Shown here piece after piece: positions 1 to 64,000 of a DNA stretch of 64,000 nucleotides. The stretch is taken from NCBI GenBank assembly GCA_951799445.1, contig OX637289.1:7159321-7223320 (forward strand), read 5' to 3'. This DNA is from Pseudisothecium myosuroides (Eukaryota > Streptophyta > Bryopsida > Hypnales > Lembophyllaceae). Under the pieces are notes generated by a model. It ran no database searches, was not told where the DNA came from, and worked only from the letters and a program-made list of their open reading frames with translations. The position numbers and the translations under genes are program-made. The stretch's first letter is position 1; each line of letters begins with the position of its first letter.

Positions 1-1040
1 CTTTTTACCTCCCAAAGTTAACTCCAAATTTTGACTTTTGAATTTTAACTTCCCTAATTAAAATCTTAATTTAACTCGAGGTTTTTAACCGTTATTTGAT
101 CTTTAATTTTAATCCTAAATTATCCTTCTACTCTAATCCTAATTTCCGTCCATTGTTCCTTGTGGAGCAAATTTAATTAAAATTCCTCCGTTCTACCCCC
201 TACCGCTTAACTTAGCCTAACGCGGTCAGTTTACGGTCAAATCTTAAGTGTAATATGTTTTTGGAAACCTCTATCACTAATCTATAACTTTTTGAATCTA
301 AACTTCTAATTTGCACTAATCTCGGGTGCTAATCACGCTCTAAGGGCTGATTAGGAAAATAAATGCTAATTAGGGAAAAACATCAAAGATTAAATCAAAA
401 ACTCACCTCTTCACTACCGGTGTCGGAAATAACTTCGTCCACGTCCACGTGTACATCCTCACGCTCCATGGTGGTCTTTGGTTTTGTTTTGAATTTTCTC
501 CAAGCTCACCGCTTATTTAGAAACTATTACAATTTTTGGATGATCTAAACTCCTTCTTTCCTCTTCCCCTTTCTTTTCTTTCTTCCTCTTTCTTCTACTC
601 TAGCACTATTCCACCTAAGCTTTTATGAGTCTTACACTATGGTTTCAAACTCCAAGGAGGTATTTAAGAGGTCAACTATCCTCTTACACAATTTTGCCTT
701 TGTGTCATCCTAATCCTCCTCCCAACGGTCACCACAAATTCTCAAGATTTCCTTCCCTAAGTCTACCTAAGCTTAGGCCTAGGTCACTATTTATTGTCTC
801 TCTCCTTTTTCTTCTCTACTTCATCTCCTTCTTTCTAATCTCCTTCCATTGCTCATGTGTGTATTTGGTTGGTTAGAATGGAGGTTTCAAGTATGCGTGC
901 CGGTGTGACGTGGAGGTTGCAAATATGTGTGTAGGAGTGATGTGAGGTGTTGACTCTCTTTCTTCCCCTCCCTTTGTTCTTTAGTCACAACTTGGAAGTT
1001 TTGGAATTTTGGCCTTGTATCCCCACTGGGTTTAATTGGT
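1..1040. other. AT-rich spacer, no gene seen
   Basis: This stretch is rich in short words such as TAATCCTAA and in pyrimidine tracts. The only open frames are under 100 codons, have no recognisable domain and no supporting splice sites. It is probably degenerate repeat DNA; I see no gene. Confidence 0.5.
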
Positions 1041-1160
1041 TTTCTAAACTAGCTCTATCTCTGATTTCCTAAACTAGATCTATCACTGGTTTCCTAAACT
1101 AGATCTATCACTGATTTCCTAAACTAGATCTATAACTAATTTTCTAAACTAGGTCCTGAT
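1041..1160. repeat. 25-bp tandem repeat, five copies
   Basis: The word CTAAACT occurs at 1044, 1069, 1094, 1119 and 1144, exactly 25 bp apart each time. The unit reads roughly TTTCCTAAACTAGATCTATC plus five more bases. The three inner copies are nearly identical and the outer two have drifted. Confidence 0.9.
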
Positions 1161-1326
1161 TAGTGGAGAGTTTTTTCAAACAAAAAACCAAAGTTGGGGC
1201 CCCGCAGAGCATCATCCCATTTTTGGTCTGAAATCAGCCATGATGTATGTGAGTTATGGTCCAGTCCACCGAATCACCAAACCGGCCAAATGTGGGCGCT
1301 AAGACAAGCAGTGTACCAGCCTTGGG

Positions 1327-1445
1327 TACCGGCCTTGTACCGGCCTTGGCTGGGCTCCCCGTTACTGCCGCTGGGTTGGCTGGTACGCTGGGCTGGCTGA
1401 TACGTTGGCTGGCTTGGTATGCTGGCTGGCTTGGTACACTGGCCA
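1327..1445. repeat. Degenerate GGCTGG/GGTAC-rich repeat
   Basis: The stretch alternates GGCTGGCTTGGTA-like words, for example TGGCTGGCTTGGTATGC followed directly by TGGCTGGCTTGGTACAC, with GTACCGGCCTTG words before them. It is open in both orientations for 70-90 codons, but the sequence is explained by the repetition, so I do not call a gene. Confidence 0.6.
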
Positions 1446-1540
1446 CCACCAAATTTTTAATCACCTCAACGGGTTCCCTCAGGGAAACCCACTTTGCAAA
1501 TAAAAATTGGAATTTTGGAAAAAATTAGTGCTAGAGCCAA

Positions 1541-2118
1541 GGCTTCGCCGTCCGGGGGGTTAGGCCCGAATTTGTGAAGCAAGACACTCAGCTTAAAAAA
1601 TCACGTATACAAGGGCTAGGCAGCTAAACTTGGCCCACCACTTCCTACTTCATGCTAAACTCTAATATCTTGGAAGCTAAACTCTAGAGGTTTCCACAAA
1701 GGTCTTGGAAACTAGACTTTGGAACTAACACGGGGGGAAGTGCAAAGCTTCGCCGTTAAGTTGGTTTTAACACCAACTTTAGGACTTCTTGACACCTCGG
1801 GGGTTCAAAGCTCCGCCGTCTACACTTTTAACACACGTTTTAGGACTTCAACTTTGTCACTAGTTCAAAGCTTTGCCGTTTCCAAGGGGGGTCCACACAA
1901 TGAGAGAGACTTTAGAAGAGGGAAAAAAACTAAACTTTTAAAGAAAACACACACAGGTTCAAAGCTTCGCCGTCCCGGAGGGGGGTCCACTCAACAAGGA
2001 GAAGATTAGAAGAGGGTTTGGGATAACTTCTAAAAATAAACATGCACAAAGGAGGTTCAAAGCTTTGCCGTCCTGGAGGGGGGTCCACTCAACAAGGAGA
2101 AGGTTAGAAGAAGGTGTA
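1541..2118. repeat. Array of TTCAAAGCTTCGCCGTCC motifs
   Basis: Variants of TTCAAAGCTTCGCCGTCC lie at about 1541 (partial), 1742, 1803, 1863, 1958 and 2056. The last three head a longer unit of about 60 bp that continues with GGGGGGTCCACTCAACAAGG and a GTTAGAAGAGGG word; these units are 95 and 98 bp apart. The array lies upstream of a TATA-like sequence at 2534. A U3 region of a long terminal repeat is possible but not shown. Confidence 0.75.
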
Positions 2119-2533
2119 AGGAAAAAAAAACACAAAGAGAAAACACAGAAGTTAGACCACGTGGCAACACAAAGCTCACATGCTAAAGGCCCCCAAAGCG
2201 GCATCGCCAAGGTACGGTGGGGGGTGACTTTAGGATTAGTGCAAGATACAAAAAAGACTCTTAAACTTCACAAGTTAGACCACAACACGTACAAGAGAGG
2301 GAGAGGCTCTCCACTTACAACAAGGTGCCAACAACTTCACAAAAGAGTACACAAAGCAAGGTAGAAGGACCCCCAAGGACCATCAAAGCTTGAAAATAAA
2401 CAACAATGGAGCCAAAAGTGCTCCGAAAACACCGTAGAGGTTTTTGGCTTCAAACGCCAAAATATCCAAAATAACTTGGACCCACGGACCCAAAACAAGA
2501 ATTGGGGGTGTTCTAGAGAGAGAAATGGGGCCC

Positions 2534-2540
2534 TTATATA
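2534..2540 (+). promoter_or_regulatory. Possible TATA box
   Basis: TTATATA sits in GC-richer surroundings (GGGGCCCTTATATAGG) and is followed about 30 bp later by a pyrimidine-rich stretch (CACCCCTCTCTCT). That is the layout of a plant core promoter or of the U3/R border of an LTR. No downstream coding sequence can be linked to it. Confidence 0.3.
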
Positions 2541-2579
2541 GGTTTCCCAAGGGCTCACCCCTCTCTCTAAAGCTCTAAG

Positions 2580-4370
2580 GTAACCTTATCAACGGGGATT
2601 TTCATCCTCATCCTCAAAGATTTTCATCCTACATCCTAAATTCCTACTTCTACCATCTATGCTGGACCAACATCCTAACTTTTGGAGATTAGCTCCAATC
2701 GCCGAACGGATTGCGCCCTTGGATCCAGATCGCCGTGTTTAGTCCTACATCACCCTATTCCCCGTACCGAGGCCAAAAACCCATCGTAGGCTAATTTAGT
2801 TTAAAAATCAAATCGTGGTAAAATCCTAGATCTTGGGGTCTCCTATTTTGAGAAATGTGAATAGCCTAGGGTCTTCGGTAGGTACGAGAGAGTCGGGAAG
2901 GACTTTTGGTTGACTTCGTTTCGCCATCGTATGGGCCCGGGATGCCGGTCAACGTCGCGGGGACCCCGCCACCTGGTTAATTCTCAAGGAATCTCGCCGG
3001 TTCCGATACTTGCCGCTATCGGAATGTCGTGAAACTTCACGGAGCGCATTATTAATATAAAACAAGCTAGTCTAATTTTTAGTGAGATTTTATTGTAACC
3101 TGGATAATTTCCATGAAATTCCCGTTGGAAGTTAGGAGGGTTGACCACTCGGAAAAGGTTCTTTTGCAAATCGGAAGATGCCGGGATTTTTCACGTGACC
3201 TCTCAGGGAGTCGCATGAAAGACGTGCAGGTGTGTTTCCGTACCTGGCATGATTGGTCAATGGAGATTAAAACTAGCCATCTCCTTGAATTAGCAATGGT
3301 GCAGGAATCTTCTGCAGGTGGAAGAATCTTGGCGAACCAATTTCGCCGTTGGATTCCTGGCATGGGATTCACCCTAGAACACCATGTTTGGGCTGTAGAT
3401 TCCTCCACGGGCCCGGTCTTGCGTGAGTGGCTCCTGCATGCTAACAATCGGGATTTTGGGAATTTGTCGATCTAATGGAGAATTCTAAATCTAACTCTAG
3501 GACCCGACCTAGTGGCCTCGCTGTGGATCCCTCGGACCGACCTAGCCACGAATCGCCACATTCATAGTGGGATTTAGCCCTTTTGGGGCTGTGTGACTCG
3601 AATCCTCCAAATCTAACCTTTTCGTTATTTCTATACTATTTTTAGGCAAGGTTTGGGGGATTCTAAGTAAAAAACACAAATCTAGACCAAATACTATAAT
3701 GGGTATGACACAACCCTATTTCGGTTCTACACTCTTTTTATGGATTTTTCTATACTTTTATTAACTTTAAATTGCAAATTTCCAAAAAAATAATTCTACG
3801 AGTCCCAAGTGACAAATTGGGAGCTCACAATTGGCTGCAGAAAACAGTTGTTGTAAGATGTTGTGAATTCTTTTCCGTGGACGCTGGAAATGAGCAGAAT
3901 TTTCCAATGTTGTAAATAATCCTCTCACAAGTAGAAGAAGATGAAAGAGACACTGCGGATTGAAGATCAGAGGCTCATAGATTAACAAAGGCTAGCCAGA
4001 CTTTGACCTTCCAATCATGTTTATTTGCAGGAATTGCAAAGCCACCACCTTCTTTGCAAGGGCGTTGAAGAGGCTGAAAGCATCTATTTACAGGGCTCTT
4101 CTATTGAAGCTCACCGACGAGACAAAGACTGGCTAAGGTTATTTCGAAACCCAATTCACATGTAGCCTTAACTTACAGCTCTGAAAGCGAGGATTTTGCG
4201 ATTGAGGTATACTTTGTATGAAATCCTGGACATCTCACCAAACGTGATTACTTTATTGTTTGATGTGTTGTATGTGACGCAAAGTTTGTCATTCATGAAA
4301 AATTGAAAACTGCATAGTGTACACTGTTGCTGACAATAGAATTTATGCAGAGTGTGCACTGCCTCGAAAC
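2580..4370. other. Unassigned stretch before the Tnp2 gene
   Basis: No convincing gene. A 120-codon open frame at 3113-3475 (+) is mirrored by one on the other strand at 3079-3447, and neither resembles a family I know. The composition is more GC-rich at 2,900-3,500 than on either side, which may mark the internal part of an old retroelement. The stretch from 3,500 is AT-rich and featureless. I looked for a CACTA terminus for the transposon to the right and found none I could defend. Confidence 0.35.
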
Positions 4371-7300
4371 ATGCGGCGACCGCGATTTGGCGCAGCTTAC
4401 CACATCGAATGGGCAATTGCCTTAAGAGAGGGGTTCCTAGAGTACCCTTGCGCATGCGTTCACTGTCGTGGTGGATGGATTAGAAGCACCAGTCTAGTGG
4501 CCAAGCACCACCGCAAGTACAGGAGAGACCCATCCTTTCCATACCCAGTGCTAGTGAGTACATGTTGGGTTAAATTTCTAATGTCGAACAAGGTGCCCAC
4601 TAGATGCACGGAGAGATTCACTGCGTTAAATGTACTTAGCTGTCTTCACTATCTGGATAACTATTTGTGAAGGTATAACACATTGTCATGAACCAGAATA
4701 GTTTTGAATGACCTTGCGGTTAAGGTATAGGCGCTTATCGCGGATTACATACTATGGACTGTTTCATATCTGTTGGGGGTTACATGATTTCATATTTTAA
4801 GTCTGCTTTGCTCGCACCTTTGCATCCTGATTGCAGCGGACGTGTTCTATCGTTAAGGAATGAGTAATGAATTTGCCGCTTTTGGAACGTGCAGACTGTG
4901 GATGGTCGAAATATTCGGGGACCCATACGTGAGCTTGATCTTGGCGAAGAGGACTACAGACGGTATCCGGAACGCGAGGAAGGTGAATGTTTTGTGTGGC
5001 CCCGACGAACGCAGGTTCAAGTCGAGGAAATGGTTGCAGATGCATATGCACAAGCAAACGTACTTCACGCTACAGCGTACGGATCGGATGGAGAAGGTGT
5101 CCAGATGCCCGACGTTCCAGACGACAAGAATGCGGAAGTCCACTTGGCAGACTTGGACAACTTGATTCGTGAGTCAACACAGGCTGTGTATGAAGGTTGC
5201 GGTGTGAATCGTCTGCAAGCATCCATCGTGTTGATGAACATGATCAACATATACGGCATACCTCACACTTTTTTAGATGAGCTTCTTCGCTTTCTAGCAG
5301 GAGATTTGCTACCTCAAGCAAATTGTTTGCCTCGAACCACGTACGAGGCAAAGACCATGCTCATGAAGATGGGACTCGAACATGAGACAATTCATTGCTG
5401 CCCAAGTGGACACTTTTTGTACGATGGGCTTGACAACCGCGATTTGGTGCAATGCCCTCAGTGCAGCTCATCTCGATATGTGACTGGGTCCACTAGCATT
5501 CCACAAAAAGTGCTTCGTTATTTTCCAATAATCCCCCGATTGAAGCGTCTGTTCCAATGCCCAGAGGTGGCGCAATTGATGAAGTGGCATGCAAACAATA
5601 AGAGCCGCGATGGGTACATGAGATCACCGATTGATAGCCAACAGTGGGCAGCAGTTGATCAAATTGACCCCACATTCAAAGAGGAGCCAAACAATTTGTA
5701 CTTGGGACTAGTCGTGGACGGTGTCAACCCTACGGAAACCAGAGCACAAAGTACTCGATGTGGCCCGTGCTTCTAGTTTTATATAATATACCTCCGTGGC
5801 TTGTGTCTAAAAAATTTATTCATCTCGTTGACACTTCTCATTCCAGGCGAAAAAGCTCCAACAGGTAAAACTTTTGATGTGTTTCTGGCTCCACTGGTCC
5901 GAGATTTGATCATGCTGTGGCAAGGTGTGCGAACGATGGATGCGTCGGCTCGGGACCAGCACCGCACCTTCATGTTGAGGGTGATCCTTCTCTGGACTAT
6001 CAATGATTTTCCAGCTTACGGCCTAATTTCGGGGCAGCAGACAAAGGGATACCGAGGATGCCCTGTTTGTGTCACTGGCACCTGCGTGACTCATTCCAAT
6101 GTTCTTAAAAAAATGCTCTACTTGGGACACCGTCGTTGGCTTCCAGCTGATCACCATTTTCGTCGCGCGAGGATGGCATTTGATGGAAATTCAGAAATGC
6201 GCCCAGCAGTTGTTCGGCCTTCTGGACATGATATCCTTCACACGGGGGAGGAACGCGTTGCATACATAGCAGGCGGAGGACGTGTTGACACTGACCTGGA
6301 CCCTATCAAGGTGCATGGCGTGAAGCGCGTGAGTGTGTTATTCAAGCTCCCCTACTGGGCGGTGAGTAGTCTTCCTATTTAGTCCTCTTCTGTTTGATCT
6401 TTTTGGTTTGTGCGGTTGATTGTATAGGCTATCCGAGTTGTTATAATTTAGCTGCAGGCTTTTCGTGATGTTGGGGTCCATGTGCTTTACGCCTCCATTG
6501 AACCATTGTCATTGATTTCTCAAATAGCCGAACTCCATCTATGAGTAGGAGAGGGGAAGTTCCCACCCGTCGGAATGATGTAGTATCAGTCAGCCCCATT
6601 GACCGCCGAGAATCATATGCATGTCCAGCTAACCAAACAAAACACTATGTTAGCTCTTAGTAAAGTAGACTTGCATAAGGCAAAATACTGATACATATAT
6701 GTCATGTATAGTTGCCTGTGCTGGAATTTGTAAACCCCATAAAATTATTCTCGGCCACTAAACATGCTCACTTGGTTAGCTGTTACGTTCATGCATGGCT
6801 TCATGCGTGTGTGTGTCGTTCTATGCCGAATGTGCCTAAACTGCAGTACTCTGATGCGCACTAGGCGGTCTAATATTCTATTGCAAGCAATTCAAATTTC
6901 TGCCCGGTGCCTTGCAGGATTTGCCCGTTCGGCAACTGCTGGACATAATGCACTGTGAAAAAAATGTTTGTGAAAACATTTTGAAGACTATCATGGGAGA
7001 GAAAGACAACCCTTCCGTTCGTTTGGACCTGCAGCGAATGGGGATACGGCCTCAGCTTTGGCTCCAACAAAGAGGTCCGAATCAGGACCGACTCTGGTTA
7101 CCAGATGCACCATACGTACTCTCAGCGGCGGATAAGAAAGAGTTCTTGAAGACGCTACGTTCCATCAAGACACCTTCAAGATACGTGTCTAATCTTCATA
7201 CGAGGATCACAGATGGAAAGTTCCGCGACTTGAAATCTCACGACTACCACGTCCTACTGCAACAAATAATGCCAGTGTGTCTGAGGAAGTTGGTGACAGG

Positions 7301-9945
7301 AAGGTTGTCAGTGCCATCATGCGGGTTAGTAGGGTGTTTCAGCGACTGTGCGGCAAGATCATAGACCCTGGGATGAAGGCCCAATTGATGGAAGATGTGG
7401 CGGAGACTTTATCTGCCATAGAGAAGGAATTTCCTCCAAGTTTTTTTGACAGCATGGTGCATCTTACTATACACCTTGTGGAGGAGCTATTCATTTGCGG
7501 ACCCGTGCATACATGTTGGATGTACCCGTATGAGAGGTATTTCAAAGGCCTTAAAGGATTTGTTCGCAATTTGGCAAAGCCGGAGGGGAGTATTGCCCAG
7601 GGATACCAAGTGGAAGAGGCTCTCGGCTTTGTTACTGAATACATGACTGATTACAGTCCAACTACCGCACGAGTGTGGGACAGCAAGGAAGATCTGACAA
7701 TGACCGACGAGATTGTCGAAGGCAAGAGTCAACCCCGGAAGCTATCGGCGGACCTGAGGACATGGATGCACAATTTTGTTCTTGACAACGCAACTTGTTT
7801 GGAGCCCATGCGCGAGTGAGATTCCTCACAGTCTCACACCCTTTCTTAGCTTACGTTTTGTTACACGTCAGTTGTCTGTCAGAGTTTTCAATTGCAATTT
7901 AAGTAACTCCATCATTTGCCTCAGTGAAATAAGGTACGTGCGTTCACCCCCATAAATTTAAGCGTGTTTCGGGTGCCGAAATGCATGTCCATCTCTGAGA
8001 TAATGTAACCGGAGAATGTAACCAGAACATGAAGCTTCCTGTATCCGCGATCCACTTGTGTGTCGACAAGTGAAGAGGGCTGAACTAGATCCAATTGTTT
8101 GGCAGTAGTGAAGTCGGTGTGATGGTCGTTGAAATTGAATATGTTGCCCGCTTCCTTCTTTGTCCAATCTAGATTGGCTATTCTGCAAATCATCGGATTT
8201 AGTCCTTGACTTTTGGAACCGTCATTGTGTTCCCGAATAATTCATGAAAAAGCAGTCCATGCAGTTCATGGAACCTGAACCCATATTCCATGACCGCATT
8301 TGTGAACTGTTTTCTGAATTAGCATGTCCATTAGTGTTGTGACTGTGGCCACCTCCGATCATCATGTGCGCTTAAGTGTAGGGTGATTACGTCAGTCTGA
8401 AACGACTGAGGGGACCATGCTTTTTAGCGCATTGGAAGCCCTTGGGATTTCTGATCAACATGCTAATGTAACCGCAATTGCATGCGCCACATGTACCGTA
8501 CTAGGTAATAAACTTGTATGATGTAATGGTAGGCAAAATCAGGAATCTGACGTAGATCCACCGTTTGCTTGGAAGCCACATACATAGTATACGTTCCCAC
8601 CAATGGAAAAAATAGTAAACCGACGTCCAAACGCGGAATTCTAAACGCCTCCTCCATTTTTTACGAGGGATACAGTCCATTGGGTGTTCTCCCAGAAAGA
8701 GTGGGTCCGCATGCAGTTATAGTGCCTTATTCCCTATAAGGTTGAAGTCCTCGTAGCGTTGTGACAATCCTTGTTCTTGTCTCTACTGACAAGTATCATG
8801 CTCAAATTCATGACCCGCATACGAGCACCGCAGGCAAGCGATAGCCGGATTCATTCCACTGTTCATAGTATCTTGCAGACCGGTCCATCAGCGACTTCTA
8901 TTGTAGATCCGCAATTAGCATCTCACCACCCATGAAGGGCCCTTTGGATCAATTGGTGCTTGGCAAAAGCTAATACTCAGAGAGTTGCCAATGCAGCTGG
9001 ATATACTTCGTAAGCATAACTTACCATTTGTTCTTATGATGATATGAATGTAGGGCCTATGAAGAGTACCACACGACACGTACAACTGAACGAAGGAGTT
9101 TCCGGCGGAGATACCCCAGTAGGCGTGGACGGAGGGATGTACCTTACCCTCCCACTCTTTCTGGACCTCAATTGTTTGCGGACTGGCTTGAGGAGTACGT
9201 GTACTTGAAGTGTGCAACGAATCCACAGGATCTTGAACCAGAGGTCGTCTCATTGTCTCGGCGGCCTTCAGAGATGGCCAGCAAGTACCGCAGCATGTGG
9301 GCCTTCGGGAACCACTTCCGTGTTGCCAGTGCTGAGACACTTCTGGTAACTTGCGATTCAGGAGTGGCTGCAATATTTCGACGCCCTTGGCGGTTGGGTT
9401 CCAGGGATCAGAACCTTGTAGTAGCAGATGTGGAATATGTTGGGCGCTTGGAAGAAATTATCGAACTGAATTATAGAGGTTTGTGCGTGATTGTCTTTCT
9501 CTACAGTTAAGTGAAAGCCAACTATCGAGGCAACAATGCCACCATGAAGAAGGACAAGTGGGGGTTCAACCTAGCCAATTTTGCACAGCAGGTGCCGTTT
9601 GGTCCAGAGTCTTTTGCGTTTCCTATGCATGTAGAGTAGGGTTTTTTTGCAGATGCCAAGGAGGATCCAGGCTGGAAGGTCGTATTGCGAAAAGAAGTAA
9701 GGAGCCGACGTGTGACTGGCAATACTCCTCCATTTGAAGATTCCGGCATGTTTTCGATGGGTGAAGACGGAGACCATGAGGGACTCCGAGCCCCCAAGTT
9801 CATTCCAGAGGAAAACCCCGCTAAATTACCGACAGGAAGGACCATTAGACGTGAGGATGCATTTGCGGAGTGGATACAAGACTTGCCTATACTAGACCCA
9901 GATCTGGGAGAGTCCGGTACCTCGTCAGAGGAGGAGGGCGACTGA
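4371..9945 (+). pseudogene. CACTA (En/Spm) transposase, Tnp2 type, decayed
   Basis: Tnp2 transposases cut and paste CACTA elements in the nucleus. Exons inferred from GT..AG sites: 4371-4553 (transposase-associated domain, CACVHC cysteine pair), 4895-6361 (Transposase_21, LVVDGVNP aspartate, CPQC and CPVC cysteine pairs), 6918-7819 (LLDIMHCEKNV motif, then DUF4218 with WMYPYERYFKGLKGFVRN) and 9054-9945 (DUF4216, YRSMWAFGNHFRV). The first two introns join phase 0 to phase 0 and restore family motifs across the junction; the segment 7820-9053 has no recognisable coding sequence and may be an intron. Disruptions: a -1 shift near 5733 and a compensating +1 near 5800 inside PVLL..PPWLCLKN, a frameshift near 7290, TAA at 9508 and TAG at 9637. 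Element ends were not found. The family call is firm; exon edges are inferred. Confidence 0.88.
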
Positions 9946-11254
9946 ATTCCTTGGTGGAACCTTATGCTGCACTAGCTATGCACGGCTGGTTTGCATGCTC
10001 ATGCTCCAAGACGGACGCCCCAAATGCCTTTCGGCCGTTGAACTTCTTGCATAAGCTGGGTCCTCACAGAAGAGGTGTGTGGGGATTGTACTCTTTGCCG
10101 CTACGTGTTTGTTGTGAGTTCTCCATTTTCAGGTGATGTTTGAAATCTACGCTATGGAAGCAACCAAGTCTGCAATTTTCTCTAATGTGCAAGTGCATGT
10201 AGGTATTTTAGAGTTATCCTAGGTGTGATCCCAATTCAGTGGAATTATCGGGGGAATTATTGGCTTTTTAGTACCCGGCCGAAATGGGCCCTGTCAGCAG
10301 CTTTCTCTGGCAACTAGTATTCGTCAATGCGGCTTTATTGGAAGTGTCAGGCACAGGCTAAACCACTAATGAATTTTGTATGTGTATTTTCCTCCTTTGA
10401 GGGATATAAGGATTATAAGAATTTCAATTGTGTGTTCGCGTGGCCAGTGTCCTCTTTCCTTTTCCAGTATGGCATGTTTCTGAACAAGAAGAGAGCATGC
10501 TCAATGACTGTGTGCATTTTCAGAGTTTTCTTGCTCCATTCAAATTTGCAAAAGTGGATTATTACCTGCATTTTTAAGGTCGGAAGGCCATGCCACTATT
10601 GTAGTCTGAGTACCTCATAATTTTGATATGTTGAATCCCTTTCATGGACAGTGCTTGCTTTTCCATTGTTGTCTCCATTCTATTACTAGCGGAGTCACCT
10701 TCGTCAATTTGGGCCTAAACCCCAAGAACTAGTGTAAAAGGACGAACCCCCTCCCCCTAAATGTGATGCCCTGTAATTCCAGTATTCTCAGAATGTTAAT
10801 ATCCCACTTGGAGTGAAAATTGAACTAGTTTGGATAATAGAACAAGTGCACCTGTGCCCACATTGATGGAGTGAATTACAAAGGCATTAATCAAGCCATA
10901 CCCCATCCCAATTTCCGAGGTAACGTGTGGTTTCTTCAGTTCTCTGGCAGTCTGGCGCATTAAGCAGAGCTGACTTGAAATTCTGACGAAGAGCTGTCGA
11001 AACTACGTGAAGGTAAATTTTTTTATTTAATTTTATTTCATGCAGCAGATCAATAAATCATTGGACTTGTATGTCCTGTAACACCCGCCACGTCAGTGAA
11101 CTCCTGTACCCGACATGCACTAATAACACTGATTCAAATCTTTGTTATTCCCTAAACCGCCATGCTAAATTTACATTTTCTGATCAGTCCCAGTTACTAT
11201 TAACAGAAAATAGCAGAGATTGTGCTAATTTGGGCCCCCTTTTCTAGTAGTGTT
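9946..11254. other. Spacer between Tnp2 and SWIM genes
   Basis: No coding region is supported here. Open frames are short and lack domains. It should hold the 3' end of the CACTA element if that element is otherwise intact; TAGTG words occur near 10,729 and 11,249 but neither is backed by a subterminal repeat or a matching CACTA end on the left. Confidence 0.4.
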
Positions 11255-12565
11255 ATGCAGGTTGTAGCCTACTACCAATTCCTCAAAGGTGAGAAAGCGG
11301 GGACAGGTCCTGGCAAGGGAGAACTCCGACTACGTATTGCACATCGCACCACTCAACACTCTGGAAATGCAAAGATCCTTCACGCCGCCCTCGCCGACAT
11401 GCCAGGTGCTGACGACTTTTGCACACGCCAACCTCACCTCGAGGGTGAAGAAGTATTTGTTTCCACCAAACGGAAAGCAGATTTTCCACCAGGTTCAGAA
11501 TTTGATTCGCACCGTCCAGACAAGATAAGCATATCTCACCCACGTGTTAGGGTTCGTCAAATTGATCCAAAGATAGTTGACCTCACTGCAGAAGATTCGC
11601 CATCCGAACCCGATCATGTGCCAGAAGAATTGGAAGATCTTCCTCCCAAGACACCTACAACTTCCGCTAGGGTGCACCACGTCAAATTTGTTCAGGAAAT
11701 TGTCTGCAATGAACACCAGTGGCATATTGCAAGGCTGCCAAAGACATCTGCTAAAGCTTGTTTTGCGCTGCAAGTCAAGACGAAGAAGAAGTGCGTGGCC
11801 AAGATTGTGCAAGACAATCGCAATACAGTTGCCCCTACTTATACTGGTCTCATGAACAATTATAAGAAGACTAGATTGGAGAGAATGCGGTTTTTCTTCT
11901 GCAATGATGACATCCATCGCTGTGTAGAGGGCACTAGTAAAAAATGGGTGGTTTCCAAACCACCTATCCCGGATGTTTGGCCTGTTATTATGGGCACAAA
12001 CTTAAGCAGGAAAGAGATTCTCTCTCTAGAAAATGCCGGGTTCTCTCTTGCCGAGCGCGTCCAATTCTCTCCACGACAACTCTTCAATGACGGAATATCC
12101 GTGAATCTGGACGATTATCCTCCACCCCCTAACCCTGCGGATCACCCCACAAAGAGGTATGGTAAGAATATTAGAAGAAATCTTTCTGCTCCGACTAACA
12201 AACATCATAATAGCTGCGCCTCTGCTCTATCAGTTGTTGGAAACATCTGCTCAATTCTGATGGTACCTCATCCAGCTTTGGGCTGCATTGTGACTTTTGA
12301 GTCTAGAAGCATATCTAAGGTTTCTAAGTACTTGTTGACGATTGGCCAATTCCCGAACTGTGACTGCCAATCTTTCAAGGATATGTCTGACAAGTCACTC
12401 GGCAAGCGCGATGCATGGACGTATTGTAAGCACATCTACTTCATCTTCAACATAGTCTGTAGCCTAGATCCGGAGGTTGATATCTTCATTCATGCTCCTA
12501 GTTTCAGCTGGAATGAGATTAAAAGAGTTCTTCAGATTCTGCTCCTAAAGCATTTTGGAGCGTAA
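11255..12565 (+). CDS. SWIM zinc-finger protein, possibly transposon-derived
   Basis: An unbroken frame of 436 codons from the in-frame ATG at 11255; the frame stays open upstream to a GTG at 11222, and an AG just after the ATG leaves room for an upstream exon. The C-terminal third carries a SWIM motif, C-x-C-x(n)-C-x-H (NCDC ... WTYCKH), used in MuDR/FAR1-type transposases and their domesticated relatives to bind DNA or protein. The N-terminal half is acidic and proline-rich (DLTAEDSPSEPDH, LPPKTPTTS). Before the SWIM there is a conserved-looking block (WPVIMGTNLSRKEILSLENA). No MULE catalytic domain is present in the frame. It lies 1.3 kb after the Tnp2 gene on the same strand, so it could be that element's second gene or an independent host gene. 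The SWIM call is good; the role is unknown. Confidence 0.7.
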   Translation: MQVVAYYQFLKGEKAGTGPGKGELRLRIAHRTTQHSGNAKILHAALADMPGADDFCTRQPHLEGEEVFVSTKRKADFPPGSEFDSHRPDKISISHPRVRVRQIDPKIVDLTAEDSPSEPDHVPEELEDLPPKTPTTSARVHHVKFVQEIVCNEHQWHIARLPKTSAKACFALQVKTKKKCVAKIVQDNRNTVAPTYTGLMNNYKKTRLERMRFFFCNDDIHRCVEGTSKKWVVSKPPIPDVWPVIMGTNLSRKEILSLENAGFSLAERVQFSPRQLFNDGISVNLDDYPPPPNPADHPTKRYGKNIRRNLSAPTNKHHNSCASALSVVGNICSILMVPHPALGCIVTFESRSISKVSKYLLTIGQFPNCDCQSFKDMSDKSLGKRDAWTYCKHIYFIFNIVCSLDPEVDIFIHAPSFSWNEIKRVLQILLLKHFGA

Positions 12566-12621
12566 TTATTGTTCGTACTATTAAGACATTATTTTCCACT
12601 AATACAAAAACGATGGTGAGA

Positions 12622-13195
12622 CTAAAAGGGCCACCATCGAAGCTTGTACATGGTCATGTTGGTGCCTAAATCATTTGCCCAATTTTTGTTTGCATGGCTC
12701 AATTTTTGTTCAACTGCCACTAACTCACCCCAATCTTTAGTCCCCGCCTCCTTCCTATTCTCTATCTTAAACCTAAACCCAAGTACGTCTCCCTCCAATA
12801 GATTTGAAAACCTCATACCAACCCCCCTTATCGTTTGCAAAAATTTTCCTAAACTAAACAACATCCTTTTCCTGGCCTCAATATCCGTCTCTTTCTCCCA
12901 TCCTAAACCCACTCCTTAATTGTTCCTCCAATTAACCCTTAACTTCTCCACTTCCAATCTCTGTCTCCAAAGAAAACGTTTACACAACCCTCGCTTATTT
13001 CCTTTGTTTTCCCTATCTAATGCCTTGACCCTCTTTAATCTAACCTTGGGCCTCCATCTCTCAAATTATGTAAATCCTCCATACCAATTGTCCCTCTCTT
13101 GAACTCTCTTACTCCCTCTTTCCCTCTCTAGAACTCTCTCAAACACCTCTCTTGCAAAGAAATCTCTTTCGTCCCTCACAATATCTACCATTTCT
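12622..13195 (-). pseudogene. Unrecognised charged ORF with two stops
   Basis: Read on the minus strand, one frame runs from about 13195 to a stop near 12622, about 190 codons broken by two TAA codons. The product is very rich in K, R and E (for example VRDERDFFAREVFERVLERE) and ends MYKLRWWPF. The plus strand here is pyrimidine- and A-rich like the retroelement that follows, so the low-G composition alone may produce the long frame. I do not recognise the product. It could be a decayed gag-like or host sequence, or a shadow. Confidence 0.3.
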
Positions 13196-16100
13196 TGTTT
13201 CCATGGCGCTTACATTCACGACCACAAAAATTATATCTTTCAATCATTTGTATCTCTAGACTCCACGGTTATAGACCCTTCATCTTGAAACTTGCATCTT
13301 TCCTCGACCTTAAAATACATATTTGGCCACCCTACACTTTTTATGCAGAAAATTTTTGCAAAATATTCTACGGTCATAGGTCCATCATTCATACTAATTT
13401 AAGAATTCCTCCTAAAAAAATCCTAAACTTTCACTTTATTGCCCGTTTCAAGAAATTATCAAACTTTTTGCGTTCTACGCTCGCAACCCTACGCTCACCG
13501 CTCTACGCACGCAAAATAGCATCGTCCGGCATAGCCTATAGTTTCTATGTTGTTCCATATTCTCTTCCAACAATTAAAAAACTAGATAAAAGGATCTTTG
13601 GAATTCAAAAAACAATATGTGGACTACCAAAATGCACTGCAAATGTAATAGCACAACTTCCACATGAATTTTTTGGGCTCCAAGCCTTCTCAATTAAAAA
13701 TGCATATCTACGTTGCATTAGCGAACAACTTCGGAACGCCTTAAATGATCCAGAAAGACTAGGAATAATCTATAAAGGACTCATTCACCATATATTAGCC
13801 AAACATGGAGGTGCAGAAAACATCCCTAGAATCAAACAACAAGATTGTATTAGATCGCCTACAACACAGACTCTATTCCTTCTAAAACATGAAGCGGGCA
13901 TCCATCTCAAAAGCATAAAAGAAAGCTTCCTACTACATACAACACAATTGGAACAAGAATGGATGTCGCAAACTACCCTTCTTTTACCACATATAAATCA
14001 CAAAGTCTCCCTTAAAATGCTACATAAACTCCTCTTACACATCATCTACAAAATAAAACACATTACTCTCCCTAATGGCACAAACTTAATGTCACTAGAT
14101 GACTTCAAAAAATATTATCAAAATCCTTTTAAAATAGAAAAAAATGCTTTACATATAGCAGAACAACTTTTTTGCTATCCACAATGTACACTCGAGTGTT
14201 CAAGCCCTTGCCAAAGACACCCACTCCCAAGAACTCTCAAAGCACAATACATTTCAGACAACCAAAATCTAACCCCAAGGACCTTAGACAATCTTCCACA
14301 CCTACCACCGCCACAACTACCACAACAACAAAATCCACCTCTACATATCCAAAACAACCCACTTAGATTTCCCATACATACTATAACAGACCACAATGCT
14401 AAAGAAATAAAAGACAAATACAAAATTTCAATAAAATACAATACATACCTATGTCAATGGATACTTCAAGATAAGACAACTTATACTAAATGGCTACCAC
14501 AAAGATACCTCTTCCCGTTTAATCAACCAACAGTAATTGCACACAACACCAGTCTACTAACACAATATTACACAGAACAACAATATAAACACTATAGAAG
14601 CATCATCACGATAAACTTTAATCATGAACAGTCTAGAGCTACTAGATTCATCCCACCTCCAACAATAATCCCACTTACGTATATATCCACTACCGAATGC
14701 AACCCAGAAAAAGACATACTAACAAATACACATACCATACTAACACAAAATGAACTAACACAATTATACCTCGATACTAGTAAATACCTTACTACTATCC
14801 CAACCACTAGATTACAATGGTTATGGAATCAATATCACTCTGCCATACATAGCACACATGACCTTGTACCACCTACACAAGCATTTGAAACAGAAATCAT
14901 ATGGCTCTATCAATGATACAAATATAGAAAATCCAATAAAAATCCACTTAGAACATCACAACACACACTTCCACAAAATATATTAGATTCTCTAACAACA
15001 ACATTCAATATTACACATTCATATTTTTCCTCACCAATCACCTGTTCCACACAAATTACACAATTTTACTCTTTATTTGAAAGAGATAAAATATTTGGTT
15101 CACTCGGCAAAGCCTTTGAATACAAATGGAAAGGCATTGGTTTTGCACATCCACACAATGAAGAAACGGCCCACCAAGCACTACACTAGGCAAGACTAGC
15201 AGCCAAACATGATCCAAATACCATAACTATACTAGCCATACCAGACCTAAATTGGTACCAAAACTTCTCCCCATATATCGGACCATTTGAAGACACACAC
15301 GTTATTACCCATTTTGCCGCAGACACTATTACATACGAAGAACCAACAATCCCCCCTGAAATAAACAAAAGACCACGTACTGAACCCCTTGCAATTCACA
15401 TTCTCTGCACACACCACCAAAACCACAATATCGGCCCACCCAACCAAATAGACTCTCTCACAATGATCCTCCAAAATATGCAAATAACACAATATCATAT
15501 ACAAATTGCTGCTCCAACACCTAGTAACGTAATAGTAAATAAAAACTCTAATTGGAATAAACTCACATACAAAACCAACGTCAACCCAGCAAATATACAT
15601 ACGCCCACATTACCAACATACACAAATAATCCCCAATTAAAATTCCCACTACAATATAGCTACTATACTGATGGATCATTCGTACCACCTCAACAACATG
15701 CAGACGACCATTGGATACATGAAAAAGCAGGTTATGGAATATACAATCCCTTCAAAGAAGAAATCCAAATTTCTAAACGACTACCCGGCTTACAAACTAG
15801 TTTTAGAGCCGAGCTCATGGCCATACATAAAACACTACGTATAATCACTACTCAATATCCACATGAACCAGCACACATATTCACTGACTGCCTAAATTGT
15901 CTATATGTACTTAATACACAGCTAAAACATCCTACATTATACCGCAACCATGCAGACAAAACCATATTAGAATCTATGGTAGAAATGCTCCAAAGACAAA
16001 CACAACCTACAACAATTTCCAAAATTAAAGGCCATGTTAATATTAAAGGTAATGAACAAGTAGACAAATTTGCAAAAAATGGCACAACAAAAGAATACAA

Positions 16101-17115
16101 ATTTGCCTCAAAAAAACATGAATTTGCGCACACTACTCCATTCTACTACCAAAAAGACGAATGGCCAGGCCCAGCCCGTCGACCTGACAAAGGCCCGGTT
16201 AGATGCCTCGAAACATATATCACCAAATATGATCGTGATAAAAACTTAGAAATAATGGCACAACGATTTCCTAACATTAGTAAATGGACACTTAATCCTG
16301 ATATAGATAAAGACCTCTCCAATGAATTTTGGTCTAACCCTGAAATAACAGACTCACAGAAAATAAGCTTATTAAAATTCCGCACCGGTCAATACATGGG
16401 AAATGCTAGAAAACAACTATGTTTTGGCATAGAAAGATTTCCATCCATCACATGTCCCATATGTAACTCCCATGACATAGATACATGGCTCCACGTACTC
16501 CTAAAATGTAAACAACACCATATTCACGCCCTTCGAGTCAAAAGACATAATAAAGCAGTATGGGAATTGAGAAAGCTAATCCTATCTACCAAAAACACTA
16601 GATACTATACTCTCATGAATGCAGGAACATTCAACAACAACCCACAAGAAAACACTGTCCCTCCATGGCTGCTACCTTGCTCCTGCGAAAGACAAAGATG
16701 TCATTGCAACGCTAGATTCAAGCCGGATATCCTTTGGGTTAAAGGACTCCCCTACCAAAAAAGTCCACCAATTAATCCAGATAACAATCTCACAATACAA
16801 TTCATAGAATTCACATATACTAATGACAGATTCTCGCAAGAAACAATAGATAATAAAATTCAAAAATACCAATCATTAATAAATAGCATCATGGCCCAAG
16901 GGTGGAATGTAGACCCACTCATTGTCATTATAGCAGGAGCTAGAGAAACAACACATATTCCTTCAATAAAAATCCTTGAAACTAAACTCAAATTACCCGA
17001 AACTGCTTTGAAACACAAATTTAAAGCAATCAACACCATTGCCATACAATATGCTGGTTCAATCATCCTACACAAAAGAAAGATAGAAAATAACCAACCA
17101 CTCCCACCAGAATAA
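13195..17115 (+). pseudogene. LINE polyprotein: RT thumb, RNase H, CCHC, nuclease
   Basis: One reading frame runs through 13195-17115, interrupted only by TGA at 14914 and TAG at 15187. In order: RT thumb/connection (13.4-13.9 kb); a linker of about 400 residues, including a block (TILAIPDLNWYQNF) that I cannot assign; RNase H at about 15.66-16.1 kb with the acidic residues in YYTDGSF, RAELMAIH, IFTDCLN and the KGHVNIKGNEQVDKFAK signature; a CCHC finger (CPICNSHD...WLHVLLKC) near 16.45 kb; and a C-terminal stretch with KPDILWV, IQFIEFTY and a downstream K..KY at 16.7-16.9 kb that resembles the restriction-like PD-(D/E)XK endonuclease of R2-type elements. RNase H would degrade RNA in the cDNA hybrid and the nuclease would nick the target. 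All domain calls rest on motifs read by eye. Confidence 0.75.
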
Positions 17116-17220
17116 AAATTAATTAATTAATTAATTAAATAAATAAAAATTAATTTTTAAATTTAAAAAATAATAATAATAAATAAATAAATAAAAATAA
17201 TAAATAAAAGAAGAAGAAAA
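17116..17220. repeat. AT-rich 3' tail of the LINE (TTAA, AAAT, AAT runs)
   Basis: Directly after the retroelement stop codon come AATT, AAAT and AAT simple repeats ending in AAGAAGAAGAAAA. This is the expected position of a LINE 3' tail, of the microsatellite type rather than a pure poly(A). Confidence 0.8.
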
Positions 17221-17500
17221 GGTCACTGCACAATACACTTCTAATCCATTTCCACCCAGATACTGTTAATCTTGGTTACTTTTCACTGGTTATTTTTTAA
17301 CTTAAGTGTCTATTCTCGAAAGGGAAGAGTAGTTTTGCATCAATGGCCCTTGATCCGGTGGACATTGGCTCATTGTCATGACGAACAGACACTCTATTCA
17401 CGCCGGCCTTCTTCGAACACCGGAGTTTCTATCTATCTATCTTTGGAAATTTAGAGAGATTGTTGAGAATGAATTTTGCAATGAAAAAAATGTCAAAGGT

Positions 17501-18421
17501 GATGTCTAGGTGCTTAACCAGTTGTACAGTCAGGTCCAGTTCATTTACGAACTGCCTATTTGAGCCATTCAAAGATTTGTACATAATACATAAAGAAAAT
17601 TGGCATTTTTTTGGCTTGCATAATTATTACTCAATTATTACTCAATTCTTACTCAATACCAATCAAGTGTACCAAATTTTAGTTTCAAACAAGCAAAATT
17701 TCATTTCTGGTGAATTTTTTAAGTAAATTTTCGTCGTTTTACATACTATTTTATTGACAATTGGTGATGATTTTTTTAATTCAATTCCATTGATATGTTG
17801 GGAACATCCATATGCATATCTTTCATATTAGAAAACATCTCCTTAAATAACAAAGAAATTATCTATGAGGAATTCAATGAAAAATGTCGTACAACCAAAC
17901 TTTGAAAAAATGGATATTTCTACATTTTAACTAGATTTTGGCAAAGTAATTGTATCATTGTGCTCAAATATTCAAAATTAGGGGCAAATAGAAAAATCTA
18001 ATTACAACAAAGAAATATCTATTTCACAAAATTTGGGCATTGCCACCCCATCATCAAAATCTCTATACAAGGAATTGTGAGACTTTTTGGGAGATGTTCA
18101 TTGATGAGAAGATGTGCGTATAGATGTTTCCTACATACTCCCGCAATCAAATTTAAAGAACTCATCTCCAATATTTTCCAATGAATTATCATGTCAACCA
18201 TGAAAAATAAAAAAATAAAAATTCACATAAAATGGAGTTTTGGTTTTCTATAACTCAAATTTAATATGCTTGATTGCAATTGCATAAAGATGCAATGATA
18301 ATCATGCTTACCAAAAAAAATACCAATTATAATCCACATTGTACAAAGTTTTTTGAATGGCTCAAATAGGTAGTTTGTAAATGAACTAGACCTGATTGTA
18401 CAAGCTAGCTACACATCCCAT
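17501..18421. mobile_element. Foldback element with arms of at least 115 bp
   Basis: 17,521-17,625 and the reverse complement of 18,303-18,403 align at roughly 80-85% identity; shared stretches include CTATTTGAGCCATTCAAA and AGTTCATTTAC. Similarity continues more weakly inward for about another 80 bp. The roughly 500-bp core is AT-rich and holds no coding frame. Long inverted arms around a non-coding core are typical of non-autonomous foldback or MULE-type elements. Confidence 0.75.
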
Positions 18422-18970
18422 CTATGAAGGCATAAATGTTAGTGTTGTTTCGGCAACTATAGTTCTCATCAATATGGCGGTGACCATCATTTTTTTTAAA
18501 CTTTTTGAGAAAGTGCTAAGATGGCAAATACTTAAAATTTGGTAAAGCCTTGTATCACTAAGTTCATCCATCTTTTGGACCAAAAAACACTTCTCAATCA
18601 TATTCATAAACTTTTTCATCCAAATTTGGCGACTTCATCCACATTTTTTTATAGAAATGGAAATTTCTGTAAAAAAAAATACTTTTATATGGCAAAAACT
18701 AGGCATTTATTTTGAAATAGTGCAATCTGGCCCCATGGTGCCAAAAAAAAAAGGGTTGCCGGTGACAAACTCAATCAACAATTCATTTGTGGACGAATTC
18801 TTGAGGTATTTGTCTATGGTGTTGCCTACATTGAACCTCTTTCCTTCAAGGCATTACGTATTAGATAACCAATTCAATTGGACATTTTTAATCACGACCT
18901 TTGATCTTCATGATCCAAGGGTGTACTAGGAAGCAAGTTGAAAGGAAAGAAGGTTATGGGTTGCAACTTG
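18422..18970. other. AT-rich spacer with a possible relic
   Basis: A 90-codon frame at 18657-18929 (+) reads somewhat like protein (for example VTNSINNSFVDEFLRYLSMVL), but I do not recognise it, and it lies between two mobile elements. No other gene is seen. Confidence 0.3.
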
Positions 18971-19302
18971 TAAGGTAGGAGGTCCTGAAATCTCTCATTT
19001 AAGAGCTAAAACTGAATTTTGAGGAGGTGAAACGCCTCAAAATATTTTTCAGTGAATTTTCCTTGAAAGACAAGAGGAATTGGCATCTAATCCAAGTCGT
19101 TTCATATTTTTTGGAACTTTCTAGAATTAGTTATGAAATTTTGAAGTTGAAGTGGCATAGGGCTCTGAAATCGCCCACCCCCTTAAATGTATACTGTTTG
19201 TACATCACTGAAGGCTATGAAAAAGCAACATGTACAAAAAGTGTACATTTGAGTAGGGTGGGCAATTTTAGAGCCTGTGTGATTTCAGGACCTCCTACCT
19301 TA
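18971..19302. mobile_element. MITE copy 1, TIR TAAGGTAGGAGGTCCTGAAA
   Basis: The 22 bases at 18,971-18,992 are the perfect reverse complement of 19,281-19,302 and start TAAGGTAGGAGGTCCTGAAA. The 332-bp interior is non-coding. Two related copies follow at 19,457 and 22,336, which makes it a family rather than a chance palindrome. If TA is the duplicated target, this would fit a mariner-type MITE. Confidence 0.9.
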
Positions 19303-19456
19303 ATGGCAACGGTGGCAGGTTGCCAATGGGATGGTGCCACGCTAGCATTGAAAAGTCAACAACTAGTTATGAGGTAAGAAAATTGATACGCAAACTGAGG
19401 GGTGAATTATAGAGTTATCCATTGTTGTTGTAATAGTTGTCATATATGACAAGGAG

Positions 19457-19772
19457 TAAGGAGGAAGCTCGAACTTCGACTGGGCATTAAAAGCGAACAT
19501 GACTCAAAGGTACATTTTGCTTTCTTCAATGTACCAACTATACACATTTCAGGAGGTGGTCGCTTTTGATGACCACAAATGACCACTTTTTTCCAACTTC
19601 AAAAATTCATAATTAATTCCACAAAGGTCCAAAAAATATGAAACAACTTGGGTTAGATGTCAATTCCACTTGTCTTTCAAGGAAAATTTACTGAAAAATA
19701 TTTCAAGATGTTTTACCTCCCCAAAATTCAGTTTCAGCGCTTAGATGGTCGCTTTATGGACCTCCTACCTTA
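19457..19772. mobile_element. MITE copy 2, inverted relative to copy 1
   Basis: The right end reads GGACCTCCTACCTTA, the same terminus as copy 1; the left end is a degraded TAAGGAGGAAGCTC. The reverse complement of about 19,530-19,770 aligns with the left part of copy 1 over some 240 bp (shared words CAGTRAATTTTCCTTGAAAG and TTTCATATTTTTTGGA). The two copies therefore form a large imperfect palindrome with about 150 bp between them. Confidence 0.8.
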
Positions 19773-21720
19773 CAAACATTTCATTGCATGTTCTAACTCC
19801 AGTTCTGATTCAATTTTTATGAGAATGATATGACATTTTCCTCTTATCCCAAGGTTGCATCAGATTGTTCCATTCTTCCACCATTTTAGAATTGTTAAGG
19901 CACCATATACTATTTTACGTCACACATAGTATGCTGATTTGTGTTTTGGCTATAAATTTGCATTATGGCTCCAAATGACTCAAGATTTATAGATAAGGTA
20001 CTCAAAGCTATTATACACCTAGTCTAACTTTTTTTTGCAACTTTTGAAAAGAAATTATCATCCAAAAGTAGCCCCCAATTTTATGTCACACTTGCCAATT
20101 TGGAGGTTTTTAGTACTCCAATAATACTATTTTCTATCCAAAAAAATAAATTTCAAGCTAAAATTTAGAGGGGATGGTATTCTAGTACCCCCCAAAATGA
20201 ATTTTGAGCTGGAATTTGGAAGACTGGTCTGCTAGTAGACATATAGCTACTATCCAAAGGAATTCTAAATATAATTAATTGTATGTAGACGGTGTGGAAG
20301 TTCACAAAGTAAGCTTCTTTCTACTTGCATTTCAATACACATAAATTATTATTTTGGTGGGTTTTTTGGTGATTGATCATCTCTATAGAGTTATTACAAA
20401 TTTTAATTTTAGTTTTAGTTTTCTAAATTTTTTCCTATTTTTTCCTATTTAAAACTTCAAAGTCTCTATTTTCTTGAGATTTGGCACTTTTTTAGTTCTC
20501 TCACTTAGAGAGTTTTTCTATTCTTTTCTTTAATTTGATGGTTACCTTCATCTAAAAGGTGTATACATTATCCACATTTTTAAAAAAATTCAAAAATTAT
20601 TTTTCAAATTTTAAAGTACTCCAAAAAAAAGTCATGAATATTATTCAAAAATCAACAAAATCAACAAGTGTTTCTCGCAATCACCTCACACTTTGAATCC
20701 AAATACAGATATAGGTATAATGAAATCAATCGCTAATGATCCAGCATGGAAACATGTTGATGTGAATGTTGATCCACCTTTTGCTCAAAATGAACGTAAT
20801 TTCTCAGTTTCGGGATGACGTTGGATGGAGTCATGAGCAGGTTATACTTGATGAGGCTCCTTCTTGTTTTGATTTATAATTTACCATCATACTTGGTTAC
20901 AAAGAAGTTCTTCAACCAATTAAGTCCTTTAATTCCTAAAAAAACTATCTACAATGAACAAAAACATAGACATTTTCATCGGAGCACTCGTTGGTGCGAT
21001 GAAGGAGCTAAATGTGGATCACTGTTTTTGTGCAAGACTTTTTGAAGCCAACAAGTGATTGTTAGTTCAAATTGAGGGGCCTTCTTATGTGGACTATTTC
21101 CAATTATCCTACATCACAAAGTTTAGACCTTACGATTTGGCAACAATTATCGTGCGGTTATCGTTGTTTCATGGGTTCATACCATAATCGTACTGACTCA
21201 GTGTATTTTTACGCACTAAATCAGTGCGAAAACAATGAATATCAATAGCGTACGGTTTACGTACTTTAACTATATGATTGCTGTGCAGTTTTGACAAGTC
21301 TAAACTAGAAGTCAGCAAAATAACATTTTTTTTAATAATCATATAATTCCTTCAAAAATAATGATTTTTCAATCAAATAACTTATGTTCTCTTTTCTAAT
21401 CACTCAACACCAAAGCCCAAAATTTCAGCAAGAAAGACATATTTTGGGTGGAGATATTTAGGGTTATTTGAGGAATGTTGCTTTCTGAGGACATATATAG
21501 ATGCTCATTCCAATGTGGAGGAAGTTGCAAATTGGCTATCAAATTCTATTGTTTGTTGAAGTTTTGACTAAAATGTCTCCATTAAAGGCACTTTTTTACA
21601 ATGTACTAGTAGTGCAAGGATCTATACCTTAAATAATTTATTTTTTTGTTTGATATGCTGAGATCTAAAAAATTGTGAGGTGTCTTGTGGCGCTCATAGT
21701 ACAATTGGAAAGTTCTTTGT
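19773..21720. other. AT-rich spacer with transposase-like relic
   Basis: No intact gene. Around 20,720-21,060 a frame reads SIANDPAWKHVDVNVDPP, reminiscent of the start of BED/hAT-type transposases, but it breaks within 30 codons. The rest is AT-rich and repetitive. Confidence 0.3.
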
Positions 21721-21724
21721 GAAG

Positions 21725-22230
21725 AGGGGTGTACAAGCTTTGTTTGGTGGGTTTTGAACCTACGGTGTGAAAGTTATTGAATTTCAAAGTTTTTATAAAT
21801 TCTCTTTTATTTTGGAAAAAAAACACTTTCACATGGTGTATCTAAAAGCCACAAAACAAAGCCTTTGTGCTCCATGCATAGAGCGGGTTTCTATTTGTTC
21901 TAGTTTTGTGGTGTTTGGACCTCTAGTGCGAAAGTTATGAATTTCTTAAAATATTAAAGTTAATTAAATTATTATTATTTTTTTCTACACCATAACTTTT
22001 ACATTGTATGTTTGAATGCCACAAAACAAAGCCCTTGCACTCATGTGTGCATAAAAAATATTGAATTTCAAAGTTTTTATTATAAATTACAAAATTACAA
22101 AATGATTTTTATTTTTTTTTTGAAACTTTCATATTGCATGCCCAAAGGCTACAAAACAAAGCCCTTGTGCATTTGTGCATAGAGCTTTCTATTTGTACCA
22201 AAAATGCAACCTTTCACTCTACAATGTCAA
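21725..22230. repeat. Degenerate tandem repeat, 130-170 bp units
   Basis: The word GCCACAAAACAAAGCCYTTG recurs at about 21,848, 22,018 and 22,148, each time after an AT-rich stretch containing GAATTTCAAAGTTTTTAT or a variant of it. There are three to four diverged units of unequal length. Confidence 0.65.
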
Positions 22231-22335
22231 AATTATTGAATTTTGGTTTTAATAAATTAGAAAAATTGGAATATTATTTTTACTTTTATTTATTTTTGGT
22301 TGTGGCACACTACCACGCACACTAGTTTTATTTGG

Positions 22336-22739
22336 TAAGGTAGGACGCTTTGAAAGCATTAAGAACCCCCCTATATTCACCTAAAATGGACTCGCCTGAA
22401 ATGGGCGTGAGGTGATCTATAAATGGACCTTCTATAATCATTGAATGGATCCATAAAAAAAAAATTATTTATTGCAAGAGCCAATCATCCTCTTTGCTTT
22501 CCCCAATTTTCTCTAGAAATTGCATGTGAACAGTTTTGGGAAGACCAAGGGTCATAATTAGGGACCTATGACTCATATTGTTTGAAAATTCGTAAGTAAT
22601 TCAAAAATGCTTCAAAAAATATGAAATGACTTGTCTTACAATTCGAATCTATCTCTCTAAGACTGAAAAATGAGCTAAAAATAATCCCATCCAAGAAACC
22701 ACATGAAAAACGAGGATCAGTTCAGAGCCTCCTACCTTA
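22336..22739. mobile_element. MITE copy 3, TIR TAAGGTAGGA
   Basis: It starts TAAGGTAGGACG and ends CCTCCTACCTTA, the termini of the copies at 18,971 and 19,457. The interior shares AAAAAATATGAAAYRACTTG with copy 2 in the same orientation. It lies just upstream of the F-box gene promoter region. Confidence 0.75.
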
Positions 22740-22799
22740 AAAACTCAGCTAATTTTAGCCCGCTTAGGGATCGTTGCATTCACCAACTGATCGACTTCC

Positions 22800-23380
22800 C
22801 CAGCCAAGCCCTAAAGTAAAGTCTGCTTCCCTTCTCTTCATTTCTTTCTGCGCCGCCATCGCCCCAATTCTCTATTCATGTGCTCTCTCGCCACTTCTTT
22901 GAAGCTCTTTGTGAATTCGATCCCTTTGCCTCCCGCAGATGCTTCTCCACTGCTCTGACATGCATTGTTGTCGTCAGAAGCGCTTTGGTTTTTCTGCACA
23001 CGATTATTTGCTTTGGAAGATCAATGCAACCTTGGCAGGAAGGTCGTGCATTCATCATGGCTAATTAAATTCAGGGTGGGTGCTGGAGTTCTTGTTGCTT
23101 GCGCTGATTGTGAGATTCCATTTGTGACGCATTCATGCTGTTTCGGGACATAGAAGTGTAGCAAACAATTATACGAACGTATGGTTTCAGGGCCTTGAAT
23201 CTGTCGGCATGTGTTTTCATTTGCGTCGTTTGTTTCAGCTTCTTACGTAGTTACTGTAGTTCGATTCATATTGTTTACGGGTTACGAACTGATCAATCGT
23301 GATAGAGTCGGGGGACTTTCGCAAGTCAGAATCTGTAGCACTGGGAACTTTGTGGTGCAGCTTTGGAGGGCATCTCAGAC
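22800..23380 (+). promoter_or_regulatory. Probable 5' leader of the F-box gene
   Basis: The stretch is pyrimidine-rich (CTTCCCTTCTCTTCATTTC at about 22,830) and more GC-rich than the DNA to the left. A possible splice acceptor TGTGGTGCAG lies at 23,351-23,360, just 20 bases before the ATG, so the leader may contain an intron. No TATA box was fixed. Confidence 0.35.
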
Positions 23381-24784
23381 ATGGACATTTCAGGTAGAAA
23401 CAAAACCAAGGTTGGCACTTGTATTAGAGATGAGAAACCAAGCGTTGTTCAAGTGGCATGTGCCTTGAGAGGAATGCTGGATGATGTGATTCAAGGTGTT
23501 GGAGTATCTCCACGCATACGAAATTTACTTGAATATGCAGCACAAAACACATTCATAAAGGGTGTTTCATCTGAAGAGCCTGGCATTGAACGGAAGGTTG
23601 TGAAAACAGCAGAGAGTGCCACCTCTTGTGCCCATTCTTGTGCACATCATGCGAAGTTGATGGACATTGCTCTCTGGAGCGGACTCCCCGAGGAGATGCA
23701 AGAGTTCGTCTTCGCGCGCTTGCCGTGGCCTCAAATCTACCGAGTCCGAATTCTGTCCAAGGGGTGGAACCAGAAGCTGATGAGTGGTGCCAAGGATTCT
23801 CAGTTGAAGCAGGCCTGTGCCAGAGCTCAACCCAAGGCGTTTGCCCTTCTTTCACGGGGACATTGCTCAGGTTTGCTCACAGTAAACGTGTTTGACACTG
23901 CATCTAACAGATGGCATACGTTTGAAATCTCACTGGATAATGATCCCAAGTGTGGTGAAGTCCAAATCAAAGAAGTGTGTGACAGTGATGGAGGGTTGGT
24001 GTGCTTTCTTTGCAAAGTGAAATCCAAGTCCAAGAAGACCCCTCCGATTGTCTTTGTTTGCAACCCTTTAACTCGGGTGTGGAAGCAGCTTCCTCCCCTC
24101 TCTGGCATAGTTCAGCCAAAGATCATGGTGCAACTGATTATGGACCGCGAAACGAAGCGTTACAGAGTGATTGTTGTGGGCTTTTGCAATGACCCCGAAG
24201 TGGGGAATCTGGTCAATGTGTACCATTCAGAGACCGGGCAGTGGACCAAAGCGGATGGCTCCTCTTCTGAAGAAGTGGTTTATGGCTGCTATTACAATTC
24301 AAAATCAGGGAGGTTTGCTGCTCTTTGTTCCTACAATTTTGCAGATGGACTGGTGCATGAGGTTGATACCTGTTTTCCTGGAGAACATGTTCGCAGATCG
24401 GTTCTTGTGAAAGACCGTTTATTTCGTCTGAAGGACATTCATGCAGTTGGGCTCCCGTCGCACTGCATTGAGGAATATCAAGCCGAGAATTGTGGGGCCA
24501 GTTGGCTCCCTTTGAAAGAGTATACCTTTTGCAGTTGGAGTCAACGCTTCCAGCCTTGGGAAATAACGTATTCCACGGAATTTATTGCATGCAAGGATTT
24601 TCTTCTGGTCTTTGTGTCCTCCGAATATGGGGGCCTGAGCCGGAATCGCCGTGAGGTGTATTGTTTGTGGCTTTACGAATTCTCTGGAGAGGAATGGCGT
24701 GAACTTCCAGTGATGCCTGGAGGCAATCGTATGTTTCTTCCCCAGCTGCACATGTGTGACCTTCGTTTCGATTCTGTTCCATGA
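23381..24784 (+). CDS. F-box protein with a kelch-like C-terminal half
   Basis: A single uninterrupted frame of 467 codons from ATG 23381. The F-box lies at about residues 97-140 (LPEEMQEFVFARLPWPQIYR, then RILSKGWN), the SKP1-binding motif of SCF ubiquitin ligases. The first 95 residues are an extension with no domain I recognise. After the F-box come blades of the F-box-associated/kelch type: the FDTASNRWHTF, VCNPLTRVWKQLP and YHSETGQWTK motifs each end a repeat. By family knowledge, such proteins recruit substrates for ubiquitination through the C-terminal half, in cytosol or nucleus. The substrate cannot be told. The gene is intronless in its coding part, like the second F-box gene at 46.6 kb, but the two are not close copies. 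A start further left is possible only as a TTG codon, so I chose the ATG. Confidence 0.9.
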   Translation: MDISGRNKTKVGTCIRDEKPSVVQVACALRGMLDDVIQGVGVSPRIRNLLEYAAQNTFIKGVSSEEPGIERKVVKTAESATSCAHSCAHHAKLMDIALWSGLPEEMQEFVFARLPWPQIYRVRILSKGWNQKLMSGAKDSQLKQACARAQPKAFALLSRGHCSGLLTVNVFDTASNRWHTFEISLDNDPKCGEVQIKEVCDSDGGLVCFLCKVKSKSKKTPPIVFVCNPLTRVWKQLPPLSGIVQPKIMVQLIMDRETKRYRVIVVGFCNDPEVGNLVNVYHSETGQWTKADGSSSEEVVYGCYYNSKSGRFAALCSYNFADGLVHEVDTCFPGEHVRRSVLVKDRLFRLKDIHAVGLPSHCIEEYQAENCGASWLPLKEYTFCSWSQRFQPWEITYSTEFIACKDFLLVFVSSEYGGLSRNRREVYCLWLYEFSGEEWRELPVMPGGNRMFLPQLHMCDLRFDSVP

Positions 24785-27700
24785 AAATTCATGGTTTTTG
24801 GCTCCACATCTTCAAACGACTGTTTTGGAGTTGGCGGCGAATGTGGTATATTTGGAGGTTTCAATTTGTTCATCCATCTGAGGCTTTTAGAGCGGAGTTG
24901 TAAGTTTTGTACTTAGCAACGTAAAAGGACTTATGTCTACACTGAATGAAGTGCTTGACGGGGTTAGTGATTTTTCAGGCACATGATTTGTAGCTCAATA
25001 GACCTGTACAGTTTTTTTGGTCCCATGGCCTCTGTTTCGAAGTACGTGGGTGCTACGAACTCAATGTTTCATAGTCATTAATCTGCCAAAATTATGTAGT
25101 GGCTTTTCCGATTGCGGTAACTTTTCCGATTGTGTGAAATGCACCCGTAGGAAACACTCCCCAACTGCAGAGAAATGTGGAGAGCATGGGTTGGTTTTGT
25201 TGCAAACGCTCTGTGTCCGTGAAGTGATGGCGTCTGAGCTCTGGTGAAGCAAGTGATTGCATGCAAGAGCTGAGACCATGTGAATTAGAACTTGGTAAGT
25301 GTGGTCTAGAGAAGAGGTCAATGCAGACCGCAAATGTGTTGTGGTAAACTCTGCAAGGAAGATCAATTTCAACAAGGATATTTCAACGTCCTTCTGTTCT
25401 TCCCAGAGTGAGTGTCCACGAGGCTGCAAGGTAGAACTCCAGAGTATTATTCATTTTGTCCATTCTTGCTTAAATGAGTCATCGTGTTTTTTAGTTTGTG
25501 TGCGCTTTCATCCTTGGCTGCCGACTGAATGAGTATGGTGTGTTGCTGCTCGCAGTCACGCTGCGTAGTGTTTTACGTTTTTAGCAGTATGGTACCCAAG
25601 GATCCCACTCTCTGCGTCAACTTGAATTCTGACACTGTAATCTTACTTTCAAAGATGTACCAGAATCTCCGTAGTATGCAGTATTCCCGCTCCCGTTGTC
25701 TAAGTTTTCTATGCATCCGGTGCAGTAGTGCAAAGCAGTGTATACGGCTGAAAAGCATCTATAAAATGACAGTCCTGTAAAGAATGGTTGTTGATGCCGC
25801 GCCAGGCCACTATCCCATTTGCGACGTCGTTTTCTATACCTTCAGAAAAGATCGTGCCACCATAAAATGCTTTGCCTAATTGTGACAGATTTACATAGCA
25901 AATTATGAATACGTAGCTAGCTTATTATTTAACAGCAATGCACAAACTAGGGGCAAAAAATGCTCATACCGGTAGTGACATCAGTTCATGAAAACGCATA
26001 GACCACTTCATAAATGCTTACTTTATATACTTATAAGCGGACGTTGGGATAAGGCGCTGTTGAAAAAGTTCACAAATGTTGGGGCCTTCTCAGTAGACAA
26101 GTCCATCTTCTGCAAAATTTCTCTTTCACTTGCATTGGCCACATCCTGAATGCAACCATTGCCTGCTAGAAGCTGCCTCAGCGTGCCGTGTCAGGTATTG
26201 AATTAGGAGATATAGAATAGCATTAATTTGTACCAGATCTCACCCCTTCACAGTGCAACGACGACAGTCATAGACCGCTTCAAAGACCAGCATTTTTACT
26301 CCTGCTTAGATGAACAATTCGCTTTACTTGAAGAGTTTGCGTCACGTGTATCCAATCCCCATATTGAAGTGGTGGCGGTCACATAACTTCATCTGTCGAA
26401 ACAAAGTTTTCTCTCTGCAGAAAAGATCATATCAGGGAAAATATACAACATCAAAGTATAGGAACCAGTCGAGCATCAGACACGAACATGGCTACGGCCA
26501 TCCTCACTCACACGAGTTCCTTACTTACAAAATAGAGAGGGCCATAATTTGCGTCTTTTTCCGTTGTTCTTAAAGGCGCTTCTCTTGAAATATTGTGTTT
26601 CTTCTGGTACACACATCACGTAAGGCAGTCCCGGCCAAGGAATGACAATATGGCAAACAATATTAGAGTTAATCGTAATGTGAGCAAACATGGAACCAGG
26701 AACTAGAATTCTGGAAAAATACAGGACCAAACTCCCTGGAGCACCCAAACTCAGGTCTGATTGAGTTTGGTGCCCTGTTTGTTTTGTTCTATTCTTAGTT
26801 AAACCTTCCTTTGACACAGGTTCACAAATACAGGACAACTTTGTGATTAACTCTATTATGTCAAAGTGTTTTGTAGCCACAACAACTAAACACCCCTGAA
26901 AATCATTAACACTTAAACGAGAAGAAAGTAAATGCACTATAATTTTATTTTTGCCAGCTTTCAAGGCAAATGATGTGCCTTGCTCAAAATGCATATGATC
27001 AATTGGGCAATTACACAAAACATTGATTCTACACAAAGCCAAAAAACTTACTCTGGTATTTTCTCCCTCCTAGCGGTTAAATTAATTTTCCTCTAAAATC
27101 TTGAGTGGACATGTCTATTGCTTTGCAAGGTGTATTGACTGCACAAGTTTCAAGATAATGTCAGCATGAAATGGTTTGTGTATGTACTTGGTGGCAATAA
27201 ATTATGTAACCATAATAAGTCACAAAACTCTTGTACAACTAAATAAAATAATAAAAGAAAAAGAAAATATTGCAACTCACAATCAACAAAATTCTTTCTA
27301 ACACAAATCCATCCATCATCACTTTTTCCCCTTACTATTGCTTGGAGACTCCACAAGAATCTGTCACTTATCAAACATAACATTAGACAAGGTTGTCAAG
27401 TATGTTAATAAGACATGGGATCAAAAATTAAGCAACCTTGTTTGAACTTTTTTACTTTAGGCAAGCCAGAAACAGTTCACATTTTTGCAAGTCACTCCTC
27501 CCCACATGTATATTTCTCAAAAATTCAACATTCATACAACAAAATAAAAAAGAAAGTGCCCGTCTAGGCATAGAACGGGGAACATTTACAATAATGAAAT
27601 ATACACTCCAAATTCCAATGAATGATGAGTGGCAAGAAAATTTAAAAATTAGGACATTCCCTTATTCGTGACAACTCCTCATTTCTCCTTGTTTTGCATG

Positions 27701-29175
27701 GCCGTCACACCACCAACTAACTTTGCTTCACCTTCCACATATTCTTTTGGCATACAATGTTGTTAACACTATTGATAAAAACTTGAGAAGAAACAAATTG
27801 TTCTGCAGAAAGAGGCTAGTGGCAAGCATGCTCAACAGTTACACTTCTCTAAATCCGTAAGGATTTTTTCACCTCACCACATGACGTGTCAGCTCTATGT
27901 GGAGAAGCCTTCAAATCCTTCTTAACGTCCTTCACAATCAACATTCTCGCTTTCTTCCTCTTGAACCACAACTGCACAGTATGCTTCATTGTAAGTTTTG
28001 TTTTGCCAAGATTTACATCATGCACCTTTATTTTCTTCCACGATAGGACTTCTAATCCTACGCCATTCTCTTCATTCTTGAAAATAAATTGATTCATACA
28101 TCATGCCCTTAGTGTAAGCAAATCATATCTCAATTTGTGCACATATACTCTACGGTAGCCAAAGTTCAATAATAAATGTGTAAATTGGTAGAGAGTCACA
28201 AAGAAAACAAATATTGTCCAACATTGACAACCATTGTGCAAGTCCTACTAGGCTCTGTCAACAAGAATATTAAAGTGTGAGCGGTAATCATTGAGCAAAA
28301 AAACATAGATAAATAAATAAAATGGTAGTCAATGATACATTTACAAATTTAGATTATACAAAATTTATTTTAAAGAATTTAGTGTCAATGAATTTTTTGG
28401 ACCCTTGACCACAGTGGATGAAACTCCATTATAAGTTAATACATTTGTTGCTTTATTATTGGATTCATTAATAAAAATCATCTTCCATGTAAGTCTAAGA
28501 CATACTAGATTTTAGTAGTAAAGGTCCTAAGTCCAACTGTAAAGAAAATCAATCAATTAATAACAGTTACTTAGATAGAGAAGATCCTCACCCAAAATAG
28601 GATCATGCCACTAGGACAAGTTTTTTGTGATCCTATCCGAAATTGCTATGATCTAGTAGGAATAGGGTTCACATGCCAAATGTAGACTAGTCATAGTCTA
28701 CAAGAAGCAAAAAATAAGTTTCAAAGCATTAGATCGAGGAAACATCAATGGAGGAGACAAGAGCATAATTTCATATTGCTAGAGTATACCTTCGATCTAG
28801 TGATTCTTTGGCAATCAAAAATTCAATAAACTTAATCAATCCCTCAAGGAGTCCTCTACAAATTCATATGTGTACGCTTTGCTTGTTGTTGAGGAGACAC
28901 CTTCTATAATGAAAGACCACTCTAATATATAGATGCATTTACTATTGAGCACAATCTCTATTTGCATCTATTAATGTAGACGTCTTTAAATTCATCTTTT
29001 GAATTGAAATGTATATGGATGTTTGTTCATTATTGAACATTTTTTTATTCCATGCACTATTCCAAAAGTGGAATATTCATACATTGTCAATGTTGTGCAC
29101 TGCATTCCAGTCCCCAAAAATTCAATAGTCTCCTTTCTAACTAGTAAGGTATGCAATCCTTATGCAACTCTTGCT
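24785..29175. other. Long spacer, no supported gene
   Basis: 24,785 to about 25,100 is probably the 3' UTR of the F-box gene. Beyond that I find no supported gene in about 4 kb. A 173-codon frame at 26521-27042 (-) has no recognised domain. An 82-codon frame at 27849-28097 (-) contains TVQLWFKRKKARM, faintly like a homeodomain recognition helix, but lacks the rest of the domain. 28,100-29,170 is AT-rich with nothing visible. Confidence 0.4.
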
Positions 29176-30003
29176 TTAACCCCTAAAGGAGCAAGGCCTT
29201 TTTTTGCCAAAAAACACTCATAACTGCCATTTCTGTAGCAACAAGTAAAAAACTTTGAAAAATGTTTTTTTGGAATCTTACACTTAACTAGTATAAAAAT
29301 GTGTGGAAAAAATTTCAGAATTTTTGACAGCACAAATAGCAAGATATTTGCATTTAAAGTGAAAAAAACAAGTTTTTCAGCACATGGTAGGACTCGATTT
29401 AGGGAAAAAAAATTCAAAAAGATTTAATTATCATTCTTAAATTTTTTTTAAAGTAAAAGTAGGTACAAGATAGAAGGAAAATCTAAAATATTCATATCTT
29501 TTAGATGGAATTAAAATGCACTAAGCCCAGTGGTAAGATTGTTCTAGCAAGTAAACTAAACCATGCAAAAAAATAAATTGAAAAATTTGAAAATTGCATT
29601 TAGAAATGAATCCTACAAGTGTGTTTTTTCAAAAAGATGCTCTAACTGTCCAAAAAACAAGAATGTCCATAACTTTCTCATAACATATCCGAATGAAATG
29701 AATTAAAGCTTCCAGATAGACAAAATTATACTCTACGAGAAAAAAAATATTAAATTTTTTTTTCTAATTCTTATCTATTTTTTTTTGTTGCTCGGGCTGC
29801 CCCCCGTCCCTTGTTTTGAGCTTATTTGGTCATAACTTTTGTTCCCAAGCACCAATTGTGAAAAAAATTGTATTCCCACAAAGCTTATCAGTTTTTCTAT
29901 CTCCAAAAAAAGTTTCAAAAAATTGCGATAAAATATCAGCCCATAGGTACTTGCCTGAAAATGCATTTGTCCTCCGAAGGGACAACGGTCCTTTAGGGGT
30001 TAA
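29176..30003. mobile_element. TTAA-flanked element, termini CCCCTAAAGGA
   Basis: The left end reads TTAA then CCCCTAAAGGAGC (29,176 on); the right end is TCCTTTAGGGG then TTAA (ending 30,003). The 11-bp inverted termini are perfect and both are bounded by TTAA. The interior of about 820 bp is AT-rich with no transposase, so it is non-autonomous. TTAA targets with CCC-starting termini are the hallmark of the piggyBac superfamily. A second element of this type lies at 57,131. Confidence 0.8.
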
Positions 30004-30362
30004 AAAAAACCTTCAAGAAAAACCCAAGATGAACAAATTCTTTATCCACGCTAGCCTCAAAAGTAGGCTAAAGTTTTGTTTTGTTTTTTGGCAAACAAAG
30101 AAACATTTCATTTCAAAGGCGAAAAAATAATATGTACTTCTCCTTCTTCATTTTTTTTCCCCATTTATCTAAGGGAGTGCAAAAAGCAATTTTCACTAGA
30201 GTAATGAATCTCTTTACATCTATGAAAATGGATGAAACCTACAATATATGGATGAAAATTTATTTATTCATCTGAAAAAATGTACATTCATCCACAATAG
30301 AGCAATACCGCCCCAAGATTTTGGTAGCATTTTTCAATTTCATCCGCTGAAAAAGGAAGAAT
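30004..30362. other. Short AT-rich spacer
   Basis: Nothing recognisable; AT-rich sequence between two mobile elements. Confidence 0.4.
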
Positions 30363-30689
30363 ATTGTATATGCAGGTCAGTTTCAAAATTAAATAGGGGA
30401 AATTTGGACAGTGTCTGAAATTTTAAAAATTTGTACAACTATTTCAAAAAATCTGAAAAAATTTCATTGTTGCTAATTTTGAATATCCAAAAATTATTCT
30501 TGAGAAAATTTAGAAAAAGGAACACATCTAAGTATGAATAGAAAAAATAAATTCAAATTAGTGTCTAAAAATTAGAAAAAGCAAATTGCCGAAAGTCAAG
30601 AAATCCAAATCAATCTGCCGAACTGTGGAAGTACAAAAAGTAAACTATTTTGATAGCAAGGTGCCGAAACTGACCTATGCGAACCGTAT
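30363..30689. mobile_element. MITE, older copy of the 59,954 element
   Basis: It aligns in the same orientation with the better preserved element at 59,954-60,287 over its whole length: shared words include AATTTCATTGTTGCTAATTT, TGCCGAAAGTCAAGAAATC and AAAAAGTAAAC. The right terminus GAAACTGACCTATGCGAACC matches the partner's terminus with changes; the left terminus is degraded (GTATATGCAGGTCAGTTTC). Confidence 0.8.
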
Positions 30690-31368
30690 CTAGCCAAATA
30701 TTCCCTTAAAAAAATTCATCACTTTTTAGTGAAAATTCGATAAAAATAAAAAAAAAACTGCTCCTCCTTCGCTTGTTCATCAGAATGCCCGCCGGGCGCC
30801 GGCTCCAGTGAGCAGAATCTTATCTGCCCAGTCATCTCGTCTCCTCCAACCCTCTCAACCCAAAACACCGGCTTTTCATGCACCCACAACTCCACAATTG
30901 AGTCCTCACCAATCCCCACCTTGCTCCAAATCCACCCAACTGGCACCGCAGTTTTGCCTCACCAACTCTGCAACACCCTTCTCAAAAATCAGATTTTGAC
31001 ACAAATTTCCTCTTCTACAACAGCATTAAGCTTACACCTCTTTCACAAAGCCCAAAATACCCCATCTTGGACCCTCACAGCAACATCTTGCTTCTTCTTC
31101 AACAGCTCCTTGTGCATCACTTCTCTCTTCATCACCCAATTTAGTGTGTCCTGCTCGAGTTTGTGTGAGTTTGTGCGAGTTTGTGTGTTTGTGTGTTTGT
31201 GTGAGTGTGTGTGAGTGTGTGTGAGTGTGATTGTGTGTGTGAGTTTGTGTGAGTTTTTGCCATATCCAAACTGGAGCAATTGTTTTGGGCAATTTGTCGT
31301 TCTGGAGAAGTACCGAGGAAGCGCTTGGGCAGAATCATAAGCATTTGTGTGGTTTGTGAGTTCTTGTA
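30690..31368 (+). promoter_or_regulatory. Upstream region and leader of the lumen protein gene
   Basis: The 680 bp before the ATG become C-rich from about 30,790 and contain a GT-rich microsatellite at 31,159-31,256 that probably lies in the transcribed leader. Open frames here on both strands are by-products of the simple repeat. No TATA box or defined motif could be fixed. Confidence 0.35.
31159..31256. repeat. GTGTGAGTTT microsatellite
   Basis: Alternating GAGTTTGTGT, GTTTGTGT and GTGTGTGAGT units over about 100 bp, 110 bp upstream of the start codon of the lumen protein gene. Confidence 0.9.
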
Positions 31369-34300
31369 ATGGCTGCGTTGCCGACGATTTGTTTGTCAGC
31401 TTTGAGAGCTCTGTTTCCCGGGACGTCTGCTGCGCCTTCCAGTGTGTCCACAACAGCACAACCCCCACCGTCTGGAGCTTCCTCGTCCGCAAGCCCCTCC
31501 ATCGCCACCACCACCTCCTCCAGCAGGAGTGGGGACGAGCATTTCTATTACAAAGAAGCGGATGAGAAATCAAGACAGGTTAGTTAGGGAGGAGGATTAC
31601 GGTAGAGGATTCTATTTGCGTTACTTTCAGCATTTCAATGTATTTTGCAGTGTTATTTTGGGAGATTTCTGTGAGCTTTGCGGAGATTTTGGGGTACAGG
31701 AACCTAATCCTTAAATTTTTAACAATATTCTTGAGTATGTGTCACTATTTTTGAATTTTATATGCAATTTCAAAGTGGGAGGTTGTAGACTGCTAGAGAA
31801 GAGACAATAGACAACTCCATGTTCATTCAAAGAGTAGTGACAGTAGACATTGAAGTCAAGTCATACCTACACCACTAGATACGAAGTCCAACCAAGTGTA
31901 TGAATAGATGAGTTCATATTTGTCATACGGGTCAGTATAAGAGATAGGATCAGATCCCTAATTGGCGATTCTAGTGTCCTCTACCTTAATTTGATTTTAA
32001 GGGGTTGCTGTGTAGCGATTTGTCATACGATTAGCTGTCTGCTTGGGTGTTCCATGTTGCATTTGCAGTATGAATGTACTAGGTTTCCAGTGGAGGGTTT
32101 CTTTGAATGCCATGTAACACGTTGACATTGAAGCAACGATGTTGTGCTGTGAGTGACTTGAGTTCCATCTTTCCATGAAAACGCTGAAGTTCAGTTGTAA
32201 GTGAATGTGATTGATCTTTGCTTCTGCAACGACAATACGTGCGAAAGAGGCAAGTAGCTGTTAGTTGACAATTTGAGGTTTATTGGTTGTTTCTTGTTTT
32301 CTTGTTTTATGGTTCAGATGGAGTATACGGAACGAGATTATGAATTTGCAGGGCTGCAAAGGTTTGGACGTGCCAGCCTCGCGGCCATTGCGGCAGCCTC
32401 TTTGTGCTACTCAGCTCCAGACCCTGCGCATGCCTTCCGGGTATGCGCTGGAACTATCCATTATGCTACTGCCGGATTTGTTCTACGATTGAATCATACT
32501 TTTTCCACTCTTAAGGAATCATGTCTCCATCTCAAACATTGGTTTGAAAATGTTGAAAGTTAGGTGTTCAATGAGAAATGAGCAATAGTGGCATGTTGAG
32601 GTCTGTCAAAACAGAAAATTAGTTTCTTATGTTCAATATACTGTTGACCTGTTGTTGCAGGAATCTTTCGTGCTCTAATTTTTATTATTATGCTTTTTCA
32701 AAGTTTCAATCACTGAGGATTATACGAAAAGATTATGCGGAAAGACGCATGCATGTGAAAACTATACATTTCAATTTGGGTTAGAGACATGTACGATTTA
32801 GCTGCTTGTTCTTGTAATGCTGATGGCTTAGCTTTTTTGTATTTTTAAGGGTGGGGGTCCATACGGACAAGAAGTCACACGAGGCCAGGATTTGTCGGGA
32901 AGAGACTTCAGTGGATTGACTCTGATCAAACAAGACTTCAAGACGGTAAGGTCTTGATATGCCATGAATTGTTTGTAAATTTTTCTTTCTCAAGGACCAA
33001 GGGGCTCTTTTTTTTTCTTAGCAGTTTTGAGTAGGCATATGGGGATTTACTATTGTCCACTTTTATTTAGTTTTTGACCAATTTATGCAATGTTCCTCCT
33101 TGATGCTGTTAATGTGAAATCTAACCCTATTTCAATTATATTTTTTTACAGTGTATTCAATTGATTTGGTCGTTTTCAAATTATGAATCTTGGGTTCTGT
33201 AGGGATGGATGAAGGTCACGAATTGAATTTTTCAATGTACTCTGTCATTGTGCAGTCCATATTGCGGCAGGCCAACTTCAAAGGGGCAAAGATGTTGGGC
33301 GCCAGCTTCTTCGACTCGGACTTGACTGGTACTGAATCCACCGTCCCTCATTTAGCAGTACGAAGTGCAGCTTAACCCTTAAACTCTCCGAAGTCCATAT
33401 TAAACTTCTCATTCATCCACAGTCATAACGTAAGGACCCGTTTGATGAAATTGAGTAAGAATATATTTGAACAAAGATTTAAGCAAAAACATGCAAAAAT
33501 TCAAAAGAGGCTTCAGTTGTTATTATGACAAGGGTGTGCAATTGAAGCATGACCTGAATTCTATTTCACAAATGAATTGATAGCAATCCGATCACTGTGG
33601 CTTTGTGAGTTGCTTTGAACTTATTGAGCTTGTGTCTGCTTTCAGGAGCTAATCTTACTGATGCGGATCTTCGAGGATGCGATTTCTCTCTAGCGAATGT
33701 TCAGAAGGTGGATTCTCTTCCACATCGAACTTGTTAATGAGGCTGTTCAGTTGTTGTTTCTTTTTAACCAGTCTAGTAATACTAAAATTGTTAGTGACAG
33801 TCCCGTCTGTTATATTGACCTGCGGTTTCATCAACACCTCATTTATTCATACACTGGGTTGGACTTAATAGTGAGTTGTGTAAGCATGACTTTGCTAAAT
33901 GTCTATGGCCTCTAATCTTTGAATACAAACAGGGTTGTCTAATTTTTCACTTATTTGTGGTCTTCAACCTCTCTCTTAGAAGTTGCACAAGAAATTAATA
34001 TATAGTGAAAAAAATTTGATCGCAATAGATTTGTCTCTTGTACCTCAAGTGATCTCCCAAAAATCACACTCCCACATAGTTATGTTAGAAAGCTTGAAGT
34101 GACGTAAATTGTATCCTCGAATATTTCATTCGTAATTATTGTTTCTTTTTTTTTCTTTTTTCCTAATCCCCTTCTTGCATTGACCGGTCCACAGGCGAAC
34201 TTGACCAATGCCAATCTGGAAGGAGCTTTGGTTACAGGCAACACGTCCTTCAAGAACACTATTATAACTGGTGCTGGTACGTTTCTATTGAAATTCCATG

Positions 34301-34899
34301 GGCTTTGTCAGGTCACATGGACTTCACCTGAATTGTTCGTTCATTTTCTGAAATGAATGAGCACAGAAAGTGTGTTTGATTACGAGCTAAACCAAACGAG
34401 TCTTTTTTTTTTTCTTGTCTTTGACAGACTTCACTGAAGTAGGTTGGAGAGATGATCAACGGAAAGAATTATGCAAAGTTGCTGAAGGGTTTGTGACTGC
34501 CTCCTTTTCATAAGCATACTTTGTCATACTCCACAAATCATTTTCCTCTCTCTGAAATAACACAGATTAGCTCCCAACAGACCTAGAGATTCAAATTGGG
34601 CCTCATGATGTTTTAATTTGCATTATCGAGTGGGTCATACAGAGACTTCTTTTTTTCAATTGTCTTTCAATTTTGTCACCAACACATGCAATGTTCTTCA
34701 GTGATTCTAGTGGTGTAAATTCTAACTCCATGTGACTTCTATTTTTCACAATACGGTCAATCGAAGTTTTCATTTTAAATTTATGAATCGTTGGTTATGT
34801 GCTTTTCGTTTTCATTAAGCTTTATTTTATGTTCTCTTCTGCAGAGTTAACCCTGTGACCGGAAACTCAACGCGTGAGACTCTTTTGTGTGACTATTGA
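31369..34899 (+). CDS. Thylakoid lumen pentapeptide-repeat protein (TL17 type)
   Basis: Eight exons with GT..AG borders: 31369-31578, 32318-32440, 32850-32945, 33256-33328, 33646-33707, 34195-34276, 34428-34488 and 34845-34899, giving 253 codons with every junction in phase. Residues 1-70 are Ser/Ala/Pro-rich like a chloroplast transit peptide. Exon 2 adds a hydrophobic stretch (ASLAAIAAASLCYSA) ending in AHA, a typical lumenal processing site. The mature part has A(N/D)LxG-type pentapeptides (QANFKGAKMLGASFFDSDLT, then ANLTDADLRGCDFSLANV, then ANLTNANLEGA) that fold into a right-handed beta-helix. The end, WRDDQRKELCKVAEGVNPVTGNS, matches what I recall of the Arabidopsis lumenal 17.4-kDa protein At5g53490. 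Function in the family is unknown. No twin arginine is seen before the hydrophobic stretch. Confidence 0.92.
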
Positions 34900-37088
34900 T
34901 GGACCGAGTTTTGGAGCGTCGTGAAGCTGAAAACGAGTCTAGCAACAGTGGATGAATTAGATGTTCACTTGCTTGAGCAGCTAAGCAAGAAATTTTGAAG
35001 AACCAAATACAGGGATTTAGTAGAGTGGAACAAAAGAGAGTAATTTGTTGTCCTTTTTTTTTCTCCAGTGGGCTATTTTGAGAGTTTGAAATGGAACCAA
35101 AACTAATTCAAACTTCGCAGGAAGAGTGAGGTGTGAGTCCGAGCCAGGGATAGTTTTCCAGATTTCACCTTTGGAGATTCAAGTAATGACAATGTACTGT
35201 ACTGTACAGCATGTTGACTGAGTTTCTCAGTAAATACTTGTATATTATAATCCAGTGTTCCAAATGTCCGTTTGCCTTGCCTTGCCTTGCCTGCATATTT
35301 GTTTGATATACATAGTTGCTTTGAATGGTTTGAAACAAAAGCAAGAACAGCTAAACTTACATCTCGTCCAATTTGAGACCCTGCACCCATTTCCGTATGA
35401 ACCAATGTTAGACTGTAGAATACTGATGTACACAACGTGAAATAATGCAAAACTGTAAAACTAGTGAATCCTCTATCAATGGAATTTGTCCATGTGTTTC
35501 AAGAAAAAAAAAACTGAAAAAAACTAGTGAATTGACGTAAAGATAATGTAAAGTAATGAAAATCTACACGGAAGATAAACGTGAACAAGAATGGCCAATC
35601 CATGTAAGTTACCACATTCAGTTTCTGGCTCCACGGGGATGCAAAAGAAAACAATGAAGATTTTCTGCATGTTAGCGAGCTTTTGAAGTGAAATGCAATT
35701 TGTAGCATATATTATGGAGACACAATGAATTAGTTATAATTAGTTATAAAATTCAAAGGTGAGTGACGCTATGCAACAGATCCGTACATGATGTATATCA
35801 AAAACATAAAGTTATTCAGAATATCCTGATAATGTTCTCCAAGTAAAAGGTGCAATTGAAAGAAACTTTATTGAATACTATCCACTTGCAAAACTCCACA
35901 ATCATGGGGAATCATGGTAAGGATGAGACCTTTAACAAGTTGGAAGAGGGGGGCACATGTTCTAAAGGCTGAGTACAACATTGTCAACGAAGAGAGTGAT
36001 GCAAAGAGTGAATTGTTTGCCACATATAAACTCAACTCTAGAAGGACATTGAGGCCTGAAAGTGGTTGATGAGTGACTTCATTGTTCAATGTAGAAACAA
36101 AGAATGTACCTATTGGTCCAATAATCAAAGCAATTTTGGTGACTACCTTGGTCATGGAGGGTTGCATCCCTTAAAGGTTAAGCAAGTTAACCCCCAACGG
36201 CAACTCCACCCTATTTACTATCAATGAATGCATTCATTACCCAAAATGGTCTTCAACTCTACCATCGGTTGTTCTACTATATTGTATCAACATACCATAA
36301 AAGTCAATAGTAGGCAAAATTACTTCATGTTTTCATAAAAATACATGGACTTGTTAACATTCTAAAGGGGGAATCTACACAACCCTAGTGGAAATGGGCC
36401 AACCATAAGGTTTCATTTTAAGCAAAAAAATAGCTCAAACCAATAAAAATCAAATTCAATGGAATATTTGCATTGATTGCAAGTTCAATGTGCCCAAACG
36501 AGTGTCCAAACTTCAAAATGTAGGCTTTTCTAGCCCTTCCAAAAGGTAAAGTTTTGTCTTTGAACATTTTTAGAAAAATTAAACCACTAATAACTTTTAC
36601 AAGAAATTGGAAATTGCTAATCCAATGGTGACAATGTAACCAAAAGTGGCAGTTTATCACAATGTTTATAATGTTGTAATAAATGATAGGATTTTTTGTT
36701 GTTGCTCTTATTTGAAAATTTTCAAGATTGAGTGCAAAAAACAACTTTATATGTTTTTTTCTACCTTCATTGCCCGTAAAATAAAACTTCTCATAATTTG
36801 ACTTCATTATTTAGAATTGAATTATTCAAATGTTTTTGAGTAAGCATGAATTTATAAAATCCAACAAAATTAAATAATATCTTTTTAGAATATATCTTTT
36901 GTTGCCTATTTTGAAATTGATCATTTTTTTTTAATTCGAATTTTTGCAAAAATTATTGGAATGATGTGAATCAAAGCTTTACACATAGATTAGAATGATT
37001 AGCATCCTTCCTAAAAATTTCATGCAAAAATTCCAAATTATAAAATCACCAAGACCTGCCCCAATTTTTTTTAAAAAAACCCGAAGTG
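34900..37088. other. Spacer after the lumen protein gene
   Basis: The first 350 bp are probably 3' UTR, including a TGCCT-type short repeat near 35,273. From 35,500 to 37,088 the DNA is AT-rich and without supported genes. TTAACCCCC near 36,188 resembles the TTAA-element terminus, but no partner end was found. Confidence 0.4.
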
Positions 37089-37207
37089 AACTAGTAGAAA
37101 ACGCAGGAATTTTGACAGAATTTTGTTGATTTGGTCGCGTTGTCTTGGTCACTTTTCTATTGATTTCAACAAAAATCTGTCAAAATTTCTGCGTTTTCTA
37201 CTAGTGC
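37089..37207. mobile_element. Hairpin MITE, termini CACTAGTAGAAAACGCAG
   Basis: ACTAGTAGAAAACGCAG followed by AATTTTGACAGAA on the left is repeated in inverted form on the right, ending GCGTTTTCTACTAGTG. The arms are about 40 bp with a few mismatches, in a 119-bp unit. CACTAGTAGAAAA is a familiar terminus of small CACTA-type elements in plants, so a Tnp2 transposase such as the relic at 4.4-9.9 kb could have moved it. Confidence 0.8.
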
Positions 37208-37230
37208 TCCTTAATCTCTTAGGAATTAAT

Positions 37231-37418
37231 GTAGCTTTTATCCAATACTTTGATCCAATCCCGCCAAAATGTAGGGCCCTTATTGATTCTAGATTGAGAA
37301 TCTATGATAATACCTTAACTTCACATATATTGTAGTTTTACATTCTTGGTCTAGAATCAATGAAGGCCTTACATTTAGGTGGGATTGGATAAGGAGTCGG
37401 TATTGGATAAAGCTAGCT
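37231..37418. mobile_element. Hairpin MITE, about 60-bp arms
   Basis: The left arm (GTAGCTTTTATCCAATAC ... ATTGATTCTAGA) pairs with the right arm (TCTAGAATCAATGAAGG ... GTATTGGATAAAGCT) over about 60 bp with scattered mismatches, leaving a loop of about 60 bp. It starts 24 bp after the CACTA-type hairpin. Confidence 0.8.
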
Positions 37419-37661
37419 ACCTCAAGACAAATAAAGACAAATCCATGTATCTTCATCATTCTACCAATACACTAATAATGAAGTTTAGTGTTTCCAAAAC
37501 TAATTACAAATCTGAACACTAAACGACAACAATGTAACAATGTAACACTACTAATGTAGCCAACACTAAACATGAACTCAAATTTGTTGTCATTTTTTTC
37601 ACTACTCCCTCCAAAACTTGAAATTAAAAAGCCTAGGCCAACCCCCGACTTCCCTTGCTAA

Positions 37662-38230
37662 GAACTCCCTCTGTCCGACTAAAAACCTCCAAAAAGTTTC
37701 TCCACGAGGGATTAACTATATTTTTAGTCTTTGTGCCAGTGATACATGCATTCAAAAACTAGCAATCCATGCTTCAAATCTATGCAAAATCTCCAACTTC
37801 AGCGCGGCATTCAAAATCCATGCAGAAAGTATCGTATTTGAACATTGTTTGTGAATGCTGCCAACTTTGTTATTCTTGATGATTTAAAAGTTGATGGCAA
37901 CAATGGGATTCTAAAAACATGTGTTACAACCTAAATTCCCACAAGAAAGAAACCTAGCCCACGTCATGAACAAATTTGCATAGCGTTGAAGTGGTCACCG
38001 AACCCATTGTCAATACTACTATCTGAGGAAGTACAACGTGCCTCATATGGGCAAGGCCAAGCTTTCTAGGAGAGGAGTGTTCTTTGATCTCTTGACTTGC
38101 CCCCCCCCCCCCCCCAAGGTCATTCAACACAGCCAATGCTTACGCAACAAGTCGAAATCATAAAACGGAGCTTTTTAGTGGGACAAGAATTGTGCCTGGT
38201 TTGGAGGTTTTTAGTGAGACAGAGGGAGTA
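37662..38230. mobile_element. Stowaway-like MITE, CTCCCTCTGTC termini
   Basis: The left end reads CTCCCTCTGTCCGACTAAAA and goes on ACCTCCAAA; the right end is its inverted match, TTTGGAGGTTTTTAGTGAGA then CAGAGGGAGTA. The roughly 30-bp inverted repeat starting with (TA)CTCCCTC is the signature of plant mariner/Stowaway-type MITEs. The interior has no gene. Confidence 0.85.
38100..38115. repeat. Run of 16 C
   Basis: An uninterrupted C homopolymer inside the Stowaway-like element; its length may be affected by sequencing error. Confidence 0.9.
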
Positions 38231-39684
38231 CCCCGTAACTGCCAACCACGCAAACTAATAAGCTGACCACACTATTTCCTCGTCGGAGCTTCTTCCAAGA
38301 TACAACCTTTTGTGCGCAAGTAGGCGATGGCCAACCAAGCGTTTTGGTCTGCCAATTCGCAGCGCCCCTTTTTCGTGTGTCTCCGAGATCACCAGATTCC
38401 CGAACCCCTCCTCGTCCTCGATTGGGATTCCAATCTGCGGCCATGGAGGCTGCAATCCGCCGCTCTTCGTCTTCCATGGAGCTTCAATTCTTGCTCTTCC
38501 TTGCAACTGGGAAGTGGCGTTTGGGTTCTTCTCTCGTCTCGCTGTTTCTCGCTGTTCTCCTTTGCAAGCTTCGTAGGTTTGTAGCTCAAAATCTGAGTTT
38601 TTCGTTCCATGTAAGAGCTTCCGGGACGACAATCAATGGGGAAGCGGTGGTTGCGCAAGGGGTGGGGAGGGGTGGAGCTTATTGCTTTGTAGCGTGGAAG
38701 AGGAGCTTGGATTCAGGAGGTAGGTGATGGCTTTATCTTCATAGTTCATAGTACTGCTTGCACCTTCTTCTGTCAGTGTGTTGGGACAGAGTCTGTCTAC
38801 ACTTGCAGGCTTTAGCGATTAGCGTTGAATCTGTATACTCTGTAAACTCGAATCTGGATCTTACTGTGGGAAATTTTAAATGGGGAGATGTCTTTTGGGC
38901 ACAACCAGTTTTTATATTTAGGTTATTGATGCGGATGCTATGATCTTGGGTGGTACAGTATGATGGAAAAGGAAGCATTTCTTGGGAGACTAAGTGAAAT
39001 TGGAAAAAGGGGAGTGGTTATGGCTTATAGCCCAGCTCAAGGTTTAGAAAGACTGTGAGCTGGAGAGTATAAGGAGAATCTCATATAAGGTGAATTGAAA
39101 TTAGGGTAGGATTCGCAACTTGGACGAGGGGTTTCACGGGAATAAGCAATATGAGAAGGCAAGAGCCGGTGTTGTGGGTGCTTGTTCCATGAGGATACGT
39201 GCTCTGTGTAAAGAGCTTTGAGGAACTTGTTGAAACATGATCTACGAGTTCACTCTAAGCAATGAGAGTCACCCACTTTGAATAGAAATGGAAGTTTTTG
39301 AGAGTGGAAATTACATTTCCTGGCTCAAGGAATGGCTTCCAGGGACCATGTTCTTCGGGAATTCAGGGGACTTACTATTCTTGTGTCTGCAGCAGGGCAT
39401 CCACATGGAGCTCCAGCATCGACAGAGGAGAAATCAAGTATTGCGCAAGCTCACCTTAAGTACACCTCCTTCTATTGACATTGCAATTTCCATAGATAAT
39501 TTTTTGCAGGCAATATTTGCTAGCAGAGATAGGCGTTAAATGGACTCAGGGGTTCAGATCAATTCCTGCGGGCTTCGCCTGACTGTACCATTCTTGTGCA
39601 GGTTCATTTTGGATCCATTCTGTAAGAGTTTGTGAGTGTGATCTGTAGCATTGTTGAAAATTTCTTGAAAGCCAATTGATCACA
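38231..39684 (+). promoter_or_regulatory. Upstream region of the CAAD gene
   Basis: A GC-richer segment at 38,250-38,730 is open in several frames on both strands (the longest is 127 codons at 38344-38727, +), but I recognise no domain. It may be a CpG-rich promoter and leader for the gene starting at 39685, or a separate short gene. From 38,730 on nothing is seen. Confidence 0.3.
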
Positions 39685-41814
39685 ATGGCATCGATCCCAA
39701 GATGTTGGTCTCCACCTGAGCACGCCTCTGTGAGCTCCTCGCAGCTCTCTTCTTTGAACTTCAGCAACCTTCCTCGTGTTCAGCAGGTACTCTTCCTCTT
39801 CTCTTGTTTTACCATTCCAGAGCTTTCTTATTAGATAGGTTAGGTCTCCTTGAGATCTGATGTCTTATTAGATGGGTGTCAAAACATGTTACACAATACT
39901 ATTTAACTTCTGTGCAATATTCCCAAAACATTCTTGTGTACTTTAGGAACAATTCTGAATAATCCGAATGCATTCTAATAATATGCTTGTGTGATATCTT
40001 TGTTAGATACCGTCTCAAACATACTAGAGATCGTGTTTGTCTCTCTTCATTCCATCAATTTTTGCTTTTTTCATATTAGTTTGAAAACCTGCCATTTTTA
40101 AAGTAATCCTTTGAAATCACTCTAGGTTCGTGGTAGCCGTGCTCAAAGAAGATTGCAAGTACGATGCTCGATCCAGGAAGAGGAAGTGAAATTGAAGAAG
40201 AACCAGGAGTTGAACCTGCCTCTGCAATCCAAACAAAACGTGGACGAACCTTTGGCGGAGCAGCCCCTGGGGGAGGTCAGTCCTGAGGACGTCAAGGCAA
40301 CGCTAAAAGCTGCAAGGGAGAAGTTTGGCCGAACGACAGTGACAAAAGCGTTGCAGCAAGCGAAGCAGCAGCTGGGGAAGCAAGGAGTGGCCAAGCTGAC
40401 GTTATTTGGTGGGGCTGCAGCTGTGGGGGTCTTCCTCTCCGGAGCTGTACTCTCATCTTTGGAGGTTTTACCAGTCGTCCCTGAGGCCATGCAAGCTGTG
40501 GGACTCGCCTACTCGTTCGTAGTGGCCAGCCGGGTGATTCGAGGAGCTCCTGAGAAATTCAAGGTATCACCCATCCGGGCCGTTCTAGAGATTGTGGAGG
40601 AAGGAGGGAAGATGACCAAGCAGAGAACTAGCTTGGTCATGCCACAGGTAAGGTTATACCACATTTACTCTGTTTACAAAACATATGTACTGTGTATTTT
40701 GTATTCGTACATTGTGTCGTAGCGACATGGCATTGAGACACATGTCTACTCAGGTACCTACACCCAGTTGGAACCCCCGCCTAATTGTGTACATCCCCTC
40801 TTCGTTTCAGAACCTAAATCTAGGATAGTCATTCTTGTCTTATGAGATTTGTCCCACATGAATGAAAGAAGAATGAAAACTCTAGATTTAGGTTCTGAAA
40901 TGAAGATGGGGTATACATTGTGATGCAATAAGGTAGTGGCTGCAGTTACATTTATTTACCTTATTCAGGCTTGGCCTCATTACCTTCATTCTGAGGTTCC
41001 CTTCTGTGTGCAAGCATGTGTTCAGGCGTATTCTGAGTACAAGAGATCATATGTATTTGTACATCATGCTGGATACATGTACTTTCCTTCGATGCAAAGT
41101 CCTGGTTCTTGGCCTTGTACTTCAATATTTCTTGGATATTGTTGTCATCGGATCAGGATGGTGATGAATCAACATTTGACGCCCTAGTACACGTTATTTT
41201 CTTAGGATCTGGACAAGTATACCGCCGCAGCGATGGAGCGCTTAGCTCGGGAGCGTGACAGGGCTGTGAACCAAGTGGCGGAGATGAAACGACGGACAGC
41301 AGAGTACTCTCAAGTTGTGTCCGAGAAAGAAGCCCTTGAAACAGTGGCCTTGCAGCTTGCGGAGGAGAGAGAGACGGCCATGGCGGAGGTCAATACCTTG
41401 AAATCGGCTGTGGAGTCCATGAGTGATAGAATGAAGGGGATAGAAGCCATGCTTGAAAAAGAAGTGGGGCAGCTGAAGTCCCAGAACCAGGCGCTGGAAA
41501 CAGTGGCCTTGCAACTGGCGCAGGAGCGCAAAGTGGCCATGGAGGAGACGGCCAACCTCAAAGCCAGATCAAAGTTTGAGAAACTGGCCCTGGAAGAAGT
41601 GGCCATGCAATTAGCTCAAGAGAGAGATGATGCGCTGGCAGAGATTGACAGCTTGAGGAAGGTGGTGGCTAATATGGGAAGCAGTGCTTCTAGTGACATT
41701 AGAACTCAATGGCAAGATGAACATGTAGAGCCACCTCAACAAGACATCAGTAGCCTCACTGTTTCCCACGTCGTGGATGAGTCCGAGGTGCAGCCACCCA
41801 GTTTCTTTCCCTGA
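39685..41814 (+). CDS. Plastid CAAD/CURT1-like membrane protein with coiled coil
   Basis: Three exons, 39685-39786, 40126-40647 and 41206-41814, all phase 0, give 410 residues. Residues 1-48 are Ser/Arg-rich with no acidic residue after 13, as in chloroplast transit peptides. A CAAD-type domain follows at about 85-190: an amphipathic helix (KATLKAAREKFGRTTVTKAL), then two hydrophobic segments (LTLFGGAAAVGVFLSGAVL and AVGLAYSFVVASRVI) joined by LEVLPVVPE. Family members bind thylakoid or envelope membranes, and CURT1 proteins bend grana margins. Exon 3 is a long coiled coil with three near-identical blocks (LETVALQLAEERE, LETVALQLAQERK, LEEVAMQLAQERD). Typical CURT1 proteins lack such a tail, so this belongs to the larger CAAD proteins with an extra stromal or cytosolic helix. 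The role of this version is inferred only. Confidence 0.82.
40782..40924. repeat. Hairpin (MITE-like) in intron 2 of the CAAD gene
   Basis: TTTCAGAACCTAAATCTAG on the left pairs with CTAGATTTAGGTTCTGAAA on the right, and the flanks continue with GTGTACATCCCC against GGGGTATACATTG. Arms are about 55 bp with a loop of about 30 bp. It probably arrived as a small transposon. Confidence 0.8.
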
Positions 41815-44800
41815 GCTTTACAGTTGTTGTTCTCATCCGGGCATACATATTTCAGGTAAAGAACCCATTCTCGTCTCTTCAGCTGTTTTGAGTGTTTTCG
41901 GGAGGATTGGATATGGTGCATCTTGTTCCCCATGTTTGCATCTCTTAAGTGGTGCTAAAGACTTTTGATCCCTCTTTTTAACTCAGAGTTGCTAAGGTGA
42001 GGCCTAATCCTCAATTTAGGAAGACAACTCAATGTGATTAGATGGCATGTCTTATTGTCATTCCAAATAAATACAAGTTGATCGAGAATTCAAATGTAAT
42101 TTCAAATAAGAAATGAAAGAGGTGCTAAATGGAGGATAACTCTGTTTTATGAATTAGTTGTGAATTTTTCAAAGTTTTGTTTACAGGGTAAGTAAAATCA
42201 TGAGAATGCTGAAGACTTGTATATTGTCGAATTCATTAGGTTCTGAATATGCACTTGTCACTGAGAAACTGAGAAATATGTCACTGGTCACCTGTTCTGA
42301 GAAACCTTCAAATAAGCTTCAAATCGCCTTGTGACAGGTGCTTGGTGACCAGCTTGCTAAAGATTTTATCAACAAAAACATCATTGCAATGGTATTATGT
42401 ACTTGTACATTATGTGCGGGGATGCGGAGATGGAGCCAAAGATCACTGCAAGAGCCCAATTGACCTACGAAAGGAATTTGAGAAACTGGCCATTCATGTA
42501 GGCCATGCATCAAAAATAGTGTGCTGCAGGATTTTTGATTTTGAGTACGTTATGCAATGCATATGACATATGCCTGTGAGTGCTTATGGGTTACGAGGAG
42601 CATTGATGGTCTCGTACGCTAGTTTGTAACATATATTTTCTGCACTCCTGAAATGGATGCATCTTCTTTTCACTCCATGTTTCTTGATCAATTGTTATAC
42701 AATGTGTCTTTTGAATGGACGCATGGGTGATTGCAATCTCTTAACAGTCATGAAGAGATCACAGTGAGGTTTTCAAAACTCTTGGTAGACACCCAAAAAC
42801 GACACTAACTGATATGCGTACTCAAGGGTCAGGTACTAAATTGATTTTGGGTGTGTCAGTCTTGTTAGATTGCAACTGCAAAGCCTCATAATGTCCTTAG
42901 TGTTCAAGCTTTCTCTTCTTGGTCCCACTTAAAATTCCTTGACTTTAGTAGACTTGTCTTCATATTATAGCACACCCAACTGTAACACCTTCTGTTCTCC
43001 AACAATCGAAAAAATGGACTTGAGTGGATATTTCCATGACTCAAAACCACCACAACTTTTCAGAAGCAAGCAAGTAGAGGTGACAATCAAACTAGCAATC
43101 AAAGTTTTTTGAAGCAACCAATTGAAATTGAGACATTGTGAGTTCCAAAGGTGTTTATTTAAGGTGAGTCTAGTGTTATGTATAAGGTATCCTATGTTTT
43201 CACCTTTGAAAATTAGTAAAATATTACTTCAGTGTTGGAAAATTACTAAAACCACTTGGGTTGCATTTCCCTAGATTTTGCTAATAATCTCATCAAATTG
43301 TTTAGATATTCAATCACTAAAATAGTAGAAATAGAAAAAGTGTTGCTTTTAGGTGCTCATATCTTACATGACAAGTAGAGAGGTTATAGTATCAAGTAGA
43401 GGATACTTCAATCACTAGGATGTGATCTCATCTCTACAGTAAGCATTGCCATGTCTTGCAACTAAGGTGAAAACATCCAAACTCATCCATGAACCCATTC
43501 TTGACATCTTTTGACTGAAGTATTTTCAAAAGTGGAATTAAACCATTCCCATATTTAATTGTGCGTGGTTGACTATTGATTTGGTGTCTCCAAAAGTGCA
43601 ATTAAATTGTTCACATATTTAATTATGCGTAATTGACTACTAAGTTTTTAGGTGTCAAGTTTATGAGATGTCTATGTGACCATTTCAATGGTCTAGGGAG
43701 TGGAGCTTCCATTTTGAATATTCATAGTAACTATATATCTTATCCAAAAATTCTTTTTCTTTCTTTGAAATTCATAGTTTTCATTTGCTAATATTACAAT
43801 AATTTTTTTCTTAAAAAAAATGCCTCCAACTATGTTAAATTGCTTATCTTGACATTTTTGGATGTTTTTACCTTAAATAGAAAAAAACTAGAAATTTAGA
43901 TGAAGGAATAATATGATCTTTTTAGCGAATTGAAGCAAAGGTATTTTTAAGTAAACGTGAAGAAATTTGGATAAAAAATGAAGAGATATTTATTAAAAAT
44001 ATTCTATGAACAATGCAAATAAAATATGATAAGGGTGTGAGACTCCAAACACTACAACAAACTTGAAATCTTGTATGAAAAAATACCAACCTATGCCAAG
44101 TCAAGTACAGTCAATGGAACCCCATCCTACTCGTTGAATGGGATTTGACAAATATAAATGAGCTTTGTTTGTTGTCTATAAGTAGTTTGCCTAAATTGAA
44201 CTAGCTTTTTTGAACCTTGTCAATTCTTCAAGTTGTTTCTCACGAGATTTAGTAACCATGTTTAGATAATCCATGGAAAATGGATCTCTATGTATCCTAT
44301 AATATCTACAATACTAGTATATTCAATTAATACAAAATAAAGCAATTTAATATCATATTTTTCTACTGGAAGAATATTTATTTTTTAAATTTAATCACTA
44401 TAGGACAAAGAAGATACCCCCCAAATTCTCCCATAGTTACTAAAAAAACTAAAACTAAAGTGATTTCTTGTTGAAAAATGCAATATATAACAATTAGTTT
44501 TGCAACCATTGAATTAATCAATTGTGTAGCATTGAATGTCTCTTTTAAGATTTTGATTCAAAATCAATGAGAAAAAAACAACAATAAATAATAGGATTAT
44601 CCATGAATAAAATGTTGAAAAAAATATAATAAATACAAAAATAGTGGTTTTACATAATGATCCTAGGCCGTACAATATACATTCAATAACTCTTCCATTT
44701 CCTAATAGTCTATCATACCTTCCTTCACGAATTATATTCATATCTTAAATGTTTACAAAATATTGCTTCACCATTGATATTCATATATTTAGTGTTGGTG

Positions 44801-46593
44801 TTTAGGGAGGGTCAATAGTAGGTGCTTATAAAGTAGGTATCCCAAAACCGCCACTAATTGCTACTGTGCCTAATTACTACTATTAGACTGTTCAAATTCT
44901 TATATATTCTTATTGGCAAGGGAAAGGAGGATTCAACACACCAAAGAACGCGACATTTGGATACTATATGCAAAAGTTATGAAAGAACAAAGTTTGGTTC
45001 TAAAAGTGTTTCTTTCACAGAGGATTTTAGAGATGTACACACACTGAAGATGGCGCTTTAAGATCAGTGGCACATTTGGGATGCCTACCTTACCTTCCAT
45101 TGATCCTTGTTACCACCAACATCATCCAATCAGACACTACATTGTCCTACTAGTGTGTGTGACACTAATTACAATAGTCACACTATTTGTAAAATATCTA
45201 AAGTAGTGCAGGCTGAAATACTAAACCAATTATGTTTGCACCCAAAATTTTGTAACAAGAGCATTCATTTGTCCTATTAGAGTGTAGGGTGAAACATCTG
45301 AAGTAGTGTAGGCCTGAATGTCTATGGCTTGCCGATTTTTGAATGGAAACAGGGTGGTCTGCTGTCACTAAAGGCAAACAACAACCTCCCACTTTAAATT
45401 GCATTAGCAAATTCAAATGCAATTCATACAGTGATGAATTTTTTTATCAAACCGTTGTAACCAAAACTCTCTCTACAGCTTTATACAACTCCCCAAGAGA
45501 GAATTAACGTCGGTTCTCAGTTGGAGCGGTGGCATACTTCAAGGGTATGTTCGTATGAGGTCCCGCAGCTGGATATTGTGTGTGACAAATCCTACATATC
45601 ATCTTTAGATGATAGATTCTACATTTGATTTTTAGTTTACATTAAGATACATCTCCCCAAAATCACACTCAGTATCTACATGTGCTGAAAGCTTAATGAG
45701 ACAATTATAAACATTTAGCTGCAAAACTAAGGCACCTAAAAAATTTGAAAACCGCAAGAAGTTAGTTTCTTTCTCGGCGAGCTCCAAAAGACAACCACCA
45801 TCATAACATGCACTTCACATCACATTTTGTCAAGAATGAGCTCCCCACAGACTGCACCAAAAGACAGATACGTTACCAGATGTCTTGCCATCCATTCCAG
45901 AAGAAAAATATACACTTACTGGAGCAGCTTGTTTGCTGCTGTGGTAGTTACGAGTTGTAAACACCTCTTTCCAACTAAGATTCTACCCTCTACACCTAAT
46001 AATTACAGAGAAAGGAGTGTACAATTTCTCACCATGATCCTGTGAGATGGAACTCCAGAAACAACTTCACTCCTTCACACAGGTGAAGCTTAACAGCTTC
46101 TACCAAATGACGAAGAACAAGCGCTCGAACATGTTGGTCAGAAATCACCAGACGAGAGTTCTGTGGGTATGGTACATGATTCACATAAGCCATGAGCTAT
46201 ATCAGGGGGTGTCAGACCTTGGGCTCCACAAACAGAGTCCAATTGGAGACGCAAATCCGAAAACTCTACCCCAGGGTAAGAGTGCTGAGGCGAGAATTGG
46301 GGCCTCGAATTCCCACAGTACGGAGTGTCAGAGTTCAGGATTTGCGCTCCAAGAATGGAGGCAATTTACGCAACATGATCCGACGTTTCTAATCCTTTGA
46401 AACGAGGCTCAGAACTGCGCAGGGCCGGATTTGAAAACAAACAACAGAATCTTGTGGCTGAAATCAAGAACTTGGACGCTCTCTTGTAGAATCATGGTCT
46501 CGAAATCTAGACTCAGAACCCCCGGACACCCCCGATCAGAAAACAGAGACTATAAACAAATGTAAACAGAAGGAAAAAGAGAGCTTCCCTCCG
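41815..46593. other. Spacer between CAAD and F-box genes
   Basis: The first 200-500 bp are probably 3' UTR of the CAAD gene. 42,000-45,800 is AT-rich, without any frame that looks like protein. 45,800-46,590 is less AT-rich and faces the 3' end of the minus-strand F-box gene, so it probably includes that gene's 3' UTR. Confidence 0.4.
43528..43655. repeat. 64-bp tandem duplication
   Basis: AAAAGTGGAATTAAACC at 43,528 recurs as AAAAGTGCAATTAAATT 64 bp later, and the two units share CATATTTAATT and TTGACTA words in register. There are two diverged copies. Confidence 0.75.
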
Positions 46594-47700
46594 TTACAGC
46601 AGGAAACCAGGATTCAACGTTGTGGAGCTTGCAGCCAGCGTCCGGTTCAAATGGTGCCGTTTCTGCACCGACCGCCATGAGCCTCTTGACAAATCATACA
46701 CCAGCGACCTTCCACTACTCGAAGTGAACACAATCGCTCCTTCCGAAGCCACCGCAAGAAAGCTCGGCATCCCTTCACAGTTATTCCAAGTCAAGCATGT
46801 CGGATACAGCAACGAATGCCAAGTCTCCGGCATGCGAGCCACTCGAACAGGCACCTTGGGCGAAGGCAGCACTTTCGATATCGTGATCCCCGATTTCAAA
46901 CAAGTCTCCAGGTCACAGTAGCACCGCATTCTGGAGCCTGCCACAATGTAAACCTCGCCACTACACACCACGAGCTGCACAAAGGAAAGACTCTGCGACA
47001 ATTCAATACCCTTGTTGCTCCACACGTTGTCGAGAAGGCTGTATGTTAGCAAAACGTAACAAGAGCCGTTCCCGAAGACAGTGTAGACCGTGTTGTTGCA
47101 GACCGCAGAGCACACCGGGTCGGGGTTGTCCGGCGGATTCGCAAGCAGAATCCACTTCTCCACCTCCGAGTCGTACATGTGCATGCGCTCCCCGAAGACG
47201 ACGACCTTGTAGGCTTTCGCGGAGTAATCCACCGTCAACATCGGCAGAATGAGATCCATATCTACAATAGGTGGCAACCTCTTCAAGGTTTTGGTCACGG
47301 GGTGGCAGACATAGAGCACTTTCAGATTCGACGTGCGGTATAGTACAAGAAATAACCCGCCGGCTGCATCGACTGTATCTAAAGAGTAATTAGAGGTGCC
47401 ACTAGGGTTTGCTTGTTTTGTGTGGTCTACGAGATAAGTGCTATCAAGGTTGTAGAATCGCTCGTCCGCTAGGTCTAAGACGCACCACCCGGCGTCGCTG
47501 TTGCGGCTCTTGCCCGGGGTGAGGAGCACGTAGAAGCGTTGCCGCGGCGCTAATGCGCAGAGCGTCCCGAACTCCGGGGAGTCGATAAGCGCATTCCATT
47601 GCTTGCAGACGGCGCGGAGGCGGCACACCGACGGGATGGACAGGAATCCGAAAATCCGCATGAGAATGTCTAGCGGTAATTCTCGCGCTGGATTCGCCAT
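46594..47700 (-). CDS. F-box protein, kelch/FBA type
   Basis: A single frame of 368 codons from ATG at 47700. The F-box is at residues 8-45 (LPLDILMRIFGFLSIPSV, then RLRAVCKQWN), placed right at the N-terminus as in most plant F-box proteins. The C-terminal part has kelch-like blades: CHPVTKTLKRLP, MYDSEVEKWILL, TYSLLDNVWSN and VYDLSRGSWRSV each mark a strand ending in W or L. By family role it would link a substrate to SKP1-CUL1 ubiquitin ligase. The coding part has no intron. It points away from the tandem repeat and the 8.9-kb transposon; its promoter must lie within the 1.3 kb before the transposon insertion. The substrate is unknown. Confidence 0.92.
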   Translation of the reverse strand: MANPARELPLDILMRIFGFLSIPSVCRLRAVCKQWNALIDSPEFGTLCALAPRQRFYVLLTPGKSRNSDAGWCVLDLADERFYNLDSTYLVDHTKQANPSGTSNYSLDTVDAAGGLFLVLYRTSNLKVLYVCHPVTKTLKRLPPIVDMDLILPMLTVDYSAKAYKVVVFGERMHMYDSEVEKWILLANPPDNPDPVCSAVCNNTVYTVFGNGSCYVLLTYSLLDNVWSNKGIELSQSLSFVQLVVCSGEVYIVAGSRMRCYCDLETCLKSGITISKVLPSPKVPVRVARMPETWHSLLYPTCLTWNNCEGMPSFLAVASEGAIVFTSSSGRSLVYDLSRGSWRSVQKRHHLNRTLAASSTTLNPGFLL

Positions 47701-48269
47701 GGGGCGACGACTACTGTTGCCACGAAATCAGCTCCAGAAATCGAAATTCCTTCTACGTGAATATCCTAACCCTAATTCCACCCTAAGCCGAATCTAGGGT
47801 TTGCGAATCCCCCATTTCGGACGCGAGTTGGCGCAAATCCTTGCGGGAGCAACACGCGACCCCTCCGAAGAAGAGCGCATAGAAGAAGCAGCATCCAGTC
47901 CCGTCCCAGCCACGGCTCCCGAACTCGGTAAACCCCGATTTTACCGACAAACCACGGAATCTGCCTACTACCATTCTCGACTAAACCCCGAATCCACTTG
48001 CGCCGCGAGTTGAAAGGGAAGAAGAGCTACTGAACACCAACACAACCCCAATCCGATCGAAATGGCACCTAGCTAGAAGCCCCGCGCCGTCAAAATTCTA
48101 CAGATTGGTCTGCAAATGCGCAGCCTCCTCAGTCAGAACTGGAATTTGCAGTAAGTATGAGAGTTGAGAGAATTGGAAAAGTCGGGGAATCAGCTGAAAG
48201 AATCAGCAAAACGAGTTGCGAGAATCTGAGAAGAGACGATTCGTGTTGCTGCGGCGCTGCTGCAGAAGA
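47701..48269 (-). promoter_or_regulatory. Upstream region of the minus-strand F-box gene
   Basis: GC-richer than the surroundings, with short overlapping open frames on both strands and no recognised protein. It probably holds the leader and promoter of the F-box gene. Confidence 0.35.
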
Positions 48270-49034
48270 CAGGGGAGCTGCAGTGGCGAGGGGAGAGATG
48301 ACGGCGTGGAGGGCACTGGCAAGGTGGCTTGGCTGTGAAGACTCTTCAAGACTATCCAAGACCGCTTCCAAGACCCCTCCAAGACCCCTCCAAGACCCCT
48401 TCTAAGATCTCCTTCAAGATTTCTTTCCAAGTCTCTTTCAAATATTTTTTCAAGATTTAACAACACCGTTTTGTTTTATTTTCATTTAAAGAGGACAACC
48501 TTCTTTGTCTACAAATGACATGATCATGTTCACAAGGACCTGTTGAAAGAGGTTAAAATTTCATTGTGTTGGTGAAATAGCATTAGCAAAAAAACTTGTT
48601 GTCAGTGTATTGATGAGATTGTGATGGAACATCATTTTTAAATCACTTTCAAAGAGCTTTTTGATTTTGTATTATAATGGAGGGACTACAATCCCTTGGA
48701 GATCGCTTCAAAATCCTTTAAAGGCCTACCAAATATCCTTTTAAGATTCTTTTAAAGACTTCAGCAAAAGATTTTTTCAAGATTCTTTTAAAAGACTCTC
48801 TGAACCTATGAGACTGTGGTAGAATATCATTTTCAAGTCACTTTCAAAAAGCTTTCAAAACCTATTCAAGATCCTTTCATATGCAATATACCATCAATGA
48901 TTTTGTGTTACAGTACGTAGAAGGATGCAAAGCAATCAATTCAGCATCCTTTCAAAATCCTTTTAGAGATTCAATCAAGATTTTTCCAAGAATCTTTGGA
49001 TTTACAAGCCTGAGGTAGAATATCATTTTCAAGC
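48270..49034. repeat. Tandem repeat block A, 195-bp period
   Basis: The word ATCATTTT(T/C)AA lies at 48,631, 48,826 and 49,022, that is 195 and 196 bp apart, each followed by TCACTTTCAAA-like sequence in the first two units. Within the units, CAAGATTCTTTTAAAGAC-like words repeat. A 12-bp CAAGACCCCTCC repeat lies at 48,355-48,405. The third unit is cut at 49,034 by the transposon and resumes at 57,963. Confidence 0.85.
49027..49034. other. Target-site duplication, left copy
   Basis: TTTCAAGC directly precedes the left end of the 8.9-kb transposon and is repeated exactly at 57,963-57,970 directly after its right end. Confidence 0.8.
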
Positions 49035-49567
49035 CCCGGGGGGGGTCATTTAAAAAAATTTACCTGGCAACGTGCGGCCAAAGATATGGTCTTTTTTATT
49101 CATGGCACCTAAAAATTTGAAATGGAGTCCAAGTAATATATGGTACTACAAATAAGAGAATGAGAATTATAATAAATATAAGGTAATAAGTAATCTGACC
49201 AATTAGATTTTTTTAGATCTAATATACTGTCTAGTATAAATATCCTAAGCTGGGGCTGGGGGTACGATCTGTACCCGTATCTGTATTCCAGTCTGTAATT
49301 AGTGAAGTCATGGTGGATGAAACTTCAACGTCAAGCAATGGAATGAAATCCTCATCATTTTCATTCCCAAGTTCGTCCGTGGGGTCGTCTCTCTCGTCGC
49401 TAGCTAGGGTTTGTTCAGGGTGCGCACACTTCAGCGCAAGCTGTCTTTCATAATCTTTTGTTTCCGTTGCCTTCTGGTTCCTGACTTCGAGGGGATGCTT
49501 ATTCTGAGTTAGGATTTAGGGTAACCCGACAACTAATTTCTTCATTTGAGTTGCAATTTCGGGCGGC

Positions 49568-52500
49568 ATGGCAGATCGGGTAGCGTTGTGGACGTTGGAC
49601 GATGAGGCTTCAGTGCCGCAGCTTTTCGACAAGGTGATGGCGTTGGAGTTTGAAATTTTGGCGCTGTTCAGGGTGCGCCTGGAGATTGATGAGGTGCTGG
49701 ACTGGCCATTTGAGTTTTGGGATGCAGGAGACCAACGCCGCATCCGGAAGAAGGTGGAGCGCCTGAATGTTGTGCAAGGCGATGTGTATGTTATTCAATT
49801 GGGGAATTTTGAATGCGGTTCGGGAAAGCGGCGCCGTGTGGAACATGGGTTTAGGGGCGATGAAGATGTACAACCTCCTGCACACGAAGAGGGGTATCAT
49901 GTATTGGCAGACCCTGCTGTGAATGCCGAAGTCGATCCAATTGGCTCCTCTAGGGTTAGCGGTGTCACTGGCGACCTTGACGACAGTGTTGGGGATGGGG
50001 ATCCATTGAAGTCGACCTTGGTGTCGAAGGAGATCATTCAACAGTACATGGTCAGCGCTGAGAAGTTACGACGGGATTTGAAAGACTGTGACTTCGATGA
50101 CCACAAGTGGGAGCTGCGTTCGTGGGACCAAGACGACGTGGGCGTTGTTAAGCCTCAAGTGTCGGAAGGAAATTGGAGGACAGAGTGGCATTCACAATAA
50201 ATCAACGATGCAAAACTTGTTTTCAAATTTCAGAACAAGTCACCTCCTCAGTACACAACATGTGAAGAGATGGTGTAGGAAACACAATGTTAACTATCTG
50301 AACCATCCTCAATCAGAGGCGCCAAAGGGGAAATCTGTGGTCCTAACAATAGAAGACCATAGGAAATTGATCAAGGAAGGTGTTGAGGTCATGGAGGCGG
50401 TGAATGCAGAACTTGTTGAAGGCGTGAAACCATTCTATACACTTGGAGATTTAGAGCAACCTCGTCCAAAAAGTTTTTGGTTTAAGGTTAAGTGCCCTTA
50501 CTGCCGTAATGGGGTTATGCAGCTATGTCCGCCGAAGAAGAATCTAGACTCTACATTGAAGAACCACATGGCCAGCACAAAGCATGTGCAAGGCATGGAG
50601 GATTCGAAGAATGCAGATAGGAGGGCAGATGCACTTCTTTCGGGGAGAAGGGGAAGGCCACGGACTACATCGGCAGTAAGTGTAGAATCTAATCAACAAG
50701 ATCTTTGGAGGTTCTACAGGAGTGCAAGTGCTCATGGAGAGGAAGGTGAATCTCTTCCTCTAGACAAAAATTCAATAACTGCAATTATGTGCTGGGGATT
50801 TTGGCAAACTCATTGTGCGTATGGAGGTGTCTCATTTCCTGTTAAGTCGTTGCTAGATGATCGGCACGTTGGAGTAATTTGGTATCCAGAACCACATCTT
50901 GTACAATCCATACTGGTGGATGGATCTCAAATTCTCATTGAAGGTACGTTTCGCCACAGAGATTGTCATAGGGTGTCTGCTTCTGTTGACGGATTCCAGG
51001 GTCTCACATGTTCAATGTGTGCTACAATTCCAAACCAGGATGATTTCAGGAAGAGGATTGTTAGGGAAGAAAGCTCCATTGTGAAGAGGGGATCAAGGAC
51101 CAGTGCCGGAGGAATTCGTGTAGGGTACCTCTCTGTCACAGAGCTCACTCGTCACAGTAGGGATGTGGCAAGAAAGTACAGACTAGAAAGGCTGCAGCAC
51201 TCTGTTGCTCGTGCTAGAATCACTAAACTTAAGGTAAAACGTCCTACACTGCTGGAGATGGCTAGAACCTCATCTAATGAAGCTAACGTCGTGAAGTTCT
51301 GTCATAATATATTGAATGCACACAGAACTGGAGCATTTGGTGGTAAACATGCACTTTGGGATTTCCTCCGAGACGTGGCCCAGAACTTGAATTGGGACAG
51401 TAGGGGGAATCGTTATACCGAAAATACGAAATGTTTTGCACAAACCATGAAAGTTTACAGCGGTAGATGAATGTGTGATCTATTTCAACTAAATTTTGTT
51501 GGTCCTAGTTACTGTAGTATAAAAAGGGACATAAAAAAAGGGGTGCAATTCAGACCGGGAGAGCATTAAGAGATTTTTGCTGCTGTAGTAGCCATTTACA
51601 AAGATGCTAAGTCTTCTCTAAATATTGTTGGCCCTGTACCCGTCAGCCTAGCAGAGGATGAGACTAAAGTAAAAGGTAGAGTAGGGTGGGAGTCGAAATG
51701 GGATACTTTGGTGGGTTTCTGTGGTCCTAAGGATGATCATGTATGTGTTACATCTTTCAAGCCTGAGGTAGGGTCTAGAGAAGATGGATACAACAAGATT
51801 CTTGAGACATTCCGATGTAGCCAGATTGGAGGATTCGCTAGAGTCATAGTTGTTAACCCTCTTCATGATAAATTGCCCCGCCTAGTGTTGATTGTATGTT
51901 GTACATGCAATTGTTTTGATGCTAAGTGGGTGAGGCGTCAATGGGACGTCATAGACTCTTTATGGATCAAAGAATGCTTGGAAAGTGTTGGACCTATTGT
52001 TGGGCATTCAAGTGACGGTGATAGTCGCAGGAGGCAGCTTATGTTGCAAGACTACAGGTCGACAGAGGGATCTCGATTGGACTTGGGTTGGGATGGTTGG
52101 CTGTTTACTGCATCTCTGAATTCTAACGGGGATGCCTTTGGTATATATGACCAGGATTATATCCACAATGGAAAGAAATTAATCAATCCTTTGCTGTCTT
52201 CTAAACGCTGCATGCAACTAGGAGGCGATGTTTGTTTGTTGCAACACGTAGGTCATGTTTATAATCGTTTCAATGCTGACGAACATGGTCTTCGACAAGA
52301 ATATGTTGACCGTAAGGACAGGCAAAACTGGGGTTCTGCCCAAAGACTGTGCCAGGAGAAGGTGAGGGCATGTTTGAAGCGATTAAGGGAGGTTGATGAC
52401 GTTCACCGGGAGAGGACTTTGGGGACATAGTACTACTTGCAGATTTGTGCGGATTATATTGACATCTTCTGCTCTCCAAGACACTCTTTGCGGGCTAGGA

Positions 52501-54043
52501 TTGTTCTAGCCGCCAAAGTATCCTTTTTTTCCGCCTATGGAAATTGTGGTTGAAACATGGATATCACGGGGTGCATGGTAATTCCATGGAGATGATAGAA
52601 GGTTGCCACTTTGTTAGTCAACAATGCTTCATAGACATCCAATTGTCTTGTCACTTTGCTGTGTTGCTAATATGTCACTTCTGTGATAGGTATGCTCACT
52701 TACCTGTTCCTTTGCATTTGACTGGAAGCGACTCTTGTGAATTTTTTTTTTCTAAAATAGGGGGCATGAACGGGAATGAGAGGGCTTACAACTTCCACGA
52801 GTTGACCAATACGGCCAATATGTTGAATCATCTGTCTGCTGTTGAGTATGCTGAAAACGGTCTGAAGTTCAATAAGCAGCATAACAGAATGGAAAATGTG
52901 TGGGCCAAGTTACATCCCCTCCAAGAAGGGGAGACGGCCTGTGACCTAGGGGATTATTCAGAAATCCCTACGACTGCTGATGTGGTTCTCGCTCTGAAGG
53001 AGGGACTCACTGAGGCACAACGTCTTCTGAGGCACTTGAACATGGCTCCTTCTGTACATGCAAGGCCCAATTTGAAGGTATGGTTTAATAGACCGTGGGA
53101 ACTGGAGAGGGCAGACGAGAAATTCATGAAGTTCAAGCCATCCTCTGCCCCAATTTCAGGAGAGGACGGCGGTTCGGAAGTGCTACGCCACAGTTTACAA
53201 GTGGCTGGAGGTGAATTGGTGGACAATGGCCACTTAGCCGCATCCCAGGATGTCTTGGAGTCCGAATTGGTGGATGATGGTCAAGATGCTCAAACTGTGG
53301 CTGAAGGGGAGGTAAGGGATGTAATATCGGAAATGTTGAATTCTCATGAAGAACAGATTACATCAGAACCATCCGTGGCTCGAGCTAGTCCTCCCGTGGA
53401 ATATGATGGCCAAATTATTTACAAATCAACCTTGGTGTCTCAACTAAATGGCAACCCATTTCTTTCTAAAGACCGACTTACTAGAGTTAAACATTCTATG
53501 TACTTTAACAACCATGACGACTATGTATCAGCAGCATCGTCTTCAAGTACTTGCCTTCTCGGCATAGGAACAGATTGAGGCGTCTACTTTGTGCAGAGTA
53601 GCAGCGACAAAGTGTCATCCACTGTGAAGTCAGCTCGTAAGAGGAAAAAGGGACGTCAATCAAAGGCCTCGAAGTCAGGGAATGCAACAAATGTTTTGGA
53701 AGGCGTTGATGATGGAACGTGGTGGATAGGACGTGTTCAATCAATAAGGCAGGCGCATGGAAGGCAATGGGAAATTCTCCACCAGCCCTTGGACCTCATG
53801 AATCTTCAGAAAACAACAGGTAAAGAAAGTAATGTCCAATGCAGTCGGCAAGTCTTGTTGCAGTATTTCAGGAAAGTACCCGGTCTAAAAAAATTTAAAT
53901 ATGAACATACCGATACAAGGTGGATTGATGTTGATACCGTCATTACAACTGTTACATTAGAATACAGCAGCAACAACAATGTGTATACTCTAGCCGCTGA
54001 AGACGCAAATGCCTTAAACGAGTTTGTGATGTCTAGAAGTTAA
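49568..54043 (+). pseudogene. Putative DDE transposase of unknown family, decayed
   Basis: Segments: 49568-50200 (N-terminal part, no known domain), about 50,200-52,527 in one frame, then 52,530-54,043 in another. Visible features: a BED-like finger CPYC...H-x5-H (50.49-50.59 kb); an AT-hook GRRGRPRT (50.64 kb); a cysteine pair CSMC; an Asp in LAEDETKV (51,657); an Asp in GHSSDGDSRRR (52,014); a Glu in GSDSCEFFFSKIGG (52,739); and a basic KRKKGR stretch in the C-terminal part. Spacing of the acids is about 119 and 241 residues. D..D..D-x-x-E with a large second gap recalls P-element-type transposases, which carry an insertion domain there. Disruptions: a frameshift or intron near 50,180, TGA 51468, TAA 51567, TAG 52428, a -1 in a T run near 52,530, and TGA 53576. 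The catalytic assignment is inference. Confidence 0.7.
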
Positions 54044-55086
54044 AGCTTATTTATACAGGAAATTTGTCTACCAATCAAAGCTGATTGTACCCTTTAAATT
54101 TAATCGCTTTTTTTTACTAATGCTCTTTGTATTCACCGTGATGAATGTTGATGTTCTGCACATCTTGGTTTACACCTATGCGCCTCTGCAGTGCTCTATT
54201 TATACAACAGGGCAGCAGACAAGCTGAATTTCCTTCATGAAAGACCCGTTTTTTTTTGTTTTTTTTTTCATTTCCAATTTTTTTGGTCACAGCTCTTTGT
54301 ATTGCAAAAAATGCACGTCTTGCAGGATTGGATTCTGCAGTATGTGCAGGCTTGAACTACTGCACTGGCTGAGATTTTGAACCTGTGCTGAATAACAATG
54401 CTTAGATTTTTTAATTTCATTATTAAATTTTTGGGTCGCCCGCTCTATTTCTTTAAAATACTTCTGTCTTTGGACTCTGCCATGTCCTGGTTCAGGTTTG
54501 CCAAGTTGAACTCCTGTAGTAGCGGTTTAGGGTTTTTTTAAATTTCATTTTGTTTTAATACCTATACCTATGCCTGTTTTATTTGAGCGAGAAAAAAAAT
54601 ACGAAACACATACAATGCCATTAACCCTACTGTAATGTAGGATATCCATCCAAGACCTAAACCCTATAAACAGCTATCTATAATAATTGCATCCTTGGAC
54701 TAGAAACAAGGAAAGGGAGGACTACCATTTGTATTATAAGGTGTGCTTTTGAAAATAGTCTTCCCAATTTTAATTTTTCAGGGTGTGGATGTCTTTTCAA
54801 TTCAGCATGACTACGTCCCACAAGTTCCATCATTTTGCATGCTTAGACTGCAGAGGTCTCAATTGGATGGGAGACAGCCCAGGATTATCCGTTTTGGGGA
54901 GGCGGCTTGGATGGGATGTTTTATTCATCAAGGATCCTGGGATCCTTGGCCAAAATCTGGGGAATCATTTTCCCTACTTCAGGCTTCATCATCAGCGCTG
55001 CCAGTCAGATCACTACTGTTCCCTAGCCCTGCTTAAATTGTTTTTTTGTGGGTTTTCCTTGTAAATCACTTGCTTCCTAGAACCCT
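54044..55086. other. Transposon interior, unassigned
   Basis: 54,044-54,740 is AT-rich without genes. At 54,780-55,070 two overlapping frames of about 95 codons look protein-like but I cannot identify them; they may be the first part of the cargo sequence that follows. Confidence 0.35.
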
Positions 55087-55275
55087 CGTCGCCCTTCCTA
55101 TCTGTTGCTCGTGTTCTCGCAGGGATCGCCCAGCTATTGCTCGCTTTGTCGCAAAGATCGCCCTTTTGTTGCTCGTTTTCTCGTAGACGTCGCCCATTTG
55201 CTCTTAGTTTTCTCGCAAAGAATCGCCCGGCTGTTGTTAGTTTTCTCGCAGCCAATCGCCCGTTGAGTTTGATCG
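55087..55275. repeat. 32-33-bp tandem repeat, six units
   Basis: The word TCGCCC stands at 55,089, 55,126, 55,158, 55,190, 55,223 and 55,256; the last four intervals are 32, 32, 33 and 33 bp. Each unit reads roughly CGCAAAGATCGCCC then a GTTGCTCGTTTTCT-like part. It lies just before the ATG of a small open frame (55,281). Confidence 0.9.
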
Positions 55276-55280
55276 GCGCA

Positions 55281-55574
55281 ATGTCGGACCAATTTGCCGC
55301 AAGCACTGTGGCGGAAATCTGGGCGGACGATGTTGCCGCAAGAGGCGCGTGCGATATCGAGAATGCAGCAGCCCAAGTTGGAGCGATCGTGGGAGACCTT
55401 GCGTTCGTCTTCTTAGCCCCATCTTTGTTTTTCTTGTCTTGGATTTTCTCTTGCACGGTCTTCCAATGCTGTTTCGTCATTGTTTCTGGCGGGCGCGTCT
55501 ATTTTGTTTCTGTCTTTGCCGTCTTTGCGGATATGCGCCAGATCGGTCGGGCTCAATTGCTGGCGGGAAATTGA
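55281..55574 (+). other. Small open frame with a hydrophobic segment
   Basis: An open frame of 97 codons starting at ATG 55281 (MSDQFAASTVAEIWADD) with a hydrophobic run (FVFLAPSLFFLSWIFSCTVF) near residue 50. It starts directly after the 32-bp repeat array. I do not recognise it. It may be an exon of the cargo gene whose later part lies at 55,670-56,164, or chance. Confidence 0.35.
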
Positions 55575-55669
55575 GAGTCCTTCGGATGTTGTTCTGCTGC
55601 AGGGCATGGAAGTGCTTGGTCGTCAACCTGAACCCACAAACCTGGGAGTGTACCGCTTAGTGGGAAGGG

Positions 55670-56164
55670 GTGGCAGCTCAAGTTTTGTTGCCCGCAATTC
55701 TGAGTATTGCACGTGGCACTAGGGGGACTGGATGGGCTTTCCACAATGTTGGTGTGCAGGATCGGGCTAAAGGGTTGCGCCTAATCGCAAAGCTCAGTTT
55801 GGTGAGCAAATTTTGGCGTGGCATTGTTTCCAGCTGGGTTGAGTATGCTGCGCTGAAGCTGGCGCAATTCGACTTGGTGTGGGTGTGGCGCGCGCCCTGG
55901 AAGTCTCGGGATTCGTACGTGGTAGAGTGCTTTGACGATGCCATGTCCATATTTTCTTTCACATGGAAGCTGTAGAAGCCAATCCCGGACCGATTCCGCC
56001 TTCTTCCGATGAGCGAGTTGTCGGGGGCTGAGTTGTCTCTCCTGCGCACAGAACTGGGGCGGGGTTGGCAGGAACGAGGTGCTGTCCCGACTAGAGCAGA
56101 CTGGCGTGACTTCCCGCTGCTGTGGGTCACTCCTTGGCAACGCACCCCCGGATCAGCCATGTAG
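55670..56164 (+). pseudogene. Captured gene fragment, function unknown
   Basis: One frame runs 55670-56164, broken only by TAG at 55973. The first part (LRLIAKLSLVSKFWRGIVSSW, then VEYAALKLAQFDLVWVWRA) loosely resembles the region after an F-box, where a helix with a conserved W follows; the end (RADWRDFPLLWVTPWQ) continues the same composition. It is GC-richer than the transposase gene and the flanking transposon DNA, as expected if it was picked up from a host gene. I cannot name the parent gene. Confidence 0.45.
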
Positions 56165-57130
56165 GTTTGAAGGCATGCTTTGGTCCAGTTTTTGTTTCAT
56201 TTCTTTAGTTCTTCTTGTACATATATGGTGACCCTAAACCTGCATCATAGTATTGCTTTACATAGAGCAGCCCTAGAACAGCATTTTCGTAATTAGTGAT
56301 TCAGACATTCACAGAGGGGTGACTGCTTTTGACATTCAGTGTTCTTCACAGTCACGAAGCTTTCTTTTTGTTTTAAATGTGTTTGTGAACACATTGTATG
56401 ATAGAAGCATGCTGAATTTCATCAGCATTTTGCAAGATTTTGTATGACCAGCAGTAGTGTGTGCCATTTGCCCTTGAATGTTCCCTTTTCTAGTCAAATT
56501 GCACGAAATTCTGTCATGCTTGGTGTTTGTTTTCTGGCTCCACGAATCTGTCCAGCCGCTCCTTCGGTGTGTTGTAGAATGTGGTGGGTACAATCGTGCA
56601 ATGCTGGCTTTCTTGCTTTCTTTTGTTTGGACGTTATCTGTTTGTAGGCTAGGAATGTTTACAAATGTTTCAGCATTCCTTGTTAAATTATGTGCATGCA
56701 TTGTTAGTTTTCTTGCCATTAGCTTCTGTTCTGAATGGAATGTGAATCCCTTTCAGTTCGAGCACTAGCAATTCCTCTTGAACTTCTCATTTAGTTTTTT
56801 CTTTTGAGCTTGTCATATGATGGGAGCTGTGGGAGTTTTAGGAGCTGCTTAAAGCTGATCGTTTCTGCTGTAAAATGATGGGTGTTGCATACGCTTGAAG
56901 CATAAACCCTGAAGAATGAAGGAGCTGAAGAAAAACTAGCTAATCGTTTTTGGTCTGGCATTTTCGGTGTTGCATATGCTTGAATCCTAACCTTGAAGAA
57001 TTAAGGAACTCAAAGAGAGCTGCATGTCTAATGCTCTTTCCAACGTGCATGTTATGAATTAGGCTTTCATTTGAACGTGCATGTTATGAATTATGCTTTC
57101 AGTGTATGTCTCCAATTTCCAACGTGCATG
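56165..57130. other. Transposon interior with short direct repeats
   Basis: No gene. GGTGTTGCATAYGCTTGAA occurs at 56,881 and about 56,968, each followed by a diverged CTGAAGAAT...AAGGA stretch. Three units headed AACGTGCATGTTA follow at about 57,041, 57,076 and 57,121; the third is split by the nested TTAA element. Confidence 0.55.
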
Positions 57131-57703
57131 TTAACCCCTAAACGTCTGGATTCATCTCCAAAATTGACGATTTGAGAAAAAACATTATAAACTATAATTT
57201 TGAAGAATATTTTGGAATTGGTATACAAATGAAAGCTGTAGATTTTGATTTTTAAATTCTATCCATACGGTTAGATCTACTACTGCTATCACCAATCTTT
57301 TTCTATAAATTTTGAAAAGAAAATTTCAGAATTCCTTCTAAATTCAATTACAAGTAAAATATTATCATTTTTTGAGTAAAACTTGTTGGAATGGATGTGA
57401 AATAAGGTTCTCTTCATATGGTGATTTTTTGAAATTTTTGTGACCTTTACATCTTTGACCTCATTTTTGCACATCTAGTTTTGAACTAAAGTCAATGCAA
57501 ATTGACCACTTGATATACTTCCACATTTGTAATTTTAGAAATGTATTCTAGTAACACCAAATCCAACCGATGGATAGGACAACAACTTAATAAAGTATCA
57601 CCAAAAATTAGGATTACTTTCATCCAAGCAAGAATGAGACAGAAACAAGGATCTGAATCTGTTCACCGTCCAAAAAATGGACGTTGGAGCGCTCTAGGGT
57701 TAA
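57131..57703. mobile_element. TTAA-flanked element nested in the transposon
   Basis: It begins TTAA-CCCCTAAACGTCTGGA and ends TCTAGGG-TTAA. It splits a tandem unit: AACGTGCATGTTA on its left is followed, after removal, by AGAATTATGCTTTCAGTGTA on its right, which matches the intact neighbour AACGTGCATGTTATGAATTATGC. One TTAA is thus the target. The interior has no transposase. Terminus and target match the element at 29,176. Confidence 0.85.
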
Positions 57704-57962
57704 GAATTATGCTTTCAGTGTATGTCTTGAGTTAAGTTCAAAATGTAATTCAAAATTGTGAATTCAAAATAAAATAGGGTATGATAAATTAGCCTCTTAT
57801 ACCAATTTAAAGTAAGTATATGGTATTCAAAAATAGGCCAAATTAGAAAATTAGGTAATGATATGGTCTCTTTAATTGGTCCCCACTTTCAAAATACCCC
57901 CATTAATAATACCCCGCGGTCACACGTGATATGTAAACTACTTGAAGAGTGACCCCCCCGTG

Positions 57963-57970
57963 TTTCAAGC
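57963..57970. other. Target-site duplication, right copy
   Basis: TTTCAAGC, identical to 49,027-49,034, directly follows the GTG end of the 8.9-kb transposon. Confidence 0.8.
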
Positions 57971-58570
57971 TGCTTTCAAAAGTCTACAATAGCAATAAGA
58001 GAGATGATAGCGAAGAAGGCACAAATAAAGTAACTTAGTTGTGAAGATTCCTAGGGTCCATGAGACTTCAAGATCTTTTAAGATCACAACAAGAGTCCTT
58101 CCAAAATTCCTTTCAAGGACTATTTTAAAGATTCTTTAAAGATTTTTTCGAGGCTCAATGTCTCCATTTTTCCATAGAAAGAAGACAATTTTTTCTTTAA
58201 CAGATGACAAAAGAATATTTGGACAGACCCGCTAAATGGTGCAAGAGGCCAAATCTTACAATGCTAGCAAAAAAACATTGTTTTATGTACCCATGAGATT
58301 GTGGTTCATTTTGGAGTCATTTTCAAAATCCTCTCAAAAACCAATTCTAGACCTTTTCAAAATAATTTCATGTTTTTTTAATTAGTGATTTTGTTTTAAA
58401 ATAGAAGGACCCAAAGCAATTAATTCAAGAGTTTTCCAATTCTTAAGATCCCTTCAAAATCCTTTCAAGACTCCATCAAAGATTCTTTCAACATTATTTG
58501 AAGACTCTTTAAACGTACAAATGTAATTGTAGTGGAACATCAATTTCAAATCACTTTTAATATTACCAAC
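57971..58570. repeat. Tandem repeat block B, continuation of block A
   Basis: After the transposon the repeat resumes. AGAGAGATGATAGCG and TTGTGAAGATTCCTAGGG correspond to GGAGAGATGACGGCG and CTGTGAAGACTCTTCAAG in block A at about 48,292 and 48,337, followed by the same CAAGATTCTTT-type words and by the ATGAGATTGTGG...TCATTTTCAAA unit. Block B is therefore a second, more diverged copy of a larger unit of about 770 bp. Confidence 0.75.
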
Positions 58571-58742
58571 ACCGTAAACATAATACAACTAGGAGTTCTT
58601 CAAGACAAAATCAAATTTTAAATTTCAAGAAAGAGTACAAGAGTGTATTTAGAGCAAGAAGCTAAAAGTGCAAGAGACGTATTGTTGAGACTAAGGTGTT
58701 GTCAAGACTGACTAGGGATTACCTCAACCTTGACATTTTTAT

Positions 58743-59442
58743 ATACTATTTCCTCTATCCCAAAATGATCTTCTCATTGAACAAATTATTTTGGATTAAG
58801 GATAAAAATAACATTTTTTAAACCATTTTGAGATGTAAACAAAGTTTAATGAATTTCTATTGTCCTAGTGAAGTTTGAGTTTTAGATTAGTTTTCAAAGT
58901 GTATTTTTGGATTTTTAAGAATAGGATTTTTTGGGCATTTTGAAGGAGCGCCGTTAGCCAATCAATTTCTCAATTCCTTCTGTGTGTTTTGTTTTTTTGC
59001 TCTATCCGTGGCATTAGTCAAGAAGTCAACAAAAAACCCGATTGATTATTTTACAAAAGATGAACAAGGCCGTAAGAAGAAATATTGCATTGGCAATTAC
59101 GTAGCTTCTCTAGAGTTGATATTTTGATTTTCTAATTTTCTTCATTTTGATTTGACTTTTGATGTAATTTAGCCAATTACGAGTATTGTGATTTTTTGGA
59201 GCCAACATACACTCAAGTTGAAACCAAAAGCCAAAAAGAACAAAGTAATTTTTGCCAGCCAATTGACACATGTGGATCTCATTGGATATGTTTGGATCTT
59301 CCATGAGGAAGTTTTTAATACATCTCACTATTCTCTTCATATTTGTAGGCCCTTCCTCCCACGTCACAACATGAAGATTATTTTAGAACAAAAAATTAAG
59401 GCTAATAAGAAGATCATATTGGAACGGAAGGAGTAGTATTTA
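58743..59442. mobile_element. Stowaway/mariner-like element, about 700 bp
   Basis: The left end ATACTATTTCCTCTATCCCA then AAATGATCTTCT is matched in reverse at the right end, whose complement reads AATACTACTCCTTCCGTTCC then AATATGATCTTCT. This is the common plant TACTCCYTCCGTTCC type of terminus. The interior has short open frames only, no recognisable transposase. Confidence 0.75.
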
Positions 59443-59953
59443 CAAAGCTCCTCAAAAGGCTTCTTCTATTACTAAGAAGCTCCTCAATATATTCTAATCA
59501 ATTAAAACAATGAATTCATGCATTTCAAAAAAATTAAAAATTAAATGATTGTTAAATGTTTAATTTTTTCAGTTGAAAGAATAATTCTTTTATTACTAAA
59601 AAACTTTGACAAGTATTCACTTACTATGTGCAATGTCAAATTCAACTCACAATTGTTACAAAGAAGGCCAAACAAGGTCTCAAACCTTAAACCCATCTTC
59701 TACAAATTTTATGATAAATCACAAACTTTGTCACTTACAAATTTCAAACCCTAACAAGGCCCATTATGATATCTACAATCTTTAAACTAGCATAAAACAC
59801 CCCTCCAAACAAATCAAATTAGAACAAAAATGGGACATGAAAACAAAAAAATAAAAAAATCTTATTATCCAATATGCAATTTTGTTCATTACATGCAATC
59901 ATATATTAAATTACAAATAGCATCAAGCCACACATAACATTGTATATATAATA
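59443..59953. other. AT-rich spacer
   Basis: No gene or structured repeat recognised. Confidence 0.4.
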
Positions 59954-60287
59954 GACTACCGTACGCATAGGTCAATTTCATAAATAACTCGAGAAAATTT
60001 GAAAAATGCCGAAAATTTAGGAAATTGTACAACTATTTTTGAAAATCCAAAAAATTTCATTGTTGCTAATTTTGAATATCCAAAAACTATTCTTGAGAAA
60101 ATTTAGAAAAAAACACACATTTATGCATCAATAGAAAGAGTCAATCCAAAATTAGGAGCGTTGAAAAATTAAAAACAGCGAAGTGCCGAAAGTCAAGAAA
60201 TCTAAATGAAGGTGCCAAATTGTCGAATTAGAAAAAGTAAACACTTTCGTCAAGAAAGTGCCGAAATTGCCCTATGCGTACGGTAGT
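59954..60287. mobile_element. MITE, TIR ACTACCGTACGCATAGG
   Basis: ACTACCGTACGCATAGGTCA at the left end pairs with the right end CCCTATGCGTACGGTAGT; about 25 bp with one or two mismatches. An older copy lies at 30,363-30,689 and aligns along the whole length. There is no coding capacity. Confidence 0.88.
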
Positions 60288-61465
60288 TCTCTTAGATAAT
60301 GTTTAAACTTACTTAAGAACTACTTGTCACTTGGAGGCTAAATCTATTACAATACATTTCCTACTCTCAAAACTTTTATTAAAATTTCCAATACACAAGG
60401 TTACATATATCAAAAATTCCACAATACTCGCAATGACCTCTGCTATGCCCAACCTAGATGAAGCAAACAATACCTTCTTGATTTCTTCTAATTTTCTTTT
60501 TCTACTGCCAAATGTCTTGGCTTAAACTATTTTGAGAAAAAAAAATTGAGGTCTACAAGGGATTTTCTCCATTAGCTCATCGATTACTTTTTATGCATAA
60601 GTCAATTGTATACCATTACTATGAAGTTGCTAGTGGATGAAAACTACTTGACTCCAAATTTATCAACATGACCAATTTGCACTTGAGATTTCTAATTGGA
60701 TAGAGTTCCGAAAAGAATATGAAAAAATAAAAATTATTTCTTTATGGGACAAAGGTAATTGGAAAAAACAACAAAAATGTGTGAAAGTGAAAGTGGTGTA
60801 TTCAAAAATTTGAACCATAGAATGAACAAAGATAATGATTCTCAAAACTACAACTTAATTGATTTATAAATAAGAACTTGGCCTTCGAAGGAACACAAAG
60901 TATCACCAACCATACCATTCCAAAATATACAAGAGTACGTCTTCTTTTCATGAACACACCATATGGATGGAAAACCAAAACATGGATGAAAAGTGACCAT
61001 CCCACATGGATGAAACCATGACAGAAGTTTGTGACACTGCATATTTACAATAAAATAGATTTGAAAAATCAATGGGATAAACAACAACAATACTGTAGCC
61101 ATGGTAATGCCAATTAATACCCAATAAGTTGATCCACAAATTATTCCAAATTGTAAAATAGACAAGAAATGACACTTAAAAAGCTTCTTTCTGTTAAATA
61201 AACTCAAATACAATTGGAAGCATCTCCAAGGCCTTGAAAGCTGCTACAAACCTATGCAAGTCTTGCAATCATTTGCTCGTCACATACGCAGTTGCAGTGT
61301 CAAAACCCTAATTCAGCAAATTTGGTAATGCCCGCGAAAAAGCTTCCGAGAATGCAAGAGTGTTTTCAAGAACAGCTCAAAATATAGCTTTAATTCATAC
61401 ATGAGGGTCCATCTGCCATCATACCTACTGAGAGAATACTTGGACAAAAGAGTATGCAGTTGCGC
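60288..61465. other. AT-rich spacer and probable TCF25 3' UTR
   Basis: No gene is supported; the frames at 60,802-61,213 (-) are fed by AT-rich sequence. The last 200-300 bp before 61,466 are probably the 3' UTR of the minus-strand gene. Confidence 0.4.
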
Positions 61466-64000
61466 TCATTCATCCATCTCCGCTTGCATCTCTTGGAGGG
61501 TATTCAGGATTCCTATAGACCAGAGAATCACACAATGTATGTTAGCCAGACTGAAATGGAAATGGAAATCAAAACATTTACAGAAGATTCAAAAGCAAAG
61601 TACGATCCTCCAACTGCTTACCCTGAAAATCCGGGTCAAACATCACAGCTGCAGGAAGGTCGGGCGCTGCCCCATGGCCAGGGAAGAACTGCTGTAATTC
61701 CTCCGGGGGTAGAGTTGCTGTTGAATCCGAGAAGTCAGACACACGCAGATGCTTGTATCTGTACAGACCCACCATGTACACATATACTGTTAGTTTGACT
61801 AAAACATTTGCAGAGACTTTGAGAAGGGCATCGATATTGAAGATTTGTCAAAAAGAAAACCCGCGCTCTCGAAGACAAAAGTGACAGTGCATATGGCATC
61901 AAATAGGTTGAACAGGAGGACTTCGATTTTTGTTCTTAGAGGAGTTCTAAATGACGATTTATAGAATCTAAGGAGGTGATCTATTATCTAGACTGTAGTT
62001 GATCTTCTCCTCTTCGCTCCGATTATAACACTCTCGGGTGGTGTCAATGTCAAAGAAAGACGAACCCAAAAACTCTGAAGATATATGTTAAAACTATCAT
62101 CAAATCAGATTGAACAGTAAAGCACTTACTCATTTTCGTCTCCAGGAAAAGTCTCCTTCAGCACGCAGGCCCACTTGGCAATTTCCGTTTCACCATTTCC
62201 TGTTATTGCCTCGTCAGCAATGCCAATCACAGCTTGGGCGCCCTCCTTCAGCCATGTTTGAACATCAGGAGCTCTCCAAACTAAATAGTTCCTAGCTACG
62301 TATATGTTTGTAAGGTGCTCAAGAGTAGGGCTTTCTGAAGTGGCTCTGCTAAAGTGGTGGTGCTTCAGAATCTTCGCCCAGGCAGCATCCTCTTTAATGG
62401 GCGCTTTATCCACTATCTTATTCAGAAATGCAGGATGCAGCATCAATGCCTGTTGCAGTAGCTTCATCGACGACTCCTCTTGTCCAAGTGAAACTTCGGG
62501 TGACTTGGGTAGTGATGCTTTGCCGCCCGATTTACTAATACATAGCCAAGATAAATCTCAGAGATGGGACGTAACTAATTGAAATATCAAAGAAACTGGT
62601 TCTTAATTTCTGCTCAAGTTATGCTACCATTAAAAGACATTAAAAACAGCTGAAATCTGTTGCGTAAGCCCAAGCGATCAGCATTCAGCAAAGTGAATAT
62701 TATCCTATTACGCACGCCAAGACTCTGGATGGCATATATAGTACTTCTAGACATGAAGTTGATATGTGAATACAACACTTGGAACACTCGACTCTCATCC
62801 GGACCTATATTTCTGCTCAGTACAGAAAATATTAATAAAGGAAACGAACAGACGGAATACCATTCACAAGACCCTGGTACTAAGAATGCATCAAGAAGAA
62901 TCCGTACTTTAAAATACACAAAAACTCTTCAATATATACACATAACTTGGAGCTCTGAAAGTACCTGGCAGAGCTAGGAGCAGACCCCTGGTCTTCAATA
63001 TGAAATTGGGCAAGTGCGAGTGAGAAGGAAAAACTGGGCAGCAGCGAAAGCGGTCGATCTGTCCCATACTTTCGTACAAACGTCGTCAACCACTGGTATT
63101 GCTCTGCCCTAATCGCAAAATAATCAATACAAAACAATGACCCCATGGGATCATCTGAGTCCAACGAGAACAAAACTTTACAAACTTCGAATGCTGCCCG
63201 GTGGCATCCTCGCCTATGTAAGTGCTGCATGTGCTTGAATAAAGCAACAAATAGTGGCTTGTTTGGATCCCATTCAAAGTCCAACCTACATCTTCCAGTT
63301 GTAATATTGAACGAAGGGTGCCACGCACATTCCAAGGCATAGAGACATCTCTCTAAAAGGTCAGCTGATATTTGACTTTCACCCATATGCCTGTACATTT
63401 CCGCCAGAGTCAAAAGAGAGTCGATATGATAGGGATGATGGTTAACCATAGTGACTATGGTATTTGGGTCATGCGAAGCTGAACATTCCTCGTATCTCTT
63501 CTGTAATTCCTGATATGAGCTTGAGAATGTGTATCTGCCGAGACAAACATCTGTATTAGGATGAGGTCGGATATATAAGATTGCGTAAAGTGCGCAGCCA
63601 ACAAAGGCTGGACTAAGTTCAACTCGAGAACAAGACAACGAAGCATGTTCATCAATTTCAGAACGCATTGGAGGACTTGATTTCATCAATACGGTCATGC
63701 TCGACTAGATTCATTGTCGATAGACAGAAGAATTCGTGCTCATCCAGAAAGAACATAACCGCAGATATTTTATCATCTAACTTAGTGAGTTCCAAGTCAG
63801 AGATTCATAGGAAGTGAAATGTATAAAAAGAGGTCACACACCTGAAAAATTTAATGCCCTCTTTCGTCTCAACGAGTTCCATGGATAGTCCACCTTCAGG
63901 TCGAGGCCAATCATCATGTGGCATAACCAACATGCTCTTTTTCAATGAAACTCGACCTCCTCTATGAGAAACCTGACGCTTCCTACTACCCACCATCCCA
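61466..64000 (-). CDS. TCF25/NULP1 family protein, C-terminal part
   Basis: Five exons are visible on the minus strand: from beyond 64000 to 63842, 63534-62965, 62534-62130, 61758-61622 and 61512-61466, with all junctions in phase and a TGA at 61466-61468; about 438 residues are in the window. Family signatures: WPRPEGGLSMELVETKEG, then HHPYHIDSLLTLAEMYRHMG, LLERCLYALECAWHP, LHRRGCHRAAFEVCKVLFSL, ILKHHHF with LEHLTNIYVARNYLVW, and YKHLRVSDFSDSTATLPPEE. TCF25 (Rqc1 in yeast) acts with Listerin in ribosome-associated quality control, shaping ubiquitin chains on stalled nascent chains; it was first described as a nuclear repressor-like protein. The N-terminus lies outside the window. Exon 2 joins exon 1 through a split Arg codon (KFF-R-YTF), which restores the family sequence. 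Confidence 0.93.

Follow-up and report, generated by a model that had tools for sequence, protein, structure and literature searches.

P elements are classic DNA transposons. Published accounts of the Drosophila P element give it a length of 2.9 kb, 31-bp terminal inverted repeats (TIRs), an N-terminal THAP domain and 8-bp target-site duplications, and describe the use of GTP by its transposase as unique among transposases and integrases (PMC7776569, PMC10983969). GTP dependence and 17-nt staggered cleavage count as traits of the superfamily. According to the same accounts the RNase H of Hermes and RAG1 carries its insertion domain in the same place as that of P (PMC7776569, PMC10983969). The table of land-plant TIR superfamilies in one review holds Tc1-Mariner, hAT, Sola, MuDR, PIF-Harbinger and CACTA, and P is not among these six (PMC9033089). 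Distant P homologues were noted in 2014 in Polysphondylium (Amoebozoa) and Aureococcus (Chromalveolata) (PMC3985635), and the Repbase classification table includes both P and Novosib (PMC4455052).

The window, by which we mean the whole 64-kb stretch of Pseudisothecium myosuroides DNA analysed here, was proposed in a sequence-only reading to contain a complete DNA transposon with inverted ends and an exact 8-bp duplication on both sides. We found the ends at the same bases, with CCCGGGGGGGGTCATTT from 49035 on at the left and CACGGGGGGGTCACTC, as reverse complement, up to 57962 at the right, and with TTTCAAGC directly outside both. These positions uphold an 8-bp target-site duplication, in this one copy, and a DNA transposon lying between its two halves:

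49027..49034, no strand: left target-site duplication TTTCAAGC
49035..57962, no strand: whole element, 8,928 bp, from the positions of the ends and the duplication
49035..49048, plus strand: left terminal inverted repeat CCCGGGGGGGGTCA
57950..57962, minus strand: right terminal inverted repeat CACGGGGGGGTCA
57963..57970, no strand: right target-site duplication TTTCAAGC

The inverted repeat is weaker than had been claimed, with 10 identical bases in this copy, or 13-14 if one mismatch and one indel in the G run are allowed. The borders could be a coincidence in a TTTCAA-rich region bearing G runs, and the gene could belong to an element with other ends. Each feature taken singly is modest, with a chance probability that is not negligible. 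When 20,000 pairs of 40-mers were drawn at random from the window, 96 matched as well as the two ends, whose repeat is short and homopolymer-based. Sites resembling CNCGGGGGGGTCA with at most two mismatches number three in the window (an exact one at the right end, one with a single mismatch at the left end and one with two mismatches at 40267-40279) vs 1.51 expected, and at least three were seen in 23 of 100 shuffles. TTTCAAGC itself occurs 6 times in the window vs 4.95 expected. A random pair of 8-mers, one from each flank, is identical with a probability of 1.7e-4 when the flanks are 1 kb long and 4.7e-4 when they are 300 bp long, and because TTTCAA recurs an exact match is likelier in the flanks of the element than in random DNA. 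The gene is moreover off-centre, with 3.9 kb of DNA on its 3' side. Against all this, both features meet at the same two places on either side of a transposase gene, a coincidence well beyond chance, the duplication has the length expected for an enzyme of this kind, and the surrounding repeat realigns over the junction. We regard accidental borders as very unlikely and 49035 and 57962 as very probably exact to the base, although the borders had been called fixed and each feature alone is within reach of chance.

The repeat evidence for the borders is real but partial. Diverged units in the left flank lie 195 bp (48613 with 48808) and 196 bp (48811 with 49007) apart. When the flanks are joined the match of the second unit runs on through the junction with a score of 53, compared to 44 for the left flank alone and 20 for the right; 500 shuffles of the right flank scored at most 51, none of the 500 reaching 53. 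The idea of a 195-bp tandem repeat rejoined in register is borne out by this spacing and by the junction alignment, but another unit farther right is out of register and no such array appears in the Tandem Repeats Finder output (longest period 500). The degenerate TTTCAA-rich repeats extend over 48300-49034, with the 195-196-bp spacing, and over 57971-58700, with one more unit, and adjoin an F-box gene lying on the opposite strand (46594-47700, minus strand, above the Pfam cut-off).

Five long relatives, predicted proteins of 1,475-1,530 aa (P0003, P0011, P0139, P0140 and P0149), align by tblastn to the window from 49568-49709, the start varying, to about 54040 without an intron-sized gap. They trace a transposase gene with several lesions, the stops and both frameshifts being placed by tblastn and by alignment with relatives:

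49568..54043, plus strand: broken transposase gene, a single frame of about 1,490 codons without introns, split over two frames by frameshifts
50130..50170, plus strand: frameshift (near 50153) at the first Cys/His finger, where relatives have extra residues
51468..51470, plus strand: in-frame stop TGA
51567..51569, plus strand: in-frame stop TAA
52428..52430, plus strand: in-frame stop TAG
52520..52532, plus strand: frameshift (near 52523) in a T run
53576..53578, plus strand: in-frame stop TGA
54044..57949, no strand: 3.9-kb 3' part without recognised coding sequence, with 32-bp tandem repeats at 55102-55261

Introns at 51463-51570, about 50160 and about 53540 were considered and rejected: the long relatives align straight across 51468-51569 and 53576 with the stops inside, and since the alignment is unbroken over the supposed introns we take these sites to be lesions instead. 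Six disabling lesions result, four stops and two frameshifts. The T-run frameshift could be a sequencing error, which would less easily explain the four stops. As its sequence is given, this copy is unable to make a full transposase, so that the element is complete in its borders but not in function. All three codons for the catalytic acids are intact. Within the 3' part lies a GC-rich stretch (55013-56160, 52% GC at 55-56 kb) that contains the 32-bp tandem repeats, has no recognised domain and may be captured host DNA.

The following parts of the transposase could be located:

50493..50585, plus strand: second finger, a C-x2-C...H-x5-H zinc-finger-like motif, from the translation and the alignment, by eye
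50646..50660, plus strand: RRGRP, an AT-hook-like motif kept in most of the long relatives compared, from the alignment
51657..51659, plus strand: first catalytic Asp (AEDET), kept in all 65 covering proteins of 84 aligned
52014..52016, plus strand: second catalytic Asp (SDGDSRRR), kept in 67 of 69 covering proteins of 84 aligned
52152..52331, plus strand: portion of the inserted domain, with putative contacts to GTP (QDYIHNGKK ... DRQNW)
52739..52741, plus strand: catalytic Glu (GSDSCEFFFS), kept in 57 of 58 covering proteins of 84 aligned
53579..54043, plus strand: C-terminal domain (GRVQS...), mostly beta by model, conserved in relatives

In the alignment, read by eye, the long relatives share an RGRP motif, which we name AT-hook-like by presumed resemblance, and a pair of C-x2-C...H...H motifs, which we name zinc-finger-like on the same ground and of which the second is altered in some. 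The finger motif at 50493..50585 has no Pfam match. The C-terminal 154 aa have a predicted fold that is mostly beta and found no convincing match among PDB structures. No THAP domain was detected at E<=0.5 in P0139, P0140 and P0149, nor did the 5 ORFs scanned in the window yield one at E<=10. The distant relative P0055 has at its C-terminal end (residues 1066-1119) a PTM/DIR17-like Tudor domain (9.7e-10), possibly a chromatin-reading addition.

The gene had been said to fit none of the CACTA, MULE, PIF, Tc1/mariner, piggyBac or KDZ signatures. By Pfam this holds for CACTA: Transposase_21 was matched neither at E<=10 by the 5 ORFs in the region of the gene nor at E<=1 by 9 ORFs in the 3' part, whereas a CACTA ORF elsewhere in the window matched it at 8.8e-44; the latter is the second ORF in a group of CACTA-type transposase pieces at 4889-6382 (plus strand). 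The P superfamily, which had been left unconsidered, matches by fold and by the 8-bp duplication. The modelled core of a relative very clearly has the predicted fold of P-element transposase, with 412 residues matched in a chain of 456. By predicted fold there is a DDE transposase with a P-type RNase H and an inserted, putatively GTP-binding domain, and both the 8-bp duplication and TIRs are present in the one copy. At the sequence level, PF12017 matches a window ORF with E 0.056, under the model's cut-off; PF21787 matches P0062, a jumbled gene model, at 7.7e-13, 2 of 29 A1 relatives at E<=0.1 and 1 of 14 A3 relatives at E<=1; and PF21788 matches P0149 with E 0.13. Because sequence profiles of the relative sets A1 and A3 failed to recover the P structure from the PDB, the link to P rests on the fold and on these few, mostly weak, Pfam matches.

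With the Drosophila P element this family shares, by the predicted fold of the relative, a split RNase H DDE transposase with a large helical insertion and a helix-turn-helix, as well as 8-bp duplications and a terminal G on the transferred strand. In contrast to P the window element is 8.9 kb long with TIRs of 10-14 bp, and its reading frame of about 1,490 codons, free of introns, has the finger motifs and a further domain at the C-terminus but no THAP match. Zebrafish THAP9/Pdre2, as described in the literature, is closer in its short (13-bp) TIR beginning with C, its 8-bp duplication and its D-to-E spacing (245, vs 242 in the window gene), but it belongs to an animal and THAP9 proteins are named after their THAP domain. 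The three acids were paired with D230, D303 and E531 of P by topology and spacing rather than by residue-level superposition. The distance between the two aspartates is 119 in the window gene, longer than in P (73) or zebrafish THAP9 (87). The phenylalanine preceding D444 of P is not kept. An RNase H with an insertion domain at the same place is also shared with Transib/RAG1 and hAT (Hermes).

One family search yielded 81 proteins and another 174, 120 of which were listed. Named sources among the matches listed are the liverworts Riccia sorocarpa (so called in an abstract) and Calypogeia fissa, together with Amphiura filiformis, Mytilus edulis, M. galloprovincialis, Desmophyllum pertusum, Nymphon striatum and Frankliniella fusca, which we take to be animals. 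Their proteins are homologues, 24-51% identical to the window gene per aligned piece, and are publicly labelled hypothetical, uncharacterized or unnamed. Three Frankliniella entries instead bear unrelated names: P0081, P0083 and P0084 match the family profile, but 30S ribosomal protein S4E is among the names given to them, which is likely an annotation error. The bacterial, archaeal and viral collections searched gave no confirmed relative. A tree of the core was built from 91 of 172 proteins and the window, those not spanning the core, Nymphon included, being left out; its root is arbitrary. The window groups with P0001, P0002 and P0007 (99/95), nested in a group of 22 rows (95/95) that includes the Calypogeia protein and two from Riccia. 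P0076, a third one from Riccia, lies just outside. The proteins of Amphiura, Mytilus and Desmophyllum belong to the second large group, which is weakly supported (83/69), and the Frankliniella branch is very long.

We consider it highly probable that the element is a cut-and-paste DNA transposon, present in the window as a copy now inactivated, and that its transposase is distantly related to those of the P-element/THAP9 kind. The element had been put forward as an undescribed family; as the core of a relative matches P transposase, this becomes a deep branch, apparently not yet described, within a known, P-type, kind, and the window element is an inactivated member of it. Novosib also makes 8-bp duplications, and P is credited to plants or algae in some classification tables. 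The branch may already be catalogued under another name, for instance as Novosib or as a Repbase P family of plants or algae, and a Repbase entry that is unpublished or differently named is possible. Repbase does list both superfamilies (PMC4455052) and non-animal P homologues were reported years ago (PMC3985635), but no Pfam model covers the core well among the members scanned and the land-plant table omits P (PMC9033089), and we find this unlikely. Formal membership of the P superfamily is provisional, given the absence of THAP, the weak link by sequence and a tree built without P sequences. A separate superfamily, with its P fold retained from a deep common ancestor, would not be called P; its different DNA-binding parts without a THAP match, sequences too distant for a profile link to P in the PDB, and the C-terminal domain without structural match all speak for it, and we hold it to be rather unlikely. 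A broader, tentative reading, which we think quite possible, is that of an unrecognised superfamily-level P-type branch, probably GTP-dependent, in land plants (liverworts and the host of the window) and several animal phyla, in which zinc fingers replace THAP in recognising the ends and the C-terminal domain is new.

Judged by fold and duplication length the element would work like a P element. The transposase of an intact member may bind the ends through its helix-turn-helix and N-terminal finger motifs. The D-D-E residues of the split RNase H domain would hold two metal ions, which cut the ends, and the helical domain inserted ahead of the catalytic helix would bind a nucleotide, probably GTP, that brings the transferred strand's terminal G into position. 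After excision the element would join target DNA through cuts 8 bp apart, giving TTTCAAGC twice. The window copy presumably inserted in the degenerate ~195-bp repeat and decayed afterwards, and could now be mobile only with enzyme from another copy and only if its ends still work.

If the broader reading is true, P-type transposition would be ancient in eukaryotes and THAP a later animal addition. The long predicted proteins of this widespread family that are unbroken, a liverwort one included, would be material on the ancestry of GTP use, on the end-recognising part and on the timing of THAP. The family would also aid annotation of proteins currently hypothetical or misnamed.

Elsewhere in the window three long ORFs (453, 594 and 641 aa, stop to stop) lie at 11204-17115 (plus strand), with a GC skew down to -0.55, and are possibly another unusual element. 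The first ends in a Cys/His pattern, seen by eye, that we take to be SWIM-like, the last matches RNase H (PF00075, 3.1e-13), and no reverse transcriptase was matched in the three ORFs scanned. Several genes of the window, taken with the liverwort relatives, suggest a land plant as the host. Below the Pfam cut-offs there are a CAAD-like match (40153-40722, plus strand) and plant-type KIB1-4 and At3g26010-like matches. A kelch/F-box gene is located at 23363-24784 (plus strand), and a TCF25 gene, above the Pfam cut-off, at 62880-63698 (minus strand).
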